This document shows, piece after piece, positions 1 to 64,000 of a DNA stretch of 64,000 nt. Source of the DNA: Fusobacterium varium (GTDB lineage Bacteria; Fusobacteriota; Fusobacteriia; Fusobacteriales; Fusobacteriaceae). Below the pieces are notes generated by a model that worked only from the letters and a program-made list of their open reading frames with translations, made no database searches and was not told the origin of the DNA. The position numbers were made by a program, and so were the translations under genes. Positions within the stretch are counted from its first letter, which is position 1. Each line of letters begins with the position of its first letter. The DNA lies in assembly GCA_900637705.1 (NCBI GenBank), contig LR134390.1, forward strand, positions 1,984,001 through 2,048,000, read 5' to 3'.

Positions 1-1
1 G

Positions 2-196
2 CTTTCTCAAAAACCTGCTAAAGATGTCAGCTTAGATATTCAGAGAATGAATGCTCTTCTTAGAACCTATGGTATAGAAACTGACAGTCCAATAACTAGA
101 CCTAGTACTTTAGCTCTTATTGTTATTCCAGAGGTAAAAATGAGTGACCTTGGACTTATAGATGTAGTCAACCAAAAAGTTATCAAACAATTTTAA
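2..196 (+). CDS. adenine deaminase, C-terminal end (partial)
   Basis: An open frame enters from the left edge and stops at TAA 194-196, giving 64 residues. The tail reads ...TLALIVIPEVKMSDLGLIDV, which resembles the C-terminus of adenine deaminases of the amidohydrolase family (the 'ALPVIPxLRLTDxGLxDV' stretch in Bacillus Ade). These enzymes convert adenine to hypoxanthine and ammonia in purine salvage. A purine permease of the AzgA type starts 34 bases downstream on the same strand, which suits a salvage operon. The catalytic part lies outside the window, so the identification rests on the tail and the neighbour. Confidence 0.6.
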   Translation, partial: LSQKPAKDVSLDIQRMNALLRTYGIETDSPITRPSTLALIVIPEVKMSDLGLIDVVNQKVIKQF

Positions 197-230
197 ATAA
201 TATTTTTTAACAAGGGGGAAAAACAAAAAA

Positions 231-1538
231 ATGAACAGTAAAAATCAAGGTTTCTTGGATAATTTCTTCAAGATAACAGAAAGAGGAAGCAACATCAAAG
301 TTGAAATGGGAGCTGGATTGGCTACTTTTATGACTATGTCATACATCTTAATAGTCCACCCATTGATTATGAAAGGGGCAGGAATGCCTGCTAATCAAGT
401 GTTCACAGTTACTGCTATTACATCTTGCATATTTACACTTCTTATGGGTCTTTATGCTAAACTGCCCTTTGCACTTGCACCAGCTATGGGAAGCAATGCT
501 TTCCTTGCTATGACATTAGTTGGAAGTGGAGCTGTAACGTGGCAACAAGGTCTTGCTATGAACTTTGTATCTGGAGTAGTTTTCCTTATCATGTCCATAT
601 TTGGTTTTAGAGAAGTTATTGTAAAATTTCTTCCTAAAAGTTTAAAGCTTGGTATAGGAGCAGCAGTTGGAATCTTCCTTATTGAGTTGGGATTTAAAAA
701 TGGTGGACTTATGAAAGCTGTAAATGGTTCTGTATCAATAGGTGATTTAAGCAGTCCAGTAGCTATGACTGCACTTTTTGGTATTCTTATTACAGCTATA
801 CTTACTGCCAGAAAAATAAAGTGTGATATGCTTCTTGGTATAGTTTCTGCAACTCTTATAGGAATTCCTTTAGGAGTTACTAAAATACCTGCCAGTTTCA
901 TAGCTATGCCTAGTACTATCAGCGATATTGCCCTAAAACTAGATTTTTCAAATATATTAAGCATAAAAGTCCTTCCTATACTTTTTGTATTCTTTGTTGG
1001 AGATTTTTTCTCAACATTGGGAACATTACTGGGAGTATCTGAAAAAGCTGGACTTTTAGATGAAAATGGGGATCTTCCTGATATTCAGAAGCCTTTTCTG
1101 GTAGATGCTTTAGGTACAGTAGTTGGTTCTGCTATGGGAACTACAACTATTACTACATTTGTTGAATCTGCTGCTGGAGTTGGTGCTGGTGGAAGAACAG
1201 GGCTTACTGCTGTTTCTACTGGAATTTTATTCTTTTTCAGTTTATTCTTAAGTCCATTAGCTCTTATGGTACCTGCTGCTGCAACTGCTCCAGCTCTTAT
1301 TATAATGGGAATACTTATGCTTAGTGGAATGAGAAATATTGAATATGACAACTTTACTGAATCATTCCCTGTATTTTTTATGATTATCTGTACAGCATTT
1401 ACTAACAGTATCTCTAATGGAGTTGGTGCTGGAATAATTTCTTATGCAGTGGTTAAATTAGGAGCTGGAAAGGGTAAAGAAGTAAGTATAGGTCTATATA
1501 TTCTTGCTGCTATTATGGTATTTTATTTTATAAAATAA
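231..1538 (+). CDS. NCS2/AzgA-type purine permease
   Basis: A 435-residue polytopic inner-membrane protein with about 12 hydrophobic segments. The N-terminal 'GAGLATFMTMSYILIVHP' and the later 'FFVGDFFSTLGTLLGVSEKAG' are typical of the AzgA/PbuG/AdeP branch of NCS2 transporters, which import adenine, guanine or hypoxanthine by proton symport. The length matches the family (about 430-480). The start is supported by the purine-rich AAGGGGG near 210-217. It follows the adenine deaminase tail, so salvaged adenine or hypoxanthine is the likely substrate; the exact specificity cannot be read from the sequence. Confidence 0.9.
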   Translation: MNSKNQGFLDNFFKITERGSNIKVEMGAGLATFMTMSYILIVHPLIMKGAGMPANQVFTVTAITSCIFTLLMGLYAKLPFALAPAMGSNAFLAMTLVGSGAVTWQQGLAMNFVSGVVFLIMSIFGFREVIVKFLPKSLKLGIGAAVGIFLIELGFKNGGLMKAVNGSVSIGDLSSPVAMTALFGILITAILTARKIKCDMLLGIVSATLIGIPLGVTKIPASFIAMPSTISDIALKLDFSNILSIKVLPILFVFFVGDFFSTLGTLLGVSEKAGLLDENGDLPDIQKPFLVDALGTVVGSAMGTTTITTFVESAAGVGAGGRTGLTAVSTGILFFFSLFLSPLALMVPAAATAPALIIMGILMLSGMRNIEYDNFTESFPVFFMIICTAFTNSISNGVGAGIISYAVVKLGAGKGKEVSIGLYILAAIMVFYFIK

Positions 1539-1565
1539 ATTATCTTATTAAAATTATAGAAAATT

Positions 1566-1624
1566 AAAAAGTTTTAGAAATTGAAAGTGGGGTTGCCCAT
1601 TAAAAATTTCTAAAACTTTTTTAT
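1566..1624 (+). terminator. terminator after purine permease
   Basis: AAAAAGTTTTAGAAATT and its complement AATTTCTAAAACTTTTTT form a long A/T stem around a 22-base loop, followed by T-rich sequence, 28 bases after the permease stop. Confidence 0.75.
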
Positions 1625-1646
1625 TATATTCTAATTTCATATACAA

Positions 1647-1674
1647 AAAAGCTGGCTTTAATTAACCAACTTTT
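1647..1674 (-). terminator. terminator after ankyrin gene
   Basis: On the minus strand AAAAGTTGG pairs with CCAGCTTTT and is followed by further T residues, just past the ankyrin gene stop. It sits back to back with the permease terminator, so the two convergent units are insulated from each other. Confidence 0.6.
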
Positions 1675-1681
1675 ATGAAGT

Positions 1682-2110
1682 TCAATATTCTTCTTCTAAT
1701 CTTCTATGATGAGATATTTTCTCTCTTCTTGTCACATCTGAATAGTCCATTCCACTATTTTCTATAGCTTTTAGAACACTTTTTGCCTTTGAAGCAGTAG
1801 CAAGATTTAAAGCAGTTCTTTGATGATTATTCTTGATATTGACTTCTCCTCCAAATTCTAAAAGAAGTTCCATTATCTTTCCAAAATCTTTTATCGCTGC
1901 TATATGCATTGGTGTATCTCCATCTTTGTTTTTAGCATTAGGGTCAGCTCCACAGTATACTAAAGCATCTATAAAATCATATGCTCCATCTTCAACACAA
2001 TAGTGTAGAATAGTATTTCCATTTTCATCAGTTTCTTCTATGCTGTCCATATCTAAATTTTCTTTAAATGCTGTTAAATCATTTTCTTCTAAAAATCTCA
2101 AAAGTTCCAT
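1682..2110 (-). CDS. small ankyrin-repeat protein
   Basis: A 142-residue soluble protein with about three ankyrin repeats between residues 28 and 110: 'NGNTILHYCVEDGAYDFIDALV', 'DGDTPMHIAAIKDFGKIMELLL' and 'HQRTALNLATASKAKSVLKAI'. There is no signal peptide or membrane segment, so it is probably cytoplasmic. Ankyrin repeats mediate protein-protein contacts; the partner is unknown. It lies 88 bases downstream of the TrmN6-like gene on the same strand and may be co-transcribed with it, with its own terminator after the stop. Confidence 0.85.
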   Translation of the reverse strand: MELLRFLEENDLTAFKENLDMDSIEETDENGNTILHYCVEDGAYDFIDALVYCGADPNAKNKDGDTPMHIAAIKDFGKIMELLLEFGGEVNIKNNHQRTALNLATASKAKSVLKAIENSGMDYSDVTRREKISHHRRLEEEY

Positions 2111-2198
2111 TTGTCACCTCTAAAAATATTCTCCTTCTAATTTTTTTAATTACATATTTTTAAAAATCCTTAAAACTCTATCTTATAGCTTCCTGTCT

Positions 2199-2876
2199 TC
2201 AGTAACCACTCTCCTCTAAGCAAAGCGGCGGTTCAATCTCTAATTTGCACTTTTTTCCTTTCCATGCTTCAATGAGAACAAGATTAGAATTTTTTTCTTT
2301 AGAAAAATAAACAAACCTTACTCTTTTAAGAGAAAACCCACTATCTTCAAGAATTCTTGATATATCTGTGAATCTATAACTTCTATGAACTAAAGAAAAA
2401 CTTCCAATTGGCTTCAAAAGCTTTTTTGCACTTTGTACCAGTTGAGAAAGATTTAATTTTATTTCATGTCTTGCTATAGACTTGCAGCTAAGGATATTTT
2501 GTTTCTTTCCGTCCACTTCCATATATGGAGGATTTGAAACTATATAATCAAAAGAATTTCCCATAGAATATTCTTTGACATCACCATGTACTATTTCTAT
2601 ATTGTCATTAAGATTATTAAGCTGAACATTTCTTTTAGCCAACTCAACATTTTCTTCTTGTATATCTATACCAGTTATATCTTCTCCCTTTTCTTTCGAA
2701 ACAAGGAGTACAGGAATAATTCCATTCCCAGTCCCTATATCCAGTATTTTTCCTTTTTTAGTATAAGCAAAAAAATCTGATAAGATTACTGCATCTACAG
2801 AAAATCTAAAGCCATCTTTCTTCTGAATAAGCTTATATTTTCCAGCCAGCAATGTAATATCTTCATTTGCTAACAT
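2199..2876 (-). CDS. TrmN6/YfiC-like tRNA(Val) adenine-N6 methyltransferase
   Basis: 225 residues with a Rossmann-fold SAM-dependent methyltransferase core. 'LDIGTGNGIIPVLL' (residues about 45-58) is the glycine-rich SAM-binding motif I, and 'IVSNPPYM' (about 112-119) is the NPPY motif of N6-adenine or N5-glutamine methylases. In the TrmN6/YfiC family this enzyme methylates A37 of tRNA1(Val). It begins three bases after the stop of the RicT-like gene, so the two are probably translated from one message. Substrate is inferred from family resemblance; another small-molecule or rRNA methylase is possible. Confidence 0.8.
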   Translation of the reverse strand: MLANEDITLLAGKYKLIQKKDGFRFSVDAVILSDFFAYTKKGKILDIGTGNGIIPVLLVSKEKGEDITGIDIQEENVELAKRNVQLNNLNDNIEIVHGDVKEYSMGNSFDYIVSNPPYMEVDGKKQNILSCKSIARHEIKLNLSQLVQSAKKLLKPIGSFSLVHRSYRFTDISRILEDSGFSLKRVRFVYFSKEKNSNLVLIEAWKGKKCKLEIEPPLCLEESGY

Positions 2877-2878
2877 TT

Positions 2879-3820
2879 TTACTCCTTTTCAAGCTCTTTA
2901 TGTTCAAGTTCTTCCTGAGTTTTTTCACTTTTCAGCTTACTTGCCTCTTTTTTATTGAACTTTACTTCATCAATCTCAAATTTCATAATACCTATATTTT
3001 CCACATCAACAAATAAAAAACCATTTAATGGACTTATACTTATTACTTTTCCATCTCCTTTGATAGTTTTCACCTGTTGATTAACAGCTGGATAACTTCT
3101 CAATACTTGTTCATATTGGCTATATTCATAATTTATACAGCAAAGAAGCCTTCCACATACTCCAGATATCTTGGCTGGGTTTATTACAAGTCCCTGATCT
3201 CTTGCCATTTTAATAGATACTGAGTCAAATTTATTTATAAAAGTTCTGCAACATAACTCTTTTCCACAGATACCAATTGTTCCCAATATTCTCGCTTCAT
3301 CTCTTACACCAATCTGTCTAAGTTCTATCCTCAATTTAAAAATATTAGCTAGATCTTTTACTAATTCCCTAAAATCTATTCTTCCTTCAGCAGTAAAATA
3401 GAAAATAAGCTTAGTTTTATCAAATGTATACTCTGTTCCTACCAGTTTCATAGGAAGTTTATGATGTATTATTCTCTCTTTACACTGAGCATTTGCTTTA
3501 GCTGATTCCTCTTTCAATTCATTATATCTTTTTATTTCCTGTTCATCAGCTTTTTTTATAACAGGTTTTAGAGGGAGTACAAGCTGTTCTTCCTTCATCA
3601 TCATAGGTTCACCATAGACAACCCCTATCTCTTTTCCTCTAACTGTATCAACAATTACCTTGTCGCCTTTTTTATATTCAACATCATCTACAACTTCAAA
3701 GTAATATCTTTTTTTAGTTATCTCAAACATTACCCCAAGTACTTTATATAATTTTTTTTCTACTGGAGCAGCTATAGTTTCAGTTGAAACAATTTCCTGC
3801 TCTACTCTGTTTTCTTCCAT
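2879..3820 (-). CDS. PSP1/RicT (YaaT) family protein
   Basis: 313 residues. The PSP1 domain in the middle contains the cysteine-rich stretch 'GICGKELCCRTF' and 'SGVCGRLLCCINYEY' (about residues 185-235), the pattern linked in Bacillus RicT to binding iron-sulfur clusters in the RicAFT complex that affects mRNA processing and development. The ends are charged and K/E-rich, especially the C-terminal 'EEASKLKSEKTQEELEHKE' region, and look unstructured. It is embedded between radC (10 bases upstream) and the methyltransferase gene. The Bacillus role is known, but the function in Fusobacteria is inferred only. Confidence 0.88.
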   Translation of the reverse strand: MEENRVEQEIVSTETIAAPVEKKLYKVLGVMFEITKKRYYFEVVDDVEYKKGDKVIVDTVRGKEIGVVYGEPMMMKEEQLVLPLKPVIKKADEQEIKRYNELKEESAKANAQCKERIIHHKLPMKLVGTEYTFDKTKLIFYFTAEGRIDFRELVKDLANIFKLRIELRQIGVRDEARILGTIGICGKELCCRTFINKFDSVSIKMARDQGLVINPAKISGVCGRLLCCINYEYSQYEQVLRSYPAVNQQVKTIKGDGKVISISPLNGFLFVDVENIGIMKFEIDEVKFNKKEASKLKSEKTQEELEHKELEKE

Positions 3821-3829
3821 TAATTCCTC

Positions 3830-4519
3830 CTAATATTCTATCAATCCTTCTTCTAAAAAACTAAAGTAGGAATCCTTTGTAATTATTATATGGTCAATCA
3901 GCCTTATATCTAAAGTCTTAAGACTGTCATACATATGTTGTGTCAGTTCTATATCCTGCTTAGAAGGGCTTATATTTCCAGAAGGGTGATTGTGAGCAAA
4001 AACCACTGATTTAGCTCCATTTTTTATTACTCTCTCAACTATCTCCCTTGGATAAACTGCACTTTTATCTATTGTACCATAAAAAAGTGTTTCACTTGCT
4101 ATTAAATTATTTGCAGAATTTAAAAACAACACTTTAAATTCTTCTCTTTTAGAAAACCCTATATCTCCTCTTAAATAAGAGATAAGATCATTTTTACTCT
4201 TTATATTTAAAATATCATTATCTTTCAAATTTTCTTTGTAACTATTTTTAGCTATATCTCCCATCAATTTAAGAAAAACAGCACTGCTTTCTCCTATTCC
4301 CTCTACCTTTATTAACTCCTTTATATCTGCACCAAATATTTTCCCTGTTGACCCAAATACTTCTAAAAGTTTTTTTGCTATAGGCTTAACATCTTTTCTA
4401 GGAATAGAATATGTGAGAAGTATTTCTAATATTTCATACTCATGAAAAGCATCATATCCACTTTTCATATATTTTTCTTTAAGTCTTTTTCTATGTCCCT
4501 CAGGAGAATATTTTTCCAT
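3830..4519 (-). CDS. radC: RadC/JAB-domain protein
   Basis: 229 residues: an N-terminal helix-hairpin-helix region ('VEGIGESSAVFLKL', about residues 70-83) and a C-terminal MPN+/JAMM metalloprotease-like domain with 'HNHPSGNISPSKQD' (about 176-189), the conserved HxHxSG...D zinc site. This is the standard RadC (YicR) family, historically called a DNA repair protein though its enzymatic role is not settled. The gene lies 8 bases after cobT and 9 bases before the RicT gene, in a tight minus-strand run. Confidence 0.92.
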   Translation of the reverse strand: MEKYSPEGHRKRLKEKYMKSGYDAFHEYEILEILLTYSIPRKDVKPIAKKLLEVFGSTGKIFGADIKELIKVEGIGESSAVFLKLMGDIAKNSYKENLKDNDILNIKSKNDLISYLRGDIGFSKREEFKVLFLNSANNLIASETLFYGTIDKSAVYPREIVERVIKNGAKSVVFAHNHPSGNISPSKQDIELTQHMYDSLKTLDIRLIDHIIITKDSYFSFLEEGLIEY

Positions 4520-4527
4520 ACCTCCAC

Positions 4528-5583
4528 CTATAGAAAAAGTTCATATACTGCTGTTGGTGTTTTCATTCCATTTATTACTTCTATTGCACAATCAATTATA
4601 GGGTAAGCAAGAACTGCTCCTGTACCTTCTCCCAATCTCATTTTCATATTAAAAAATGCCTCTTCTCCCAGCTCTTTTAATACTAATTCCATTCCTGGTT
4701 CTTCACTCATATGAGTTGCAATTATATAATCTTTTATCTTTGGTTCTATTTTACAAGCTGCCAAAGCTGCTACACTAGATATAAAACCATCTACAAGCAT
4801 AGGTTTTCTGTATCTGGCTGCCCCGATATACATTCCTACCATACAAGCTATATCCAATCCACCTACATGAGCCAAGACATCTATTGGTTCCATATTAAAT
4901 GTATCATATTTTTCACAAGATTCAACTATTATTTTTTTCTTTTTTACAAGACCACTGTCAGAAAGTCCTCCTCCCCTACCAACTATCTTGTCTATATCTC
5001 CCTTTGTAAAAGAATATAGAACTGCTGAACTTGTTGAAGTATTTCCTATTCCCATTTCTCCATTTGAAAAAATGTCATATCCTGCTTCTACTTTTTCCTT
5101 TATCAATTCTACTCCAACCATTATTGCTTTTACACATTCTTCATGTGTCATTGCTGGTTCTTTATAGAAATTATTAGTTCCTTTTTTTACATTTTTTCTA
5201 TATAAATTAGGATAATCCCTAGGAATTGAATCTTTTATCCCTATATCTACAAGGTTAAAATCTACTCCAATAGTTCTTGTCAAAAGACCTATTGCTGCTA
5301 TTCTGTTGAGCATAGCTTCAGATACTATACGTGTATACTCCAAAGGACATGAAGAAATCCCCTCTTCTATCACTCCATTATCTGCTGAGGCTACTATATG
5401 ACATCTCTTATTTATCTTTTTCACAGGAAACCCATTAATTCCTGCAAGTTTAACAGCTATATCTTCAAGAGTTCCAAGGCTTCCATTAGGTTTCATTTTT
5501 CTGTCAAGTTCTTCCTGTGCTGCTTTTACAGCTTCCTTGTCTGCCTCTTCTATTTCTCCAATAATTTTTTTTAGCTCTTTCAT
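4528..5583 (-). CDS. cobT: nicotinate-nucleotide-dimethylbenzimidazole phosphoribosyltransferase
   Basis: 351 residues, the usual CobT length. It transfers the phosphoribosyl group of nicotinate mononucleotide to a lower-ligand base to make alpha-ribazole phosphate, the first step of nucleotide-loop assembly in cobalamin. Recognisable segments are '[20 protein letters not shown]' near the N-terminus, '[14 protein letters not shown]' in the middle and '[17 protein letters not shown]' near the C-terminus, which carries the catalytic glutamate of the family. It is the last cob gene of the run cobU-cobS-cobC-cobT and starts 4 bases after cobC ends. Confidence 0.96.
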
Positions 5584-5587
5584 CTCA

Positions 5588-6169
5588 TCACCCTATGTTT
5601 AGTCCTTTTAATATTGGAAAATCATCTGCAAATTCAATTATACAGATACCTCCATTTTCTACACTGTATTTCCAGTAACTTTCTAGCTTATCTGAAAAAT
5701 ACCAGCTCAATATACAGTTAATGACACCCCAGTGAGTCACTACCAGATTATTCTTTGTTTTATCAAGGCTTTCTACAAATTCTACAGCTCTGCTTTGAAG
5801 TCTTTCCAAGCTTTCTCCAGTAACAAAATCAAAAGTTTTCCATTCATTTTTGCTCTTTTTACATTCAACTGGATACTTTTCCTTTATCTCTTTATAGCTC
5901 AATCCTTCAAATATTCCAAAATCTATTTCCTGAAGTCTTTTATCAAATTTAATAGGAAGTTTTAGATAATTTACTAGCTCTGCTGTTTCTGATGCTCTCA
6001 CTAAATCACTTGAATAAATTGCATCATAACCATGCTTTTTTAATATATCACCAGCTTTTTTACTCTGGACTCTTCCCATTTCATTCAGACCTGGATCAAG
6101 TTTTCCAAAGAATATCCCTTCAACATTCATCTGTGTCTGTCCATGTCTGACAATTATCAGTTTACCCAC
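5588..6169 (-). CDS. cobC: alpha-ribazole phosphatase (histidine phosphatase family)
   Basis: 193 residues of the histidine phosphatase superfamily. The catalytic 'IVRHGQT' (residues 6-12) carries the phosphohistidine residue, and 'LVVTHWGVI' (about 142-150) provides the second histidine. The family alone could be any phosphoglycerate-mutase-like phosphatase, but its place between cobS and cobT, 4 and 9 bases away, argues for CobC, which removes phosphate from alpha-ribazole-5'-phosphate or adenosylcobalamin-5'-phosphate. Confidence 0.9.
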
Positions 6170-6178
6170 TTATATCAC

Positions 6179-6946
6179 CTATACAGCTGCTAATATGTAT
6201 ATAACAAACATAGCTATTATTTCTGAAAGTTCTACTACTGCACCTAAAGTATCTCCTGTAATACCACCAATTTTTCTAGTCATAAGTTTAGCATAGAAAA
6301 ATCCTAACAGCATTATTATTGGTATAACAATCAAAATTGTATAAGGAAGTCCAAATAAATAAGCTGCCCCTCCAACAAATGCTGCTGTCAATATTGTAGC
6401 AATTACTACTTCTCCACCATTAGTATGGTCTACAAAAGTTTTTCCCATTCCAGTAGATCTTGCATATGGAGCTGAAGCACAGTTTACTACACTGTTTAAT
6501 CTTGCTATAACTGGAACTATAAGAAGAAGTATCCCCATATTAAGTCCAGCAAATTCTGATATCTCTACTAAAAGAACTACTTTTAACATAAAATATAGTA
6601 TAAGAACAAGTCCACCATTAGTACCTAATCTTGAATCTTTCATTATATCAAGCATCTTCTGCTTACTTCTGTAACTGAATATCCCATCAAATGTATCTGC
6701 CAGACCATCTAAATGAAGCCCTCCTGTCAATACTACTTCTATAATTACCAGCAGTACTGCCATAACCATTGGTGAATATACAACAGTATATAACAGCCAG
6801 AATGCTCCAAAAAGTATAAGACCTATTATCATTCCAATTATCGGAAAAAATTTCATGCTCTTTCCTAATTTATCAGAATCAAATTTTGGCTCAAATCCAA
6901 TAGGAAGTCTAGTCATAAATCTAAAAAGTAACAATATTCCTTTCAT
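6179..6946 (-). CDS. cobS: adenosylcobinamide-GDP ribazoletransferase (cobalamin synthase)
   Basis: 255 residues with about six or seven hydrophobic segments, so an inner-membrane enzyme. The N-terminal 'LLFRFMTRLPIG' and 'GGLHLDGLADTFDGIFS' (about residues 75-91, with acidic residues that would hold Mg2+) are CobS hallmarks. It joins alpha-ribazole to adenosylcobinamide-GDP. The gene lies between cobU (17 bases upstream) and cobC (9 bases downstream). Confidence 0.95.
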   Translation of the reverse strand: MKGILLLFRFMTRLPIGFEPKFDSDKLGKSMKFFPIIGMIIGLILFGAFWLLYTVVYSPMVMAVLLVIIEVVLTGGLHLDGLADTFDGIFSYRSKQKMLDIMKDSRLGTNGGLVLILYFMLKVVLLVEISEFAGLNMGILLLIVPVIARLNSVVNCASAPYARSTGMGKTFVDHTNGGEVVIATILTAAFVGGAAYLFGLPYTILIVIPIIMLLGFFYAKLMTRKIGGITGDTLGAVVELSEIIAMFVIYILAAV

Positions 6947-6963
6947 TAAATATCCTCCTAAAA

Positions 6964-7527
6964 CTATTTTAATTTCATCTTTATTCCAGAAACTACAAAA
7001 TATGCTTCATCAGCCTTAGCTGCTGCTATTTGATTCATTCTTCCACATATATCTCTAAAATGTCTTCCCAGTGCATAGGCTGGAACTATTCCCATACCTA
7101 TTTCATTGGAAACTATAACAATATCCTGATCTGATGATTTTATATATTCCAGAAGTTCTTCCACTTCTTTTTTTATATTATTTTCTATTGATGTAAGTTC
7201 TTCATCAGGCATATGATCCCAGTCATATTCTTTTTCCATTATCATAAGATTGGTTACCATATTTGTCAGACAGTCCAGCAGGATAACTCCTCCCTTTTTA
7301 ATGTGAGGTTTTACAAGTTCAACTGTATTTTTGTATCCCTCTATAGTAGTCCAGTTTTCCCCTCGCTGCTCTCTATGCTTAGCTACACGAGCTCTCATTT
7401 CATCATCAAATATGATTGCAGTTGCCAGATATATTCTGTCTTTATATCCCATGTCAGCTATATACTGTTCTGCATGTCTGCTTTTCCCACTTCGAGATCC
7501 TCCAGTGAAGTAAATAATTCTTCCCAA
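6964..7527 (-). CDS. cobU: adenosylcobinamide kinase/guanylyltransferase
   Basis: 187 residues. The N-terminal P-loop 'TGGSRSGKSRHAEQY' (about residues 8-22) is diagnostic for CobU, which phosphorylates adenosylcobinamide and then attaches GMP. The usual ~180-residue length is met. The start codon is TTG at 7525-7527, supported by GAGGAG eight bases upstream; no in-frame ATG lies near. It is the first gene of the Cob run. A TATAAT-like element at 7562-7567 could be its -10 box, but the -35 is poor, and I see no cobalamin riboswitch in the short upstream gap. Confidence 0.95.
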   Translation of the reverse strand: MGRIIYFTGGSRSGKSRHAEQYIADMGYKDRIYLATAIIFDDEMRARVAKHREQRGENWTTIEGYKNTVELVKPHIKKGGVILLDCLTNMVTNLMIMEKEYDWDHMPDEELTSIENNIKKEVEELLEYIKSSDQDIVIVSNEIGMGIVPAYALGRHFRDICGRMNQIAAAKADEAYFVVSGIKMKLK

Positions 7528-7616
7528 TTTGTCATCTCCTCTACTTTATTTCAATGAATTAATTATATCATATTTTTCTAGATTTTACACTTGATTTTCT
7601 GCTTATACCCTATGCT

Positions 7617-7655
7617 AAAGAAAAAAGTCTCTCAATTATTTTTAGTTGAGAGACT
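7617..7655 (-). terminator. terminator at end of polysaccharide/HU transcription unit
   Basis: AAAGTCTCTCAA and TTGAGAGACTTT form a 12-bp stem around a 10-base A/T loop; on the minus strand it is followed by TTTTTTC. It lies about 40 bases past the last HU-like stop and separates this unit from cobU. Confidence 0.85.
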
Positions 7656-7691
7656 TTGGGTTTTGATTAATGATTTAGTATTTGATTTTAT

Positions 7692-7973
7692 TTATTCTAT
7701 TACTAATATTTTTGATTGTACAAATTTTATTGTTTTTTTAGGAACTATTTCTCTTATTTCATTTGATGTTGGACTTCCTATTCTTCTCTTTTTTCTTTTT
7801 AAAAGCGAAAATGTTCCCTTATTTTTAAATTTTACTTCTTCATCCATAGCTGTTACTTCTACTATTAGATTAAATATTTCTTCTATCTCTTCCCTTGCTT
7901 CTTCATATTCTATTGTTTCATCTTGTTCTTTTCTCAATTTTTTGTAATATGATACAAATTCCCTAGTGTTCAT
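7692..7973 (-). CDS. divergent HU/IHF-like DNA-binding protein (second of pair)
   Basis: 93 residues. The C-terminal half, 'VKFKNKGTFSLLKRKKR' followed by 'SNEIREIVPKKTIKFVQSK', follows the HU/IHF pattern of a beta-strand ('..F.GFG.F'), a basic arm and a final 'PA.K...FK..K' strand-helix. The N-terminal half is unusually acidic (EEAREEIEEIFN). HU proteins bend DNA as dimers. It overlaps the upstream paralogue by 11 bases, implying coupled translation and perhaps a heterodimer. It ends the polysaccharide transcription unit. Sequence is divergent, so specific function is open. Confidence 0.7.
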   Translation of the reverse strand: MNTREFVSYYKKLRKEQDETIEYEEAREEIEEIFNLIVEVTAMDEEVKFKNKGTFSLLKRKKRRIGSPTSNEIREIVPKKTIKFVQSKILVIE

Positions 7974-8274
7974 ATTCCTCCTCTATGAGAGTATTGAGCT
8001 CATTTACTTTATCTATCATTTTCATTCTAGGTTTAAATTTGATAACTTTCTTTTCTTCTGTTATCATCATTTCTCTAGTAGCTAAATTAAGTATTTTTCT
8101 TGGTTTTACTTCTTTCTTTTCAAATATTCCCCAGTCTTTTATTATTACTTTTTCCTCTTCTTCTAAAACATCAAAAAGAGCTTTCCAGAAAGAATCTAAT
8201 CTTTCTTTTGCTTCTCTTATGCTTTTTAGATTCCTTCTTTCCTTGTATAAGATTAAAAACTCTTTTTCTGTCAT
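7963..8274 (-). CDS. divergent HU/IHF-like DNA-binding protein (first of pair)
   Basis: 103 residues with the same plan as the following gene: an N-terminal helical part (MTEKEFLILYKERRNLKS), then 'VIIKDWGIFEKKEVKPRK' and 'KKVIKFKPRMKM', matching the HU core and the K-rich C-terminal strand. The start is preceded by AGAAAGGA. Only 30 bases separate it from the stop of wzx, with no terminator visible in the gap, so it is probably transcribed as part of the polysaccharide operon. A degraded tandem HU-like pair with the same 'WGVFEKKEVK' stretch occurs at 52124-52571. Confidence 0.72.
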   Translation of the reverse strand: MTEKEFLILYKERRNLKSIREAKERLDSFWKALFDVLEEEEKVIIKDWGIFEKKEVKPRKILNLATREMMITEEKKVIKFKPRMKMIDKVNELNTLIEEEYEH

Positions 8275-8304
8275 TATTTTTCCTTTCTTGATTTAATAAA
8301 TTTT

Positions 8305-9750
8305 TTATTTATATTCTTTCTTCATTTTGATTAAAATTTCTGTAATACCTTTCTTCAATAATTTTTCCTTAAAAAAAAGTAAAGTAATTATATATGTTAT
8401 TCCTCCAAAAATAAAACATAGAATAAATTCTTTTAAATATCCAAAATTTTGTAATTTAATATTAAAAATAACTCCTCCCATAACCAATGCTGAAAATAGA
8501 TATTTTAATATATTTTTATTGAAAAATCCTAAATATAAACTTTGTTTTTTTATAAAAAATAATTGAATGAGAATTCCTATAAATTCACCTAAAGTGATGG
8601 CTATAGCTGAACCAATTCCTCCATATTTCTCAGTTAATATTAATGAAATAAGTATTGATACTATCATTACTCCCATATTTCCATAGAAAGTATTTTTTTC
8701 TTTATTATGTGGAATTGAAATATTAGTATCTAAAAACACTGCTATAAAACTAAAAATTAGTAGCCCACTTAAAATTCTTAAAATATTAGTTGCTGGTAAA
8801 AAATTTTCTTTCCCCATTATATATAATATATTTTCAGATAAAAATAGTGTTCCTATTAAAAATGGAAAACTTAAAAAGCATGAAAAATTGAAAGAAGTAT
8901 TCACTAACCTTTTATATTCTTCTCCATCATCAATTTTATTATTTAATCTTGGAATAATTGTTTTGGTAAAAGAAAGAGAAATAATTACTATTATGGAAAT
9001 TAATTGCCTGCTTCTTGCATAGTATGCTACTTGATCCTTTGTTGAATTCAAACCTAGTATTATTTGATCTATTCCATTATATAAACATCCCATTATAACT
9101 TGAAAATAAAAATATTTTAATAATTTCATATATTTTTTTAATTCCAATTGTCTAAATAGTATTCTTACATATTTTTTGGAATTATATATATTAAATATTC
9201 CATTTATAGAAATTCCTAAAACAAGAAAAAAAACATACAAATAAATATCCTTTTCAGATTTTATAAATATAATCATAAATATAAAAGATATTATCTTGGT
9301 TAAAATACTTCTTTTAGCTATATATTCATATTCTTCTAATCCTATATAAAACCATTCCAAAGAAAATATACTCATAAATAAATTTAATGATAATATTAGA
9401 AAAATTTTAAAATATTGGTAAAGATTTGGAAAAAAAGAAATAACTAAGGAATATAATATACAAAAGAATAAAACAGAAATAAAATTTAAAAATAATAATT
9501 CTGAAAATATTTTGTTCAAACTTTCTTTATTATCTCTATTCTTTGCTACTTCTCTAGTACCATAACCAGTTATTCCTAAAGAAGATAAAGAGATAAATAC
9601 AGTAACTATACTTAAAGAAAAACTTACTTCTCCTATTAACTTTACTGAAAATATCTTATTTATATATATTGTGGTTATTAGAGGATAGGTTAAGTTAAAA
9701 ATTAAAAGTATATTATTATACATATAATTTTTTATTATTGATTTTCCCAT
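8305..9750 (-). CDS. polysaccharide flippase (Wzx/MATE-like)
   Basis: 481 residues with 12 or more hydrophobic segments. The N-terminal 'NLTYPLITTIYINKIF' and 'GITGYGTREVAKNRDNK' are characteristic of the RfbX/Wzx branch of the polysaccharide transport family, which flips undecaprenyl-linked repeat units across the inner membrane. It is the last membrane protein of the locus and partners with the Wzy polymerase encoded upstream. The gene starts 8 bases after the restored nucleotidyltransferase stop. Confidence 0.9.
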   Translation of the reverse strand: MGKSIIKNYMYNNILLIFNLTYPLITTIYINKIFSVKLIGEVSFSLSIVTVFISLSSLGITGYGTREVAKNRDNKESLNKIFSELLFLNFISVLFFCILYSLVISFFPNLYQYFKIFLILSLNLFMSIFSLEWFYIGLEEYEYIAKRSILTKIISFIFMIIFIKSEKDIYLYVFFLVLGISINGIFNIYNSKKYVRILFRQLELKKYMKLLKYFYFQVIMGCLYNGIDQIILGLNSTKDQVAYYARSRQLISIIVIISLSFTKTIIPRLNNKIDDGEEYKRLVNTSFNFSCFLSFPFLIGTLFLSENILYIMGKENFLPATNILRILSGLLIFSFIAVFLDTNISIPHNKEKNTFYGNMGVMIVSILISLILTEKYGGIGSAIAITLGEFIGILIQLFFIKKQSLYLGFFNKNILKYLFSALVMGGVIFNIKLQNFGYLKEFILCFIFGGITYIITLLFFKEKLLKKGITEILIKMKKEYK

Positions 9751-9758
9751 TTTATTCC

Positions 9759-10491
9759 TTAATTCACATCATTATTTTCAATATAACTATTATCAAATTT
9801 CTCTAAATCTTCAGGAGTCCCTAATACAAAAACATTTGAACTGTCTATTATTTTATATCCAATTTTTTATTTTCATTCAATAAATACCTATACATTGGTG
9901 CAATATAAATCTCTTTAAATTCTTCTTTTATTTTTTCTTTAGATTTCAAATAAATTTCTTTATAGTCTTTCCAAGATTTAAAATAGTAAAATCCTATTGA
10001 TGCTAAATTTGATATTCTCTTTTTTTCAACTATATCTATAACTTCAAAATTATTATTTAGTTTTATAAAACTCCATTTTTCACCTTCTGCTTTAAATACT
10101 GGTATATACCCATCAAATTTTTTCATTTCTTTTATTTTGGCTATTTCTCCTTTTATATAAGTATCAATATTATAAATTACTATTTCATCTTCAGATTTTA
10201 AATATTCATCACATAGAAAAACTGTATTAGCTTGTCCTTCTGTTAGATAATCAATTTCTTTTATTATTACTTTACTAATTTTTAGTTTATTACAAATTTT
10301 TTCTATAAAATTTCTATTATATATTTTTTTCTTACAACAAAAATAAATTCTTCATTCCATAATTCTTTCAAAGATAATAAAGACCATTCAAATAGAGTTT
10401 TTCCATTAGCTATAATCTCATATTTTGGAATTGAAATTCCTATTTTCTTAAATCTATTCCCTTCTCCTGCCATAGTAATAATTACTTTCAT
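9759..10491 (-). CDS. sugar-phosphate nucleotidyltransferase (frame interrupted twice)
   Basis: The start 'MKVIITMAGEGNRFKKIG' (residues 1-18) is the NTP-binding loop of the NTP_transferase fold. The frame breaks after about residue 53 at a T7 run (plus strand 10324-10330) and again at a T6 run (9863-9868). One additional base in each run gives a continuous product of about 244 residues, including '..YLTEGQANTVFLC' and '..SSNVFVLGTPEDLEKF', which is a normal length for capsule-type nucleotidyltransferases. It overlaps the HAD gene upstream by four bases (ATGA). The nucleotide and sugar used are not readable. The breaks look like assembly indels. Confidence 0.75.
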
Positions 10492-10877
10492 TTTTTCTCT
10501 CCTATTAACTTTAAAATTTCATTATAGTCCATCTTTTCAAATTCTTCGGGTCTTATTGCTTTATCATCTACATAAAACCCATTAATACCGCACCAAGGTT
10601 TACCAAAATAAATTTCATCATATGGTACTTCGTATTTATCCAACCATTGAAAAAGAATTTTAGCTGTATTAGCATTTATTTTTCCAATATTGCCTTTATA
10701 AGTTTTCATTTGTCTTGAAGTGTAAAGTATAATATAAAAATTTTTATCTTTATATTCTTTTAATTTATTTAGTATTTCTTTTTTAGGTTTTACTACTAAA
10801 TAATTCTCATTCTCTTTTCTTTTTTTACACAACGTTCCATCTATATCCATTACTATTACATTTTTATTTTCAATCAT
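10488..10877 (-). CDS. HAD-superfamily phosphatase (capsule type)
   Basis: 129 residues. 'VIVMDIDGTLC' (residues 7-17) is HAD motif I with the nucleophilic Asp and the acid/base Asp two residues on, and 'FYVDDKAIRP' near residue 106 supplies the metal-binding acidic pair. Proteins of this size next to sugar nucleotidyltransferases are common in capsule loci, where they remove a phosphate from a sugar or polyol phosphate. It overlaps the kinase-like gene upstream by 8 bases and the nucleotidyltransferase downstream by 4, so the three form a tightly coupled module. Confidence 0.85.
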   Translation of the reverse strand: MIENKNVIVMDIDGTLCKKRKENENYLVVKPKKEILNKLKEYKDKNFYIILYTSRQMKTYKGNIGKINANTAKILFQWLDKYEVPYDEIYFGKPWCGINGFYVDDKAIRPEEFEKMDYNEILKLIGEKK

Positions 10878-12522
10878 TTTTTATATTCTCACTTTCTAAA
10901 AGTTTGTTCAATATTTCCATCCCTATTCCCAACATTATTTTTTGTCTATCTGGTTTATCCTTATGTAATGGAATCATACTAAGAAATAATAACGCTTGTA
11001 TAAACTTTATTTTATTTTTTTCAATATTTGTAAATTTACTATAAAACAAATGTTTTATAAAATTATACTTTTCTTCATAATTAATTTTATAATTAAATCC
11101 ATTTGTTTTTTTTTCTATTGAAAATATATCTTCTACTATAAAATCATACATTCCATCAATACTATGTGCTAATTTTGCTAACTCATAATATTTATCTCCG
11201 TATATTCCATACCCACCAAATTCTCCACGTGGATCAACTAATTTTATTATATTATTATTAGGTTCATATAAAATATTAGCAAAAAAATAATCTCCATGTA
11301 TTATATTTAATTCTTCTATTTCATATAATTTAAAATAGACTATCCAGTATTCTAAGTTATCTATAATATAATTTAGGGTAAAAAATTTTTTATCATTAAT
11401 ATAAATACAATTTTCAAAAAAATGTTTAAATTCATAGTCTTGTTTTAAAAGTTTTAATCTATTTATTGTTTTTTCAAAATATATTTTTTTTAATGTTTTT
11501 TTTATTTCTTGATGATTTAATTTTAAATTATATTTTTGAAATTCTTTTTGTACAAATAACAATTTATTAAAAATCTCATCCCATTTTTTTAAATTATAGT
11601 TACCGTATAAATAAATATGATGTAGTGTAGGATAACTATAATATTCCATTTTTATCCATGGGTCATCTAAATTCACTGAATAAGAATATACCTTTGGAAT
11701 CAACCATTGTAAATTTTCTGGTAATTTTAAAAACCATTTTATTTCATCTATTAGCTTTTCTTTATTTTCACTTTTTTTTAATAAAATTCCTCTTTTTCTA
11801 TCAATATTAATTGAATTAAAATATCTAGTTTCAAGAATATTCTTAGCTATAAAGTAATTATCTATATGTCCAAAATCTATCCATTCTTTAATTAATAAAT
11901 AACTTATTTTAGTAAAATTGTTATATTTTTTTATCATTTCATAAAAACTTTCGCTTTTAGAAAATTTTAAATTACTAATTTCATGTTTCAATAATTTATA
12001 TAATAATCCTATATCATTAAAATTAAAAAAACCTATAAAAGCGTTATATTTATCTTCTTCTTTGTATTCTTTATCATAAATAACTAAATTATTCTCTTTT
12101 TTTAAAAATGTAGTCCATTTTGAAGAATCATATACATTGGTAAAATATATTATATTTTTTTTCAAATTTAATTTTTTAACTTCCTTGACTAAAGTGTCAG
12201 CAAAGTTTATTGATACATTTTCAATGTTTTTTGTATTATAATCATTTAAAACTGAATAAACTCCTCCTCCTATATCTTCTGTTCCGTTTAAATATTTAAT
12301 CTTAACTTTACTATAACATCTTGATTTCATAATATTTTTTAACTTTTCTGCTTCTTCATAAACAGTAATAACTATTTCATCATAAAATTCATTATATTCT
12401 TCATATATGTAATCTAAAGTAATTTTTTCATTTACTGGAATTGTTATTGGTGAAATCTTTCCATATCTTGCTTGCAAATCTAAATTTACAATTTTTGCAT
12501 TTGGTATTATTAATAATTTCAT
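10870..12522 (-). CDS. APH/choline-kinase-fold protein of the polysaccharide locus
   Basis: 550 residues. The C-terminal half has the aminoglycoside-phosphotransferase-type catalytic loop 'IIHGDYFFANILYE' (about residues 412-425) and the metal-binding 'KLVDPRGEFGG' shortly after, so it is a likely small-molecule kinase. The N-terminal ~230 residues ('MKLLIIPNAKIVNLDLQ' onward) resemble a separate nucleotidyltransferase-like or unassigned domain. It lies directly upstream of the HAD and nucleotidyltransferase genes. I infer that the trio makes an activated sugar or polyol for the polysaccharide; the substrate is unknown. Confidence 0.72.
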   Translation of the reverse strand: MKLLIIPNAKIVNLDLQARYGKISPITIPVNEKITLDYIYEEYNEFYDEIVITVYEEAEKLKNIMKSRCYSKVKIKYLNGTEDIGGGVYSVLNDYNTKNIENVSINFADTLVKEVKKLNLKKNIIYFTNVYDSSKWTTFLKKENNLVIYDKEYKEEDKYNAFIGFFNFNDIGLLYKLLKHEISNLKFSKSESFYEMIKKYNNFTKISYLLIKEWIDFGHIDNYFIAKNILETRYFNSINIDRKRGILLKKSENKEKLIDEIKWFLKLPENLQWLIPKVYSYSVNLDDPWIKMEYYSYPTLHHIYLYGNYNLKKWDEIFNKLLFVQKEFQKYNLKLNHQEIKKTLKKIYFEKTINRLKLLKQDYEFKHFFENCIYINDKKFFTLNYIIDNLEYWIVYFKLYEIEELNIIHGDYFFANILYEPNNNIIKLVDPRGEFGGYGIYGDKYYELAKLAHSIDGMYDFIVEDIFSIEKKTNGFNYKINYEEKYNFIKHLFYSKFTNIEKNKIKFIQALLFLSMIPLHKDKPDRQKIMLGIGMEILNKLLESENIKND

Positions 12523-12534
12523 TTTTTACCTCAT

Positions 12535-13576
12535 TTATTTATATAATTTAGTTTGAAAAATTTTCAACTCAATTTCATTTAAAATTCTAAAATCAATATT
12601 ATTAAAACTTTTATATAAATTCGTCCAGTCATTATATGTCATTTTCTCATCTTTTAATAAAAAATTTTCTGTTTTATCTTTTAATGAATTGTATTTAAAC
12701 CAATAGATATTTATGTTATCAACTATTAAAAACCTTTCTTTTAAACTTTTATAATATGATTCCAATGTATATTCTATTTTATAATTCGTTCTTTTTAAAA
12801 AACTTATACATAAATACATTTCACAATTACTAAATTTTTGCATTTCTTTTATAGTAGGATTTATTTTAATTCTATCTTCAATAGTAAACCTGCGTTTAGT
12901 TAAAGGTAAGGACCACATTACTTCTATATCATTAATATTTCCAAATTGAAACATATCTGAAAAAGAAAAGGGTATATATTTATAAGTATTATCCCCAATT
13001 CCTATAATTCTTTCCTTTTGAAATTTATTATTTATTGGATATTCCTTTAACAAATTTATTAAATAGATATCCAAATTTATATCATATATTCTTTGGTCAG
13101 TTCTAGTTTTCATTACATATTCTACATTAAGTTTTTTTAAATAATCCACTCCTGCTATAGTTGATGTTATTTGATAATTTAAATTTTCCATTCCTTTTTC
13201 AGGATAATTATTTTTTAAAATTTTATTCCTAATTGTTCAATCTTTTCAATTTCTTCTTTTTTTTGATCTTTCCAAGTAGATAAAACTATTTCACAATGTG
13301 GATAATTGAATTTAAGTAATTTCAAAGAATTGTATGTAAAACTTTCTTCAATTATAATTGGACCTTGCATTATAATTCCAACTTTAAAATTATTTTTATA
13401 TACTAATTTATATTTTGAAAAATTTTCTATTTTTTTTTAAAATATTTTAACTGCCAAAAATAGTCTGTTTTATCTTTCAAATCTTTAGGATCTAACTTTA
13501 TTATTATCATTATTAAAGCTTTAGGTATATATTTTGCTATTATTCTTTTCAATTTATTCTTATATTTTAATTTCAT
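12535..13576 (-). CDS. WavE-like glycosyltransferase (frame interrupted twice)
   Basis: The C-terminal part contains 'YVMKTRTDQRIYD' and 'DMFQFGN', typical of the WavE lipopolysaccharide synthesis family. The upstream part is in two other frames: 'MKLKYKNKLKRIIAKY' starting at ATG 13574-13576 (with AGGA upstream), and 'FKVGIIMQGPIIIEESFTYN', the usual N-terminal WavE strand. Breaks fall at a T9 run (13430-13438) and at adjacent A4/T4 runs (13217-13224). One extra base in each restores about 347 residues. It follows the GT4 gene by 18 bases. It probably adds one sugar of the repeat unit. Confidence 0.75.
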
Positions 13577-13594
13577 TATAAATTTTCCTTTTCT

Positions 13595-14783
13595 TTAATT
13601 TTTTTCAAAAAAATTTTTTATTCTTTCATCCTTTAAAATTTTACTCCAAATAAAATTTTCTTCAGACCATTTTATTGACAATAGATATTTTTCTTTTAAG
13701 TTTATTTCTTTATTTATAACCTTTAATACTTCATTTTTATATTGTTCACTAACTCCAATATCCGTTATTACTCCAATTTTTCCATTATTAGTTATATCTT
13801 TAGCCCCTCCTACATTTGTTGTAATAATATAATTTCCAAATCTTAATGCTTCAATTAGAACTATCCCAAAGCTTTCCCATTTTGAAGTAAATAAAAAAAC
13901 TTTTGCTCTATTATAATAATCATATAATAAATTTTTATCTTCTACATTTCCTACTAATATTACTTTCCTTTTTTTATCTAAATTATTTTTTACAAAATCG
14001 TCATAATTTTTTTTAAAATTTTCTGTATATGGTCCTATTATATAAACTTTCCACTCTTTTAAATCTACCTTTTCTATCGCCTCTAAAAGCATTTCATTAT
14101 TTTTTTCCACAGTTCCTATTCTTCCAACTGTAATCATTATATTTTCTTTTTCTTCAAATTTTTTAACTTTTATATTATTCTTTATTAAATAATCTTCATC
14201 AAATCCATTTGGAACATAAATTAATTTATCAGATATATTTAAACCACATAATCCATTATTAAATATCTCATTAAAGCATTCTTTTGTTTCACAAGAAATT
14301 AAATCAAATCTTTTTAATATATTTTTTAAAAAGAAAATTTGAATTTTTCTAAAAATATTAGTAAAATCTTGATTATAAAATCTTACTGAATGAATTGTAA
14401 TATCAAGTTTTGAATAAATTTTTCCATTTTTATTAAATAATTTATACAAAATATTAATATTAATTTTTCTAGATTAAAATGAAAAAACATTAAAAAATTA
14501 ATTTCTTTAGAATGTTTTATTATATATCTAGCAAAATTAATATTTGTTATTACTCCAAATTTATCATATTTAGAGTTTCTTTCTACAACTTTTAATTTTT
14601 TTAATTTTACTAATTCAATTCCATTAAAATTTGATTTTTCTAATTTTTTTTTGAATTAAAATATATAATTTTAGCTTTTAAAGCATACTCTTTACTTAAA
14701 TATAATGGTACTAATCCTACATCTTTATATAAATAACTTTTTTCCATTTTTACTGCTTCACAACATAATAATAAATTTTTCAT
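13595..14783 (-). CDS. GT4-type glycosyltransferase (frame interrupted twice)
   Basis: The C-terminal 284 residues form a GT-B glycosyltransferase family 4 domain: 'MITVGRIGTVEKN' followed by 'FTSKWESFGIVLIEAL', containing the E-x7-E motif that binds the nucleotide sugar. The N-terminal acceptor-side domain starts at ATG 14781-14783 behind AGGAAA and runs through two breaks at a T9 run (14644-14652) and a T5 run (14464-14468). Restoring one base in each gives about 396 residues, the family norm. It acts on the cytoplasmic face, elongating the lipid-linked repeat unit. Confidence 0.8.
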
Positions 14784-14869
14784 TTTATTTCCTCACAATA
14801 TTTTATAGGTAAAAATATAATTTTTATTTCAACCCTTTAAAGTACTCCTCTAATAAATATCTTCTCCTT

Positions 14870-15439
14870 TCATATATTTTTCCTATACTTTTTAAAAATT
14901 TGATGATTTTTATCTTTTTCAGATAAAACTACATCATCTTCTTTTAAACCATATTTTTCAAAATTCCAATTGATATCTATATCTTTATCATTCCACATTA
15001 TTCCAGAATCATATTCAGAGTGGTATAAGTCTGTACATTTATATTGAAATTCTGTTTCATCTTCCAATGTCAAAAATCCATGAGCAAATCCCTTTGGTAT
15101 AAAAAACATTTTCTTGTTTTTTGCGCTTAATTCTATTCCATACCATTTCCCATATGTAGGACTGCCTTTTCTAATATCTACAGCTACATCATATACAGCT
15201 CCTCTTATTACTCTTACAAGTTTTCCTTGAGAATGTTTAGTTTGAAAATGAAGTCCTCTAAGTACACCTCTTTTAGATTTAGAATGATTATCTTGTACAA
15301 ATTCTTCAAATATTCCAATTTCCTCAAATTCTTTTTTGTTGTATGTCTCCAGAAAAAAACCTCTTTCATCACCAAATACAGTTGGTTCTAATATGTATAG
15401 ACCTTCTATTCCTGTTTCTATCTTTTTAAATTTACTCAT
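14870..15439 (-). CDS. rfbC: dTDP-4-dehydrorhamnose 3,5-epimerase
   Basis: 189 residues, cupin fold. 'ETYNKKEFEEIG', 'QDNHSKSKRGVLRGLHFQ' (catalytic His and substrate Arg region, about residues 48-66), 'VYDVAVDIRKGSPTYGKW' and 'FIPKGFAHGFLTL' are RmlC signatures. It epimerises dTDP-4-keto-6-deoxyglucose on the way to dTDP-L-rhamnose. It follows rfbA by 14 bases. No rmlB or rmlD is visible in the window, so the remaining steps must be encoded elsewhere. Confidence 0.96.
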   Translation of the reverse strand: MSKFKKIETGIEGLYILEPTVFGDERGFFLETYNKKEFEEIGIFEEFVQDNHSKSKRGVLRGLHFQTKHSQGKLVRVIRGAVYDVAVDIRKGSPTYGKWYGIELSAKNKKMFFIPKGFAHGFLTLEDETEFQYKCTDLYHSEYDSGIMWNDKDIDINWNFEKYGLKEDDVVLSEKDKNHQIFKKYRKNI

Positions 15440-15453
15440 ATCTTCCCCTTTAC

Positions 15454-16317
15454 CTATTTGATGAGTTCCATCAAATATTTTCCATATTTAGATTTAAGTA
15501 GTGGTTTTGCTAATTCACATACTTTTTCTTTTGTTATCCAACCATTCCTATATGCAATTTCTTCAAGACAGGCTACCATTACTCCCTGTCTACTTTGAAT
15601 TGTTTTTACATAGTTTGCTGCTTCTAAAAGCGCTTCATGCGTTCCTGTATCAAGCCAAGCCATTCCTCTTCCTAAACTTGTTACATTTAGAGTTCCTTCA
15701 TTAAGATACATTTCATTCAGTGTTGTTATTTCTAACTCTCCTCTTTTTGAAGGCTTTACTTTCTTAGCTTTTTCTACTACTGTATTATCATAAAAATATA
15801 ACCCAGGTACTGCATAATTAGATTTTGGATTCTCTGGCTTTTCCTCTAATGATATTGCTCTGTTACTTTCATCAAATTCTACTACTCCAAAATCTCTAGA
15901 ATTTTGTACATAGTATCCAAATATTGTTGCTCCTTTTTTTCTTGCTTCAGCTTCTTTTAACATTCCTGTAAATCCATGACCATAAAATATATTGTCTCCA
16001 AGAACCAAAGCACACGAATCATTTCCTATGAAGTTCTCTCCTATTAAAAATGCTTCTACCAAACCATTAGGCTGTTCCTGAACTGCATAACTTAGGGATA
16101 TACCAAAATCTGAACCTGTTTTTAACAATTCTTCAAACATAGGAAGATCTCTTGGGGTAGAAATAACCAGAATATCTTTTATTCCAGCCAACATTAAAAC
16201 TGATAGTGGATAATATATCATTGGTTTATCATATATTGGTGTTATCTGTTTTGATATTGATTTGGTTATTGGATAAAGTCTTGTTCCACTTCCTCCTGCT
16301 AATATTATTCCTTTCAT
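15454..16317 (-). CDS. rfbA: glucose-1-phosphate thymidylyltransferase
   Basis: 287 residues, intact. '[20 protein letters not shown]' is the nucleotide-binding loop of RmlA, with '[17 protein letters not shown]' and '[14 protein letters not shown]' following. It makes dTDP-glucose from glucose-1-phosphate and dTTP, the first step to dTDP-rhamnose and related sugars. The ATG probably overlaps the restored wzy stop (ATGA), so it sits in the same operon. Confidence 0.97.
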
Positions 16318-17538
16318 TTATTTTCTCCTTCATAGTTTTTTTATATTCTTTTTTAGAAAATATTAAAAAAATATAAAATAATATTGCTCCAAAAGTATAA
16401 TAACTTCCCCATCTTATTAAGTATGATATGATTCCAATTGTAGCTGAAAAATTAATTGTAGATAGCAAAAAATTCTTTCTATCATAAAATAAATTTTTAA
16501 TTAATATATATCCAATTATTAAAAGACCTATTAATCCAAATTCTGTAAATATTCTCACAGCCATGGAATAACCATCTTCTGAATTTATTCCATAAAAAAA
16601 TAATTTTCATTAACTAAATATTTATAATATACTTGTTGAATAGTTCCTAACCCATTTCCAAATATAAAATGTCTTGATAATATTGCAGCTTTAAGATTAG
16701 AAAACAATGCAAATGTACTTAAATTTACTTTATTCAAATTAATATTCATTAAATTTAATATATAATTAGATGTTTCAAAAATTTTAATTTTTATCATACC
16801 TATATTAAAAATTTTTATAAAAATTGGCAACATTATCATTGAAGCTCCTATTCCATAAAATATTTTTTTTATTTCTTTATTCTTTATTAAAACTATAACT
16901 TTAAAAAATACATATAAAATAAATCCCATAAAAGCAATTGCAGTAAAAGTACAAATATATGAAATTATAAATATTAAATCTTGAATTTTTATTTTTTTTA
17001 CTTTTAATGATTCTTCTATTAAGTAGAAAACTGCTGGCATAATCACTTGCGCATAATTCCCTGGTTCCCCTGACATAGAAGAAAATTGTAGTATTCCTTT
17101 TAATAAACCATAATTATTTTCTATTCCCCAAAAAAAATATTTTCTTTGAAATATATTTATATTAAATAAATAATATACAACCCACTGAACTATTCCTATT
17201 AAGCAAAATAATTTACACATTTTTAAATATTTATTCCATATTTTTATAACACCATATTTAGAAAAAAACATCCAATAAGAAACTGTAATTATAGTGATTA
17301 CAATCATTTGTTGAATCATTTTATTAAATTTATATTCATACATTACAATAGCTACAATGGAACTTATAAAAATATATATAAGTAGTAGGCACACTTTTTT
17401 ATTTATTTTAAACTCATTTTTTAAGACTAAATAAACTAGAAATAAAAACGCTGAAATAATTTGAATTCTTGTTCGTATATCAAAGAATAAAACTGAAAAA
17501 ATTATAAGATTTATAAATAAACTATCTATTTTTTTCAT
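16314..17538 (-). CDS. O-antigen/capsule polymerase Wzy (frame interrupted)
   Basis: A very hydrophobic protein with about 10-11 membrane segments and a large loop ('[19 protein letters not shown]', about residues 150-170), the usual look of Wzy/O-antigen ligase polymerases. The first frame ends at '..ENYFFME' at 16585. One extra base in the A7 run at 16594-16600 joins it to '[20 protein letters not shown]'. A second T7 run (16336-16342) may hide another missing base; with it the gene would end at TGA 16314-16316, overlapping the rfbA ATG, for about 408 residues. Without it the frame runs on to 16229, inside rfbA, which is less likely. Confidence 0.72.
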
Positions 17539-18635
17539 AATTGATCTCCTAATAATAATTCAAAAAGCTCTTTCCAATTTTTCTTATAATTTTTATTTAA
17601 ATTATTTATTTTATTATTTTCATATTTATCTTCTTTATTTATAATTTTTAACATTTGTTTTTCTAATTCATCTTCAGAGTTTGGATTAAAAAATAAACAT
17701 TTTTCATATTCTCCTACAGTTTCATGTGCATACTCTAATTCTGATAAAATTATTGGTTTGTTATATATTTTAAATTCACTTATTGGTAATCCCCATGTTT
17801 CTAGTTTTGAAGGAAAAATCAAGCATTCTACTTTAGAATAATATTCAAATACTTCTTCTCTAGTTAATAATCCTAGAAATTCTATACACTTTAAATTTTT
17901 ATACTTTTCTACTATTTCTTTAGAATATAAATTCTCTGTACCATCAATTGTCAAATAAACTTTAAAATTTTTTTTCCTTTTTTTTCAAGTAATTCTACAG
18001 CCTTACATATAATTTCAAAATTTTTAAATATTCTAGGAAAAGAGGGATAAAAAATGTTTTTTTTCTATTTTATTTTTATTGTCATTTTTTTGAATTAAAT
18101 ATTTATTCTCTGGTGGAGCAACTATTATATTTTTATTTTATACATTTTTTCAAATTTTTTTCTTATCCAATCTTGTTGTACTATTACATAATCATTTCTT
18201 TTATATTGATTTTATATAAATATTTATATAGCTTTGAGAATAAAAAAACTTTCTTATCATATTTAATATCTTTAAACTTCATTTTATAGAAAGGAGTTGA
18301 ATTATGACAGTATACAGCTAATCTTTTTGTTTCAACATTTGGAGTTATATCATGTAATGACAACCACAAATATGGCTTTAATTCTTTTGATAGTTTTTTA
18401 AAATAGAAATACTCGTAATAACATCTTTTTATCCAACTTTTTTTGAATCTTCAAATTCTATAAATTCAATTTTATTTTCACTATCTAATTTTTTAAATAA
18501 ACCCTTTGTATGTACTAAAGCTATTATTTTATATTTAGAAGTTAAATTTTCTTCAACATATTTCAAACAATCTTTATATATTGATAGAATCCCACCTTCT
18601 GTCATATTTATTCCTGAAATTATAATTTTTTTCAT
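17535..18635 (-). CDS. GT4-type glycosyltransferase (frame interrupted about six times)
   Basis: Pieces in three frames form one protein: N-terminal 'MKKIIISGINMTEGGILSIY' from ATG 18633-18635, then 'LWLSLHDITPN' and 'AVYCHNSTPFYK', then 'DYVIVQQDWIRKKFEK', 'IIVAPPENKYLI', 'PRIFKNFEIICKAVELLEKK', and the C-terminal 'LIFPSKLETWGLPISEFK' with the GT4 donor-binding glutamates. About six single missing bases, all in A/T runs between 17.96 and 18.45 kb, explain the breaks and yield about 368 residues. This is the most damaged gene in the window. The start overlaps the GT2 stop (ATGA) and the stop overlaps the wzy start. Confidence 0.7.
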
Positions 18636-19483
18636 ATTTTTTTCCCTACTTTATATCCCAGCCATCTAACTCCAATATCAAATGGTATATATAGTGATTC
18701 TTTTATTTTTCTTTTTTTAATTAACTCTTTTATCAAATACATCAATAACTTTTTCCCTTCATTCTCTGTCTTTGAAAAATCTATTTCTTTTTCAAATAAT
18801 TTTTCAAATTTTCCTATATCTCTATATCTTTTATAGGAATCTTTTAAAGATAATTGGTGTGAATGCCATATTTTACTTTTTGCTGTATAAATAAATGATT
18901 TTCCACTTTCTATTATTTTAGAAGCTAAATATACATCTTCACTTGTTGGAGTAAGAAAATCGTATCCTCCTAACTTAAAAAATTCTGTTTTTAGTATTGC
19001 TGAAGATGCATCACTGTAGAATATATTTTTTCTTCCATTAACCTTTTCATTTTATTTATTACAGATTCTATTTTCATCAGGGTAATTAAATCTTCTAATA
19101 ATTTTTTCTATTTCAGAATGTTCCTCATATGCTATTTGCTTTGAAAAAGAAGCAATAATATTTTCATTTAAAGGATTAACTAATTCTTTTAGCCAATTAT
19201 TATCATAGGGTAATATATCTTGTGTTATGAAAACTAATATATCTCCCTCAGCTATTAATGCTCCTTCGTGTCTTGTTTTGGCATGATTAAACTTTTTAAC
19301 CTCTAAAACTTTATCAAATAGCTCTTTTGAGATTTCTAAACTTTTATCTTTTGAAAAACTTACCAATGCTATTAACTCAATAGAAAAATTACCTTTTTGC
19401 TCTTTGAGTTTTTCCACTAATTTTTTTATATAAATTTCTCCATTATATATGGGAACAATTATTGAAATTTTCTTATTTTTCAT
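18632..19483 (-). CDS. GT2-family glycosyltransferase with one in-frame stop
   Basis: 'KISIIVPIYNGEIYIKKLV' (about residues 4-22) opens a GT-A family 2 domain, with 'IAEGDILVFITQDILPYDNNW' as the DxD-like region. ATG 19481-19483 is preceded by AGGGGG and overlaps the upstream stop (TAATG). After about residue 143 a TAA codon at 19052-19054 interrupts the frame, but the same frame continues with 'DASSAILKTEFFKLGGYDF', 'WHSHQLSLKDSY' and 'FDIGVRWLGYKVGKKI', resembling rhamnosyltransferases, to TGA 18632-18634. Unlike neighbouring breaks this is a nonsense codon, not a net frameshift, although compensating indels cannot be excluded. Confidence 0.72.
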
Positions 19484-20844
19484 TAATATGCCCCCTTTTT
19501 CCCAATAACATTCTTTATTGTTTTTATTGTTATTATTATATCCAACCATAATGACCAATTTCTTATATAGTAGAGATCCAATGCTATTCTCTCATCATAA
19601 TTTTCTACATCTGACCTTCCATTTGCCTGCCACATTCCTGTTATTCCTGGTTTTACCATAAATATCTTTCTACTATTTTCTTCACCATAGTACATATCTA
19701 CTTCTTTTTGTACTACTGGTCTTGGTCCAACAAATGACATTTCTCCTTTTATTACATTAATAAATTGGGGAAATTCATCTAATGATGTCTTTCTTAAAAA
19801 TTTTCCTACTTCTGTTATTCTTGGGTCATCTTTAAGTTTAAAATTCTTATAAAATTCTTCTCTGAGTTTTTCATCTTTTGATAACATCTCTTCCAGTCTC
19901 TTCTCTGCATCAGCATACATAGTTCTAAACTTATACATTTTAAAAGTTTTTAGGCACTGGCCTATTCTTGTATGAAGAAACATTGCTTTTCCTCCATCTT
20001 TTTTTATCTTTGGTGCATATATAAGGTAAAGTATGGAAAGGACTAGACACCCTATTATTCCAGTAACTAAATCAAAGCTTCTTTTAAGAAATTTGTTTGT
20101 TCTTCTATTCATTCCATTGTATGAAGATACAAGCATTATTCCATCATAATCCTCTATACTTGAATTAAAAGTATATGTTCCATTTAATTCTGGTGTAAAT
20201 TTTATCTTATTTACTTTTCCATCCAGCCTATTAATTATTTCTGCCATCTGCTTATTATCTGCCAATGGTAGTGCTATTATCACTTCATTTATTTGATTCT
20301 CTTCTATTACTTTTTCTATATCACAGCAGTTTCCAAGTATTTTATTCTTTTCTATCTGTATATTTTGATTAACTCCTTCCAAAGAATTAGCGCTTATATA
20401 TCCTAGTAAGTTGTACATTGTAAAATCATTCTCTTTAATTACATGAGTTAGTTCTTTGGCTGTATTTCCAACTCCTATAATGAGAAGTCTTTTTTCTAGT
20501 GATTTTCTAAATATATTCCTTATGATTTTTATTATGATTAAATTAAAGAAGGTAAATGTTATTCCTACTATCAAATGAACTAGGATATATTTACTTCCCC
20601 AGAATGCTGCATCATTTATCAACATAATTATGAGGTATTCTGTATGTACAAAGAGTTGTTTTTTCAGTTCCTCCCATATGAGTATAGTTTTAAAGGAATA
20701 CATATTTTTAGTAAGATTTAATGCAAGATAGATGAAGAAAGTATTATACATAATTCTGTCTGGTACGTTAAATATTTTATTTATTAAAAAATAGAATAAA
20801 AACTGTAATACTATCATTAAAACTTTTGAACTTTGCCTTTTCAC
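19483..20844 (-). CDS. undecaprenyl-phosphate sugar phosphotransferase (WbaP/WcaJ type)
   Basis: 453 residues: four N-terminal membrane segments, a nucleotide-binding-like middle domain ('LLIIGVGNTAKELTHVIKEN'), one more membrane segment (about 258-278), and a C-terminal bacterial sugar transferase domain with 'FKMYKFRTMYADAEKR', 'RKTSLDEFPQFINVIKGEMS', 'FVGPRP' and 'VKPGITGMWQANGRSD'. Such enzymes transfer the first sugar-1-phosphate to undecaprenyl phosphate and so start repeat-unit synthesis. The start codon is GTG at 20842-20844 behind AGGGGAAA. It is the first gene of the polysaccharide operon, downstream of the candidate invertible promoter. Confidence 0.93.
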   Translation of the reverse strand: MKRQSSKVLMIVLQFLFYFLINKIFNVPDRIMYNTFFIYLALNLTKNMYSFKTILIWEELKKQLFVHTEYLIIMLINDAAFWGSKYILVHLIVGITFTFFNLIIIKIIRNIFRKSLEKRLLIIGVGNTAKELTHVIKENDFTMYNLLGYISANSLEGVNQNIQIEKNKILGNCCDIEKVIEENQINEVIIALPLADNKQMAEIINRLDGKVNKIKFTPELNGTYTFNSSIEDYDGIMLVSSYNGMNRRTNKFLKRSFDLVTGIIGCLVLSILYLIYAPKIKKDGGKAMFLHTRIGQCLKTFKMYKFRTMYADAEKRLEEMLSKDEKLREEFYKNFKLKDDPRITEVGKFLRKTSLDEFPQFINVIKGEMSFVGPRPVVQKEVDMYYGEENSRKIFMVKPGITGMWQANGRSDVENYDERIALDLYYIRNWSLWLDIIITIKTIKNVIGKKGAY

Positions 20845-21138
20845 TTTCCCCTAGCTCCTTGACTTTTATTTTAAGATGTTTATTTTTCTTTTTTTATTCC
20901 AAAAATATAATTTATTTTTCTAAATTTTATATTTTTTATATATTTTGTAATATTTTTTATCCAAAACTTATATTTAGTAATAATATTTAAAAACAATTGA
21001 ATTTAAACGATATTTTATCTCAAATATTCATTTTCCTTCTATGTATTTTCCAAATTTTAATTTTTATATTTTTCTAACTTTCAAAATTTAATGGTAATTT
21101 TAAAATTTTGTAAAAATAAGCACTTTCATAAAATTGGG
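20845..21138 (-). other. leader region between inverted repeat and polysaccharide operon
   Basis: About 290 extremely A/T-rich bases without an open frame. I found no convincing minus-strand -35/-10 pair here, so transcription of the polysaccharide operon probably has to enter from the inverted-repeat segment or beyond. No ops/JUMPstart-like element was seen. Confidence 0.5.
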
Positions 21139-21364
21139 AAAAGTTCGCATTATTACAATAAAGAGAACTTTTTTGCCACCAAATCTCAGTAAAATCGTTC
21201 TAACATTTCTTAAAAATGTCAAATTATACCCTTTTTTGGTATTGACATTCTTCCGTTTTAGTAGTATCATTTTTCTATACTTATCTATAATTCTAAAAAG
21301 TTTTAGCTTGGAAAATATAAAAAATATTTTCACAGGGCGCCTTATTGTAATAATGCGAACTTTT
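21139..21364. repeat. candidate invertible promoter element (23-bp inverted repeats)
   Basis: The left arm 21139-21161 begins AAAAGTTCGCATTATT and ends ACAATAA; the right arm 21342-21364 is its exact reverse complement over all 23 bases. They enclose 180 bases that hold a promoter. This architecture matches invertible promoter segments that switch capsule loci in gut bacteria such as Bacteroides fragilis. As sequenced, the strong internal promoter points to the right, away from the polysaccharide operon. No recombinase gene is encoded next to it, so an invertase would have to act in trans. Inversion itself is inferred. Confidence 0.75.
21242..21270 (+). promoter_or_regulatory. sigma70-type promoter inside the inverted-repeat segment
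   Basis: TTGACA at 21242-21247, a 17-base spacer, and TATCAT at 21265-21270. It reads rightwards, towards the convergent proA end where no plus-strand gene follows. After inversion it would read leftwards into the sugar-phosphate transferase gene with a leader of roughly 390 bases. On the opposite strand the only candidate inside the segment (TTGACA at 21222-21217 with AACGAT) is much weaker. Confidence 0.7.
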
Positions 21365-21781
21365 ATACCTCCTAACCTCCTATTTTTTAAGAAGTCATTT
21401 TTTGGCCCCTTTATTTTTAGGGTTTTCCTATTTTTCTACCTTTCCTATATTTCCAGTCTTTGTTCATTGCAAATATTTCTTTTTCATATATATCTTCATA
21501 CTTTTTTTGTATTTTTATTTTTTTAATTTTCTAATTTTTTACTTATATTTTTCATTTTTCACAATATATTATTTTTTTATTCATACAGTTATTTTTCATA
21601 TATTTATTCCTCATTCTTCTCTACCATTACATTTCCCTTTCATAGTTGAAATACGATTATTTTTATAATGTTTATTCTTAGTTTTTATCTCATTAAAAAA
21701 ACTATATATTTTTCTTTATACTCAAGAAAATTATATTAATATTAAAAACTTTATATACTATTAAAATTTATTTTTAGGTAC
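21365..21781. other. A/T-rich intergenic region
   Basis: About 420 bases between the inverted repeat and the proA terminator. Open frames here are low-complexity F/L/Y/S-rich translations of T-rich sequence and not credible genes. I see no RNA gene or repeat in it. Confidence 0.5.
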
Positions 21782-21814
21782 AAAAAAAAGGAACCCTAAT
21801 TATTTAAGGTTCCT
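21782..21814 (-). terminator. terminator after proBA
   Basis: On the minus strand AGGAACC, a short loop, GGTTCC and then a run of eight T residues: a textbook intrinsic terminator just after the proA stop. Confidence 0.92.
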
Positions 21815-21832
21815 CATCATATTTATCTTATT

Positions 21833-23077
21833 CTATTTTCTAACTTGTCCATTACCAAATATTACATACTTAGTAGTAGTCAATTCCTTCAGCCCCATTG
21901 GCCCTCTTGCATGAAGTTTTTGAGTACTGATACCTATCTCAGCACCAAAACCAAACTGTCCTCCATCTGTAAATCTTGTAGAAGCATTTACATATACAGC
22001 TGCTGCATCTATTTCATTTAAAAATCTTTGAGCATTTGAATAATCCTCTGTTATTATAGACTCAGAATGTTTAGTTCCATATTTTCCTATATGTTCTATT
22101 ACCTCATCTAAAGTTTTTACAGTTTTTACAGCAAGTATATAGTCTTCATATTCTGTAGCCCAATCCTCTTCTGTTGCTTCTTTAGATTCAAGAATATATT
22201 TATTTACTGTTTCATCTCCTCTTATCTCTACATTTCTATCAAGCAGCTCTTTTCCCATTACAGGAAGCAATTCTGCTGCTATATCTTCATGTACAAGTAT
22301 AGTTTCTACTGCGTTACAGACTCCAGGTCTTTGAGTTTTAGCATTAATTATTATATCTACAGCTTTTTTCAAATCTCCACTCTTATCCACATATATATGA
22401 CAGTTTCCTATTCCTGTCTGAATACATGGAATAGTACTATTATTGATAACTGTATTGATCAGTCTAGCACTTCCTCTAGGAATAAGTACATCTATATATT
22501 CATTAGCCTTCATAAGTTCTGCTGCTTTTTCATGGCTTGTGTCTTCTAAAATTTGTACTGTATCTTCTGAAAGTCCAGCTTCCCTTAACACTCCTTTAAA
22601 TACACTCACAATAGCTATATTTGTTTTTATTGCTTCCTTTCCACCTCTTAAAATAACGGCATTTCCACTTTTTAAGCAAAGTCCAAAAGCATCTGCTGCA
22701 ACATTAGGACGTGATTCAAATATTATAGCTACCACTCCTAAAGGAACTCTTTTCTGCTGAATTATCAAACCATTTGGAAGTGTTTTTCCATATACGTATT
22801 CACCAACTGGGTCATTGAGCATAGCTATTTCTCTCAATCCTGTTGCCATATCTTCTATTCTCTTCTCTGTTAATGTAAGTCTATCTATAAAGGATTGTTT
22901 TACTCCGTTCTTTAAAGCATTTTTTACATCTTCTTTATTTATTTCAATTATTCTTTCTTTATTTCTTATTAAAGCATCAGCTGATTTTTGAAGTATATCA
23001 TTTTTTACTCCAGTAGGAAGCTGAGCTGTCTTTATAGAAGCTTTTTTAGCAGCTTCTCCTATTTTTGATATTTCCAT
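21833..23077 (-). CDS. proA: gamma-glutamyl phosphate reductase
   Basis: About 414 residues from the ATG at 23075-23077, chosen because GGAGGAG lies just upstream and the ATG overlaps the proB stop (TAATG). An upstream in-frame extension of eight residues is less likely. Aldehyde-dehydrogenase fold with 'VIFESRPNVAADAFGLCLKSG' (given in part), 'LIPRGSARLI' and 'PGVCNAVET', the latter holding the catalytic Cys. It reduces gamma-glutamyl phosphate to glutamate semialdehyde in proline synthesis. Confidence 0.96.
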   Translation of the reverse strand: MEISKIGEAAKKASIKTAQLPTGVKNDILQKSADALIRNKERIIEINKEDVKNALKNGVKQSFIDRLTLTEKRIEDMATGLREIAMLNDPVGEYVYGKTLPNGLIIQQKRVPLGVVAIIFESRPNVAADAFGLCLKSGNAVILRGGKEAIKTNIAIVSVFKGVLREAGLSEDTVQILEDTSHEKAAELMKANEYIDVLIPRGSARLINTVINNSTIPCIQTGIGNCHIYVDKSGDLKKAVDIIINAKTQRPGVCNAVETILVHEDIAAELLPVMGKELLDRNVEIRGDETVNKYILESKEATEEDWATEYEDYILAVKTVKTLDEVIEHIGKYGTKHSESIITEDYSNAQRFLNEIDAAAVYVNASTRFTDGGQFGFGAEIGISTQKLHARGPMGLKELTTTKYVIFGNGQVRK

Positions 23078-23892
23078 TATATCTCCTCCAAAGCTACGCA
23101 ATCAAAAACTGTTCCCACATCTTCCCCTGATATTAATCTCTCTATTAGTAAAGGGTTAGAACCATCTAATATAGCCATCACTACTCCATTATCACAACAT
23201 TCTCTTGCTGCCAGAAGTTTTGTTTCCATTCCTCCAACACTGAATTCGCTTCCCTTTTCTCCACCCATTTTCATTATTTCATCAGTAACTTTTTCTACAT
23301 ATGCTATTCTTTGAGCATCAGGATTAGTTTTAGGGTTAGAATTATACAATGCATCTATATCTGTAAGTATAATCAAAAGGTCAGCCTTCAACAGAGAAGC
23401 TACACTTGCAGAAAGTCTGTCATTATCACTGAATTCTATTTCAAATGTAGATATAGTATCATTTGCATTAACTATTGGGATAACTCCATATTCTAACAAT
23501 GTTTCAAATGTATTGTTAGTATTAGTTTTTCTTTCTCCCTCTTTAAAATCATCTTTTGTCAAAAGTATTTGAGCTGTTTTCTGGCTGTACTCACCAAAAA
23601 AGTTTTGATATATATGCATAAGTTCAGCCTGTCCTACTGCCGCTGCTGCTTGTTTTTCTCTAGTTTCCTTAGGTCTTGTTTTAAAATCAAGCTTTTTAGA
23701 TCCTACTCCTATAGCTCCTGATGTTACAAGGACTACATCTCTTCCTTGATTTCTTAAGTCACTAAGTCCCCATGCAAGCTTATTTAAAAGGCTTAGATTA
23801 AGATTCCCATTTGCATAAGTCAATGTAGATGTTCCAACTTTAATTACTATCCTTTTAGCATTTTTTACTCTTTCTTTTATATCTCTATTCAT
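23077..23892 (-). CDS. proB: glutamate 5-kinase
   Basis: About 271 residues from the preferred ATG 23890-23892 ('MNRDIKERVKNAKRIVIKVG'); a GTG four codons earlier sits too close to the AGAGGGG ribosome-binding site. The amino-acid kinase fold shows 'IVIKVGTSTLT', 'VTSGAIGVGSKKL', 'NANDTIS' and 'DNDRLSASVASLLKADLLIILTD' (in part). The length shows that it lacks the C-terminal PUA domain present in E. coli ProB, as in several anaerobes. It phosphorylates glutamate in the first step of proline synthesis, coupled to proA. Confidence 0.95.
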   Translation of the reverse strand: MNRDIKERVKNAKRIVIKVGTSTLTYANGNLNLSLLNKLAWGLSDLRNQGRDVVLVTSGAIGVGSKKLDFKTRPKETREKQAAAAVGQAELMHIYQNFFGEYSQKTAQILLTKDDFKEGERKTNTNNTFETLLEYGVIPIVNANDTISTFEIEFSDNDRLSASVASLLKADLLIILTDIDALYNSNPKTNPDAQRIAYVEKVTDEIMKMGGEKGSEFSVGGMETKLLAARECCDNGVVMAILDGSNPLLIERLISGEDVGTVFDCVALEEI

Positions 23893-24085
23893 TTCAGCTG
23901 TCACCCCTCTTTAACATTTCATTTAATGATACTATTATACTAAATATTTGTAGATTTTGCACATTTATTTTTATTTTTCTACTTAAGCAATAAAATATTT
24001 TTTAAATTCAAAAAATAAAAAAAGCAACTCAAAAGCAAAAGTAAATCTAACCTAGCTTTTAGTTACTCAGATATTATTAAAAAAA

Positions 24086-24171
24086 TGGTGCAGAAGAAGA
24101 GATTTGAACTCTCACGGGGGCACCCCCACTGCCGTCTGAAGACAGCGCGTCTACCATTCCGCCACTTCTGC
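24086..24171 (-). tRNA. tRNA-Leu (CAG)
   Basis: 86 bases including the encoded CCA end. The acceptor stem GCAGAAG pairs with CTTCTGC; the D region reads TGGCGGAATGGTAGACGC; the anticodon stem CTGTC/GGCAG encloses the loop TTCAGAC with anticodon CAG; a long variable arm (TGGGGGTGCCCCCGT) marks it as a class II tRNA; the T loop is GTTCAAATC. All of this fits leucine tRNA. Confidence 0.97.
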
Positions 24172-24283
24172 ATAACTACTGGTAGTATATACCCATTAAT
24201 ATAAAAATTCAAGTATTTTTTCTAAATATTTAAAAGAGAGTAAGGCTGTATTTCTAACAGCTCAAACAAAAATTCTGAAAAGA

Positions 24284-24340
24284 AAAAGGAGTTGTTCAAA
24301 TAAATGATTAAAAATCATCAATTTACAACAACCCCACTAC
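24284..24340 (-). terminator. terminator after hpf
   Basis: On the minus strand GGTTGTTG...GATGATTTTTAATCAT...GAACAACTCC folds into a long stem, followed by TTTTTCTTTT. The GTTGTTGTAAATTGATG portion recurs in the terminator after yaaA near 46.55 kb. Confidence 0.75.
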
Positions 24341-24354
24341 AAACAATTATTTAC

Positions 24355-24906
24355 CTATTTTTTAATTGATGGTTCTACATGAGCATAATCTCCATCTTTT
24401 CTTTTATATACTATATTCATTTCTCCAGTTTCACAGTTAGTAAATGGATAGAATACTCTATTTAATAATTCAAGTTGAAGTATAGCTTCTTCTATATCCA
24501 TTGGTTTTGGAGGAAGATAAACTTTAACTACATTTACTGCTGCTTCTTTTTCAACTGTATTAGTTTCAGGATTATATTTTATTTTTTTAACTCCTGGAAC
24601 CTGTCCATAATTTATTGCTCTTTTTTCTTTGTGTTTTTTAAGTTGTGCTTCTATAATATCAGAAACTTGGTCAATAGCTGCATATAAGTCAGTATCTGTA
24701 CAAGAAGCTTTTAAAGTACTTCCACTGAGATATGCTAATACTTCAGCTGTATGACTGCTTCCAGTTTTAGTTCTCACTGCTGATAAGCTAACATCTAATT
24801 CTATGATACTATCGTGATACTTTTCAACCCTCCCTAGTTTAGTTTCCGCATACTTTTTGATTGCATCAGTTACAACTAATTGTTTTCCATGGATAGACAT
24901 TTTCAT
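24355..24906 (-). CDS. hpf: ribosome hibernation promoting factor, long form
   Basis: 183 residues. The N-terminal ~100 residues are the RaiA/HPF domain ('KYAETKLGRVEKYHDSIIELDV') and the C-terminal ~55 residues ('KPMDIEEAILQLELLNRVFYPFTNCETGE', shown in part as family knowledge) form the dimerisation tail of long HPF, which pairs 70S ribosomes into inactive 100S dimers. GGAAGTGG precedes the ATG. It is flanked by tRNA-Leu downstream and lolD upstream, and probably has its own promoter in the 100-base gap. Confidence 0.93.
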   Translation of the reverse strand: MKMSIHGKQLVVTDAIKKYAETKLGRVEKYHDSIIELDVSLSAVRTKTGSSHTAEVLAYLSGSTLKASCTDTDLYAAIDQVSDIIEAQLKKHKEKRAINYGQVPGVKKIKYNPETNTVEKEAAVNVVKVYLPPKPMDIEEAILQLELLNRVFYPFTNCETGEMNIVYKRKDGDYAHVEPSIKK

Positions 24907-24946
24907 AATACCACTTCCTTTTAAGTCCGCAAGTTCTCTTTGCTTT

Positions 24947-24960
24947 GTATAATATTATAC
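24947..24960. promoter_or_regulatory. 14-bp palindrome upstream of hpf
   Basis: GTATAATATTATAC is a perfect palindrome 41 bases upstream of the hpf ATG and contains TATAAT on both strands. It could be the -10 region, an operator or both; there is no further evidence. Confidence 0.35.
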
Positions 24961-25010
24961 TTCCTTTTTAACAGATTTCCTCTTTTTGTATAAAAATTTT
25001 AAAAAATTTT

Positions 25011-25699
25011 TTAATCATCTGTTAAATGCAGAATACCTTTTTTAAGATAGAGTTTTTTATCAGATATTTTTGCTAAATCTTTTGAATGTGTAACCACTAT
25101 TATGGTCTGCTTCCTATTTTTATTAATATCTCTCAGTATATCAAAAATTGTTTCACTTGTTTCTTCGTCCAGATTCCCTGTAGGTTCGTCAGCTAGAAGT
25201 ATCTTAGGGGAATTAATAAGAGCTCTGGCTATTGCCACCCTTTGCTTTTCCCCTCCAGATAGTTGAGATGGTTTGTGTTTTACCCTGTCTTTTAGCCCCA
25301 CTGCCTCTAATATTTCCATGGCTCTTTTTCCACTTCTTTTCTATTTTTAAAATCATTCACCAAAGCTGGAAGCATTACATTTTCCAAGGCAGTAAATTCT
25401 GGCAGAAGATAGTGAAATTGAAATACAAATCCCAGCATACCATTTTTTAATATATCTTTTTTTTCTTCAGAAAGTTTTTCTACTTCCTGTCCACCAATAT
25501 ATATTTTCCCACCATCTATTTTATCCAACAGACCAATTATATTTAAAAGAGTGGACTTCCCTGATCCTGACCTTCCAAGTATCGAGATAAATTCTCCCTC
25601 TTCCACTGTTAAACTTAGATTTCTTATAATATGAAGTTTATCTATATTCCCACTATAATATTTTTCTATATTTTCTAATTTCAATATCTCTCTACTCAT
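25011..25699 (-). CDS. ABC transporter ATPase, LolD type (frame interrupted once)
   Basis: The first frame carries Walker A '[19 protein letters not shown]' and the Q-loop '[19 protein letters not shown]'. It is broken at the T5 run 25325-25329; one additional base joins it to the rest with the ABC signature '[15 protein letters not shown]', Walker B '[13 protein letters not shown]' and the switch 'IIVVTHS'. The restored 229 residues match LolD/MacB-type ATPases. It overlaps the permease gene by eight bases. The pair likely extracts lipoproteins from the inner membrane or drives a related MacB-like export. Confidence 0.85.
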
Positions 25700-26854
25700 G
25701 TCTTAATGCCTCCACAGTTTCCATTCTAGCTGCTCTGTATGCTGGAAAGACACTTGATACAAAAATTATTCCAATATTAGCCCCGATTATTACTCCTATT
25801 TCCTTAATTGATATCTCAACAGGTATCTTTGTCAGGTAATATATAGAAGTTATAAAAGCTAACGTATAATTTTTTATATACCACAAGAAGCATAGAGCGA
25901 TAACTGTTCCTATTATTATCCCTGCTATTCCCAAAAGCATTCCCTGAATAAGGAAAATTTTCATTATGCTTTTTCTGGAAAATCCCATTGATCTCATTAT
26001 ACCAATATCTTTTATCTTTTCTCTAACCAGCATATTCAAAGTAACCCATACTACAAATCCTGCTATTATTACTATTAAAGAAAATACCATTATCATAACA
26101 GTCTTTTCCAGTGATAAGGCAGAAAGGAGATTTCTATTGAGATCTCCCCATGTTCTTGAAAATATTTTTGTTTCAGTCATTATTTTATCAGCAATTTCTG
26201 GAGCTTTGTATGGATCATTTAATGTTACATCTATTTTATTTACAGTATCACCACTGTATACAAGATATTGAGCAGCCTTCAATGGAAGTATTATCATATT
26301 TATATCATAGTCATAATACCCACTCTGAAAGACTCCCTCTATTTTAAATTTTATCTCTTTATTTTCTGATGAGATTATTGTTACTTCATCTCCAAGAGAA
26401 GCTCCAATATTTTTAAATAATTCTTTTCCTATGAGGATTCCATTCATTTTATCAGGTGAAATGCTTCCTTCTACAATCTTTTTATCTAGATTCATAGCTT
26501 TTTAGCACTTTCTAAATCAAAGCCTTCTATCTTTACTCCTGATATATATCCTCCATATATTCCATTATATTTGAAGATACCCTGAGTTTCTATACTGGGA
26601 ACAGCTCCCTTTACTCCAGGAATTTTTTCTATTCTTTCTTTTAAATCATTATAATCTGATAACTTATCTCCATTCTCTACCAGTACATGACTTGTCATGG
26701 AAAGAATGCTGCTTATCATATTTTTATCCAATCCATTGGCTATTCCAATAGAAACTATTAAAACTATTACTCCAATTGCTATTCCTAAAGTCGAGATAAG
26801 ACTCTGTCTTTTTCTCTCAAATATATGTTTCTTCGCTATAAAAAACTCTACCAT
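25692..26854 (-). CDS. LolC/LolE-type ABC permease (frame interrupted once)
   Basis: Restored length about 387 residues with four membrane segments: one near the N-terminus ('[19 protein letters not shown]') and three in the C-terminal FtsX domain ('[18 protein letters not shown]' and later), with a periplasmic domain between. The break is at the T5 run 26499-26503, where one more base turns '..ESAKKL' into '..[14 protein letters not shown]'. It begins two bases after pbpC ends. LolCDE moves lipoproteins to the outer membrane; a single permease gene suggests a homodimer. Confidence 0.83.
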
Positions 26855-26855
26855 T

Positions 26856-29132
26856 TTACTTCCTTCCTGCTCTGTTTTTCACTATTTCAAATTTTACTTT
26901 TTCTGTTTCGCCATTTTCAGCGACTACTGTTAATTCATATTCTCCTGCTTTCAGAGAAAGACTTTTTTCTCTGTCCTTATCTCTTCCTATATATTCCTTA
27001 TTTATATACCAGTAAAGATTCTGTTTTTTTACATTTGCCACTTTTACTATGACACTCTTTTCTCCATCAAAATCTTTTGGTATAACTATTTTCAGATTAT
27101 TTATTGGATATATGAATTTTACACTTTTTTCTTTGATTTTGCTACTAAAAATATTTGAAACATCCATATTCTGTCTTATGAAATAGTTTATTATCTCAAT
27201 AGGATAGTTGAGAACTACCTTTTCTTGTCTCTCAGTAAAATCTTCACTTCGTGAATCTATTTCTTCTCCATCCTTATTTAGAAAAACTTTCTTGTAATAT
27301 GGGGAAAGTTTCAAAGGTTTTGCTCCTTTAGGATAAAGTATTTCTTTTGTTGGTACATCAAATTTCACTCTATATCCAGTTTCTCTATCTACTTTTAAGA
27401 TTTCAAAATCTTCTTCTGGCAGCTTAAATAAAGCAGTTTTTTTAGGCAAAGTATTGAATACATTAAATAAAAGTTTTCCTGCACTGACTACTCCTGACAA
27501 ATTGCTGTTGCCTTCACCAGTAAAATTTCCTACCCATACTACCACTGTCCAGTCTGGAGTAACCCCAGCTGCCCAGCCATCTCTTCTTCCGTAGCTTGTT
27601 CCAGTTTTCCATGAAACAGGATTTTTTTCTCTATACATACTTTCAAGTCCTGGTCTTTCCAACTGTCTTATAGTATCCAGTGTAAGATAAGCTGCCCCTC
27701 TGGATATCAACTGGTTTCCTTTTTCCTCCTGTCTATCTCTTATATATTTCAATTCTTTAAAATTCCCATAATTTCCCAATCCTGTATATAGTTTAGCTAT
27801 ATTTTCCACACTGAGTTCTTTAGTACCAAGTATAAGAGAAAGTCCATATCTTGAAGGATTATTATCCTTGAAGTCTAAAACTTCTTTCAAAAAATAGAAA
27901 AACCTCTCATCTTTATATTCCTTCAATAGTGATACAAATGGAATATTTAATGATTTTATAAGTGCTTCTCTCATTTCAATCAAGCCATAATATTTTTTAC
28001 TGGCATTCTGAGGACTGAAATTTGAAAAATATAGTGGAATGTCAGGTATTTTTGATTCTGGAGCAGCTATTCCCTCATCTATTACCAAAGCATAAAGAAA
28101 AGGCTTTAAAACAGATCCTGGAGATCTTTTAGCTATTACTCCATCTACCTGTCCATTAGTAGAAAAATCATAAAAATTTTGTGAACCTATATATACTTTT
28201 ACCTCATAAGTTTTATTATCTACTACTAATACAGCTGCATTTCCTATTCCTTCACCTTTTAAATATTCAGAATAATCCTTTACAACCTTTTCTATTTTTT
28301 CTTGAAGCTGGCTGTTGATAGTACTGCTGATTATTTTTTCACTGCTCTCCTGTGTTAATCTTCTTGTAAGATGAGGGGCAAGAGATTTAAATTTATATCT
28401 TTTTTCAGGAATAGGCTCCATCTTAGATAAAGTATACTGCTTTTCGTCAATAACTCCTCTTTCAAGCAGTTTTTTCAAAAGAGCATTTCTTTTATTTATA
28501 AGCCTATCTCTATTTTTTTCCACATGCATAAGTCCGGGAGAATTAGGGAGCACTGCTAACAGTGCCCCCTCTGCCCAAGTAAGTTCATTTGGATTTTTTT
28601 GAAAATATAGAAGTGAAGCTGTTTTATAACCTACAATATTTCCACCATAAGGAGCATTATTTAAATACATTGATAAAATTTCATCTTTAGTAAATTCTTT
28701 TTCTATCTTTAATGCATAAATCATCTCTCTGTATTTATTAAAATAACTCCTTTGCTTTGGTTCAAGAACTTTTGCTACCTGCATAGTTACAGTGCTTGCT
28801 CCTGTTCTTCTTCTCTGAAGTACATTATCTCTCACAGCTCTGACCACTGCCTTCATATCTACCCCTTTATGAGAGTAGAAATTTTTATCTTCATAATTCA
28901 AAACTGCTTCTCTTAATTTTTCAGGTACTTTATCTGTACTTTTCAAATGCCATTGTTCATTTTTATTGAGATAGACTCCCAGAATATCATCTTTATCATC
29001 TAACACTACCTGACTGTATCTATCTTCAAATGTACTCTGTATCTTTTTAGTATCATATTTTAAATATGTCCATGAGGTAAATAAAATTCCACTTAGAACA
29101 ATCCCTGAAAATATCAGATATCTTTTTTTCAT
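26856..29132 (-). CDS. pbpC: penicillin-binding protein 1C
   Basis: 758 residues. One N-terminal membrane anchor (about 5-24); a GT51 glycosyltransferase domain with 'VLNYEDKNFYSHKGVDMKAV', 'RRTGASTVTMQVAK' and 'EKEFTKDEILSMYLN'; a transpeptidase domain with 'SPGSVLKPFLYAL' (SxxK), 'SLN' and 'SWKTGTSYGRRDGWAAG' (KTG); and a C-terminal PBP1C beta domain. It builds and crosslinks peptidoglycan in the periplasm. Its start overlaps the alpha-2-macroglobulin stop (TAATG), the classic PbpC-A2M pairing. Confidence 0.95.
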   Translation of the reverse strand: MKKRYLIFSGIVLSGILFTSWTYLKYDTKKIQSTFEDRYSQVVLDDKDDILGVYLNKNEQWHLKSTDKVPEKLREAVLNYEDKNFYSHKGVDMKAVVRAVRDNVLQRRRTGASTVTMQVAKVLEPKQRSYFNKYREMIYALKIEKEFTKDEILSMYLNNAPYGGNIVGYKTASLLYFQKNPNELTWAEGALLAVLPNSPGLMHVEKNRDRLINKRNALLKKLLERGVIDEKQYTLSKMEPIPEKRYKFKSLAPHLTRRLTQESSEKIISSTINSQLQEKIEKVVKDYSEYLKGEGIGNAAVLVVDNKTYEVKVYIGSQNFYDFSTNGQVDGVIAKRSPGSVLKPFLYALVIDEGIAAPESKIPDIPLYFSNFSPQNASKKYYGLIEMREALIKSLNIPFVSLLKEYKDERFFYFLKEVLDFKDNNPSRYGLSLILGTKELSVENIAKLYTGLGNYGNFKELKYIRDRQEEKGNQLISRGAAYLTLDTIRQLERPGLESMYREKNPVSWKTGTSYGRRDGWAAGVTPDWTVVVWVGNFTGEGNSNLSGVVSAGKLLFNVFNTLPKKTALFKLPEEDFEILKVDRETGYRVKFDVPTKEILYPKGAKPLKLSPYYKKVFLNKDGEEIDSRSEDFTERQEKVVLNYPIEIINYFIRQNMDVSNIFSSKIKEKSVKFIYPINNLKIVIPKDFDGEKSVIVKVANVKKQNLYWYINKEYIGRDKDREKSLSLKAGEYELTVVAENGETEKVKFEIVKNRAGRK

Positions 29133-32100
29133 TATTTAACCTCTACTTCAAATCCTTTTAGGTAAGCTTCGTAATTTTTATCATACATAGCTTCTGCCAT
29201 AGTTCCTGGGAATTTATATTTTCCTACTGTTACAGTATTTACTTTAATAAAGAAGCTGTTTCCTGTTCTGTTGTAGTTATCAAAGTCAAAGAACCACATT
29301 ACTCTGTCATCTCTGATATCCTCATAATCTATATTAGTATTTGACATTCTGCTTTTTACCCATTCTGGATACTGTTGTTTCAATGCTCTTACATTTTCTA
29401 TTTCCCAACCTGTAGGAAGAACTTGTGTCAATGCTACTTCATTAATATAGAAATATCCTCTTACATTGTCAGCAGGAAGTACTTTTACCTCCAGCCAAAA
29501 TGTTGTTCCTGAAGTTAAAGATTTAGGATCTATTTCTGCTCCGTTTATATCATAGAATTTTCTTTCTATCTTGATATTTTTAGCAATATTTTCACCTTCA
29601 TAATTTACAGGAACTCCTTCCCAATAGTAGTTAACAAACATATCTTTTGAATTTCCAGAAACTATTTTGATATTTCCTACTTTATCAGAAATTGATTCTG
29701 TATAAATTCCATTCTTAGTTGTAAATCTTTTTAACTGTCCATCTATTTCTATAGTTCCAGATACTTCTTCTTTAGCTCCTGATTTTACCATTTCAGCTAT
29801 AGTCATCAAAGAATACCCTGTACTTTGAGTAGACAGCCAGCTTTGTGATTGAAGTGCCTGAAGTATATCATTATATAATTTTTCTTCTATTTTTCCATAT
29901 ACTTTGTAGTATGCTCCAAGTATGATAGCTTTATCTCTCAAATTAGAACCATAAGAATATCTATAGTAATCATGATCATATTCAGGTACAGTTATTGGAA
30001 GTGAATTAGCAATATCTACTGCCATCTTATCTTCTCCAATCAATTTATATGCTGCTGCCATATACCATTTACTTGTTATAGAAAGACTTCCCATATAATT
30101 TTCATATATAAGATTCATTTCACTTATTTCAGGAGAACCAGCTGATGCTAACAAATATAAAGTATATGCTTTTCTATCTAAATCTGCTCCTGCTATTTTA
30201 CTTTGCTTCTTACTGAAATCCAGCCATCTGCTGTACATATCTTCTGGTACATAGTATCCATTTTCTTTTGCACTTATTAAAAACTGTCCTATATAGTTAG
30301 TTACCCATAAATCTGCATCTCTATTTCCTGGCCAGTATGCAAATGAACCATCATAAAGCTGGAATTTTGATAATCTAGTAATACCTGAATTAATGTTAGC
30401 AGTTATTCTCTTCTTATCAAAAGCATTTTCAGAAGACAGCTCTTTTATAAATAATTGAGGAAGTACACTTGATGTAGTCTGTTCTGCACAACCATATGGA
30501 TATCTGATAAGCCATTTAAGTCTTTGATCTATAGCCAGTATAGGTGAACTTGATATAGTCAATGTACTTTCTACGCTTCCTTCTATCGAATCTTTTGGTG
30601 CATTGAATGTAACTTCCTTTCCACCTGGTACAGTCTTTATGTCATTCAAATAAATATATGGATTATTTGAATTTATATCTATATCAGTGACCTCTTCATA
30701 ATTATATTTATTAGACTTTGCATTTATAGTTATTTTATCTGCTCCTATTTTATTTGGAACTTTTTCTGTAAAATATACTGTCTTCTTCTCTTTATTTTTC
30801 AAAGTGAATTTTTCAGTTTTTGTTTCTCCATTGAAATTGATGCTTACAGTTATCTCTCCAAGGTCATCTTCCAAGGCAAAAATTTCTACTGGAACCTTAA
30901 ATTCATCTCCAACCTTTAATGTTCTTGGAAGTGAAGCATTCATAACTATTGGCGCTTTTACAGTAATTGTAGATTCAGCTCTTCCATACATTCCCTTATC
31001 TGCTCCAATTACCATAACTCTTACAGAGCCCATATAGTTAGGCATTGTAAATTCTACTTCCCCTTCTCCCTTGTCATTAGTAGTAAGAACTCCTTTAAAC
31101 ATTGCCACTGGTTTAAATCTTTGAGCCTCTTCAAGTCCCATCTGTTTATTTCTAGCTTTATCCATTGCTGACATTTCAGATAGGAATTCTCCTCCTCCAG
31201 TCTTCAATACTTGATGTACCTCTCCAAAAGTTTTTCCAATAATTTCATTATAGTTATCATAAGTCAATATTTGAAGAGCTTCTTTCTGATAAAAATAATT
31301 CCAAGGATCTGGAGTTTTAAATGCTGTTATATCTAAAAGTCCTTCATCTACGACTGCTACTGTATATTCCATTGGAGTACCAGCTTTATTTTTAACTTTT
31401 ACACTGAATTTTTCATTTGGTCTTAATTCTTTTGGTGTATTCAATTCTAAATTAAGTTTAGTAGCCTCATTTTTTACCATTAGAGGTACTGCACCATATA
31501 ATCTTAATGGTCTGTCATTTGTGAAGTTGTTATAGTCTTGGAATAAAGAGATACTTACATAGGCATTAGGGAACATTCCCTCAGTAATTTCTATTTCTTC
31601 CTCATTTTTGATGTTATTAACATCTTTCCAATATCTTTTTACTATTTGACCAGATTTTTCTATAGTTATAAGAGCTTTAGCTCCCTTTTCTCCTTCATAT
31701 ATAATCTTAGCTTTATCACCTATATTGTAAGATTTTTTGTCAGTTTCCATTTTAAGTTTATCCACTTTTTTACTTACACTAGGATCCATCCAAGTACTTA
31801 CATAAAGATTTACCCCAGTACTTTGTTCAGTTTCTAAGTCTTCAACTTCTACAAATATTTCTCCTGTTCCATCTATTGGGTAATCTATAATATATGGTTT
31901 ATCTCCTGAAACAAACTCCTGCTCATGAACAAAAGTAGTATTTGTATCTGTTTTTATTGATTTCAGGAAAATTCCATAATCATTATAGTCCCACCACCAA
32001 GAATACTCATTCTTGTATATTCTATATTTCATTCTTCTTCCAGAAACAAGTTTTTCTCCATCACTTGATACTGCTATGACTTGAAGATTTACTTTATCTC

Positions 32101-33988
32101 CACTCTTCATATATCTGTCAGATGGAATTTCCATTCCTACATATGTATCAAATTTTTTCAATGTTACAACACTTCTGTCTAAAACAGGTCTTCCTCCTGT
32201 TTCTAACACTTTAGTAGTGATAGTTCCTGTTAAGTTTATATTCTTAGGAGTAACCTTAGCTATATCAAAGTTTATAGTTCCTTTTCCCTCGCTGTTTAGT
32301 ACCCCTTCTTTATAATCTCTATGATAAAAATTGTACGATGTAGGATTTGTAAAAGTATAGTTTTTAAATTTTTCAAATCTTATATTTTCTTCTCTTATCT
32401 GCAATTCACTGTTAAATCTGAGGTCGCTTCCTGGTGCACCAAAAAGATAATCAGAAGCAACTTTTACTTCAAAATTATTTGTTTCATTTATATCCACTAC
32501 TTTAGGTGCATCAACATTAACCTTTATTTTATATGGAACTATAGTTTCCACAGGAATATCTTTTCTAAATGTAGTGCTTCCTACCTGAGCTTCTACTCTC
32601 CAGATACCAGTTTCAGAATCTAAATTAGTTTTGAAAGAATATGTATAAAAACCATTTTTTCCATTATTTAAAACATAATTTTCTACAAACTTTTTCCCAG
32701 TTGGAGTATAGATATTTAATTTAACAGGGTGATTTTCTGGAAAACTATTGTCACCATTTCTAGCTATTATAGAAAGATATATGTCATCTCCTGGTCTATA
32801 TATTCCTCTGTCTGTATACATAAAACTTTTTACACCTGCAGTTGCATATATACCATCTACAGCAAAACCATCATATGATAAAAGAGAATCGTTTAATTTT
32901 AATATAGATTTCTCTTCTCCCAACTCACTGACAATATAGAAAATCTTATCTTTTCCATCAAAAGTTACTTCTCCATTTTCATCAGTAGTTTTTTCTTCTA
33001 TCAGCTGATTATTAAAAGTTACTGCCTTTACTTTGGCACCTTTTACAACGCTGTTTTTTGCAACATCAGTAACAGTTACCAGATATTGATCTTTAGTTTT
33101 TTGTGCCAAAATTCCCATATCTGAAAGTAAAATTACTTTTCCTATTTTTCCATTATTCTCAAAGAAGCTGTATTGCTGCCAACTTTCTACACCTTCAGGA
33201 AAAGTATAGTCTATCCCATCTTTATCAAATGATAATTCTACTATAAAAAATCCCTTATATTCTACAAGACTTCCTAATTCAATTTCAGTCTGAATCCATT
33301 TATTTTTAAGATTATTTAATTCATATTCCTTTTCAAAGAGAACATCTCCTATTCTATAAAAATCTCCCTGCATTGCATAATTAAATACATTTCCATTTCC
33401 TTTAAATACAAGATTTTGTAAAAATTGAGTTGTATTATTTTCATAAACTTTCTTAACTTTTACATTTACTTTTTTTACATTAAGAGATTTAAAACTTATT
33501 CTTTTATCATTTACAGCTGGAAGTATTATTCCTTCATTTGAAAAAGCTATTTTAGGTTCTATCTCTCTAAAAGCTACTGTTGTATTAAAGTCTTCCTTTA
33601 ATACAGTTCCATTTTTAGATTTTAAACCTTTCAAAATCCCTATTTGATATGTTTCCCCAGTAGAAAAATCACCTCTTATGATTATTTTATTTTTCATTTT
33701 GATTATATCAAAACCTGTTTCACCATCAACTTTTATGTAAGCGTCTATATCACTATTAAGTCCTATTTCGTCAGAAAGAGTTATTTCAATATTAGGTTTT
33801 TCCCCTGATGAAGTTGACACCTCCAAAATTTTCAACTCTGTTTCCTTTGCCGGTGGTGTCACCACTGTATTTTCTGTTTTTACTACTTCTATTGTTGTTT
33901 TTGGTTCAGTTGTTTGTTCTGGTGTTTTACCTCCCTCATTGCACCCAAGCATAGTCAATAAAACAAGAAATGCCAATATTTTTTTCAT
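29132..33988 (-). CDS. bacterial alpha-2-macroglobulin lipoprotein
   Basis: 1618 residues. Signal peptide with lipobox 'LTMLGC' places the lipid on about Cys16. Macroglobulin beta domains fill the N-terminal half, including 'FMYTDRGIYRPGDDIYLS', and the thioester motif 'YPYGCAEQTTS' lies near residue 1166, followed by an alpha/alpha-toroid region. Such proteins trap invading proteases in the periplasm and are typically encoded with PbpC, as here, presumably protecting the cell when peptidoglycan is breached. Intact frame. Located between recQ (18 bases upstream) and pbpC. Confidence 0.95.
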   Translation of the reverse strand: MKKILAFLVLLTMLGCNEGGKTPEQTTEPKTTIEVVKTENTVVTPPAKETELKILEVSTSSGEKPNIEITLSDEIGLNSDIDAYIKVDGETGFDIIKMKNKIIIRGDFSTGETYQIGILKGLKSKNGTVLKEDFNTTVAFREIEPKIAFSNEGIILPAVNDKRISFKSLNVKKVNVKVKKVYENNTTQFLQNLVFKGNGNVFNYAMQGDFYRIGDVLFEKEYELNNLKNKWIQTEIELGSLVEYKGFFIVELSFDKDGIDYTFPEGVESWQQYSFFENNGKIGKVILLSDMGILAQKTKDQYLVTVTDVAKNSVVKGAKVKAVTFNNQLIEEKTTDENGEVTFDGKDKIFYIVSELGEEKSILKLNDSLLSYDGFAVDGIYATAGVKSFMYTDRGIYRPGDDIYLSIIARNGDNSFPENHPVKLNIYTPTGKKFVENYVLNNGKNGFYTYSFKTNLDSETGIWRVEAQVGSTTFRKDIPVETIVPYKIKVNVDAPKVVDINETNNFEVKVASDYLFGAPGSDLRFNSELQIREENIRFEKFKNYTFTNPTSYNFYHRDYKEGVLNSEGKGTINFDIAKVTPKNINLTGTITTKVLETGGRPVLDRSVVTLKKFDTYVGMEIPSDRYMKSGDKVNLQVIAVSSDGEKLVSGRRMKYRIYKNEYSWWWDYNDYGIFLKSIKTDTNTTFVHEQEFVSGDKPYIIDYPIDGTGEIFVEVEDLETEQSTGVNLYVSTWMDPSVSKKVDKLKMETDKKSYNIGDKAKIIYEGEKGAKALITIEKSGQIVKRYWKDVNNIKNEEEIEITEGMFPNAYVSISLFQDYNNFTNDRPLRLYGAVPLMVKNEATKLNLELNTPKELRPNEKFSVKVKNKAGTPMEYTVAVVDEGLLDITAFKTPDPWNYFYQKEALQILTYDNYNEIIGKTFGEVHQVLKTGGGEFLSEMSAMDKARNKQMGLEEAQRFKPVAMFKGVLTTNDKGEGEVEFTMPNYMGSVRVMVIGADKGMYGRAESTITVKAPIVMNASLPRTLKVGDEFKVPVEIFALEDDLGEITVSINFNGETKTEKFTLKNKEKKTVYFTEKVPNKIGADKITINAKSNKYNYEEVTDIDINSNNPYIYLNDIKTVPGGKEVTFNAPKDSIEGSVESTLTISSSPILAIDQRLKWLIRYPYGCAEQTTSSVLPQLFIKELSSENAFDKKRITANINSGITRLSKFQLYDGSFAYWPGNRDADLWVTNYIGQFLISAKENGYYVPEDMYSRWLDFSKKQSKIAGADLDRKAYTLYLLASAGSPEISEMNLIYENYMGSLSITSKWYMAAAYKLIGEDKMAVDIANSLPITVPEYDHDYYRYSYGSNLRDKAIILGAYYKVYGKIEEKLYNDILQALQSQSWLSTQSTGYSLMTIAEMVKSGAKEEVSGTIEIDGQLKRFTTKNGIYTESISDKVGNIKIVSGNSKDMFVNYYWEGVPVNYEGENIAKNIKIERKFYDINGAEIDPKSLTSGTTFWLEVKVLPADNVRGYFYINEVALTQVLPTGWEIENVRALKQQYPEWVKSRMSNTNIDYEDIRDDRVMWFFDFDNYNRTGNSFFIKVNTVTVGKYKFPGTMAEAMYDKNYEAYLKGFEVEVK

Positions 33989-34006
33989 CGTAACCTCCTT
34001 AATGTT

Positions 34007-35941
34007 CTAACTAAATAATGACTTAATTAAAATTTCTCTTAATTTTTCTGAACTTATATCTATATTTAATTTATTTTTTAAGTCTTCCAGTTTAGATTCT
34101 TCCAGATATTTATCTTCAACTATACTTTCTAGTCTTATAATCTCCATATCTTCATCTGAAAAACTATTTATAACCTTTAAAAATTCTTCCCCATAGTTTT
34201 TAAACTTCTGGTTTCCTATTCCTCTTATTTTCAACATATCCCATCTGTTTTTAGGTTTTTTCTCTGCCAGTTCCATAAGTGTTAAATCTGAGAATACTAT
34301 ATATGGAGCTACTTTTTCTCTTTCAGCTATTTCATTTCTTAATTGATTTAAGTTTTCAAATAGTGGATCTTCATAATAATCAAATGTTACTTTTTCATCT
34401 ATTCTTCTGAAAACAGAAGTTTCATTTTTTAAAACTTTCCTTGCCCTCTCATTAAGTCTGAGAACTGGAAAACTTCCTGCACTTTGCTCAAGATATCCAT
34501 CTGATATTAAAAAATTTATAAATTCTTCAATCCATTCCCTTTCTCTTTCCTGCATTATTCCAAAAGTAGATAATTTGTGATATTCTTTCTTATCCATTTT
34601 TGTATCTGATTTTCCTACGAGAATATTTGTCAAAGTGGATATTCCTATACTTTCCTTTGCTCTTCCTATACAAGAAAGTATTTTTTGAGCTTCCACAGTA
34701 AGATCTTCAACATTTTTAAAAGATTTACAGTTTCCACATTTTCCACAATAATTTTTTATTCTTTTATCTCCAAAATACTTTAATATATATTCTCTATAGC
34801 AGCTTTCAAGATAGGCGTATTCCACCATCTTATCAAGTTTTTCTCTCTTTTCTTTTTTTAAACTATTTTCAGTTTCCTCATTCATTTCTATAAGATATTC
34901 CTGTGTGCCTACATCTTCTTCAAAATACATTAAAACTGCTTCAGCAGGAGCTCCATCTCTCCCAGCACGTCCAGCTTCCTGATAATAACTCTCCATATCT
35001 TTTGGAATATTTCTATGAAGTACAAATCTTACATTGGATTTATCTATTCCCATACCAAAGGCATTGGTTGCTATCATTATTTTTATCTCATCTTTAATGA
35101 ACTTTTCCTGAAAATCTTTTCTTTCTTTTTCTGTAAGTCCTGCATGATATTTTCCAACACTAAATTCTCTAAGTTCAAGATAGGCATACAGACTGTCTAC
35201 TTCTTTTCTAGTAGAAGCATAAATTATTCCAGATTTTTTAGGAGCCTTTTTCAAATAATCAACTATATATGCTTCTGCAACTACATTTTTTACTACTTTA
35301 AAAAAAATATTTTCCCTGTCAAAACCTGCAACATAACTGAAAGGATTTTTCATTTCAAGTTTTTCTTCTATATCCTGTCTTACTTCAGAAGTTGCTGTTG
35401 CTGTAAGAGCTAATATTTGTATTGGCTTTCCTATTTTTTTTACAAAATTGGGAATTTCCAAATAACTTTTTCTAAAATCATGTCCCCATTGAGAAATACA
35501 ATGTGCTTCATCTACAGCTATCATAGCTATATCCAGTTTTTTTATAAAAGAAACAAACTTTTCATTAGCAAGGCGTTCAGGTGCTATATATATTATCTTT
35601 GCACTGCCGTTTCTTATTTTCTGCATAGCCTCAGAATATTCTTCTCTGGACAAAGTAGAATTTATATATACACTTTTTATTCCTAAAAGTTTTAAAGTAT
35701 CCACCTGATCTTTCATTAAAGAAATCAATGGTGAAATAACTATTGTTATTCCCTTAAAAAGAAGAGCTGGTATCTGATAGCATATAGATTTTCCACCACC
35801 AGTACTCATCACTCCAAGAGTATCTTTTCTTTGAAGAACTGAAGATACTATTACCTTTTGTCCCTCTCTAAAATCTTCATATCCATATATTTCTTTAAGC
35901 AGTCTTTTCGCTTCTTTTTTCATTAACTTTTTCACCAACAT
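34007..35941 (-). CDS. recQ: ATP-dependent DNA helicase RecQ
   Basis: 644 residues. Superfamily 2 helicase motifs: 'VMSTGGGKSICYQIPAL' (Walker A), 'MIAVDEAHCISQWGHDFR' (DEAH box plus aromatic loop), 'LALTATAT', and 'HRNIPKDMESYYQEAGRAGRDG' (motif VI). The zinc-binding RQC cysteines occur as 'CYREYILKYFG' and 'CGKCGNC', and an HRDC domain ends the protein. It unwinds DNA 3' to 5' in recombination and repair. It is the first gene of a unit continuing into the A2M gene. Confidence 0.95.
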   Translation of the reverse strand: MLVKKLMKKEAKRLLKEIYGYEDFREGQKVIVSSVLQRKDTLGVMSTGGGKSICYQIPALLFKGITIVISPLISLMKDQVDTLKLLGIKSVYINSTLSREEYSEAMQKIRNGSAKIIYIAPERLANEKFVSFIKKLDIAMIAVDEAHCISQWGHDFRKSYLEIPNFVKKIGKPIQILALTATATSEVRQDIEEKLEMKNPFSYVAGFDRENIFFKVVKNVVAEAYIVDYLKKAPKKSGIIYASTRKEVDSLYAYLELREFSVGKYHAGLTEKERKDFQEKFIKDEIKIMIATNAFGMGIDKSNVRFVLHRNIPKDMESYYQEAGRAGRDGAPAEAVLMYFEEDVGTQEYLIEMNEETENSLKKEKREKLDKMVEYAYLESCYREYILKYFGDKRIKNYCGKCGNCKSFKNVEDLTVEAQKILSCIGRAKESIGISTLTNILVGKSDTKMDKKEYHKLSTFGIMQEREREWIEEFINFLISDGYLEQSAGSFPVLRLNERARKVLKNETSVFRRIDEKVTFDYYEDPLFENLNQLRNEIAEREKVAPYIVFSDLTLMELAEKKPKNRWDMLKIRGIGNQKFKNYGEEFLKVINSFSDEDMEIIRLESIVEDKYLEESKLEDLKNKLNIDISSEKLREILIKSLFS

Positions 35942-36641
35942 CTATTCATTATTTGCTATTATTATACCATTGAAATTAGTAAAAAGTAAGGTAGGAAAAA
36001 ATGCTGTAATCACATTATCAATTTTAAAGATACAGATAAATTATAAAGAGAAATATAATTTTTAAAATTTTATCTGATTCTTCTTTATCTGCATTCTGTA
36101 TTCTGTCAAACTTCCTGAATTTTTATTTTCAGAAGATATTTTATTTTATCATTTTCTATCTTTCCATACTACCAACCATCTGATACTTTTTGTCTACCTA
36201 TGGTTGCATAAAATAAAAGAACTACAAAGGATTTTTTTACTAACTTCATATATCTATTTCCCTAAAATAATTATGCTTATTTTACAATTGTTTCTTACAA
36301 AAAATACCACCTGACCCTGCTATCTCATTCACCTTTTGTGCTGTTCTTTCCATTTCCAGCATGTGAATCTCTTTCTACACTGCAGCTTCCTTTTACATCA
36401 GACAATATTCCATTTTCTAATTCAAGTATATATTAGTATTTAATCCTATGCTGTGTTCATTCTTGTGGACTATTAGAGCTTCCATCTTTAAATATTTCTG
36501 TAATATTTCTACAAAAACAGCAAATAATTTTTTATTAATAGTCTATAGTAATTTTTTTATCATCTAATTAATATCTAAATCAAAATATATAAAGAAGTTA
36601 TTTTTTCCTATACCATAAAAACTTTTTTAATATACAAACAA
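35942..36641. other. 700-base region with no intact gene
   Basis: No frame of useful length. On the minus strand short pieces such as 'LVKKSFVVLLFYATIGRQKVSDG' (near 36.2 kb) and 'EIHMLEMERTAQKVNEIAG' (near 36.35 kb), separated by stops, look more protein-like than random A/T sequence. They may be remnants of one decayed gene that I do not recognise. Confidence 0.4.
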
Positions 36642-36675
36642 AAAAGGTGATTCAAAATTAAATTCTGAATCACCC
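36642..36675 (-). terminator. terminator after nrdJ
   Basis: On the minus strand GGTGATTCA, an A/T loop, TGAATCACC and then TTTTTT: a perfect 9-bp stem with a U tract, 14 bases past the nrdJ stop. Confidence 0.92.
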
Positions 36676-36688
36676 TTAGTAATTTTTA

Positions 36689-38953
36689 TTATTCACATTT
36701 AGAAAAACCACAGCTTCTGCAAGTATAGCAACCTCCAGTAACATCTATTATCTCTCCACATTCAGGACAACGAGTTACATAATCTGCTTCTCTCTCACTA
36801 ATTTCTTCTATCTCTTTTCTTTCCTCTTCATCTATTTTTTGTATAGCTTTTTCATGTGCATCTAATCCCATATCCTTCTCAAAATTCTTAAGAATATTAA
36901 GTATAGCAGATGGACATGTATTTCCTTTACTTATTTCCTGATTCTTACTTCTAGCCACAGCAAATGATGTACAACCACTTACTCCTGCTATTGCTTTTTC
37001 CAGCATGAATAAATTTCCACCTAGTCTAAGTATTCCTGACATATATATTGCCACTGCCTGAATATTCTTCTCACAGCCACCTACTCCACTTCTTATTACA
37101 TATAAATCTTGAATAGCTCTTTCACTTGGTGAATAACCTATCATTACTTTAAGTTTTCCACAACCTATTCTCATAGTTGTTGGATAGTAAATAGTATCTT
37201 GAGCTATTGGTTTTAATTCTCCTCTAGGTATAGCTGGTAATGCTAACTCTTCAATTTTCTTTTCTGCTTTTGGTGTTACAGTAAGTATCCCTTCTCTGTC
37301 ACAACCAGCTCTATATATTGTCATACCTTTAAGTCCATTTTTCCAAGCTTCTAAATATAGTTTTTCCACTTCTTCAACAGAAACTTTATTCACAAGATTA
37401 ATTGTTGATGAAATACTTGCATCTATTCTCTTTTGCCATACTCCCTGCATTTTTATTCTATCATATGGATTAAGACTTTGAGCAGTTACAAAATATTCTG
37501 GTAAATCTTCTTCATCTGTAATGTTATTTTCTTCCATATATTTTTTAGCAATTGGAATAAATACTTTATAAAATACATCTTCTCCATGTAGGCTTTCTGT
37601 TTTTCTTACATAAGAAAATGCAAAATTAGGCTCTATACCTGTACTTGTTTCTAACATTGTTCCTATTGATCCTGTAGGAGCTATAGTCAAAAGTTGTGAA
37701 TTTCTAAGCCCATATTTTTCTATTAATTCAAGTGTTTCTATACTTGCATTTTCCAAAAGAAATTCTGATTTTAATACTTTATCAGCTTTATATTTAGGGT
37801 ATGCTCCAAAATCTTTAGCCAAAAGTGCACTTGCTTTCAATGCATTATCTACTATAACTTTAGCTATTTTATCACAAAATTCTAAAGATTCTGGTGAGCC
37901 ATACTTCATTCCTATTTTTATTAAAAGATCCCCTACACCTAGTATCCCTAATCCAATCTGCCTCCAATCTCTTACTGATTCTCTTTGTTCTTCAAGAGGG
38001 TGTAGTGGAAGTCCCTCATCAAGTACATCATTAAGAGCTTTCACAGATTTTTGTACAACCTTTGCCAATCTATCAAAATTAAACTCTTTTCCCTCTACAA
38101 AAGTTGGAAGAATAAGAGAACCTAAAAGACAGCTTCCTCCTGCTGGCAGTGGCTCTTCTGCACATGGGTTTGTTCCAGCATATTCAAATTCTTCATCTTC
38201 ACTTAAAAGATTCCATTTTGATATCCTATCCCAGAAAAGTATTCCTGGCTCAGCAAATTTCCAGTTTTGTCTTGCTAGTTCTTTAAAAAGTTTTCTTGCA
38301 TCTATCTCTTTAGTAACTACTTCACCTGTATCTTCTACTAAAAATTCAGTCACAAACTGCATTCCTTCAATCACTGCTTTCATAAAATTAGCATCTACTC
38401 TTACAGATATATTTGCTTTCTGTATTTTATTAAGATCAGATTTAATTGAAATAAATTCAGAAACATCTGGGTGATTTACATCAATAGATATCATCAATGC
38501 TCCTCTTCTCCCTTTCTGCCCTATTATATCTGTAGTTAGGTTGTATAATTCCATAAAAGATATTGAACCTGTAGTATGTTTAGCTGAGTTATTTACTTCT
38601 GAACCTCTTGGTCTTAGCTTAGAAATATCTACTCCACAACCACCACCATATGAATAAGTTCTTGCTAATTTTTTAGCAGTATCAAATATAGATTCCAAAT
38701 TATCTTCAGGAGGTGCTATGACATAACAATTTGAATAAGTTATTTTTCTTCCTAACTTATATAACCCTCTATTTGAAAGAATTCTTCCTGCAAAGATGAA
38801 TTCTTTATTAGCTATCATTTCTTTTAATTCCTGTTCTCCACCAGAAACTCTTTCCAGCCATTCACTAAATGTTTCTCCATCATATTTATACTTTTTTTCC
38901 CAGATATCAATTCCTAATTTATTATCTTTTCCTAGCCAACTTGTAATATCCAT
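36689..38953 (-). CDS. nrdJ: adenosylcobalamin-dependent ribonucleotide reductase (class II)
   Basis: About 754 residues from ATG 38951-38953, preferred because GGGAGGT lies four bases upstream and 'MDITSWLGKDNKLGIDIWEK' begins like the family; the frame stays open 42 residues further but without a ribosome site. Active-site signatures 'AGTNPCAEEPLPAGGSC' and 'LLTIAPTGSIGTMLETSTG' are present, and the C-terminus ends in a cysteine pair array 'CPECGEIIDVTGGCYTC' for zinc or thiol exchange. It makes deoxyribonucleotides using coenzyme B12, which fits the B12 genes in this window. Confidence 0.94.
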   Translation of the reverse strand: MDITSWLGKDNKLGIDIWEKKYKYDGETFSEWLERVSGGEQELKEMIANKEFIFAGRILSNRGLYKLGRKITYSNCYVIAPPEDNLESIFDTAKKLARTYSYGGGCGVDISKLRPRGSEVNNSAKHTTGSISFMELYNLTTDIIGQKGRRGALMISIDVNHPDVSEFISIKSDLNKIQKANISVRVDANFMKAVIEGMQFVTEFLVEDTGEVVTKEIDARKLFKELARQNWKFAEPGILFWDRISKWNLLSEDEEFEYAGTNPCAEEPLPAGGSCLLGSLILPTFVEGKEFNFDRLAKVVQKSVKALNDVLDEGLPLHPLEEQRESVRDWRQIGLGILGVGDLLIKIGMKYGSPESLEFCDKIAKVIVDNALKASALLAKDFGAYPKYKADKVLKSEFLLENASIETLELIEKYGLRNSQLLTIAPTGSIGTMLETSTGIEPNFAFSYVRKTESLHGEDVFYKVFIPIAKKYMEENNITDEEDLPEYFVTAQSLNPYDRIKMQGVWQKRIDASISSTINLVNKVSVEEVEKLYLEAWKNGLKGMTIYRAGCDREGILTVTPKAEKKIEELALPAIPRGELKPIAQDTIYYPTTMRIGCGKLKVMIGYSPSERAIQDLYVIRSGVGGCEKNIQAVAIYMSGILRLGGNLFMLEKAIAGVSGCTSFAVARSKNQEISKGNTCPSAILNILKNFEKDMGLDAHEKAIQKIDEEERKEIEEISEREADYVTRCPECGEIIDVTGGCYTCRSCGFSKCE

Positions 38954-38983
38954 AGCTACCTCCCATTTTTTACTACTAAAATT

Positions 38984-38989
38984 ATTATA
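38984..38989 (-). promoter_or_regulatory. extended -10 promoter for nrdJ
   Basis: On the minus strand TGCTATAAT is an extended -10 element about 30 bases upstream of the nrdJ start. No good -35 accompanies it, as allowed for extended -10 promoters. Confidence 0.45.
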
Positions 38990-39200
38990 GCACAACTCAT
39001 ACAAAATATAGTGTTTATTTTTTAAAACAAATCTATATATAGTATGAATTTGATTTTTTATAATTTCAAATTGCCTCAATTATATGTACTTTTTCATTCT
39101 TTTTTTCCTTTTATTATTTTATTTACAATTTATTTTTTCTAATATTTCATGTATAATAATACATATTTTTAATAATAGTTTTTTAAGATTCCACTCTTTA

Positions 39201-39230
39201 TTGACTTTAAGTCAATAAAAGGTGTATATT
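39201..39230 (+). promoter_or_regulatory. promoter with overlapping palindrome upstream of mnmH
   Basis: TTGACT at 39201-39206 and TATATT at 39225-39230 with an 18-base spacer. TTGACTTTAAGTCAA at 39201-39215 is a perfect 7-1-7 inverted repeat covering the -35 box, so it may be a repressor site. Confidence 0.55.
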
Positions 39231-39261
39231 ATATGTATTATGAATTTTTGGAGGATTTTTT

Positions 39262-40290
39262 ATGAATACAATTGCCTATAGTGAACTTTTAAAATTGGAT
39301 AATTACACCTTAGTTGATGTGAGAACTCCAAAGGAATTTGAAAGTGAACCTATTCCCAATGCTATCAATATTCCAGTTTTATTAAATGATGAAAGAGCTA
39401 TAGTTGGAACAGCATATGTACAACAGTCAAAAGAAATAGCCAAAGAACTGGGAATAAATTTTATTTCTAAAAGACTTCCTGAAATTTTTAAACAGGTACA
39501 GGGACTTTCTTCTAAAAATAAAAAAATAGTATTTTTCTGTGCAAGAGGTGGAATGAGAAGTGGAACTATGTGTTCTCTTTTTCAAGCTCTGGGATATAAA
39601 TGTATGAAGCTTGAAGGTGGTTATAAAGCCTACAGAGAATTTGTCTATAAATCAATCCCTGTTCTCAATGAAAAATTTAAATATGTAATCATTCATGGAA
39701 GAACAGGTATAGGAAAAACTAAAATACTTGCTAAGCTTCATGAAATGGGATATCCTGTGCTAAATCTTGAAAAAATTGCAGATCACAAGGGCTCTCATTT
39801 TGGTGCTATTGGTGAGAAAAGAAAGCAAAGTCAAAAAAGATTTGAAACAAAACTTTATGAATTTCTTGTTTCAAATGATAAAGGTTATATTCTTGCTGAA
39901 AGTGAAAGTAAAAGAATAGGAAATATCTATATTCCTGATTCTGTTTATAATTCTCTTGTTTCTGGATATCATCTAATAGCTGAAACTACTCCTGAACATA
40001 GAATAGAAATTCTTATGGAAGATTATGCTGATGCTCCTGAAGAAGCTTTGAGAGAATGTATAATGAGAATCAGTCGTTATACTTCTAAAAAAAATATTGA
40101 AAGCTATTTAGAACTTCTTGAAAATAAAAAACTGCCTGAATTAGCTGCTGAATTGATAAAAGAATATTATGATCCTCTCTATCAAAAAAGTATAGATAAA
40201 TATCAATTTAATCATAAAATACAGTATTCAACTACTGATGAGGGAGTAGAAAAAGTTATTGAATTTTTAAGGGAAAAAGAATTTATATAA
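39262..40290 (+). CDS. mnmH: tRNA 2-selenouridine synthase
   Basis: 342 residues. The N-terminal rhodanese domain begins 'LVDVRTPKEFESEPIPNAIN' and holds the catalytic Cys in 'VFFCARGGMRSGTM' (about residues 93-106); the C-terminal P-loop domain begins 'VIIHGRTGIGKTKIL' (about 145-159). MnmH/SelU replaces sulfur by selenium at the wobble 2-thiouridine of tRNAs, using selenophosphate. TGGAGGA precedes the ATG. This implies selenium metabolism in the organism; selD is not in the window. Confidence 0.94.
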   Translation: MNTIAYSELLKLDNYTLVDVRTPKEFESEPIPNAINIPVLLNDERAIVGTAYVQQSKEIAKELGINFISKRLPEIFKQVQGLSSKNKKIVFFCARGGMRSGTMCSLFQALGYKCMKLEGGYKAYREFVYKSIPVLNEKFKYVIIHGRTGIGKTKILAKLHEMGYPVLNLEKIADHKGSHFGAIGEKRKQSQKRFETKLYEFLVSNDKGYILAESESKRIGNIYIPDSVYNSLVSGYHLIAETTPEHRIEILMEDYADAPEEALRECIMRISRYTSKKNIESYLELLENKKLPELAAELIKEYYDPLYQKSIDKYQFNHKIQYSTTDEGVEKVIEFLREKEFI

Positions 40291-40583
40291 AATAAAAAAT
40301 GAAGCTGATTAAAGAATTGGATAAGTTTCAGAAATTTGGAAATTAGAAAGATTTATGTAATTGATGAAGCAAGTAAAGCTTAAAAAATGATACTGTTTGA
40401 GTGAAACGAGTTCCAGTAATTAAGCAGTTAGTTTTAACTGCTATAATTACTGAGATGCAACAGTGAAACTGTTGTAATCCTTTGTTTCTTCTTTACTTTT
40501 ATATGCAAAATCAATAATAAATATTTCTACTGGAAAATTTCTGAAGCATTATTTTTTCAATCTATCAGCTTCATTTTTATTTT
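40289..40583. mobile_element. MITE-like element with long imperfect inverted repeats
   Basis: The ends 40289-40309 (AAAATAAAAAATGAAGCTGAT) and 40564-40583 are near-perfect inverted copies, differing by one A. Pairing continues inward with gaps: TTCAGAAATTT against AAATTTCTGAA, TAGAAA.ATTTAT against its complement, and AAGTAAAG against CTTTACTT. Inside is a 17-bp hairpin (CAGTAATTAAGCAGTTA against TAACTGCTATAATTACTG) and CAACAG/CTGTTG. There is no coding potential. It sits between convergent mnmH and aminopeptidase genes, starting in the mnmH stop codon. A miniature transposable element or large structured repeat is likely. Confidence 0.6.
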
Positions 40584-40627
40584 GGTCTATACATTCCCCT
40601 GCCAAGGAATTCCATTTTACCACTTTA

Positions 40628-41863
40628 TTACTTTTCAGTAAAGGCAAAATTTCCATTCTTCATTACTATAGTTTCATTTCCAAATTGGTCTACTCCAACT
40701 ATTTCTAAGTCAGAAGTTCCCACCATAAAATCTTCATGCACCATTGAAATATTTACCCCTTTTTCTTTAAGCTGACTTTCATTCATTTCACTTCCATTTT
40801 CTAGACAGACAGGATAAGCCTGTCCCAATGCAAGATGGCATGAAGCATTTTCATCAAAAAGAGTATTGTAAAATATAGTATTTGAATTTGAAATAGGTGA
40901 ATCATAAGGAACAAGAGCTACTTCTCCAAGATAAGATGAGCCTTCATCACTTTTCAGAAGCTTTTCAAGTATTTCTTTTCCTTTTTCAGCAGAAAAATCT
41001 ACAACTTTTCCCTCTTTAAATGTAAGTGAAAAATTCTCTATTAGATTCCCACTATAACTAAAAGGTTTGCTGCTGTAAACTATTCCATTGACCTCATCTT
41101 TCTTAGGAAGGGTAAATATTTCTTCAGTTGGCATATTTGCTACAAAATATACTCCTTCTTTTGAAGTTTCTCCTCCAGCTGTCCATATGTGCCCCTCTGG
41201 AAGTCCTATCTCTAAGTTTGTTCCTAATGAATTTTTATATATTAATTTCTTGAATTTTTTCTTGTTTAAATAGTTCATATTCTTTTTCAATGAATTTAAA
41301 TGATTTTCCCACTCTTTTACTGGGTCAGTTTTGTCAGCTCTTACTATTGAAAAAATAAGCTCCCATAATTTTTCTTTGCTTTCTTCTCTAGGCAATTTAG
41401 GGAATATTTTTCCAGCCCATGCATCGGTTGGCACAGATACTATACACCATTGATTGTAGTTATTCATTATTCTGTCATAGTATTCTTTTAATGCTCTGCT
41501 TCTAGCTCTCTGATATTTTGCTATTTTACTTTGTTCTACATCTTTTAGAAGCTCTGGATCAGAAGCATATATACTTAAAAAAGCTGCTCCTTTTCTCATA
41601 TATTCCATAACAGATTCTACCTGCCACTGAGGATAATTTTCAAACAGCTCCTCTACTCCATACATATATTTATATTTGCCACATAATTCATCATTCCAAT
41701 GAACAACTACTTCTCCTGCTCCATTCTTATATGCTGCTTCTACAAGCTTTCTTGTAAAATCAGCAGTTTCAACAGGGGAATTTATAACTAAAATCTGTCC
41801 TTTTTGAAGATTAATCCCTATTTTTATAGCAAGCTCTATATATTTTTCTATCTTTTTTTCCAT
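40628..41863 (-). CDS. M29-family aminopeptidase
   Basis: 411 residues, the length of AmpS/AmpT/PepS. 'ELAIKIGINLQKGQILVINS' near the N-terminus and 'LVEAAYKNGAGEVVVHW' match the family; metal ligands would come from the C-terminal acidic and histidine residues ('EVALVPYDSPIS', 'DENASCHLALGQAYP', 'MVHEDFMVGTSDLEI'). It releases N-terminal amino acids from peptides in the cytosol. It is followed after 14 bases upstream by the alpha/beta-hydrolase gene, with which it likely shares an operon. Confidence 0.93.
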   Translation of the reverse strand: MEKKIEKYIELAIKIGINLQKGQILVINSPVETADFTRKLVEAAYKNGAGEVVVHWNDELCGKYKYMYGVEELFENYPQWQVESVMEYMRKGAAFLSIYASDPELLKDVEQSKIAKYQRARSRALKEYYDRIMNNYNQWCIVSVPTDAWAGKIFPKLPREESKEKLWELIFSIVRADKTDPVKEWENHLNSLKKNMNYLNKKKFKKLIYKNSLGTNLEIGLPEGHIWTAGGETSKEGVYFVANMPTEEIFTLPKKDEVNGIVYSSKPFSYSGNLIENFSLTFKEGKVVDFSAEKGKEILEKLLKSDEGSSYLGEVALVPYDSPISNSNTIFYNTLFDENASCHLALGQAYPVCLENGSEMNESQLKEKGVNISMVHEDFMVGTSDLEIVGVDQFGNETIVMKNGNFAFTEK

Positions 41864-41877
41864 TTACTTCCTCCAAA

Positions 41878-42519
41878 TCAATCTACTCTAAACTGTCCCT
41901 TCGATATAAAATTATTTATATACTTTGCTGTTCCCATTTTTTTATGTATTTCATCATGAACCAGAGGAAGAAAAAGAGTATCTTTAGCATAGTCCAGCAT
42001 ACACTCTTTAGAATTTACCAGCCCATCATTATATTCTCCCAGCCATTTACTGAATATTCCTTCTGTTTCAGTTCCTATGATTAAACCAATTTCTATCTTT
42101 CTATCTATTTCATATTCTTTCTTTCTTTTAAAAAGTTTTAAAGGTTTAAATATAGTATCTAATATTGGAAATATTCTCTTCAATCTTCTGTGAACAACAG
42201 AATCTCTTAAAGGAGCAGCTATCAATACTATTTTATCTACAATATCCTCTGCTTCCTTATCTTTTAGAGTTTCTTCAATAAGCATTCCCCCAAGACCATA
42301 TCCAATTAGGACAATCTCCTCTTTTTCACTGAGCCCTCCATATTTTAAGTCTAAAAGAAAACTTTTGAGCATATCTACTGAAAATTTTATATCTGGAAAA
42401 GTAAGAGGAAAATTTAAATTTTCTACTTTATATCCTAATGAAGTTAAATTTTGCTCCAATGGCTCCATATCTCTATAATCTCTATGAAATCCATGAATCA
42501 ATACTATTCTGTAGCTCAT
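41878..42519 (-). CDS. alpha/beta-hydrolase-fold protein lacking the nucleophile serine
   Basis: 213 residues. 'VLIHGFHRDYRDMEPLEQNL' opens a small alpha/beta hydrolase. At the nucleophile elbow the sequence is 'LIGYGLGGML' (residues 71-80) where active enzymes read GxSxG; the expected Ser at position 75 is Gly (codon GGT). A late 'LPLVHDEIHKKMG' carries a plausible catalytic His. It is either a non-enzymatic family member or uses another residue. It precedes the M29 aminopeptidase gene in the same direction. Confidence 0.85.
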   Translation of the reverse strand: MSYRIVLIHGFHRDYRDMEPLEQNLTSLGYKVENLNFPLTFPDIKFSVDMLKSFLLDLKYGGLSEKEEIVLIGYGLGGMLIEETLKDKEAEDIVDKIVLIAAPLRDSVVHRRLKRIFPILDTIFKPLKLFKRKKEYEIDRKIEIGLIIGTETEGIFSKWLGEYNDGLVNSKECMLDYAKDTLFLPLVHDEIHKKMGTAKYINNFISKGQFRVD

Positions 42520-42679
42520 CTTCTCACTTTCCTTTTTTTAGAATTTTTGTTAAAACCATCTTTCTTTTTTATTATAACATTTTTTAGAGGAACTTGAAGA
42601 AAAAAAGAAAAAATTTCTAACCTCTTTTTAAGAAAATTATGTTATTATATATTTAAAATAACTTTTGAGGTGATAATTA

Positions 42680-45441
42680 ATGCAAAAATTTAAGAGATAC
42701 GTCTTTGCTGTCCTGCTTTTTATATTTTCTATAACTGTTTTTTCAAAACCTTTAGAAAATAGCTCAAACCTAATCACTGGAAAACTTCCCAATGGAATAA
42801 CTTATTACATATATAAAAATAAAAAACCTGAAGAAAAAGCTGAACTTAATCTTGTGGTAAAAGCTGGTTCTTTATATGAAGAGGAGCAGGAACAAGGACT
42901 TGCTCATTTTCTTGAGCATATGGCTTTTAATGGTACTACAAAATATGAAAAAAACGATATGATTAAATACCTTCAGTCCCTTGGTTTAAATTTTGGTGGA
43001 GATCTCAATGCCTATACCTCTTTTGATAGAACTGTATATAAACTTCAAATCCCTTCATCTACATCTAAAGATATAGAAAAAGGAGTAGAAGTTCTTAGAG
43101 AATGGGCAACTGAAGTAACTTTGGCACCTGATCAAGTAGCAAGTGAAAAAAAAGTTATAATAGAAGAATGGAGATTAAGACAAGGACTTTCACAAAGACT
43201 TGGAGATATTCACAAAAAAGCTATCTTTGGTAATTCAAGATACTTTGATAGATTTCCAATAGGGCTTACTGAAACTATTAATGGAGCCACTTCTGAAATT
43301 TTAAAAGTTTTTTATGATAAATGGTATCTTCCTGAAAATATGTCTGTAATTGCTGTTGGCGACTTTGATCCTATTCAAGTAGAAAATATAATTAAAAAAT
43401 ATTTTAATTATACAAGTGATAAGAAATATACAGTTCCTGAAGATTATAAACTTGCTGAATTAGAAAATAAGTACATAGTTTTTACTGATCCTGAAATTAC
43501 ATATAATACTTTTTATATGACAAAGATTTTAGATAGAACTATAGCTAATACTGAAGAGGGAATGAAAGCAAATATTATTGATCAGCTTCTTTTTAATATT
43601 CTCAATACAAGACTATCTAATCTTTGCAAATTAGATAATTCTCCTCTTATGGAAAGCCTTGTATATAAATATTCTATCAATAATCATAGTGATATTTTCA
43701 GCACAGTTGCTAGTATAAGAGATGGAAGAGTAGAGGAGGGAACTGCCCTTCTTAATGCAGCTTTAAAAACTTCTGTAATAAAAGGAATAAATAAAACAGA
43801 ACTTGAATTAGAAAAGAAAAATATTTATAACAGTTATAAAGCTTTAGTTGCTAATAAAGAAAGTATTCAACATGGAACATATATAGATGCTCTTGTTGAA
43901 TATGTAATGTCTGGAGATAGTTTTCTTGATATTGATAAAGAATTTGAATTATTTTCACAAGAATTAGCTGATATAAAACTATCTGATCTTAATAAAAGAA
44001 TGGAAGAGATATATAATGCCAATACTCTTTATTTTATAACTGCACCTTCTAATGGAAAGAATATTCCAAATGACAAACAACTTGAAAAAATAATGACTGA
44101 AAGCAGAGAATCAAAAGATAATTTACTAAACTTCTCTTCAGCAGCTGTAGAACTTCCACCTATTCAGGTTGTAAATGGAAAAATAATTGAATCTTCTGAT
44201 GGTAGCTTCATTCTTTCCAATGGAATAAAAGTATTATCTAAATCTACAGATTTTGACAAAGATAAAATATATATAAAGCTGTTTAAGAAAGAAGGAAGCT
44301 CTGTTGATACATACCCTGAATATTTAAATTCGCTTTTCAGCAGTGACCTGATAATCAGTTCTGGTGTAGCTAATATTTCACCAAATGATTTAGAAAATTT
44401 CATGAAGGGAAAAAATTTCAGTCTTTCTCCATATATTAATGACTATGAGCAGGGGTTCTCCATTACAACAGACAGGGAAAATCTTATTCCTGCTTTGGAA
44501 TATATGAGTTATACTATAAAAGAACCTAAAATTGATGACATAATATTTAAAACAACAATGGAAAATACAAAAGAAAGTATACTTAATAGAAATAATTCTC
44601 CAAGAGCTGTATACAATGATGAAATTTCTAAAATCTACAGTGGAAATAATCAAAGAAGACTTCCACTATCTCTTGAAGATTTGAAAATGATTAATAAAGA
44701 TGAAGCTTTAAATGAATTTAAAAAGAAATTTGATGATTTTAATGGCTATAATTTATTAATAGTTGGTTCATTTGATGAAAAAGAACTTCCAACATTACTT
44801 GAGAAATATTTCGCTTCACTTCCTAATAGTGAAAAAGTAATTTCTCCTAAACCTCTTGATTTAAAAATACCTAAAAATATAGTAAAAAAGAAGTGGTAAA
44901 AGGAGTTGATAAAAAATCTACTGTAACTTTAATCTTTCCATATAATGGTGCTTATGGAGAAAAAGAAAGAATTTTATACAATGGTTTCTCAAGAGTTTTA
45001 AATATAGCTCTTATTGAAGATATCAGAGAAAAAATAGGAGGAGTTTACTCTATTTCATCAAAAGTATCTCTTTCACCAAATAATTTTGGTGAAGATAAAA
45101 TGATAATAAGCTTCAGCTGTGATACTAAAAGAACTGAGGAATTAAAAAATGCTGTACTGAAAACTGTTTCTGATATGTTGAATAAAGATATCGACCAAAA
45201 GCAGATAGACAGCATTATAAAAAACTATGAACTTTCATACAAAAATGAATTAAAGGAAAATATATTCTGGTTGAATTATTTTTATCAAAAATCTACTGTT
45301 AATGCCGAATACAAAGTTCCTACACCAGAAGAATATGCAAAGATAATGCAGAAAAAAGATTTAATGGAATCGGCTAAAAAAGCTATAAATTTAAATAACT
45401 ATATTGATGTAACATTGGTTCCTGAAAAGGAATCTTTATAA
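42680..45441 (+). CDS. M16-family zinc metalloprotease, exported (frame interrupted once)
   Basis: Restored length about 920 residues. An N-terminal signal peptide (residues 1-22, cleavage near 'VFS-KP') is followed by the inverted zinc motif 'HFLEH' (76-80) in 'GLAHFLEHMAFNGT' and a second-ligand region 'KKVIIEEWRLR'. The second M16 half is catalytically degenerate, as usual. The frame breaks at the A6 run 44884-44889; one more base joins '..IPKNIVKK' to 'EVVKGVDKKSTVTLIFPYNG'. PqqL/pitrilysin-like enzymes degrade peptides in the periplasm. It is followed by DUF1904 and yaaA. Confidence 0.9.
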
Positions 45442-45461
45442 TAAAATTTTAGGAGGAAATT

Positions 45462-45791
45462 ATGCCACATTTAAAAGTTAGAGGAATGGACAAAAAAGTT
45501 TTAATTGAAAACAGCAAGGAGATAATCGATGGTCTTACTGAAATAATCAAGTGTGACAGAACTTGGTTTACTATTGAACATATTGATACTGAGTATATTT
45601 ATGATGGAAAAATAGTAGATGGATACACATTTGTGGAATTATACTGGTTTGAAAGAACTCCAGAAGTAAAAGCTACAGTGGGAGAGTTTTTAACAAAAGC
45701 TATAAAAAAAATAAATGGAGATAAGGATTGCTGTATTATCTTCTTCCCTCTTCTTGGAGAAAACTACTGTGATAACGGGATATTTTTCTAA
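45462..45791 (+). CDS. DUF1904 family protein (tautomerase-like)
   Basis: 109 residues: 'MPHLKVRGMDKKVLIENSKEI' at the N-terminus, then a compact alpha/beta sequence. DUF1904 proteins resemble the tautomerase fold, and Pro2 right after the initiator Met would be the catalytic residue in that fold; this is suggestive only. AGGAGG precedes the ATG. Its stop overlaps the yaaA start (TAATG). Confidence 0.8.
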   Translation: MPHLKVRGMDKKVLIENSKEIIDGLTEIIKCDRTWFTIEHIDTEYIYDGKIVDGYTFVELYWFERTPEVKATVGEFLTKAIKKINGDKDCCIIFFPLLGENYCDNGIFF

Positions 45792-46531
45792 TGAAGATTA
45801 TATTTTCACCAAGTAAAGAAATGAGAGATAATGAAATATTATCTCTCCCCTCTTCTCCTGTATTTTTCAAAGAAAAAAATTTTGAACTTCTAAAAAAACT
45901 TCAAAGTTTTTCAAAAGAAGAAATTGCAGAAATTATGAAGATAAAAGGTAAACTCTTAGAAGAAACTTTTGAAAATATAAAAAATTTTGATTCTCTGAAG
46001 GCTGTTTCTGCACTTTCATTATATAATGGAGTTTCTTTTAAAAACTTAGAACTAGAAAAATATAGTAAAGACAATATAGAATACGCCAATAATACTCTGC
46101 TTATTCTTTCTGCTTTTTATGGAGTTTTACGTCCTTCTGACTATGTAAGAAAATATAGACTGGATATGACTATGAAGATAGATTCAACCTCTTTATATTC
46201 TTTTTGGAATAGAATAGTTACAGACTATATTATAAATCTTTTACAAAAGGACTCTGATAAAGTTCTAATCAATCTTGCTTCAGGAGAATATTCTAAAATG
46301 ATAGAAAGAAAAAATTTTCCTTATAAAATTATTGATATTGATTTTAAAGAAAATAAAAATGGAAAATTTCAATCTGTAAGCAGTTTTGCAAAGCAAGGAA
46401 GAGGAAGTATGCTCAATTATCTTATCAAAAATAAGATTAATGATGCTGAAAAAATCAAAGAATATTCTGAACTTGGGTATTCACTTAACATTGAACTATC
46501 TGATAATAATAAATTTATTTTTACAAGATAG
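45791..46531 (+). CDS. yaaA: YaaA family peroxide-stress protein
   Basis: 246 residues. 'MKIIFSPSKEMRD', 'LSLYNGVSFKNL', 'LLILSAFYGVLRPSDYVRKYRLDM' (in part), 'LINLASGEYSKM' and 'KQGRGSMLNYLIKN' are all YaaA/DUF328 signatures. In E. coli YaaA lowers free iron and protects against peroxide; recent family knowledge also suggests DNA binding. It is translationally coupled to the DUF1904 gene and ends in a strong terminator. Confidence 0.92.
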   Translation: MKIIFSPSKEMRDNEILSLPSSPVFFKEKNFELLKKLQSFSKEEIAEIMKIKGKLLEETFENIKNFDSLKAVSALSLYNGVSFKNLELEKYSKDNIEYANNTLLILSAFYGVLRPSDYVRKYRLDMTMKIDSTSLYSFWNRIVTDYIINLLQKDSDKVLINLASGEYSKMIERKNFPYKIIDIDFKENKNGKFQSVSSFAKQGRGSMLNYLIKNKINDAEKIKEYSELGYSLNIELSDNNKFIFTR

Positions 46532-46535
46532 CATT

Positions 46536-46592
46536 AAAGGAGTTGTTGTAAATTGATGGTTTTTAATCATCAATTTGATAAGCTCCTTTTTT
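46536..46592 (+). terminator. terminator after yaaA
   Basis: AAAGGAG pairs with CTCCTTT and AAATTGATG with CATCAATTT in one long stem, followed by TTTTTT. The inner segment is shared with the hpf terminator. Confidence 0.85.
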
Positions 46593-46599
46593 ATTTAAA

Positions 46600-46642
46600 A
46601 GAAAAAATGCCAAAAGAGAATATTCTTTTCAGCATTTTTATT
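46600..46642 (-). terminator. terminator after the Cache-channel gene
   Basis: On the minus strand AAAAATGC, then AAAAGAATATTCTCTTTT, then GCATTTTTTCTTTT: nested stems with a U-rich tail, 40 bases past the restored stop at 46682. A further 11-bp hairpin (46675-46685 with 46691-46701) overlaps that stop. Confidence 0.75.
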
Positions 46643-46681
46643 TAGATTATTTTGAAATATAAGATTTGCTCCATTTTTTAT

Positions 46682-48758
46682 CTATATTTTATAGATAAAA
46701 AGTGTTATTAACATTATTATAAAACTTGACATAAACCAGAATATTTTTTTCAAATTAAAAATATACTTATATTTTATTTTCTTATATTTATAAAAAATAC
46801 ACTTAAAACAGTTATTAATAATAATGCATATAACAAGAAATAGTAATAATCTAGATACAATAATTCATCTGTTGCTATATTATCTCTAAGACGGCTCTGA
46901 GATAATATAACTGTAAAAAATAATCCTGATGAAGATCCTAAAGTAAATTCCACCCTCTCATTTTCTTTCCCATCTTCTATTAAAATTAATATTCCAAATA
47001 CCATTGACAAAATGATAAAAACTGGAAGAAGACTTGAGATAAATGGAGATAGCATATTCCTTTTTAAATAAATATTGAAAACAAGCTCATGCTCTAAATT
47101 AGAAAGCTTATTAAAACTGAAAAAAGTTCCTATCATATTCCAGCCACTAAGAACTATATCTTTCCTAATTCCATGATTAGATGACATTAATATTCCCTCA
47201 GGGTAATCTGTAAAATCTGGAACTACAACTTTTCCCTGATACATACCTCTTCCCTGCATTTTTAATGAAATTATATTACTTTCAAGAGGATACTTATAAT
47301 AATTAAATTCCTCTCTGAGAAGCATTAAAAACTTTTTAGTAATAATACCATCTCTCTCATTTATAACCCATTCACTATATTCTACAGCATCAGGAAAAAA
47401 AACATCATATTTAGGTTCACTTTCGTGTTGTATTATTCCTGTTATTTTTACATTGTTTGCCTCTTTAAATTCTAGTGATTCTATTTGTAACTTTATTGTA
47501 AGATCTTTACTTAATTTATTTGTCCATAAATAATTATTTAATGCTTCTTTATTATTTATTGTATCAAATCTTCTCATTTCTTCTTTTAATGAACAATAAT
47601 TTATTATTCCTATAAAAGCACATACAAGAAATATTTGTATCCCTGAAATTAATGCTATTTTTTTCCAAGATATTTCTTTTAAATTCATTATGAGATAACT
47701 TCCTAAAAATAATGAGAAAAATATTATCATTAAAAATAAATCTTTTTTTATATCCACTATTCTTCCTACAATAGATTCCTCATCTATAGCTACTATTCCT
47801 ATATATAAAGGTATTTGTGAAAAATATTTATATCCCATAATTGAAGATTGAGATGTTAATTTATTCTTAGTCAATCTTGAAAAATATTCTAATGGATTTT
47901 TCTTATATAATTCTTTTGCAGTCTTATATAAATTTTTATCTTTATCTATTAAAGATTCAGTGAATAAATCTATTCCTAGAAGTTCTTCTTTTGGGTGATA
48001 TATATATCTTGTTGATGGAGATATTAAGAATAAATACTCATATCTTTTAAATTCTGGAGTTTTGAGGAGAGTCTTTAAAAACAAATTGTAATTTTTTATT
48101 TCCAGATAATAAATTTTCCCATTTTCTTTCTTATAAAATCGCATATTTTTCCCTGAAATAATTGGGTATTTTAGTGATTCACTATAATATTTTTCCTTCA
48201 ATGTATTAAATACTTCTCTAGAAAAAGTCACTTTATAATCATTATTTATTGCTACTACTCTAACATTTTTTAATTTTTTATTTTTTAATTTTTTTCTATT
48301 TCGTCTAAAGTATTTAACTCTTCAGATAAAATTTTTTCTAATTTTTTATTGTTGCTATCATTCTCTTTTGATATAATGATTCCATTATTGATAGCAGAAG
48401 AAAATTTTTCTCTAATATATGGAAGTTTATATATTGTGTAATTTTGGCTTATAGTAGTTTTAGGCTTATAAGGAAGATAATTATTAAATATGTTATTATA
48501 ATTAATTTTATCTTCATCTATCTCTTCCCATTTAAAAGTTTTTAAATACAAATCTAACTTTTTTTCTGCCAAAGATAATGATTTTTCTATTTCATTATCT
48601 AATTTTGTCTTTTCATCATATATTACATAAAAAAACTTTCCCATGAAAAAAAGCGATAAAACTATGAAAATAAGCAATACCAAATTTTTAATTTTTTTAA
48701 TTACACCATTAATTTTAAAAAAATTCTCTTTTCTTTTTTCCTCTTCTAAATTTTCCAT
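46682..48758 (-). CDS. Cache sensor fused to a pentameric-ligand-gated-ion-channel-like domain (frame interrupted twice)
   Basis: The start at 48758 gives an N-terminal membrane helix (residues about 25-48) and periplasmic sensor sequence. A missing base in the T7 run 48289-48295 separates it from the main frame, and one in the T4 run 46777-46780 cuts off the end; restored length is about 692. Order: helix, Cache/PDC-like domain ('FLISPSTRYIYHPKEELLGI'), two helices with a K-rich inside loop, a beta-rich domain with 'YYKYPLESNIISLKM' matching the Pro-loop (YPFD) of bacterial channels such as GLIC, then M1 ('FISSLLPVFIILSMVFG'), M2 ('FTLGSSSGLFFTVILSQS'), M3 ('YLDYYYFLLYALLLITVL') and M4 ('FWFMSSFIIMLITLFIY'). 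Inside loops are positively charged as topology predicts. Confidence 0.7.
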
Positions 48759-48774
48759 TCTTCCCCTTTACATA

Positions 48775-48795
48775 ATGAAGATTAAAAATCTTCAT
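48775..48795. promoter_or_regulatory. palindrome upstream of the Cache-channel gene
   Basis: ATGAAGATT, three bases, AATCTTCAT: a perfect 9-bp inverted repeat, 17 bases before the start codon. It could be an operator or an RNA hairpin near the ribosome-binding site (AGGGGAAG). Confidence 0.4.
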
Positions 48796-48984
48796 CAATT
48801 TATTTTTATTTATATAATTTATAAAAGTGCTGTTGATACTCTTCTACCTTCTACTTATTTTTAAATTTAATTTGTTGATTCAATTTATAGAAAACTCTTA
48901 TGAATTAAAAGTTTTATATTGTATAGATACATTAATCTTGGAAGTGTCTTATGCAATTCAAAAGTTCTTTCTATATTTTTATTA

Positions 48985-49026
48985 AAGAAAAAGCTGGATA
49001 AAACATCACTTTTATCACAGCTTTCC
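48985..49026 (-). terminator. terminator after the DUF2589 cluster
   Basis: On the minus strand AAAGCTGTGATAAAA, a short loop, TTTTATCCAGCTTTTTCTTT: a stem with a U-rich tail about 40 bases after the last gene. The remaining bases between 48796 and 48984 are A/T-rich with no visible gene. Confidence 0.8.
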
Positions 49027-49068
49027 ATTATTGATTTTCAATATTCAATTTTTATAAAATTTCTTAAA

Positions 49069-49347
49069 TTAATCTGCTATTAATAAATTACCAGGAAGAA
49101 CAATTCCTCTTCCATCTCCCTCTTCTACAGCACCTGATTTTGTTGTTCCATTTTCTGTCCAAACAACATATAAAGATTTTCTTCTCCCTACAAAAGGATC
49201 TCCTGCAATATCATTTCCTGCTTTAAATTCTCTTTTTCCTGTTTTATATCCAGCTTTTATTTTTTCAGTTACATCAATTGTTTTTTCATGATATCCATAT
49301 CCTGCAAAAATAATAGTATTCTGTCTTAATTTATTTATTAATTCCAT
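49069..49347 (-). CDS. small beta-domain protein resembling DUF3395
   Basis: 92 residues. 'AGYGYHEKTIDVTEKIKAGY' and 'NDIAGDPFVGRRKSLYVVW' follow the pattern of DUF3395-like domains (a DVT-K core, N-D-x-x-G-D-P, then a YVV-x-T strand) seen at the C-terminus of some DnaJ-type proteins and as stand-alone small proteins. No signal peptide is present. Last gene of the XRE-DUF2589 cluster, 24 bases after the lysozyme-like gene. Function unknown. Confidence 0.7.
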   Translation of the reverse strand: MELINKLRQNTIIFAGYGYHEKTIDVTEKIKAGYKTGKREFKAGNDIAGDPFVGRRKSLYVVWTENGTTKSGAVEEGDGRGIVLPGNLLIAD

Positions 49348-49371
49348 AATTAATCCTCCTCAATTTTTATT

Positions 49372-49923
49372 TTACCATTCTCTTTCTATATTATTCCATC
49401 TTCTTTTAACATCTTCTGGGTGCTCTTTTCCCCATTTTAAACCTAATTTAAAGTTAAGTACGTCTTCTGATGTCAGTAGTAGCCACTGATGCATTTTTCC
49501 ATTTTTGCTTAAACAAAATTGGTTGTGATAATCCACAAGATGAACAAAAGTTTTTTCGTCCATATCTGGAAGTTTTTCCAATGAAGCAACATGAGATATC
49601 ATTTTCTTTATATGTTCAGCATCTAAGTCATCTATCTCTTTTCTATGAGCCTTCAATTTTTCATTTAATGGAGCTATATCTTTATCCAGTTTTAAAAGTT
49701 TATCCATCTCTGCCTGTGTAAAACCACATTTATTTCTAAGAAAATTTCTAGCTCCCTCATTATGCTTCACATCAAACTGACTTCTTCCAAAACTATACCC
49801 AGATATTCCTCCAGCAAAACTAAATTTGCATATAACATTTTCATTCCCACTTATTTCATTTAAAGCTATTACTTTCATAACTTTTTGAGTATCAATAATT
49901 TCACATACATCTTTGACTTTCAT
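49372..49923 (-). CDS. possible lysozyme-like protein of the DUF2589 cluster
   Basis: 183 residues without a signal peptide. 'LNEISGNENVICKF' followed by 'GGISGYSFGRSQFDV' (about residues 21-51) resembles the active-site region of T4-lysozyme or pesticin-like muramidases, where an early Glu is followed by a G-Y-G/S-x-G-x-x-Q-x-D stretch. The rest is helical and charged. I do not recognise a named family with certainty. It lies between a 102-residue orphan and the DUF3395-like gene, each within about 25 bases. Confidence 0.6.
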   Translation of the reverse strand: MKVKDVCEIIDTQKVMKVIALNEISGNENVICKFSFAGGISGYSFGRSQFDVKHNEGARNFLRNKCGFTQAEMDKLLKLDKDIAPLNEKLKAHRKEIDDLDAEHIKKMISHVASLEKLPDMDEKTFVHLVDYHNQFCLSKNGKMHQWLLLTSEDVLNFKLGLKWGKEHPEDVKRRWNNIEREW

Positions 49924-49932
49924 TATTACCTC

Positions 49933-50241
49933 CTATTTTTTAGTAAGTACCAGCTTTATGTTGTTATCTTTTTTGATGACTTCATAATTAAATACTTCTT
50001 TTTTTTCCAAACCCTTCTTTATATCTTCTATTATATCATCATCTTTAAAAGAAAAATATATTCTGGCTGAATAAAAATTATATTTTTTTAGTGTATTTTC
50101 CAAATATATTATTTCATCAGCTATATAGAATATCTTTTTAGAAAAATCTTTTCTCTTTTCTTCAGGGGTTTTAAAAAATTTTCTTTTTATCCTTTGGAAG
50201 AAGTTCTTAATTTTTTTATTCCTCATCTTCATCATATACAA
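49933..50241 (-). CDS. hypothetical basic protein
   Basis: Up to 102 residues. The N-terminal 30 residues are strongly basic ('MRNKKIKNFFQRIKRKFFK'), then a helix and a beta-alpha-beta-like end ('FNYEVIKKDNNIKLVLTKK'). The start could be any of several Met codons between 50226 and 50241; the longest form overlaps the DUF2589 gene upstream by 26 bases. No recognisable family. Membership of the cluster is inferred from tight spacing. Confidence 0.6.
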   Translation of the reverse strand: MYMMKMRNKKIKNFFQRIKRKFFKTPEEKRKDFSKKIFYIADEIIYLENTLKKYNFYSARIYFSFKDDDIIEDIKKGLEKKEVFNYEVIKKDNNIKLVLTKK

Positions 50242-50842
50242 CTTTTTTATTCTTTTTCTTTAAAGAATTTTTTCTCTTTGGAGCTTCCTCTATTTCTTCT
50301 TCCTCTTCAATATCCTCTTCATTTCCCTCTTCATCAATTAAGGCATACAAAAGAGGTCTATTTCTAAATTCGTCCATTATTCTTTCTATTCCCTCTGGAT
50401 TATCCTGCTCTTCAAACTTTAATTTTATTCCTATATTATTTGAAGTTCTTCCTTTAGTATTATCACTGGTAGGAGCAAGGGTAACTTCAAAACTGGTTCT
50501 ATCAGCATATCTTACTTCATCTTCTTCAGGAATCCCCTCTTTAGTCTTTACTTTTCCCTCATCTATTCTTACATTAAGCTCTATTTCTATTTCTTTAAGT
50601 CTTAATCCTTTAGGTTCTGTCAAAGCCAAAAGAGGAATACTTGCTTTTTTATTATCCTGTACTTTAAAATTATACATTATAGGATTTCCATCTTCATCAA
50701 AGTACTTTCCTATAGATTCAATATAATGATTATTTAATATTTGCTGAGCAGCATTAGCTGAATAAAGAAGTCCTCTTGTTATATCTGAAAGGGATTGGTC
50801 ATTTTGCGACTTTCTAACTTTCCATGGATAACATTTTATCAT
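50216..50842 (-). CDS. DUF2589-like protein with acidic tail
   Basis: 208 residues. 'SLSDITRGLLYSANAAQQILN' opens the protein, followed by beta-rich sequence with 'IPLLALTEPKGLRLKEIEIEL', which parallels the 'PFIAMTGIPNLSMELVTIDF' strand pair of the next gene and supports a DUF2589-type relationship. The C-terminal 40 residues are an acidic, then K-rich tail that is probably disordered. Not exported by sequence. Its neighbour upstream is the clear DUF2589 protein, so the two may form a heteromeric assembly; function unknown. Confidence 0.65.
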   Translation of the reverse strand: MIKCYPWKVRKSQNDQSLSDITRGLLYSANAAQQILNNHYIESIGKYFDEDGNPIMYNFKVQDNKKASIPLLALTEPKGLRLKEIEIELNVRIDEGKVKTKEGIPEEDEVRYADRTSFEVTLAPTSDNTKGRTSNNIGIKLKFEEQDNPEGIERIMDEFRNRPLLYALIDEEGNEEDIEEEEEIEEAPKRKNSLKKKNKKVVYDEDEE

Positions 50843-50895
50843 TTTCTCCTCCTCATATTCTAGTGAGAGGGCTCTTATGAGCCCCCATTAAATTA

Positions 50896-51474
50896 TTAGG
50901 CAGCACTATTTATAATACTTTCTGTATTTCTAGGTGCATTTCCATCTGTTACTTGAGCTGGTTTAGTTACATCATTAGTTATTGCTTCAATTATTCTCAT
51001 CAATGGTTCTGGTGTTTCTTGCTTTCTAGCTTCTACATGGAAAGTATATTTAGATCTTGTATCTGATTTTCTTGTCTGCTCTGATTTATGTGATACACTA
51101 CCACTAAATTTTACTCCAAAACAACCTCCTGAAACACTTGCTCCTACATCAGTAGAACTTGTACTTGTATCTGAAGTAGAAATTTCCATTTCAAAATCTA
51201 TTGTTACTAGTTCCATTGATAAGTTTGGAATCCCAGTCATTGCTATGAATGGTGCAGAAATTGTTTTTTCTACTCTCTCTCCATTTTCAACTGCTGAATA
51301 ATTAAAATTAACATTTTTTACATTTCCATTTTCATCAAGAGCTACCTCTTTGATAAAATTGTACATAGAAGCACTTAATTGTTTTTGTGCATCTACTACT
51401 GCTACTAATGGACTTGCTACTAATGATTCTATTGGTATTGCTTTTAATTGATTTCCTGTAAATGTTTCTGACAT
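50896..51474 (-). CDS. DUF2589 family protein
   Basis: 192 residues. 'IPIESLVASPLVAVVDAQKQ' (about residues 14-33), 'PFIAMTGIPNLSMELVTIDF' and a following Ser/Thr/Gly-rich stretch are the DUF2589 signature. GGAGGAATTA precedes the ATG. It is the first gene after the internal promoter-operator at 51501-51546 and probably the most highly expressed member of the cluster. The biological role of DUF2589 is not established to my knowledge. Confidence 0.85.
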   Translation of the reverse strand: MSETFTGNQLKAIPIESLVASPLVAVVDAQKQLSASMYNFIKEVALDENGNVKNVNFNYSAVENGERVEKTISAPFIAMTGIPNLSMELVTIDFEMEISTSDTSTSSTDVGASVSGGCFGVKFSGSVSHKSEQTRKSDTRSKYTFHVEARKQETPEPLMRIIEAITNDVTKPAQVTDGNAPRNTESIINSAA

Positions 51475-51500
51475 ATTAATTCCTCCAATTTTTTAGTTTT

Positions 51501-51546
51501 TCTCTAGAGATAATTGGATTATATATCTTGATTAGTTTTATACCAA
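51501..51546 (-). promoter_or_regulatory. promoter plus TCTCTAGAGA operator for DUF2589 genes
   Basis: On the minus strand -35 TTGGTA (51541-51546), a 17-base spacer, -10 TATAAT (51518-51523), then 7 bases and the perfect palindrome TCTCTAGAGA (51501-51510) at the expected transcription start. The same arrangement with the same distances occurs upstream of the XRE gene. Confidence 0.8.
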
Positions 51547-51561
51547 ATTTGTAATCTATTA

Positions 51562-51828
51562 TTATTTTTCCCTCTTTTTCTTTGGATTGTATGCCTTAAA
51601 AAATATTTCCATTACTTTTAGAAAATTTATATCTAATATTTGACAAATTTCTACAAGTAGCTTTATATTCATTTCGTTTATACAATTTTCATAACAGCTT
51701 ACTGTTTTTTGTGATATCCCTAATTTTTTAGAAAATTCCTTTTGAGTATATCTCTCTTCCCTAGTTTTTCTTATTTCCTGAACTATTTCCTCATAACATT
51801 CATCATAAATCATTGTCCATTTACTCAT
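51562..51828 (-). CDS. XRE-family helix-turn-helix regulator
   Basis: 88 residues with one HTH_XRE domain: 'YTQKEFSKKLGISQKTVSCYENCINE' (about residues 27-52, shown in part as the recognition region). No extra sensor domain. GGAGGGAA precedes the ATG. The palindrome TCTCTAGAGA at its own promoter and at the DUF2589 promoter makes it the obvious candidate for an autoregulating repressor of the cluster (inference). Confidence 0.88.
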   Translation of the reverse strand: MSKWTMIYDECYEEIVQEIRKTREERYTQKEFSKKLGISQKTVSCYENCINEMNIKLLVEICQILDINFLKVMEIFFKAYNPKKKREK

Positions 51829-51888
51829 ATTCCCTCCAAGATATCTGTGTTTATAAATTCAACATAGAATATCAAATTTTTTAAACTT

Positions 51889-51934
51889 TCTCTAGAGATA
51901 TACGAATTATACAACTCTTTAATATTTATACCAA
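51889..51934 (-). promoter_or_regulatory. promoter plus TCTCTAGAGA operator for XRE regulator
   Basis: On the minus strand -35 TTGGTA (51929-51934), 17-base spacer, -10 TATAAT (51906-51911), 7 bases, then TCTCTAGAGA (51889-51898). The spacing is identical to the DUF2589 promoter. Confidence 0.8.
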
Positions 51935-52053
51935 CTGAGTATCGCTAGCTATTTTTAAAAACATTTTAGAAAATATTTTTATTTTATATCCCCTAAAAAA
52001 AATTTGTTAACTATATTTTCCTAAAATCTTATACTTGACTTTTATAAAGAAAA

Positions 52054-52098
52054 ATTAAAAGGATTAATTCCTGCTCAATACAGAAATCAATCCTTTTC
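52054..52098 (-). terminator. terminator after the HU pseudogenes
   Basis: On the minus strand AAAAGGATT pairs with AATCCTTTT around an inner partial stem, followed by AATTTTTC. The gap from 51935 to 52053 is A/T-rich without a gene. Confidence 0.7.
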
Positions 52099-52123
52099 TA
52101 AGAAAATATTATTTTATCGAATT

Positions 52124-52375
52124 TTATTTCATTATATTTTTTGATACTCTAAATCTTACTGCCTTTCTAGGATAAATTTTCATCAATTCTCTAGTTGATA
52201 GGTTGCTTATCACTTTTGGTTTTCTTTTTGCTGTTTCAAATATACATCTGTTGACAAATGTTACTGAATCATATTTTTACAAGGCTTCCTGTAGAGTTTG
52301 TGAAGTATATCTATTTCTTCTAGTGCTGCCTTTTGTGATACCTTTGTATAGATTTGCTAATTCTTTCTTATTCAT
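52124..52375 (-). pseudogene. degraded HU-like gene (second of pair)
   Basis: From ATG 52373-52375, 'MNKKELANLYK' starts like an HU-like protein; after a stretch that only makes sense in another frame ('KVSQKAALEEIDI'), the main frame resumes with 'LQEAL', a TAA codon, then 'KYDSVTFVNRCIFETAKRKP' and 'PRKAVRFRVSKNIMK', the HU core and C-terminal strand. The in-frame stop and the local frame excursion indicate true decay. The intact relatives are at 7692-8274. Confidence 0.65.
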
Positions 52376-52571
52376 CAGCATCAATTCCATTAACTGCATC
52401 TTGCAAACCTGTTCCTGTTCTAAATCATATCTTTTTCTTTGCTTCAATTATTACTGCTTCTTTCATTTGAGGTGTCACTATTTTTCTTGCTTTTACTTCT
52501 TTTTTCTCAAATACTCCCCAATTATTTAATACTACTTTTCCATAGATAGTATGTATCTTTAGTTCCTCCAT
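52368..52571 (-). pseudogene. degraded HU-like gene (first of pair)
   Basis: The frame from ATG 52569-52571 reads 'MEELKIHTIYGKVVLNNWGV' and 'FEKKEVKARKIVTPQ', nearly identical in pattern to 'IIKDWGIFEKKEVKPRKIL' at 8.1 kb. It lacks the N-terminal helices and is interrupted by TGA after '..IIEAKKKI', with 'FRTGTGLQDAVNG' continuing. It overlaps the following pseudogene by a few bases, as the intact pair does. Confidence 0.6.
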
Positions 52572-52626
52572 CTACATGAGTTAATCCACCCATTATCAAT
52601 CATTTAGTCACTCTTTTTTTAGTTGT

Positions 52627-53475
52627 CTACTTGACAGGGGATGGACCAGTTTTTTTTATTCCTGATAAATAATCACCAATTTTTACTAATGCTAATCTGG
52701 CGTTAGTAAAAATTCTATCATCTCTTTCAAAGTAAGGAATATTATTTTGGTTGAGAATCTTTATGATTCTATCCTTTCTTATTAAATAATTTCCATTACC
52801 ATCAAAATTAATTCTTTTTTGTATAGATCTAATTGGGCTGTAAACAATATATTTTTTTAAAGAACGTACAGTAGAGAATGTAGGATTTTTGAAAAGAATT
52901 ATATATTCATTTATTTGATCTATATATTCTTCAGGAACATGTGAATAAGAATAGGTATCAAAATCATACTTATTTTTAGTATTATTTATAGTTATCATTA
53001 AATCTTTAAAACATTTTCCCGTTTTTATTAAAATATCATCTTTATAAAAATTTATAATTAAGGGATATTTAACTTCTTTAGTATCTACAAAATTACTCGG
53101 AAATGAAATCATATTTTTCAAAATAGTTTCTATTTTATTTTCTGATAAAATAGGTTTAGATATATTTGAATCAAATTTATTTATAGCTTGCTTTTTTTCT
53201 TCGTTCCTTTCAGCTATTCTTTCTAAATCTGAATAAGTAGACTCATAAATATATTCTTTATTTACACTTTCAAGACACTTATCATAAAATGTTATATAAT
53301 CATCTTTAGAAATATGCTCAAGAGCTTCAGTTAAATTATTAATATTTTCTTTTAATTCTTCATATTCCATAGGTATTCCGCATCTATCAAAAGGGATTAT
53401 ATAAGTTTTCTCCTTATATTCTATTTCTGAAAAAATATAATTACTAATGTTATTTCTGTTAATAAATTTTGACAT
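52627..53475 (-). CDS. hypothetical protein
   Basis: About 282 residues from ATG 53473-53475, preferred because GGAGGT lies just upstream ('MSKFINRNNISNYIFSEIEY'). An open extension of 14 residues lacks a ribosome site. Mostly hydrophilic, with a helical charged stretch in the middle ('LERIAERNEEKKQAINKF') and no membrane segment or signal peptide. I do not recognise a family. Very A/T-rich codon use and the position beside HU pseudogenes and the DUF2589 cluster suggest an accessory region. Confidence 0.7.
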   Translation of the reverse strand: MSKFINRNNISNYIFSEIEYKEKTYIIPFDRCGIPMEYEELKENINNLTEALEHISKDDYITFYDKCLESVNKEYIYESTYSDLERIAERNEEKKQAINKFDSNISKPILSENKIETILKNMISFPSNFVDTKEVKYPLIINFYKDDILIKTGKCFKDLMITINNTKNKYDFDTYSYSHVPEEYIDQINEYIILFKNPTFSTVRSLKKYIVYSPIRSIQKRINFDGNGNYLIRKDRIIKILNQNNIPYFERDDRIFTNARLALVKIGDYLSGIKKTGPSPVK

Positions 53476-53650
53476 AAAAAAACCTCCAAATGAATTCAAT
53501 ATATTACATTTTACCATAATAATCTTATATTTTTAAATAAATATTTATTTTATAAATTTTTCCACAGACAAATTGCCTGTAGCAAAAAATATTTTTAATA
53601 AAAAAGTGGATAGACAAGACTTGTTATATGTCATACATTTATTTTATTAA

Positions 53651-53703
53651 AAAAAGCTGAGCAACATTTTAAAAAAAAATGTTTTTACTCAGCTCTCTTT
53701 TTT
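53651..53703 (-). terminator. terminator after pduF (bidirectional)
   Basis: GCTGAG...ACATTTT and AAATGT...CTCAGC form a long stem flanked by A-rich and T-rich tracts on the two sides, so it can act on both strands. It is the main feature in the 390-base gap between pduF and the hypothetical gene; the rest is A/T-rich without a gene. Confidence 0.75.
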
Positions 53704-53908
53704 GTATGATATAGTTACCACACCAATTATACATATAATCTCTAAAATCAATATAAGAAATTAGGTAAAATTAAGAAATATTTTAATAATCAACATTTCA
53801 ATAATATTAAACAGACTATCCAAAAATTCTTAGCTTGCTCTATTGAGCACAGACTTTTGAACTCCAGTGCCATTTTTATCTTTTATTCTTTATTACACGC
53901 TTATTTAA

Positions 53909-54664
53909 TTAATTGAAAACAGCTGTATATAGAAGAGCTCCTGCAACTGCTCCTATTATTGGTGCTACAATTGGCACCCAGGCATATGCCCAATCTGAAC
54001 TTCCTTTATGTTTTATTGGAAGAATAGCATGCATTATTCTAGGCCCTAAATCTCTTGCTGGATTAATAGCATATCCAGTAGGTCCACCAAAGCTCATACC
54101 TATTGCCCATACTAGAAATCCCACTAAAAGTCCTCCCAATATTCCAATATTTCCTGAAGCCTCTGCTCCATTAGACAGTGTAAAAGCAACTGCTGTATTT
54201 TTTGCATTTCCTATTCCTAGAACTCCAAAAACAAACATAGCTGTGGCAAGTATCTCTGTTACAACATTCCAAAAATAATTTCTTATAGCTGGCCCTGTAC
54301 AGAATATTCCAAGTAAAGCTTCTTGGTTTTCCTCTTCATCAAAATGCAATTTAAAAGTTAAAAATACTAAAAGACTTCCAAACATAGCTCCAAGAATCTG
54401 TGCCACTATATATCCAAGAAGATATTCCCATTTCAAAGCTCCTATTACAGCTAAAGCTATAGACAATGCTGGATTAAGATGTGCCCCACTTATCCAACCT
54501 ACTGTATATACTGCTGTAGTTATACCTAAAGCCCACGCTGCTGTGATTACCATCCACCCAGCTCCCTGTGCCTTAGATTTTGTCAATGAAACATTTGCTA
54601 CTACTCCTCCCCCGAAAAAAATAATAATGGCTGTTCCTATAAATTCTGCTAAATATACATTCAT
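53909..54664 (-). CDS. pduF: aquaglyceroporin, propanediol diffusion facilitator
   Basis: 251 residues, six membrane helices plus two half-helices carrying the NPA motifs: 'SGAHLNPALSIALA' (about residues 60-73) and 'GYAINPARDLGPRI' (about 197-210). Asp after the second NPA region (NPARDLG) is the mark of the glycerol-facilitator branch rather than water channels. At the end of the pdu operon it most likely admits 1,2-propanediol or glycerol. Confidence 0.92.
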   Translation of the reverse strand: MNVYLAEFIGTAIIIFFGGGVVANVSLTKSKAQGAGWMVITAAWALGITTAVYTVGWISGAHLNPALSIALAVIGALKWEYLLGYIVAQILGAMFGSLLVFLTFKLHFDEEENQEALLGIFCTGPAIRNYFWNVVTEILATAMFVFGVLGIGNAKNTAVAFTLSNGAEASGNIGILGGLLVGFLVWAIGMSFGGPTGYAINPARDLGPRIMHAILPIKHKGSSDWAYAWVPIVAPIIGAVAGALLYTAVFN

Positions 54665-54689
54665 ATTCTAAACCCTCCTAAATATATTT

Positions 54690-55511
54690 TTACTCTAAAC
54701 CTGTAAGTGCTATTCCTAATGGTGTTACTAAAAGAGGTTTATAAGTTTTAATAACTTTTCTTTTAAGTTCTTTTTCAAAAACACTTTCAAATTCTTTAAA
54801 TGTACATGCTCCACCTACTACATAAACATCTTTCACATCAAAATTTTGAATAAATCCTTTAACTATATGGGCCATTTTTTCAACTACTGGTCTAATTATT
54901 TGAAAAACTTCCCCCTCCCTTTTTATATCTTTTTTTATTTTCTCTGCCTCATCAAAAGTTATTCCATAATTTCCTGCAAGAACTAGGGACATATGAGTTC
55001 CTCCTGTAGGTTCATCTGCTGTAAATATTACTTTCCCATCTTTCAAAATGCTTATTCCAGTAGTTCCTCCCCCAACATCTACAACTGCTCCATTTTTTAT
55101 TTTTAAAACTTTTGCTGCTGCTGTTGGCTCATCTACCACTTTAATTATCTCTATATCTGCTGACTCTATTACATTTACTATTGCTTTTACACTTCCACTC
55201 TCAACTCCAGGAGGTATAGCTGTAAACCCTTTTGTTATTTCAATTCCCAATTTATTTTCAAGACTTTCTTTCATTTTTTTTACTATATTGATTGCTCCAA
55301 TAAAATCTACTACTATTCCATCTTTTACAACAGATGAGGAATAGCTTTCTCCACCTACTGGAATACCTTTTTTATCCACTACACACATTACAATATTTGC
55401 TGTTCCTAAATCTACTCCAACAAAATATTCATCTTTTTTAAAGTTTGTATTTGGATTTTCTATGACATTTTCAAATTTTTTTATATACTCATTTACTTTT
55501 TTTAGCTCCAT
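54690..55511 (-). CDS. eutJ: EutJ-family chaperone-like protein
   Basis: 273 residues, actin/Hsp70-like ATPase fold: 'FVGVDLGTANIVMCVVDKKG' (phosphate 1), 'VVDVGGGTTGISIL' (phosphate 2) and 'DVYVVGGACTFKEFE' (adenosine). EutJ is encoded in ethanolamine and some propanediol microcompartment operons and is thought to assist assembly or enzyme reactivation. It lies between pduF and the BMC-T gene with gaps of about 25 and 15 bases. Confidence 0.92.
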   Translation of the reverse strand: MELKKVNEYIKKFENVIENPNTNFKKDEYFVGVDLGTANIVMCVVDKKGIPVGGESYSSSVVKDGIVVDFIGAINIVKKMKESLENKLGIEITKGFTAIPPGVESGSVKAIVNVIESADIEIIKVVDEPTAAAKVLKIKNGAVVDVGGGTTGISILKDGKVIFTADEPTGGTHMSLVLAGNYGITFDEAEKIKKDIKREGEVFQIIRPVVEKMAHIVKGFIQNFDVKDVYVVGGACTFKEFESVFEKELKRKVIKTYKPLLVTPLGIALTGLE

Positions 55512-55526
55512 AATTTTCTCCCTGTT

Positions 55527-56084
55527 TTAGAAACGAAAGTTATTTAAAAATTCCCTGTTTGGTGAATTTATTACTTCTGAAGAGATTAATTCCTTCAATC
55601 CCATTTTTTCTATTCTCTCTACAATATTTACTACAGATGACGTATCTCCTGTAAATATAACAATTCCTTTATTACACATACCCAGTCCTATTTTTATAGT
55701 CAGTATTTCCACTGGACTTTCATCTTCTATAAAATCAGCTGTTTCTATAGCTTGTATAGTATTTGAAAATTCAAGAATTCCCAAACTTTTTACATCATCA
55801 GAAAATTTTACATTTCTATTTATTTTCTTCAAAAGTTCTTCATCTACTCCACTGACCAAACGCTCAGTTATATGCTTATGTTTTTCATTTTCTTTAATTT
55901 CATTTATATATTTTCTAAGATTTTCTATTTCTCCCTGATTTCCACTGCATATTATCATGTATCGTCCTGGACATAAAAGTCTTAGAATTTCTATATCTAC
56001 ATTAAAATTTTTAGTTATCTCATCTAATACAAAAAATCCTGTGCTTATATTTTTAAATTCCAACAGAATCAATGATTTCTTCAT
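55527..56084 (-). CDS. pduT: tandem-BMC shell protein, PduT-like
   Basis: 185 residues with two BMC domains (about 1-88 and 98-180). 'EILRLLCPGRYMIICSGNQG' places a Cys at residue 38, the position that holds the [4Fe-4S] cluster in the central pore of Salmonella PduT trimers. Such shell proteins may pass electrons across the shell. It is downstream of pduP, separated by a hairpin at 56167-56214. Confidence 0.88.
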   Translation of the reverse strand: MKKSLILLEFKNISTGFFVLDEITKNFNVDIEILRLLCPGRYMIICSGNQGEIENLRKYINEIKENEKHKHITERLVSGVDEELLKKINRNVKFSDDVKSLGILEFSNTIQAIETADFIEDESPVEILTIKIGLGMCNKGIVIFTGDTSSVVNIVERIEKMGLKELISSEVINSPNREFLNNFRF

Positions 56085-56166
56085 TATTTCTCCCTTCTTT
56101 CTATCTCTTTTATGATTTTAAAATAAATATATTTTATCTCAAAATTATAAAAGCGATATCTTTAAA

Positions 56167-56214
56167 GAAAAGACTGATTAAAATCAAATTTTTCTTTTAA
56201 AATCAGTCCTTTCT
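56167..56214 (-). terminator. intercistronic hairpin between pduP and pduT
   Basis: On the minus strand GGACTGATT... and ...AATCAGTC form a stem with an A/T-rich interior, followed by TTTTCTTT. It probably lowers read-through from pduP into pduT-eutJ-pduF. Confidence 0.6.
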
Positions 56215-56225
56215 ATTAAAATAAA

Positions 56226-57635
56226 TTATTTTATAGACAAACCTCCGACTAAAACACATCTTCTGTTTCTAGCAAAACTCTTAGCTGATGTAAGCCCTTC
56301 TCCAGTAGGTCCTGCTATAGTAAATGTCGTATGTCCCTCTCCACCTACACCAATACCTGCAAAAGAAGGTCCATTTTTTACTAATATAGTAGTTTCCATA
56401 TCTCTTGCATATTTTGTAAGTACGTCTATATTTTTAGAATGTATCATAGCTGTATGTCTAAGTCCATGTTCCAATTTTTTTGATACTTCTATTCCTTCCA
56501 AAGCATTTTTAACTCTAATGATAGGAAGTATAGGCATTAGTAGTTCCTCTACAGCAAATGGGTGTTCCTTATCAGTTTCTGCTATAATTACTCTTATTTC
56601 ATCTCCAACATTTATTCCTAAATCTTTTAGAATATATGAAGCATCTTTTCCAACATATGCTCTGTTAGGAGATCCATTTTTTAATACCATTCCTGCAAGT
56701 CTTTCTATAACTGCCTTATCTTTTATTAAATATGCTCCATTTTTCTGCATTTCAAAAATAAGATAATCTGTTATAGAATCTACTGCTACTACTTCTTTTT
56801 CTGCAATACATGGAAGATTATTGTCAAAACTGCATCCTGCAACTATATCTTTTGCTGCTTTTTCTATATCTGCAGTTTCATCAACTAATACTGGAGGATT
56901 CCCTGCTCCTGCTCCAATAGCTTTTTTTCCACTTGACATTACACTTTTTACTACTCCTGGTCCACCAGTAGCTACCAGCATTTTAATATCTGGATTTGCC
57001 ATCATTTTATTTGTATTTTCTATGCTTGGTTCAGCAATAGTCACTACAAGGTTTTCTGGTCCTCCTACTTTTCTTACAGCTTCATTAATTATTTCCACAG
57101 TTTTTATAGAAGTTCTTTTAGCTCCTGGGTGTGGTGCAAATACAATAGAATTTCCTGCTGATATCATTCCTATTGAATTACATATTATTGTTTCACTTGG
57201 GTTAGTTGATGGTGTTATTGCTCCAATAACTCCATATGGCGAAAGTTCCATAACTGTAAGTCCGTCGTCACCACTGAAAGCAAAAGCTTTCAAATCTTCA
57301 ACTCCAGGAGTCTTTTCTATTGTTACCTGATGTTTCAGAGCCTTATCAGCCACTCTTCCCATACCAGTTTCCTTTACTCCAAGTTCTGCCAGTTCAAGAA
57401 CATAATCTTTCATCACTTCTCTAATAGAAGCAACTATTTTTTCTCTCATCTCCAACCTTGAACTAAAAAGAATCTCTTGTGCTTTCTTTGCAGCTGTAAT
57501 AGCTTCGTCCATTGAAGAAAAAACTCCATTTTTTGGATTTTCACAACTTTGACATACAGTTTTTATATCTGTTTTTTTCAATTCTTTCATTATCAAAGCT
57601 ACTATTTCATCCATGTTATTTGCTTCTAAGTTCAT
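56226..57635 (-). CDS. pduP: CoA-acylating propionaldehyde dehydrogenase
   Basis: 469 residues, aldehyde-dehydrogenase fold. The N-terminal 'NMDEIVALIMKELKKT' (about residues 7-22) is an amphipathic helix of the kind that targets enzymes into microcompartments. The catalytic Cys is in 'NNLPCIAEKEV' (about 273-283), with the NAD(P)-site 'GAITPSTNPSET' before it. It oxidises propionaldehyde to propionyl-CoA inside the shell. Follows pduO by 12 bases. Confidence 0.96.
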   Translation of the reverse strand: MNLEANNMDEIVALIMKELKKTDIKTVCQSCENPKNGVFSSMDEAITAAKKAQEILFSSRLEMREKIVASIREVMKDYVLELAELGVKETGMGRVADKALKHQVTIEKTPGVEDLKAFAFSGDDGLTVMELSPYGVIGAITPSTNPSETIICNSIGMISAGNSIVFAPHPGAKRTSIKTVEIINEAVRKVGGPENLVVTIAEPSIENTNKMMANPDIKMLVATGGPGVVKSVMSSGKKAIGAGAGNPPVLVDETADIEKAAKDIVAGCSFDNNLPCIAEKEVVAVDSITDYLIFEMQKNGAYLIKDKAVIERLAGMVLKNGSPNRAYVGKDASYILKDLGINVGDEIRVIIAETDKEHPFAVEELLMPILPIIRVKNALEGIEVSKKLEHGLRHTAMIHSKNIDVLTKYARDMETTILVKNGPSFAGIGVGGEGHTTFTIAGPTGEGLTSAKSFARNRRCVLVGGLSIK

Positions 57636-57647
57636 ATTCTTTTCCTC

Positions 57648-58641
57648 CTAACTTTTACAAAAAGCTTCTACGCAAGCTTTTGCAACTGTCATATCTTCAT
57701 CTACTGTTCCTCCGCTCACACCTATTGCTCCTACTATCTCTCCACTTTTTCTCAATAGAGAACCCCCACCAAAAACTACATATCTTTGATCTGTTTGAAG
57801 TCCATATAGAGATCCATTAGGCTGAACTAATTTCGCAAGCTCTGATGTTTCTATTTTTAAAGCTGCTGCTGTATATGCTTTTTTCATTGCTATTTCTATA
57901 CTTGCCAATATAGCATTATCCATTTTTTCTTCTAATATGAGATTTCCTTCTGAATTAACAACTGCTAAAACAAAATCTTTTCCCATCTCTTTTGCTTTAT
58001 TTTTTCCAGATTCCACTATTCTTTTAGCTTCTTCTAGAGATAAAAGATTCTTTTTTCATATATATCAAGTTTTTCTATAATAGCTTTTGAAATATGCCTT
58101 ACTGCTTCCTCATCTTCTACTGCTCTGGCTAAAACAAAAAGTACATCTGAAACTCGATTTATATATTTTAATATTTCTGGAGCTACTTCCTCACTCTCTT
58201 TTAGAGCTACTATTTTTCTTTCACTTCTTCTCACTACTGTTCTTGCTACATGAAGAGCAGCAGACTCAATATTTTCTCCCGGAATGATAAATTTATACAA
58301 TGGAAGAAGATTTTTAGAGTATTCATCTATTATTTTTTCAAGATTTTCTATATCTGATATCTCTATTTTTTCTTTAAGCTTGAGTATTCCATTTTTATCA
58401 CTTGCCAGATGAGCCCCTACAACAAGAAATTTTTCCTGTATCTTATATAGTATCTCTTTTATCTCTTTATTTTTACCAATGCTCTGGCAGCTCCTATGAA
58501 TGCAGCAGATTCATCTATATTTCCATATGTATCCACTTTAATATCATTTTTTGATATTCTGCTTCCACCATATAATCCTGTTTCTCCAGAATCACCTTTT
58601 TTAGTATATACCTTTATTAAATTGGTGTAGACTTCTTTCAT
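57648..58641 (-). CDS. pduO: cob(I)alamin adenosyltransferase PduO with C-terminal GlcG/HbpS domain (frame interrupted twice)
   Basis: Restored length about 331 residues, the usual size for two-domain PduO. Segment 1 (from ATG 58639-58641): 'VYTKKGDSGETGLYGGSRIS', the ATP-binding start. Segment 2: 'INRVSDVLFVLARAVE' with the conserved RxSD. Segment 3: a GlcG/HbpS (DUF336) domain ('AIGVSGGTVDEDMTVAKA'). Breaks are at T5 58470-58474 and T6 58051-58056; one more base in each makes the protein continuous. It makes adenosylcobalamin for the diol dehydratase. Confidence 0.9.
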
Positions 58642-58652
58642 CTTTTCACCAC

Positions 58653-58918
58653 CTAATTCTGTTCTATAGTATCAATTATAGCAACTATGGCTGAATCTAT
58701 TGGAACATTATCCCCACCAAAAGCATACATAGATACACTTCCTTCAGTTACAAGAACCTGATCTCCTATCCCTGCTCCTACACTATCTATACTTACTATT
58801 TCTTTTCCTGTTACTATTCCATTCATATCTATTGGAGCTATAACAAGTATTTTTTTCCATTAAGCCCCTCATCTTTTGTTGTTGATACTATCTTCCCCAC
58901 AACCTTAGCTAAAAACAT
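58653..58918 (-). CDS. pduN: BMC vertex protein PduN (EutN/CcmL family; frame interrupted once)
   Basis: From ATG 58916-58918: 'MFLAKVVGKIVSTTKDEGLN', then a missing base in the T7 run 58850-58856, then 'ILVIAPIDMNGIVTGKEIVS' and 'DSVGAGIGDQVLVTEG'. The restored 88 residues are a complete EutN/CcmL protein, which forms pentamers capping shell vertices. It is too short in either raw frame to be noticed as a long open frame. It sits between pduM and pduO, spaced 16 and 11 bases. Confidence 0.88.
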
Positions 58919-58934
58919 ATTTATCAACTCCTAG

Positions 58935-59645
58935 TTATTTTTCACTTTCAAAAATAATTCCATTATTTTCAGCTTTTTCTCTTGCCAGAGTTGTAATAAT
59001 TGTACCCTTAGATACTATAATTTTTTTATTGTTCATATCATAAATATCTTCAGCAGTGATTATTTTCTTTTCTTTTAAAGAATTTACTTCTAAATTTCTT
59101 CTATTTAAGATATAGTCAGATAATTCACTGCTTCTTACAAATTTAATTCCATAACTTTTTAATTTTTCTATATTAAAATTAATTTGGTCTGCATATGCTG
59201 TTTCATTATCTGCTATACAAGAATCATATACTGCTACTATTTCTTTCTGAGCCAGCAGAGCTTTTGAAATAAGATAAGTCACTGCATTGTCCCTAATTCC
59301 AACAGCAATTTTAGCACAGCTGTTTTTTGTAAGTAATGGAAGGAGTATTATCTCATTCTTTTTTAAAAGAGATTCACAAGTTTTCATACCAAAATCATTA
59401 ATAACATTAAAATTCTGAAATTTTTCTTTTGTTACTATCTCTTCTCCTGCCTTTGAAAAAACTATATCCAACTCATACTTTTGCTTTATTTTTTCAAGTT
59501 CCAGCATAATTTGTCCAAGATTTCCAGTTCCTCCATTGATTACAACCAAACCTCTATTCTTTTCTACTCTATATATTGTTTCCTGTGATTCTATTTTCTT
59601 CAATACTTCCTTGACAATATAATCTACCATCATATCAAAATTCAT
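58935..59645 (-). CDS. pduM: PduM-like microcompartment protein, enlarged
   Basis: 236 residues. The N-terminal 'MMVDYIVKEVLKKIESQ' is an encapsulation-like helix. The C-terminal ~50 residues, 'KKIITAEDIYDMNNKKIIVS' and 'TIITTLAREKAENNGI', match the end of PduM. Between them about 130 residues ('GLVVINGGTGNLGQIMLELE' onward) look like a nucleotide- or flavin-binding alpha/beta domain not found in the ~163-residue Salmonella PduM. PduM is needed for microcompartment structure. The start is supported by GAGGGGTGG. Position between pduL and pduN matches Salmonella order. Confidence 0.78.
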   Translation of the reverse strand: MNFDMMVDYIVKEVLKKIESQETIYRVEKNRGLVVINGGTGNLGQIMLELEKIKQKYELDIVFSKAGEEIVTKEKFQNFNVINDFGMKTCESLLKKNEIILLPLLTKNSCAKIAVGIRDNAVTYLISKALLAQKEIVAVYDSCIADNETAYADQINFNIEKLKSYGIKFVRSSELSDYILNRRNLEVNSLKEKKIITAEDIYDMNNKKIIVSKGTIITTLAREKAENNGIIFESEK

Positions 59646-59671
59646 TTTCCACCCCTCACAGGGTTTTATAT

Positions 59672-59696
59672 AGAAAGGAGTTGAAAACTCCTTTCT
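59672..59696. other. intercistronic stem-loop between pduL and pduM
   Basis: AGAAAGGAGTT, loop GAA, AACTCCTTTCT: a perfect 11-bp stem. No U tract follows on the minus strand, so it is more likely an mRNA-stability or processing element than a terminator. Confidence 0.5.
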
Positions 59697-59703
59697 ATTT
59701 TCA

Positions 59704-60324
59704 TCAATCCCTTATTATTTTTACATAATCATTATTTTTTAATCCAGAAGCATTAGCTTCATCCATGTCCAGATGAATCTCCTTTGCCATATTATTTCCA
59801 ACTCTCATTAAAACGTTGTACAATAGTACTTTTCTTTCACCACATGTTTCAACTTTTACTATATCCCCATCTTTATATCCTTTTATATCAGCTATAAACT
59901 TAGGCATATGTATATGCCTTCCAGCAACGATTACTCCATGCTCTTTTATTACTTCACCTTTAGGACCTATCACTTTTACTCCTGGAGTTCCATCAAGTTT
60001 TCCTGATTCTCTTATTGGAGGTTTTATTCCTAATTTGAAACTATCTGATATTGATATTTCTATCTGAGTTTCTTTTCTTACTGGTCCTAATATTCTGACT
60101 CCTTCAAATTTTCCTTTAGGTCCTTGAATGGTAACAGTTTCCTCTGAAGCAAACTGTCCCGGTTGTTTCATATCTTTCATTCTGGTAAGGGTATGTCCCT
60201 TACCAAACAAAATTTCTAAATCTTCTTGAGAAAGATGGATATGTCTGTTAGATACTCCGACTACCACATCATCAGAAATAACCTCTGTAAGCACCTCTCT
60301 CAAGATATTTTCCAATGATTTCAT
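59704..60324 (-). CDS. pduL: phosphate propanoyltransferase
   Basis: 206 residues. 'VVGVSNRHIHLSQEDLEILF' and 'VIVAGRHIHMPKF' supply the zinc-binding histidines of PduL-type phosphotransacylases, and 'LHLDMDEANAS'-like 'IHLDMDEANASG' near the end is also conserved. The N-terminal 'LENILREVLTEVISD' could be an encapsulation peptide. It converts propionyl-CoA to propionyl-phosphate and recycles CoA inside the shell. Eight bases separate it from the BMC-H gene. Confidence 0.96.
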   Translation of the reverse strand: MKSLENILREVLTEVISDDVVVGVSNRHIHLSQEDLEILFGKGHTLTRMKDMKQPGQFASEETVTIQGPKGKFEGVRILGPVRKETQIEISISDSFKLGIKPPIRESGKLDGTPGVKVIGPKGEVIKEHGVIVAGRHIHMPKFIADIKGYKDGDIVKVETCGERKVLLYNVLMRVGNNMAKEIHLDMDEANASGLKNNDYVKIIRD

Positions 60325-60332
60325 TTAAGACC

Positions 60333-60611
60333 TTATTTTACTAGTTTTGGTAATAATTTTTCTGTATCAGCATGTGGTCTAGGAATTACATGAATAGATT
60401 GAACTGTTCCAACTCTTTCTGCTGCTGCTGCTCCTGCATCTACTGCTGCTTTTACTGCTCCTACATCTCCTCTTACCATTACAGTAACAAGTCCTGATCC
60501 TATTTTTTCATAACCTACTAATTCTACATTTGCTGATTTAGTCATAGCATCTGCTGCTTCAATTGCTCCTACAAGTCCTTTAGTTTCTATTAATCCTAAT
60601 GCGTTACCCAT
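60333..60611 (-). CDS. BMC-H shell protein, PduA/PduJ type
   Basis: 92 residues, single BMC domain: '[20 protein letters not shown]', '[18 protein letters not shown]' and '[15 protein letters not shown]'. Forms hexamers tiling the shell. By position between pduK and pduL it corresponds to pduJ; by sequence PduA and PduJ are hardly distinguishable. AGGAGG precedes the start. Confidence 0.95.
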
Positions 60612-60632
60612 TTTTATTCCTCCTCTAATTTT

Positions 60633-61081
60633 TTATTTTTTAGTTTTTTTCTTGATGTTTTTATTTTTTTTTAAAGGAGCTTCTATCTCCTCAATTACTT
60701 CTACTTCTTCAATTTTTCTTCAACTATATTTTCAGCAACTATTTTTTCTTCAGTTACTTCCAAAGTTTCAGTTTCTTTGCTTTCACAAGAACATTCACAT
60801 TGTTCTTCAGTACTTTCTATCATTTTAGCTACTTCTTCAGACGGTCTTGCTATGACAAGGTGACTCACTACAGTAGTAAGTTTTTCAGCTGCCATTACTG
60901 CTGCATCTACTGCTGCTTTTACTGCTGAAACTTCTCCCTCTATTTTTACTGTGACCATTCCTCCACCTTTTGTCAATTCGTAGCCCAGAAGTCTTACACT
61001 AGCAGCTTTTACTGCTGTATCTCCTGCTTCTACTGCTCCTACCAGTCCTACTACCTCTATTAATCCTAGCGAACTTATCAT
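60633..61081 (-). CDS. pduK: BMC-H shell protein PduK with Cys-containing tail (frame interrupted once)
   Basis: An N-terminal BMC domain ('MISSLGLIEVVGLVGAVEAG', 'VSHLVIARPSEEV') is followed by a tail with 'EEQCECSCESKE', three close cysteines as in the extension of PduK that may bind a metal cluster. The raw frame stops at 60701, but one missing base in the T5 run 60713-60717 extends it to 149 residues, ending in an acidic then lysine-rich tail, close to the usual PduK size. Directly after pduH. Confidence 0.85.
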
Positions 61082-61450
61082 CTATTTTCCTCCTGTCATC
61101 TCTGGGATAATAAATGGATTCCCCTTTATGAGTCTGGCCCCATTTACTCCCACAGCTCTAAGGATATTTTCATCACTATCTAAATCATATCTAAATAATG
61201 GTTTATCCATTTCCAATTTTTCCTGATATAAGGTTACTTCCTTTTCTCCTATTCCTATTCCTACTCCTAATTTAGAAGATTTAGAAGCTGTACTTCCCAT
61301 TATTTTTGCATCAGTATCTTCTGATTGAATAAGGATATATGGAATTTCTTCTTCTTCTATTCCCCATAAGATATTACTTAATTTCCCATTTATGTCTACC
61401 TTTGATGAATAGAAAACATTTATTCCTATCTTTTCTTTTTCCCTTCTCAT
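61082..61450 (-). CDS. pduH: diol dehydratase reactivase small subunit
   Basis: 122 residues. 'INVFYSSKVDINGKLSNILW', 'EEIPYILI' and 'ASKSSKLGVGIGIG' match PduH/DdrB. Together with PduG it exchanges damaged cobalamin in inactivated diol dehydratase. It overlaps pduG by four bases (ATGA). Confidence 0.93.
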   Translation of the reverse strand: MRREKEKIGINVFYSSKVDINGKLSNILWGIEEEEIPYILIQSEDTDAKIMGSTASKSSKLGVGIGIGEKEVTLYQEKLEMDKPLFRYDLDSDENILRAVGVNGARLIKGNPFIIPEMTGGK

Positions 61451-63267
61451 AGCTGTCCCTCCTCATATGAAAGGGCCAGTCCTGTAGCAACTGCATTTCT
61501 TGGACCTTCTGTTCCCCTGATATTTCCTCTTCCTGCTACAACTCCATAATATGAAAGTTTATCAGTTACCATTTGAGGAACTTCAAAATCAAGAGCTGAA
61601 CCTCCTACCAGAACTACATGATCTATATCTCTGATATTTCCACTTGGTGAAACTTTTTTCAAAGCTCTCACAGCATTTACTACAAATACTTTTTCTTTTG
61701 CATCTCTTCTTACTTTTTTAATCTTTTCAATAGGTTCATCTATATCCAAAGGAATCATTTTTCCTTCTTTTAATATGACAACTCTTGCAAAAGTTCTTGG
61801 ATCAAGAGTATCTTCAAAAAACTCAACGCTTCCATCTTCATGTCTGATGTGAAACAGGCTTTCTACTTTTGCCAAAGGATATTTTTTTATATCTTCTGCC
61901 AAATCAAAGTTATCCAATCCCAATTCCTTATCTATAAGCATTGTAACCATATTCCCTGCTCCAGCCAGATGACATGATGATATTCTGCCTTCTCTTGTTA
62001 TTACAGATGCATCTGTAGATCCTGCTCCCATATCTATTATTGCGAGAGGTTTATTAGTCCCTGGAGTAGTAAGAGCTCCTATTATTGCCATTTCAGCTTC
62101 CACTCCTCCAACTACTACACTTTTTCCTAATTTTTCCTGAAGATCTAAAGCTATTCTTTCCATTTGAAGTCTGTCAGCCTTTACCATTGCAGCTAATCCT
62201 ATGGCATTTTCCATTGAAAATTCCTCTGCTATTCCCCCTTTTACTTTCTTGGGAACAAAAGTATTTACTGCCAGCAAGTCTTGTATTTTAATATCTTTGG
62301 GATCCTGATCTGTCAGTTGTGCCATAACTATTCTTACTTTTTCAAGCATTCCACCTGCATTTGTTCCAGTTTCTCCCCAGATGTCATTTATAGGAAAACA
62401 AGCTTCCAGAGCTTCCATTATAGGTTCTGCACCTTTATCTACTTCTATTTCTCTATTTTTTGACATTCCAGCTATATGTATTTTTCCTGCTGGAATTACT
62501 CTTGATTTTACATCTCCTTTAGGAGTTTTTATTACTACAGCTGATCTATTTCCTATCAGAGCTCTTGAAATAGGTACTATCATTTTAGTTTCTTCAGAAT
62601 TGAGTTTAAATAATGTTGCTATTCCATAAGGATTTGAAAGCATTGAAATAACTTTACCCTTTTCAGCAACTTCTAGAGCTGTCAGCATATTTACAGGTAT
62701 TTTTTCAAAATACAGTACTTCATCTACTATTGGAATTTTTTTATTCAGTCTGTTATTTATGAGAACTGCATCATCTTTCTGAACTACTGCTCCTCTTATA
62801 TTTACACCTTTCGCTGTCATTTCATTTATCTTTGCTGCAGCATCCTGAAAATCTATCTCTTTTGATATAAGAGCTATTACATCTTCACCTGCTAGTCTTT
62901 CATCTATATTTTCTATCAGAATAGATGTTCCAACTCCTATTCCTGCCCCTCCTGGAGTAGTAGGATTATGACCTATCATAGTAGATTCAGTTATTATAGT
63001 TTCTGTTATTGTTTCCATTGCAACATCTCCTATAACAGGAGCAGCTTCGTTTATTCTTACCAAGGATAATTCAGAGATATCTCTGCCAGCACTTTGAAAA
63101 GCTTTTTGTAAAGATGAAAATACACCTTTTACATTTTCCTTTGTACCTTTTATTCCAGTAGTTTTTGTTATACCACTGCTTAAAACCTTGATATCTTTTC
63201 CATTGACCTCAGCAAGAGTACTTTCAGTTGTTGCATTTCCTATATCTATTCCTACAATAAGCTTCAT
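61447..63267 (-). CDS. pduG: diol dehydratase reactivase ATPase large subunit
   Basis: 606 residues, the usual DdrA/PduG size. 'IVGIDIGNATTESTLAEVNG' is the actin/Hsp70-like phosphate loop, 'PLAIIDMGAGSTDASVITR' the second nucleotide motif and 'DHVVLVGGSALDFEVPQMV' the adenosine motif. Using ATP it releases inactive cobalamin from diol or glycerol dehydratase. Located between pduE and pduH. Confidence 0.97.
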   Translation of the reverse strand: MKLIVGIDIGNATTESTLAEVNGKDIKVLSSGITKTTGIKGTKENVKGVFSSLQKAFQSAGRDISELSLVRINEAAPVIGDVAMETITETIITESTMIGHNPTTPGGAGIGVGTSILIENIDERLAGEDVIALISKEIDFQDAAAKINEMTAKGVNIRGAVVQKDDAVLINNRLNKKIPIVDEVLYFEKIPVNMLTALEVAEKGKVISMLSNPYGIATLFKLNSEETKMIVPISRALIGNRSAVVIKTPKGDVKSRVIPAGKIHIAGMSKNREIEVDKGAEPIMEALEACFPINDIWGETGTNAGGMLEKVRIVMAQLTDQDPKDIKIQDLLAVNTFVPKKVKGGIAEEFSMENAIGLAAMVKADRLQMERIALDLQEKLGKSVVVGGVEAEMAIIGALTTPGTNKPLAIIDMGAGSTDASVITREGRISSCHLAGAGNMVTMLIDKELGLDNFDLAEDIKKYPLAKVESLFHIRHEDGSVEFFEDTLDPRTFARVVILKEGKMIPLDIDEPIEKIKKVRRDAKEKVFVVNAVRALKKVSPSGNIRDIDHVVLVGGSALDFEVPQMVTDKLSYYGVVAGRGNIRGTEGPRNAVATGLALSYEEGQL

Positions 63268-63289
63268 TTTTCCTCCTAATAGGGAAAGA

Positions 63290-63802
63290 TTAATCTTTTC
63301 TCAATCTGTCTCTTTTTTCGTATAATTCTGCTGCTTCTCTAATGAATTGTGCATTTACAACAGCTTTATATTTAGTTTCCAACTCTTCAGCTATTGCTAT
63401 TAATTCAGCTTTTGTTGATCTGTATGGTCTAAGACTGTTATATATCTCAAGTATTCTTGTATCTGGCACTGCTATAAGTTCTGATGCCCTTCTCAAATTT
63501 CTTGCAAATGAGTTTCTATTTACACTTTCAGCTACTTGAGCCTGCATTTCAAGAGTTTCTGGAGCTATTCTACAGTCAGCTGCTCCTACTTTTCCACTCA
63601 TGACATTCTCTATAGTAAACTCATCTAATCTTTTTCCAGTTGCTGATTTTACTGTATCAGCTTTCTTTTTGCTCAATGGATAGTCAGTACTTGTTGTCTT
63701 TCCATAGTTTGATGCAGTTGCTGTATTTGAATTGCTGCTTTCTCCTTTTGCCATTGAAAGCATAACTTCTCTTATCATTTTTTCAAGTAATTGTTGATCC
63801 AA
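63290..63802 (-). CDS. pduE: propanediol dehydratase small subunit
   Basis: 170 residues. 'EFTIENVMSGKVGAADCRIA' and 'PYRSTKAELIAIAEELE' are typical of the dehydratase gamma subunit. The N-terminal 'QLLEKMIREVMLSMA' is an amphipathic helix like the encapsulation peptides of microcompartment cargo. With PduC and PduD it dehydrates 1,2-propanediol to propionaldehyde, using coenzyme B12. Downstream of pduD by 22 bases. Confidence 0.96.
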   Translation of the reverse strand: MDQQLLEKMIREVMLSMAKGESSNSNTATASNYGKTTSTDYPLSKKKADTVKSATGKRLDEFTIENVMSGKVGAADCRIAPETLEMQAQVAESVNRNSFARNLRRASELIAVPDTRILEIYNSLRPYRSTKAELIAIAEELETKYKAVVNAQFIREAAELYEKRDRLRKD

Positions 63803-63824
63803 ATTAATTCACCACCTTTAATTT

Positions 63825-64000
63825 TTATTTGAAAATAACTTTTAACTCCACAGGTTTAGCATCTTTAACTACATGTTCTGTTTCTTTTATATGTAGTAAT
63901 GCTGCAATAGCTTGATATTTAGGTCTTGCCATCTGATCGTTCATTTGAGGAACTGGCTTTGGTGATTCTCCTTTTGCATATTTAGCAGCATTTTTTCCTA
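63825..64000 (-). CDS. pduD: propanediol dehydratase medium subunit, C-terminal part (partial)
   Basis: The frame runs off the right edge; the visible 58 residues include '[20 protein letters not shown]' and '[20 protein letters not shown]', the conserved end of PduD. This subunit forms part of the B12-binding interface. pduC and the operon promoter must lie to the right of the window. Confidence 0.92.

Follow-up and report, generated by a model that had tools for sequence, protein, structure and literature searches.

How would a polysaccharide operon be transcribed when the promoter upstream of it points the other way? The question is raised by a 64,000-nt stretch of the Fusobacterium varium genome (the window; genome G000, 3.30 Mb, 3,302,398 bp), in which a 23-nt inverted repeat (21139-21161 and 21342-21364) encloses 180 nt between arms that are 100% complementary, as the original prediction had it. 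Among perfect inverted repeats whose arms are 20-400 nt apart, it is the longest in the window; six first-order Markov resamples of that sequence contained none of at least 16 nt at such distances, and a chance origin is rejected. Between the arms lies a plus-strand promoter, TTGACA-N17-TATCAT (21242-21270, 11/12 match), whose hexamers and spacing are common to its paralogs and which, again as predicted, faces away from the minus-strand polysaccharide operon to its left. The locus is thus laid out like an inverton, in which inverted repeats flank a promoter ahead of a surface gene. On the comparative evidence set out below, we consider the segment at 21162-21341 very probably to be an invertible promoter that is currently OFF and needs a recombinase acting in trans, one of 25 such loci in this genome, a reading that draws on sequence comparison with the window locus itself known from one genome of the species.

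The operon and its leader

The leader that separates the switch from the first gene (20845-21138, minus strand, 294 nt) was predicted to have no clear promoter of its own, and this agrees with our scan: its best promoter-like matches reach 9/12, and such matches are no more numerous than chance would give (9 in the region scanned, 9.4 in shuffles). This count bears on an alternative in which inversion is real but the operon is mainly driven from a leader promoter, so that orientation only tunes expression. The leader is AT-rich and does hold sites of this 9/12 quality, but with their number at the level expected by chance we regard such an arrangement as unlikely. In the preferred reading, that of a promoter switched by inversion, the operon is predicted to be silent in the sequenced orientation, and after inversion the promoter would read through the left site and the leader into the sugar-transferase gene.

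The operon (7692-20844, minus strand) encodes the sugar transferase, glycosyltransferases, RmlA/RmlC-like proteins, a WavE-like protein, a Wzx-like flippase and a pair of HU/IHF-like proteins, its extent and the RmlA/RmlC names being inferred from gene order and sequence. The first gene (19483-20844, minus strand) specifies a 453-aa polyprenyl-phosphate sugar transferase that matches Bac_transf, with TIGR03025 above the cut-off and the WbaP model TIGR03022 below it. At the far end stand two minus-strand genes in tandem, for HU/IHF-like proteins of 103 aa (7963-8274; PF00216, 4.2e-14) and 93 aa (7692-7973; profile match), each with a weak IHF-alpha match below the cut-off. An in-frame stop (~19052-19054) and frame changes interrupt the glycosyltransferase region after the first gene (18187-19591), and the paralogous operon reads through the position corresponding to that stop; either a silent operon is decaying or the sequence contains errors.

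A site family in the genome and its relatives

The original prediction proposed looking for the arm at other surface loci, and it does recur there: the exact arm occurs at four places in G000, forming two inverted pairs, and a variant with three mismatches marks a third. The second exact pair (G000:624250-624470) encloses a segment near-identical to that of the window and precedes a paralogous polysaccharide operon, while the variant-arm pair (G000:885559-885769) precedes a gene whose product we take, from its sequence, to be Wzz-like. A model built from 16 sites gave 69 matches in G000 at E <=1, and a weight-matrix scan of the fetched loci resolved 25 inverted pairs, the window pair included; mononucleotide shuffles of the same loci, which had been picked for having matches, yielded none. 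The pairs precede large autotransporter genes, polysaccharide operons and HU/IHF-like genes. An autotransporter beta-domain was found in all three large adjacent proteins that were tested, and the remaining large genes were classed as autotransporters by a common signal-like N-terminus.

Comparison of these sites refines the 23-bp arms, which are the visible part of a larger functional unit: a 34-bp quasi-palindromic recombination site, GTTC-N18-GAAC, with a 6-nt spacer at its centre. The left site of the window (21139-21172, plus strand; PWM score 41.7) reads AAAAGTTCGCATTA-TTACAA-TAAAGAGAACTTTT, with the spacer at 21153-21158. Its inverted partner (21331-21364, minus strand; PWM score 29.6; spacer TTGTAA at 21345-21350) is less symmetrical, its inner half being a degenerate GGGCGCC that is also present at the paralogous polysaccharide loci.

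The same sites are abundant in three sister-species genomes (G025, G026 and G027), which contribute 61 inverted pairs beyond the 25 of G000, or 86 in total. A single site-model search of 12 genus genomes returned 69, 60, 81 and 89 matches in G000, G025, G026 and G027, and 1-10 in each of the other eight, among which a broader model (51 sites) recovered clear pairs in G028 only. The three G028 pairs have matching spacers; in one the sites are ~640 nt apart, and one precedes the orthologous sugar-transferase gene. Under stricter filters, the 51-site model gave three weak matches in two of 49 genomes from other genera of the family. The arm pattern with at most one mismatch is present in 4 of 61 family genomes; in a wider contig collection it appears in 20 stretches from unrelated taxa, with a single match in each, and no match came from viral contigs (two scans), plasmids or phages. 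The four site-rich genomes look like Fusobacterium varium/ulcerans relatives, which are gut bacteria.

G025:C1:2934125 and 2935001 are spacer-matched sites 876 nt apart, far beyond the usual 142-233, and G028:C62:8923-9103 is a weak pair with matching spacers before a secreted-protein-like gene, with a 266-aa tyrosine recombinase ~1.1 kb away.

Within pairs, the spacers are identical (as reverse complements) in 84 of 85 cases, though nine spacer types exist, a count made without the window pair and the G027 pair 3885762/3885948 (at a locus edge) and including many paralogous copies, so that it does not amount to 85 independent cases. When partners were shuffled in 2000 trials, spacer-matched pairs averaged 17.8 and never exceeded 29. 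The excess of within-pair identity over the shuffles was largest in columns 14-21 and smaller in columns 9-11 and 26. A spacer that is matched within pairs yet variable between them behaves as the overlap of a tyrosine recombinase does.

The single exception to spacer matching, G000:C1:1564469, lies between two neighbouring autotransporter genes. Its partners belong to two different spacer types, as would result if adjacent copies had rearranged with each other, and this pair is predicted to be unable to invert.

Enclosed promoters, flipped loci and apparent deletions

A promoter of at least 10/12 (TTG-N17-type) is present inside 72 of the 86 pairs, against 1.5 expected from resampling; the other 14 are without a clear promoter. 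Relative to the adjacent gene, whose side and type were set by rules with one manual override, 64 of the 72 promoters point away (OFF, the window included) and 8 toward it (ON). In G000, 21 loci with a promoter are OFF and 1 is ON. By gene type, 1 of 42 autotransporter loci with a promoter is ON, as is 1 of the 11 paralogous polysaccharide loci, the other 10 being OFF. Five of the eight ON cases precede HU-like genes and may form a separate class. The strong excess of OFF promoters is a point against inversion, for switching must then be rare or strongly biased in the cultures that were sequenced. Orientation would control transcription.

Inversion had itself been deduced from the geometry of the window, and the comparison of relatives bears it out in part. 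When outer flanks were set against inner segments in all pairs compared, 205 comparisons showed the same relative orientation and 16 a flipped one, and the 16 trace to four loci: G025:912833, G025:2099438, G026:958539 and G026:3783349. Four clusters thus include both orientations when paralogs and sister species are compared, but no flip was seen at the window locus, which is represented by one genome. One of the four, G025:912833, is a flipped paralog of the window segment at a polysaccharide locus with the flanks of the window locus, where the promoter points toward the operon (ON). Polymorphisms in the arms there divide within the site, the outer halves staying in place and the inner halves swapping, which locates the crossover within the site. 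The autotransporter locus G026:958539 likewise has the ON direction; among the other two flipped loci, the promoter-like sequence is weak at G025:2099438 and the promoter is degraded at G026:3783349. The original prediction, which drew a likeness to phase-variable capsule promoters of Bacteroides, is supported by this flipped polysaccharide paralog.

A related outcome is found at two single sites of G000 (595778 and 2105536), each of which joins the outer halves of a normal pair directly, without the segment. They look like exact deletion products; for a third single site (G000:1840153) the resemblance is less clear.

These observations also bear on two readings in which nothing is inverted. 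If the arms were operator sites of a dimeric regulator and the promoter were fixed, the palindromic, strongly conserved form of the site and its same orientation at most loci would be expected. An operator, however, gives no reason for spacers that match within a pair yet differ between loci, for the flipped inner segments at four loci or for single sites that join two outer halves, and we consider this reading very improbable. We give equally little credence to the segments being copies of a miniature transposable element inserted by chance before surface genes. Several clusters are indeed near-identical paralogs within one genome, but the same sites surround many inner-sequence clusters, the flanks are conserved along with the segment, and nearly all segments carry a promoter. 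Operator palindromes and miniature transposons were both rejected on spacer matching and the inner-segment comparisons, and we continue with the promoter inversion that these favour.

Candidate enzymes, HU/IHF-like proteins and known systems

The window contains no match to a tyrosine or serine recombinase, in keeping with the earlier remark that none is nearby, and the invertase must therefore act in trans. G000 encodes eight tyrosine recombinases above the family cut-off and one serine recombinase. The original prediction left both enzyme types open; short tyrosine recombinases are present, but a small serine invertase was not found, the only resolvase-domain match of G000 being a 456-aa open frame that was rejected as a candidate. 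The matching of spacers and the nature of the candidates, together with the lack of a small serine invertase, make the enzyme likely to be a tyrosine recombinase rather than an Mpi-like serine invertase. Two short tyrosine recombinases of G000 come into question, of 189 aa (G000:1408056-1408622) and 198 aa (G000:358180-358773). The presumed catalytic residues are intact in all nine aligned candidates, these two included. The matrix scan found no sites in the G000 stretches around either gene.

We infer that the 189-aa gene is the first candidate and the 198-aa gene the second. The 189-aa type is found at 91-94% identity in the four site-rich genomes and at 65% in G028, where this ortholog is the only short tyrosine recombinase, and it is favoured because G028 has spacer-matched pairs and only that short type. 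In most loci examined, a canonical HU gene follows the 189-aa recombinase gene. Counting against it, the 189-aa type also occurs at 56-62% identity in five genus genomes without detectable sites. The 198-aa protein could instead be the master invertase, which we regard as possible though somewhat less than probable. Of the 61 genomes searched, only the four site-rich ones have orthologs of it at 75% identity or more (one to several copies each), a range that matches the distribution of the sites; one G027 copy (3156432) is ~3.5 kb away from the pair at 3160568, and ~1 kb upstream of the G026 copy stand two HU-like genes in tandem. Against this, G028 has its three spacer-matched pairs but no 198-aa ortholog, and the 189-aa protein retains first place.

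Other traces of this enzyme class were noted. About 4 kb from the pair at 1145040 lies a decayed gene related to the 198-aa recombinase and interrupted by five stops (G000:C1:1140660-1141127), and two small contigs of G027 (C2 and C3), probably plasmids, carry more short tyrosine recombinases and HU-like genes.

In the mechanism that we propose, a short tyrosine recombinase whose gene lies at another place on the chromosome would bind both inverted 34-bp sites, and strand exchange within the matching 6-nt spacer would turn the promoter round. One enzyme family would serve the 25 G000 loci, mainly autotransporter adhesins, to yield combinatorial ON/OFF variation of the cell surface.

HU/IHF-like proteins would take part in the switching. 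The four inverton-rich genomes have 48, 55, 56 and 58 PF00216 matches, compared with 15 in G028 and 4-7 in each of the seven others. Among the 29 of the 48 G000 matches that were listed, 20 are no more than 7 kb from a site, whereas random circular shifts average 2.9, and within the stretches examined HU/IHF-like genes occur at 14 of the 25 pairs, usually two in tandem. A network confined to a sub-lineage of the genus may tentatively be drawn from this, in which one tyrosine recombinase beside a canonical HU gene flips ~25 promoters, divergent HU/IHF-like pairs borne by many of the loci set orientation bias or cross-talk, and the surface locus being expressed influences in turn how the others switch.

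A small-scale counterpart is fimS of E. coli, a short single-promoter switch that is inverted by recombinases of ~200 aa (FimB/FimE) with IHF as accessory protein. The fim system is one locus with adjacent recombinases, whereas here one site family is addressed in trans at 25 loci, with expanded HU/IHF-like paralogs, and no recombinase gene adjoins the switch in the window. At the scale of a genome, Mpi of Bacteroides fragilis is a trans-acting master invertase of 13 regions, seven of them polysaccharide promoters (PMC4747536). The likeness is that one trans enzyme is proposed for many distant promoters, capsule or polysaccharide included. Mpi, however, is a serine recombinase, whereas a tyrosine recombinase is indicated here, with no small serine invertase found in the genome; in addition, the targets here are mostly autotransporters, and many loci encode HU/IHF-like pairs. 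Further B. fragilis master invertases, Tsr19 and Tsr0667, act on local and distant surface-gene promoters, and Tsr19 is a tyrosine recombinase encoded beside one target (PMC4747536), unlike the G000 candidate genes, around which the matrix scan found no site.

The F. varium strain Fv113-g1 has a 3.96-Mb chromosome, two plasmids and 39 chromosomal autotransporters, which its report catalogues as candidate virulence factors, with only a few of them notably expressed in culture (PMC5720691). The main text has no terms starting with invert or promoter (PMC5720691). Searches of open-licence literature on Fusobacterium gave no title or abstract opening that describes such a switch system, and the genus is absent from the main text of an inverton profiling of a 125-strain gut community. 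A common inversion site would offer one explanation for mostly silent autotransporters and predict which are switchable, and would supply PCR-testable markers. Global promoter inversion would then also be known from the Fusobacteriota, carried out by what is probably a tyrosine recombinase, and would be connected with the expanded set of HU/IHF-like genes (48-58 copies, compared with 4-7 in most relatives).

One further motif, [CG]TCATTTTTT, is present at 21394-21410 of the window and in many inverton segments. It occurs in or near 38 of the 86 pairs against 3.0 expected, paralogs included. Where a locus has one clear promoter (36 loci), 37 of the 38 copies are on the promoter's strand, 28 of these upstream of it, and the motif is a possible site for an accessory protein.

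Follow-up and report, generated by a model that had tools for sequence, protein, structure and literature searches.

A putative Cache-type sensor fused to a divergent pentameric ligand-gated channel core in Fusobacterium varium

On the minus strand of the 64 000-nucleotide stretch of DNA from the gut-type anaerobe Fusobacterium varium analysed here (hereafter the window; GC content 28.6%), positions 48758–46682 contain one gene that is read as three frame pieces separated by two single-base losses. The first piece (48758–48285, frame 2) encodes 157 amino acids from the ATG at 48758, a start supported by a Shine-Dalgarno-like AAGGGG read from the sequence four bases ahead of it (48763–48768). 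The second is open for 515 codons, with a listed ORF of 485 amino acids (48231–46774, frame 1), and the third (46780–46685, frame 0, ~32 codons) encodes a hydrophobic helix resembling M4 of pentameric ligand-gated ion channels (pLGICs). All further coordinates of the gene likewise refer to the minus strand. The gene is predicted to encode an N-terminal membrane helix, TM1 (approximately 48621–48692), placed from the translation and the hydropathy-based position of TM1 in homologues, followed by a periplasmic sensor that is probably a diverged dCache domain (approximate limits 47737–48620, from alignment, hhalign and dCache homologues). TM2, after the Cache domain (approximately 47677–47742), was located by alignment, homologue hydropathy and a helix at residues 151–186 of a structural model, and TM3 or M0, directly ahead of the extracellular domain (approximately 47596–47661), by hydropathy, alignment and model helix 189–220. 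The extracellular beta-sandwich of the ligand-binding type extends to the pre-M1 Arg (47059–47595; model strands 241–391, Foldseek, VIA and hhalign) and includes the Pro-loop motif Y-P-L-E (47281–47292, from the translation). It is followed by M1 (46978–47058; model and alignment), the presumed pore-lining M2 (46876–46950; model), M3 (46792–46866; model and alignment) and, in the third frame piece, M4 (46685–46756; translation and intact orthologues).

Alignment with the intact orthologue in a related genome (G007) showed that one base is absent from the window near 48289 (break at 48285–48294) and one near 46792 (break at 46790–46795), bearing out the two restored bases proposed in a preliminary description of this DNA. 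A search of related genomes identified the gene unbroken in two congeners, as a single frame of 696 residues that includes M4. The M4 helix, which the preliminary description had seen only after its second repair, is thus present in intact orthologues, and the third frame piece is identical to the G007 orthologue at 27 of 32 residues. The proposal that sensor and channel form one polypeptide also stood. Split genes in the orthologues were rejected, as both halves lie in the one 696-residue frame, and programmed frameshifting was rejected because the orthologues are read in one frame. The dN/dS ratio over the 485-codon piece was 0.10 against G007, the nearer orthologue, and 0.16 against G001; the reading of the channel gene is therefore not due to chance. 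Between the window and G007 the ratio was lowest in M1–M3 (0.036), the most constrained part of the gene.

Four of the 35 ORFs shared with G007 are frame-broken in the window, with five breaks of one missing base each; no further difference alters a frame overall, a compensating pair close to the beginning of the channel gene preserving its frame. Since single-base losses occur in other shared ORFs too, the breaks in the channel gene are probably sequencing or assembly deletions, neither signs of decay nor peculiar to this gene. With the breaks probably being sequencing deletions, the gene is probably functional in the organism. Breaks in two neighbouring genes at 25014–26854 (minus strand), each lacking one base relative to G007, suggest that this assembly is generally prone to the erroneous loss of single bases. 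An M16 peptidase gene (42680–45441, plus strand), which G007 carries as a single 920-amino-acid frame, is interrupted near 44884, where one base is missing.

The channel gene is carried by three of 98 Fusobacteriota genomes, those of the window strain and the two congeners, and in all three it lies in the same place, beside genes encoding YaaA and DUF1904 proteins and a conserved flank gene. In the window the channel gene probably stands alone, ~310 bases separating it from the end of its nearest upstream neighbour. Somewhat further upstream, two adjoining DUF2589 genes are found at 50216–51474 (minus strand). ORF blocks at ~10488–17954 and 52203–63802 were unmatched in the syntenic G007 stretch and represent variable islands; a comparison of the 49–64 kb region with phage DNA gave no match.

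The pLGIC superfamily includes the acetylcholine, GABA and glycine receptors of nerve cells. Searches with the intact Fusobacterium proteins gave no usable match in Pfam, NCBIfam or PDB sequences (phmmer); PF02931 and PF02932 did not score above cut-off for the channel protein, and across the Fusobacteriota PF02931 gave three weak matches, all under cut-off and none at the channel gene. The window ORF was modelled with AlphaFold using the family alignment (mean pLDDT 63.6, pTM 0.51, with the Cache part poor). A Foldseek search of the PDB with this model returned pLGICs in all of the best 50 rows, with best values for 5-HT3A (8axd, E 1.3e-10) and GLIC (8i42, E 1.7e-10). VIA comparison with pLGICs gave Z-scores of 14.7 to 14.2 (GLIC 14.3) over ~233 residues with rmsd values of 3.2–5.1 A, the matched part being residues ~237–485. 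The extracellular beta-sandwich and M1–M3 are present in the model in the arrangement seen in pLGICs; M4 was identified in the intact orthologues and the third frame piece and aligned across the family. A hhalign comparison of the family core with a profile of PF02931-positive pLGICs gave 96.6% (E 5.7e-10), whereas reversed or shuffled profiles did not exceed 0.4%; the alignment paired the Pro-loops, the pre-M1 Arg residues and the M1 Pro residues of the two sides. A link to ligand-gated channel families, sought by profile search, was thus found with the family profile, Pfam being silent on the intact Fusobacterium proteins. The Fusobacterium pair alone reached only 36.5% against canonical pLGICs (E 3.7e-4), and the Fusobacterium core matched the rest of the family at 100% (E 3.6e-40). 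The family model also detected intermediate pLGICs (L086 at 1.3e-10, L087 and L088), of which L088 matched PF02931 at 1.2e-4, under cut-off. The sequence link to canonical pLGICs exists only at profile level and via such intermediates. Taken with the predicted structure, these profile comparisons support a pLGIC fold for the C-terminal half of the Fusobacterium protein, as the preliminary description had proposed.

Several residues characteristic of the superfamily are conserved. In the Pro-loop [FY]-P-x-D the Pro is absolutely conserved and the last position is D in 93% and E in 3% of the superfamily (Jaiteh et al., 2016; PMC4795631). The Fusobacterium motif represents the 3% variant with Glu, a form also found in family members L019, L081, L082, L083 and L090, and its Pro is invariant in alignment A7. 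The pre-M1 Arg (R571 of L002) and the M1 kink Pro (P583) are both invariant in A7 and are 12 residues apart, the spacing of GLIC (R192/P204). An aromatic residue assigned to beta9 via the hhalign alignment (W544 of L002) is nearly invariant in A7; for the superfamily, frequencies of 71% for the beta9 core W, 88% for the M2–M3 Pro and 79% for a basic M2 0' residue have been reported (PMC4795631). The M2–M3 loop Pro is absent in Fusobacterium (Ala in L002, Met in L003) and replaced by Asn in Vibrio, and is kept in members from Acaryochloris, Syntrophus and most Rheinheimera and in L028; it is a common, not an absolute, pLGIC feature. A basic M2 0' residue, likewise not absolute in the superfamily, is absent, the aligned residue of L002 being Thr. 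The Phe at the aligned 9' position of M2 is an accepted variant among known pLGICs (13%; PMC4795631). Prime positions were assigned from the alignment; on this numbering the −2' residue of the Fusobacterium protein is Glu, like that of GLIC. The aligned 19' position is an Arg that is invariant in A7, like R271 of the glycine receptor. As Glu −2' and Arg 19' point different ways, no ion selectivity was assigned.

The N-terminal domain of the homologous family is clearly a dCache domain as judged by profiles and models, that is, a membrane-flanked periplasmic two-module PDC fold. Pfam dCache_1 was detected in 10 of 19 family members (best member 8.6e-13), a PDB profile search with the family domain identified dCache histidine kinases (4.3e-17), and the model of a full Vibrio homologue matched dCache structures over 242 residues (Z 21.9). 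The Fusobacterium domain itself had no Pfam or PDB match. Its hhalign comparison with the family dCache gave 62% (E 7.6e-5; shuffles 0.1–0.3%) over the membrane-near part only, and the region between TM1 and TM2 measures 293 residues against 260–285 in the dCache homologues. The Cache assignment of the preliminary description is thus strongly supported for the family by Pfam, PDB profile and fold, and with moderate confidence for the Fusobacterium domain, which appears to be a much diverged dCache. A HAMP domain and a cytoplasmic MCP signalling domain are absent, TM2 being followed by only a short cytoplasmic turn.

A scan of genome contigs with the single window protein identified no relative. 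Initial relatives were detected by tblastn against plasmids, in Acaryochloris (E 8e-15) and in Vibrio. A second scan of genomes, with a four-sequence alignment, yielded 22 loci from Vibrionaceae, Rheinheimera, Chloroflexota, Syntrophus, Anammoxibacter, Acaryochloris and metagenome-assembled genomes (MAGs) of Desulfobacterales and Flammeovirgaceae. Hydropathy analysis indicated the same seven-helix layout in the Vibrio, Enterovibrio, Syntrophus and Chloroflexota members; Cache-bearing members have one helix before the Cache domain, two between it and the extracellular domain and four after. Cache-less members (~372–390 amino acids in Rheinheimera and others, 444–487 in Acaryochloris) keep one helix, M0, ahead of the extracellular domain, for which an uncleaved anchor and a signal peptide are indistinguishable here. 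In the phylogenetic tree a branch supported at 100/100 separates the family from canonical pLGICs, and eight Cache-less members cluster together, also at 100/100. The Fusobacterium cores fall with those of the dCache-fused Vibrionaceae proteins at 98/95, a placement subject to a long-branch warning. The Cache-channel clade lay below PF02931 detection in the genomes tested. The PF02931-positive L043 (667 amino acids) has an added N-terminal domain, with no helix between it and the extracellular domain. In Cytophagales, PF02931 retrieved short forms only (open frames of 315–362 amino acids) and no Cache-fused canonical pLGIC.

The preliminary description knew of no such combination of domains, a view that held only in part. 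Tasneem et al. (2004; PMC549065) described proteins of Methanosarcina, Cytophaga and Microbulbifer in which MCP-N and Cache domains precede the bacterial pLGIC core. Fusobacterium varium is listed as a pLGIC bearer by Jaiteh et al. (2016; PMC4795631), an entry that may refer to this very gene. Like the proteins described in 2004, the present gene encodes a Cache domain N-terminal to a pLGIC core in one polypeptide, its Cache assignment being moderate, and occurs sporadically among distant prokaryotes; unlike them, as far as that account describes, it belongs to a clade under PF02931 detection, whereas theirs were found via an animal-type ligand-binding domain. No Cache–pLGIC fusion has been characterised since that first report. 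DeCLIC from Desulfofustis is another prokaryotic pLGIC to which a periplasmic domain has been added; this domain modulates gating (PMC9897478, PMC12664993), and no other pLGIC with such an addition has been even partly characterised (PMC12664993). In its described structure, however, the N-terminal domain consists of two jelly-roll lobes directly on the extracellular domain with no hairpin, whereas in the Fusobacterium protein two membrane helices set the Cache domain off from the extracellular domain. GLIC, the proton-gated channel of Gloeobacter, shares the extracellular beta-sandwich, the Pro-loop and the four-helix channel, but has neither a sensor domain nor M0, and the Fusobacterium protein differs in having no M2–M3 Pro. 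The chemoreceptors PctB, TlpQ and Mlp37 and dCache histidine kinases (3li8/3li9/3lib) also have a periplasmic dCache between two membrane helices; their output is a cytoplasmic chemotaxis or kinase domain, here replaced by a channel. Chemoreceptors are dimers and pLGICs pentamers. The arrangement that appears under-described is thus a Cache domain between two membrane helices followed by M0 ahead of a ligand-binding domain, with the 2004 proteins compared by description only; should the hairpin be common to those proteins, the Fusobacterium layout would not be new. While the Cache–pLGIC fusion as such has been known since 2004, we found no published description of this divergent, seven-helix, Pfam-invisible branch.

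The order of the parts, the intact orthologues, purifying selection, the pLGIC fold and the dCache fold of the homologues were computed here. On the basis of sequence and models, we consider it likely, with good confidence, that the Fusobacterium protein is a Cache-gated pentameric channel in which a solute on the Cache domain would bias the pLGIC pore. The predicted order would be TM1, periplasmic dCache, TM2, a short positive cytoplasmic turn, TM3 (M0), the periplasmic extracellular domain and M1–M4, with five copies forming a pore lined by M2. By analogy with chemoreceptors, a small solute on the Cache domain might shift TM2, and the TM2–M0 hairpin together with periplasmic contacts could pass this shift to the extracellular domain. 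The pore would then open or close, so that the solute might be reported by the membrane potential or by the flux of a particular ion. For this scheme we infer the pentamer, ion conduction, the Cache ligand, the direction and route of coupling, and the topology. More tentatively, and rather doubtfully at present, the family may be a separate seven-helix pLGIC clade whose gating signal passes through the membrane, the Cache domain moving TM2 and the TM2–M0 hairpin relaying this to the channel. If so, the presence of M0 ahead of the extracellular domain would be common to the family, the Cache-less sister clade sharing it; to our knowledge it is unlike any solved pLGIC.

A channel module that is a pLGIC by descent and fold could instead be non-conducting, the protein serving as a membrane sensor or scaffold that signals via other proteins. 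Conduction is a prediction, and loss of the M2–M3 Pro and of the basic 0' residue in Fusobacterium would fit such a role, but the protein lacks a signalling domain and any long cytoplasmic segment, M1–M3 are the segment under the strongest constraint between the window and G007, and Phe at 9' occurs in known pLGICs; we regard this reading as unlikely. It is similarly improbable that a once-functional receptor has truly become a pseudogene in this strain. The assembled sequence does contain two frame breaks, yet other shared genes in the window are broken alike, always by one missing base, and the channel gene is under strong purifying selection.

Doubt about the sensor takes another form, namely that the Fusobacterium N-terminal domain is a periplasmic domain of similar size other than Cache. 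The missing Pfam and PDB matches and the restriction of the alignment with the family dCache to the membrane-near part speak for this, whereas the position between TM1 and TM2 and the length agree with the dCache homologues, the hhalign value stands well apart from those of shuffled sequences (at most 0.3%), and the Fusobacterium cores group with dCache-fused Vibrio cores, subject to the long-branch warning; a diverged dCache is preferred and the alternative seems a slim prospect. As sequence identity to named families is low, the resemblance might also be put down to chance, an unrelated membrane protein with several helices having been read across frameshifts. This, like a chance ORF, was rejected on the intact orthologues, the pLGIC fold match and the profile-comparison controls, and is given virtually no credence. 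A different fold in the C-terminal half, halves encoded separately in orthologues or a missing M4 had been named beforehand as grounds for abandoning the proposed architecture; the fold is that of a pLGIC, the halves are unsplit and M4 is there.

Up to 2016, a biological role was known for no pLGIC of a unicellular organism (PMC4795631). Current family models overlook a whole clade of the superfamily, whose putative Cache ligands could be screened by established chemoreceptor methods, with culturable hosts in Vibrio and Fusobacterium. In Vibrio and Enterovibrio the gene order is a methyltransferase gene, an SBP_bac_3 gene with a membrane part, a gene of 207–208 amino acids and the channel gene, the start of which overlaps the last bases of the preceding gene. 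From the SBP_bac_3 gene context, amino-acid-type solutes are suggested as ligands of the Vibrionaceae branch. This overlap near an amino-acid-type solute-binding/permease gene, together with the Cache class, would make sensing by a bacterial pLGIC directly testable. A Vibrio plasmid (L013, 1610–7721) carries a row of genes encoding an SBP_bac_3/permease-like fusion, a permease-like protein, the Cache-channel, a Lamin Tail Domain protein and a membrane protein. At locus L082 (293–1402 and 1498–3591, minus strand) a Cache-fused channel gene is followed, ~95 bases on, by a short pLGIC-like gene; in the tree the short gene falls among the canonical pLGICs, and it may encode a partner subunit. One contig (G288, C51, 38089–42200) carries genes for a Cache-fused protein of 705 and a Cache-less protein of 390 amino acids (L090 and L079), ~2 kb apart on one strand, and these neighbours might form mixed pentamers. 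The Acaryochloris members L012 and L035 have a C-terminal tail of ~60–100 residues past M4, which is predicted from topology to be periplasmic.

Follow-up and report, generated by a model that had tools for sequence, protein, structure and literature searches.

Holin/peptidoglycan-hydrolase cassettes outside phages, as in Serratia, Salmonella and Yersinia entomophaga, have been defined as type 10 secretion systems (T10SSs) (PMC10109510, PMC10847048); non-lytic wall remodelling was first proposed for type 10 secretion, and a lytic mode has been documented for a T10SS (PMC10847048). The six-gene cluster described here, which lies in a 64,000-nucleotide stretch of Fusobacterium varium DNA (the window), resembles the T10SSs in that a phage-type peptidoglycan hydrolase stands outside a prophage, under apparently tight transcriptional control and with candidate coregulated cargo; some loci encoding its DUF2589-type proteins elsewhere also carry GH108 enzymes of the TtsA family. 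It differs in having a DUF2589 pair in the operon instead of a recognised holin or spanin, and in that its cargo is a candidate. Since no holin was found (a hydropathy scan gives neither a hydrophobic segment nor a signal peptide in any of the six proteins, the latter in agreement with the initial annotation, and none matches a holin family), we do not file the cluster as a T10SS member. The holin-endolysin-spanin lysis cassettes of phages are also close, in that the cluster endolysin comes from a prophage family of the same genus and DUF2589 genes stand just before the endolysin gene in some phages; the cluster, however, appears to be a stand-alone chromosomal operon with an XRE regulator and, by eye, no phage genes. 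With bacteriocin operons that carry release genes it shares a regulator and a release enzyme, and related loci in Pseudomonas add a nuclease with a small immunity-like gene, but the cluster itself has no recognised toxin-immunity pair and its operator is not known to be SOS-controlled.

We put at about even the chance that the cluster is a domesticated phage-lysis module that is repressed by its XRE protein, has no recognisable holin and possibly releases coregulated cargo. The initial annotation made no choice between a particle for release, a bacteriocin-like system and a stress-induced defence module; the evidence leans to lysis and release, because of the phage lysis neighbours of DUF2589 genes, the EndoU-type nuclease and small gene of Pseudomonas, and a satellite gene that differs between relatives. 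The features are as follows.

49069-51828, minus strand: operon of six genes (from the list of open reading frames, ORFs)
51889..51934, minus strand: XRE promoter, TTGGTA-17-TATAAT (51934-51906), with operator palindrome TCTCTAGAGA (51889-51898)
51562..51828, minus strand: XRE-family helix-turn-helix (HTH) regulator, 88 aa (Pfam HTH_3, E 1.1e-7)
51501..51546, minus strand: operon promoter, TTGGTA-17-TATAAT (51546-51518), with operator palindrome TCTCTAGAGA (51501-51510)
50896..51474, minus strand: DUF2589-A, 192 aa (PF11655, E 1.6e-26, 94 bits)
50216..50842, minus strand: DUF2589-B, 208 aa, acidic C-terminal tail (PF11655, E 4.1e-18, 66.6 bits)
49933..50235, minus strand: basic orphan, 100 aa, no convincing family match (dN/dS 0.19-0.23)
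49372..49923, minus strand: predicted phage-type endolysin, lysozyme superfamily, 183 aa (AlphaFold2 fold, prophage paralogs, conserved residues)
49069..49347, minus strand: small protein, 92 aa, no family; weak relative in the Mariprofundus DUF2589 locus L093
48988..49026, minus strand: intrinsic terminator of the operon, hairpin followed by a U-rich stretch

All six proposed ORFs are confirmed, as are the XRE and DUF2589 assignments, both DUF2589 scores lying above the Pfam gathering cut-off for PF11655 (23 bits). The promoters, which had been called matching, are indeed the same TTGGTA-17-TATAAT element before the XRE and DUF2589-A genes, each with the same palindrome downstream, and both promoter-operators are kept in two related genomes. 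The 12-mer TATCTCTAGAGA has just four copies in the 3.3 Mb genome, two of them at the cluster. The terminator holds up as well: its hairpin has a folding energy of -16 kcal/mol (z -4.4), equalled by none of 200 shuffles, and a simple terminator scan made no call at 48988-49026. All six genes are under purifying selection in related genomes (dN/dS 0.03-0.39 over all genes and pairs, the top values being those of the 92-aa gene). Gene order, shared promoter-operator, terminator and purifying selection together establish the cluster as a real operon, and the ORFs around it read, by eye, as chromosomal genes. Searches of the six proteins against PHROGs, NCBIfam and PADLOC returned only HTH matches, and Rfam gave no match. 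Beyond the terminator, two adjoining ORFs (46774-48758; 157 and 485 aa) seem to have been split by a frameshift, because in a relative (L023, 9276-11366) they form one intact gene for a 696-aa membrane protein.

The presence of the operator at both the XRE gene's own promoter and the operon promoter makes the XRE protein the likely repressor of the two. The operator signature persists in two related genomes, G002 and G009, in which a search found no close XRE homolog; this counts against the assignment and makes it a tentative one. HU-like small proteins can be seen by eye at 52277-52571 and 7692-8274: a degenerate HU-like stretch lies upstream of the cluster XRE gene, and in three genomes (G000, G001 and G007; L253-L255) an XRE paralog (62-67% identical) stands immediately behind an HU-like pair that is intact. 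This suggests that the cluster regulator came from an HU-HU-XRE unit.

The identity of the endolysin is the firmest part of our reading. The initial annotation had guessed at a muramidase and proposed comparison with the T4 lysozyme structure; the predicted fold and the prophage paralogs support this, in that the fold prediction places the 183-aa protein in the lysozyme superfamily and its descent marks it as a phage endolysin, with putative enzymatic activity. Two paralogs are present in the same genome and up to three in related genomes, located at the end of prophage tail modules, 3' of genes that read as tail-fibre genes and 5' of holin genes; two of the adjoining holins match Phage_holin_4_1 (PF05105, E 2e-35 and 6e-37). 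Relatives also occur on nine IMG/VR contigs. In a tree of the family across the genus, the four copies from the cluster group together as a single clade (100/99), so that domestication is most simply a single event. The AlphaFold2 model (pLDDT 89) gives its best VIA match to a GH46 chitosanase (4olt, Z 10.8, 175 residues aligned, rmsd 4.0), with T4-type (GH24) lysozymes at Z about 9 and the other listed matches being lysozyme fusions and GH46 enzymes. The protein thus shares with GH46 and GH24 enzymes a predicted superfamily fold and a glutamate at a helix end, but differs in having only about 10% identity to them, no Pfam family and no match in sequence-profile searches (PDB, single sequences and profiles). 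Middling Z values are common among helical models and the Foldseek E-values are weak (best 0.12), and the fold call therefore rests jointly on the match lists, genomic context and conserved residues. A GxSGxSFGRSQFD motif, Asp131, Asn134 and Gln135 are invariant across 23 sequences; Glu23, at the helix end, does not vary among the 15 sequences of the genus and hardly varies in the wider set. Candidates for the catalytic residues are Glu23 and Asp51, and, judging by the starts of the aligned ranges, Glu23 would occupy the place expected of Glu11 in T4 lysozyme.

The role of the DUF2589 proteins is the interesting but more tentative part. DUF2589-A and DUF2589-B are paralogs (hhalign probability 98.7); a literature search gave no published function for DUF2589, only a passing mention, and PDB searches with single sequences and profiles gave no relative. 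DUF2589-A is predicted to begin with a long helix, followed by a sheet of four strands and a further helix at the C terminus. Its AlphaFold2 model, made without a partner, is of moderate confidence (pLDDT 68, low at residues 102-136), and with this model Foldseek and VIA found no resemblance to a solved fold (best Z 3.3); nothing suggests a particle, contrary to the earlier description of the pair as structural-looking. Over 51 homologs, hydrophobic and polar positions alternate in the insert at residues 102-136, along two strands that flank a turn of GWGP type (lag-2 autocorrelation 0.36 versus -0.03 +/- 0.15 in shuffles; mean beta-moment z 2.2, alpha-moment z -0.8, z values that are descriptive only because the homologs are not independent). 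Amphipathic beta-hairpins are typical of beta-pore formers, and of ordinary sheets too. The conserved hairpin of DUF2589-A could, we infer, act on membranes. A bolder proposal, which we hold to be quite unlikely, is that DUF2589-A and DUF2589-B constitute a new kind of lysis protein, i.e. a cytoplasmic heteromer that would insert the hairpin of A into a membrane and would thereby stand in for a holin, a spanin or both, in phages as well as in domesticated cassettes for release.

The pairing of DUF2589 genes with hydrolase genes recurs widely. A scan of named genomes gave 80 DUF2589 loci in Pseudomonadota, Helicobacter, Arcobacteraceae, Brachyspira, Bacillus, Phascolarctobacterium, Myxococcales bins and others, with A and B adjacent on the same strand in 77, across several phyla, and GH24 or GH19 within 3 kb in 44 of the 80. 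Two layouts stand out, namely A-B-GH24 lysozyme (Burkholderia, Ralstonia, Enterobacter, Leminorella) and B-A-small protein-...-GH19 (Pseudomonas, Azospirillum); Muramidase (PF11860), GH108 and Amidase_3 are also near some pairs, with GH108 (TtsA family) directly before B-A pairs in three loci (L113, L114, L117). In 35 dereplicated loci the 128 proteins within 2 kb include 7 GH24, 4 GH19, 3 GH108, 8 Mor activator and 10 GerE proteins. Among the 144 proteins at 5 kb or more, HMMs built from the near families found no hydrolase or Mor protein, and the hydrolase and Mor families are absent from the 25 most frequent Pfam families listed. The neighbourhood check proposed at the outset thus did find recurrent lysozyme-like partners (GH24/GH19/GH108, 14/128 near versus 0/144 far; Fisher p 1.8e-5), together with Mor-type activators (8-9 near, 0 far). 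The other half of the expected co-occurrence proved weak, a relative of the 92-aa protein being found in one distant locus only. The pair occurs with hydrolases of differing families in chromosomal cassettes of Burkholderia, Ralstonia, Enterobacter and Pseudomonas, as if the combination were under selection. Against a lysis module counts that some half of the dereplicated pairs lack a hydrolase within 2 kb. At L049 (14354-16433) and similar Burkholderia/Paraburkholderia loci, two or three tandem copies of 205-aa proteins without a Pfam family lie downstream of the A-B-GH24 operon.

The pair is also present in phages, on 80 IMG/VR contigs of about seven lineages; a terminase large subunit, an SU10-type capsid, a DNA polymerase and an endolysin were confirmed on the sampled contigs. 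Tblastn searches of named phage records with the endolysin and DUF2589-A found none, whereas IMG/VR contigs do hold both. Sixty of the pair contigs carry a phrog_3000-like family, nearly always within 2 kb of the pair, that looks like a YkuD-type wall enzyme; its members (L125, L133, L144, L154) have an H-x13-SAGC motif and are sometimes fused to PG_binding_1. In 19 of the 60 this putative wall enzyme and the pair share a strand and are 0-1.2 kb apart; in the other 41 the enzyme is on the opposite strand, convergent, where the pair follows recombination-like genes. The latter layout is unlike a late lysis operon and speaks more than anything else against a simple role in lysis. It favours the explanation that the DUF2589 pair is another kind of phage accessory, early or structural, whose closeness to lysis genes reflects phage descent only, as does a single viral relative in BFVD. 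Archaeoglobus has no murein. Its DUF2589-related genes (PMC3949148) count against the lysis-module reading and likewise fit an accessory of another kind. We regard this explanation as possible though doubtful, because chromosomal cassettes keep the pair together with hydrolases of different families.

The cluster is patchily distributed, DUF2589 being found in 3 of the 61 related genomes searched; a DNA-level search of E. coli genomes gave no match. A fourth genome, G002, has the genes for the endolysin and the 92-aa protein, along with a disrupted remainder of the 100-aa gene but without XRE or DUF2589 genes, at the same place beside the same aquaporin-like gene; this state is loss by deletion and not a stage before assembly of the cluster. 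Retention of the endolysin and 92-aa genes there implies that the endolysin may act without the pair. Such patchiness and loss, with a dedicated XRE regulator beside a lysis enzyme, would suit abortive defence or stress suicide, in which the pair would sense infection or damage and the endolysin would kill the cell without any cargo. We consider this unlikely, since PADLOC matches only the generic HTH and no other member, the pair itself is found in phages, and both the Pseudomonas EndoU-type genes and the satellite operator gene suggest cargo.

With respect to the latter, the full promoter-operator signature occurs at 11 sites in 5 of 12 genomes of the genus and at none in reversed controls. 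The one further full copy in the genome that contains the window precedes a 94-aa gene 1.27 Mb away, a candidate for coregulated cargo, and the fourth TATCTCTAGAGA copy lies inside a coding region without a promoter. The same 94-aa gene is found in G001, where the operator has a one-base variant; in G007 a different 92-aa gene stands behind the same promoter with the same neighbouring genes; and G002, without the full cluster, has two other genes behind the promoter-operator, one of which encodes a C39-like peptidase. Behind the GH19 gene of the Pseudomonas loci come genes for a secreted EndoU-type nuclease and a small immunity-like protein, and a Rhodospirillales bin has the nuclease and small gene without GH19; we view these as a candidate toxin-immunity pair with lysis genes of its own. 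Examples at the ends of DUF2589 operons are L104:12848-13696, L105:12865-13760 and L107:11914-12781.

On the reading as a domesticated lysis module, the XRE protein would bind TCTCTAGAGA at its own promoter, the operon promoter and one unlinked promoter, and keep all three off. Induction would lead to cytoplasmic synthesis of DUF2589-A, DUF2589-B and the signal-less endolysin; the two DUF2589 proteins, probably joined in a heteromer, would give the endolysin access to the wall or weaken a membrane; and cleavage of peptidoglycan would cause the cell, or a subpopulation, to lyse or leak, thereby releasing coregulated cargo, for which the 94-aa satellite protein is a candidate. An alternative in which the wall is remodelled in a controlled way, without lysis, to let a few proteins out could draw on the endolysin's lack of a holin of its own and on the three loci with GH108 partners, but is highly improbable given that a T10SS is documented to act lytically and that cargo is here only a candidate. 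The fixed pairing of DUF2589 proteins and their recurrent association with unrelated hydrolases provide a first testable role for DUF2589 and suggest a so far unrecognised route by which cells burst or leak to release something. If the lysis-module reading is true, a holin-less variant would join the lysis and release cassettes that bacteria took from phages; a hairpin that acts on membranes would be a beta-type equivalent of the helical holins.

The two small proteins have no convincing match to a described family. The 100-aa protein stays an orphan, as first described; its gene starts about 20 bases before that of DUF2589-B ends, and its equation with the small third gene of the Pseudomonas, Brachyspira or Helicobacter loci was rejected for want of profile support. 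The 92-aa protein had been labelled DUF3395-like, a label that was dropped because it has no Pfam match at E<=1; its membership of a family of ~90-aa proteins beside DUF2589 elsewhere found no support, and its PDB matches to 'Cake' designs are repeat artefacts (about 3 bits per repeat). In G009 (L229:5443-5633) a short frame downstream of the operator signature has the ending IVLPDNLAI, which resembles the C terminus of the 92-aa protein (IVLPGNLLIAD), possibly as a deletion scar and possibly by chance. Satellite sites in related genomes (L227:4388-4742, L228:5162-5668 and L252:4639-5256) carry small genes that differ from each other, and that of G007 is near a tyrosine-integrase-like gene.

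What the first reader, a model, noticed from the sequence alone, without database searches (positions are those of the whole stretch)
51501..51934. Twin promoter-operators with identical geometry define an XRE regulon
Both the XRE gene and the first DUF2589 gene have TTGGTA, 17 bases, TATAAT, 7 bases, TCTCTAGAGA. Exact repetition of promoter elements, spacing and a 10-bp palindrome at the presumed start site is very unlikely by chance and points to one repressor binding over the start sites of both transcripts.
Basis: seen in the sequence. Interest (0 to 1): 0.7.

Follow-up and report, generated by a model that had tools for sequence, protein, structure and literature searches.

The report
Scattered XRE-type regulon with shared promoters
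Two neighbouring genes in a bacterium related to Fusobacterium start from nearly identical promoters with a palindrome over the start point, and the same promoter stands before at least three other small orphan genes in the genome and in sister species, which points to an undescribed co-regulated gene set whose likely but unproven controller is the small XRE protein.

Summary
On the minus strand, TTGGTA-17-TATAAT-7-TCTCTAGAGA occurs exactly twice, before the XRE gene and before the first DUF2589 gene (0 matches in 100 shuffles). Both copies are intact in the two sister species that carry the locus, while the spacers have diverged.

A genome search finds the same architecture at three more promoters in this genome. 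Related species add further sites, for 16 in five genomes, with no reversed-pattern controls in the strict family-wide searches. Outside the XRE/DUF2589 locus the sites precede unrelated, mostly 64-148-residue genes.

The claim that the 88-residue XRE is the repressor is plausible but not established. In favour: self-adjacent twin sites, an operator-like palindrome over the presumed start, a HipB-like helix-turn-helix protein, and sites in all three genomes that carry it. Against: G025 has two intact promoters and G018 one, with no XRE of this clade. A paralogue behind an HU-like gene pair has almost the same recognition helix. TTGGTA is itself regulon-specific, which a start-site repressor does not explain.

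Best reading: an autoregulated, scattered repressor regulon, similar in layout to DdrO.

The parts
51889..51898 (-). Palindrome TCTCTAGAGA (putative operator) of the XRE promoter, about +2 to +11 of the presumed transcript
   Evidence: conserved in G026 and G027
51906..51911 (-). -10 box TATAAT of the XRE promoter
51929..51934 (-). TTGGTA box at -35 of the XRE promoter; regulon-specific hexamer
51562..51828 (-). XRE/HTH_3 protein, 88 aa, putative autoregulated repressor; HipB-like by sequence
51501..51510 (-). Palindrome TCTCTAGAGA (putative operator) of the DUF2589 operon promoter
   Evidence: conserved in G026 and G027
51518..51523 (-). -10 box TATAAT of the DUF2589 promoter
51541..51546 (-). 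TTGGTA box at -35 of the DUF2589 promoter
50896..51474 (-). First DUF2589 protein (192 aa)
   Evidence: PF11655, E 1.6e-26
50216..50842 (-). Second DUF2589 protein (208 aa)
   Evidence: PF11655, E 4.1e-18
49933..50241 (-). 102-aa protein with no family match; presumed operon member
   Evidence: conserved in L064 and L065
49372..49923 (-). 183-aa protein with no significant family match; presumed operon member
   Evidence: conserved in L064 and L065
49069..49347 (-). 92-aa protein with no family match; presumed last operon member
   Evidence: conserved in L064 and L065
52133..52541 (-). Degenerate remnant of an HU-like gene pair just upstream of XRE
   Evidence: tblastn E 2.4e-21 and 1.7e-12, not in one intact frame

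Best explanation
The twin sites are two members of one scattered regulon. Each promoter has a TTGGTA box at -35, a TATAAT/TATGAT -10 box and the palindrome TATCTCTAGAGA over the presumed start of transcription. A dimeric helix-turn-helix repressor, most likely the XRE protein encoded between the two sites (or its paralogue behind the HU-like pair, which shares the recognition helix), binds the palindrome. It blocks RNA polymerase at its own promoter, at the DUF2589 operon and at several single small genes elsewhere in the chromosome. The unknown inducing signal releases it and switches all of them on together. Shown: the sites, their geometry, their conservation and their genome-wide occurrence at gene starts. 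Inferred: the start site, XRE binding, repression rather than activation, and the signal.
For: Exact twin arrays, 0 in 100 shuffles. Both are conserved in G026 and G027, with 22/22 element positions invariant against 9/17 spacer positions. Further promoters in the own genome lie at C1:770043, 1791448 and 2064052, each 23-24 bases before a gene. Sites in G025, G026 and G027 also precede short genes, one of them broken by a stop codon. The strict family-wide searches give 6 + 2 matches and no control matches in 61 genomes. XRE has HTH_3, E 1.1e-7, and best matches HipB operator-binding structures. XRE sits between two of the sites, and all three genomes with this XRE have the regulon. RNA folding of the leaders is no better than shuffles, which favours a DNA site.
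Against: G025 (single contig, about 100% complete) has two exact promoters and G018 has one, yet neither has an XRE of this clade, even with a profile. The paralogue's own operon lacks the palindrome. TTGGTA occurs before TATAAT only in the regulon (8 of 8) in the DNA sampled, so a second regulon-specific contact is needed or the promoters share recent ancestry. Similarity between several copies spans up to about 130 bases, so copying explains part of the conservation. No binding or expression data.
Confidence: 0.6

Rival explanations
1. The regulon is real, but its regulator is another factor (an activator or alternative sigma factor recognising TTGGTA, or a different repressor), and XRE is only one of the regulated genes.
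For: Sites in G025 and G018 without this XRE. TTGGTA is restricted to the regulon, whereas Fusobacterium nucleatum promoters have a pronounced -10 and a weaker -35 box (PMC11005410).
Against: The -10 boxes look like ordinary sigma-70 boxes. The palindrome is the more operator-like element, and the adjacent XRE is the simplest candidate. G025 may have lost XRE.
Confidence: 0.27
2. The paralogous XRE encoded behind the HU-like pair is the main repressor, and the DUF2589-linked XRE is a competitor or local feedback regulator. (This overlaps with the best explanation, which allows either XRE.)
For: 62-67% identity overall, with recognition-helix region SQKTVSCYEN against TQKTVSHYEN. HU-like pairs or a remnant lie beside several regulon loci.
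Against: No palindrome at its own operon. Also absent from G025 and G018.
Confidence: 0.25
3. The repeated block is a recently duplicated promoter and leader cassette carried by mobile or copied small genes, conserved by descent more than by a shared regulator.
For: Several copies are alike over 90-130 bases, from upstream of -35 to the Shine-Dalgarno sequence, in front of unrelated genes.
Against: In the XRE, DUF2589, G025 C1:3178639 and G018 copies the spacer and flanks have diverged while TTGGTA, -10 and palindrome are exact.
Confidence: 0.15
4. The palindrome acts in the RNA: the 5' UCUCU pairs with the Shine-Dalgarno AGGAG and controls translation or stability.
For: Predicted minimum-energy structures of the leaders pair the 5' end with or near the ribosome-binding site.
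Against: Energies are no better than shuffles (z from +0.41 to -1.07). The right half of the palindrome has no role in this pairing yet is conserved.
Confidence: 0.07

Closest known systems
DdrO radiation/desiccation response regulon of Deinococcus (PMC8533742)
   Same: A repressor controls a scattered set of about twenty genes (abstract). That DdrO is an XRE-family protein, binds palindromes in those promoters and represses its own gene is from general knowledge.
   Different: Different operator, no IrrE-type protease partner seen or sought here, and the regulated genes are unrelated.
HipB antitoxin/repressor (operator TATCCN8GGATA, PMC3376134)
   Same: Nearest solved relatives of the XRE profile (E 6e-7). 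Autoregulation through a palindrome with TATC/GATA-type ends.
   Different: No HipA kinase next to it, and the half-sites are closer together here (TATC-N6-GATA, when the right arm is complete).
sigma-E regulon of Fusobacterium nucleatum (PMC11005410)
   Same: A set of promoters shared across a Fusobacterium genome.
   Different: Controlled by an ECF sigma factor; here the -10 is sigma-70-like and a palindrome lies at the start site.

Membership tests
XRE / HTH_3 transcription regulators | Cro/C1-type helix-turn-helix domain above the curated cut-off | tested here: met
   HTH_3 32.2 bits against cut-off 23
HipB antitoxins | Score above the NCBIfam HipB cut-off | tested here: not met
   31.8 bits against 79
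HipB antitoxins | Adjacent HipA kinase gene | tested here: not met
   Downstream genes are DUF2589 and proteins without a kinase match
Autoregulated repressor regulon | Same operator at the regulator's own promoter and at target promoters | tested here: met
   Sequence level only
Autoregulated repressor regulon | Regulator binds the operator and represses | not testable with these tools
   Needs binding and expression assays
Autoregulated repressor regulon with this XRE as the only regulator | Regulator present wherever the operators are present | tested here: not met
   G025 and G018 have sites but no XRE of this clade
DUF2589 | PF11655 above cut-off | tested here: met
   94 and 66.6 bits against 23

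The most novel reading that the evidence does not exclude
A dedicated promoter type, defined by TTGGTA at -35 plus a start-site palindrome, is spread as a copied cassette in front of otherwise unrelated small orphan genes. A regulator not yet identified, and not the XRE, switches this variable set of small proteins on as one programme.
Probability: 0.15. Interest if true: 0.6.

Novelty: new member of a known kind. Interest (0 to 1): 0.42.

Why it matters
The shared promoter links DUF2589, a domain of unknown function found in only one paper of the library searched, to a set of small uncharacterised genes. It gives a ready handle (one operator, one or two candidate repressors) for finding when and why they are expressed. 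Few regulons are described in this phylum (general knowledge), so a sharply defined one is directly testable.

Tried and rejected
DUF2589 scan of genome contigs, and promoter-pattern scans of genome contigs and viral contigs: nothing returned (near relatives may be left out there). XRE against phages: no match. Pattern with only TATAAT-7-palindrome at 2 mismatches: swamped by background, controls similar. The other exact palindromes here or in congeners lie inside coding sequence and were discarded as chance (L054, L053, L058, L061). Structure of the first DUF2589: no usable model (pLDDT 39.6). XRE model: moderate (61.6), and Foldseek gave no significant match, with Cro/C1-type proteins frequent among the weak ones. 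All-against-all comparison of regulon proteins: no mutual similarity detected. RNA structure of the leaders: not significant.

Full report
What is there. On the minus strand the arrays TTGGTA-17-TATAAT-7-TCTCTAGAGA lie at 51546-51501 and 51934-51889 with no mismatch. They are the only matches in the window at up to three mismatches, and 100 dinucleotide-preserving shuffles give none. The first array ends 26 bases before the first DUF2589 gene. The second ends 60 bases before the 88-residue XRE gene. The bare palindrome is unremarkable in number: about 3 are expected per genome and 4 are found. Its placement is the signal: three of the four stand in this promoter geometry.

Conservation. XRE and the DUF2589 pair occur together in only three of 61 genomes of the family (G000, the window's own; G026; G027). 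In all three, both promoters carry the -35 hexamer, the -10 hexamer and the palindrome unchanged, while only 9 of 17 spacer positions are invariant at each promoter. This is strong phylogenetic footprinting.

The regulon is wider. Searching for TTGGTA and the palindrome at spacing 29 or 30 (up to 2 mismatches) in the genus, and for the longer motif with -10 (up to 3 mismatches) in 61 family genomes, found further sites. In the own genome they are C1:770043 (94-residue gene), C1:1791448 (78 residues) and C1:2064052 (89 residues). G026 has 714388 (92 residues) and 991464 (64 residues). G027 has 2640306 (orthologue of the 94-residue gene) and 1813070 (a short reading frame broken by a stop codon). 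G025 has 106622 (144 residues) and 3178639 (148 residues, C39-like peptidase, PF13529 E 2.9e-11). G018 has one array with no evident gene behind it. With the XRE and DUF2589 promoters of three genomes this makes 16 sites in five genomes. The strict family-wide searches gave no match for the reversed control pattern. The looser searches do have background, so only hits with the full architecture at a gene start (plus the exact G018 array) are counted. Most of the proteins have no family match, and no similarity between them was detected.

Anatomy. The 14-promoter alignment shows TTTGGTAT, then the -10 box (TATAAT, TATGAT or variants), then 6-7 bases, then TATCTCTAGAGA. If transcription starts 7 bases after the -10 box, the palindrome covers about +1 to +11. 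That is where a repressor would block initiation. The distance from -10 to palindrome is 7 in the XRE/DUF2589 type and 6 in most single-gene copies. Palindrome variants break one arm or the centre (TCTTTAGAGA, TCCCTAGAGA, TCTCGAGAGA, TCTCTAGAGG), as expected of a tolerant binding site. Predicted leader structures are no more stable than shuffles. In the DNA sampled, TTGGTA lies 16-18 bases before TATAAT eight times, against 0.69 expected. That number equals the TATAAT-type regulon promoters in the sample, so the hexamer looks regulon-specific rather than a general -35 box. F. nucleatum promoters are reported to have a pronounced -10 and a weaker -35 (PMC11005410).

Who binds. The XRE protein is a clear HTH_3 member. 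Its profile finds HipB structures first, and its gene lies between two of the sites, so it is the natural candidate. A paralogue (62-67% identity, nearly the same recognition-helix region) lies behind an HU-like gene pair in the same three genomes and could bind too. Against XRE: G025 and G018 have the promoter but no XRE of this clade, even with an eight-sequence profile. G025 is a single complete contig, so this is probably real absence, whether by loss or because another factor binds. All three genomes with this XRE have sites, against 2 of 58 without (Fisher p 0.0003). That figure is confounded by kinship, and two other-genus genomes with a 45-48% homologue (G029, G031) were counted as lacking it.

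Copying versus selection. Several single-gene promoters are alike over 90-130 bases, from upstream of the -35 to the ribosome-binding site, although the genes differ. Part of the similarity is therefore recent copying. The XRE, DUF2589, G025 C1:3178639 and G018 copies are diverged nearly everywhere except in the three elements, which argues for selection on those elements.

The target operon. Tandem DUF2589 genes also occur on Vibrio and Deltaproteobacteria plasmids, with muramidase or peptidoglycan-binding genes within a few kilobases and no annotated XRE next to them. The operon content therefore looks older than its link to this regulator. Its function stays unknown.

Judgement. That the twin promoters belong to one regulon is close to certain (about 0.9). 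That the XRE or its paralogue is the repressor acting at the palindrome is my best explanation (about 0.6). The kind of system, an autoregulated XRE regulon, is known (DdrO is the nearest in layout); this instance appears undescribed in the literature searched.

Noticed in passing
window 7692-8274 (-): Intact HU-like gene pair, 91-96% identical to the pair that precedes the XRE paralogue at G000:C1:658511, but with no XRE behind it; it follows a polysaccharide-flippase-like gene.
   Followed up: partly
window 52133-52541 (-): Decayed HU-like pair immediately upstream of XRE, suggesting the locus once had the HU-HU-XRE order seen at the paralogue.
   Followed up: partly
L132 (G018:C7:148586): Exact TTGGTA-17-TATAAT-7-TCTCTAGAGA promoter followed within about 100 bases by a terminator-like hairpin and no gene: a possible small RNA or the remnant of a lost gene.
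   Followed up: no
L064, L065 and L126: In G026 and G027 the XRE-DUF2589 locus abuts a cation-ATPase gene; in the window's genome that gene lies over 20 kb away, with the ethanolamine-utilisation genes in between.
   Followed up: no
L130 (G027:C1:1813070): The gene behind this regulon promoter is interrupted by an in-frame stop codon.
   Followed up: no
L171 2808-4391 and L170 2607-4244: DUF2589 genes occur as tandem pairs in distant bacteria, with a small roughly 90-residue conserved partner and a muramidase or peptidoglycan-binding gene nearby.
   Followed up: partly
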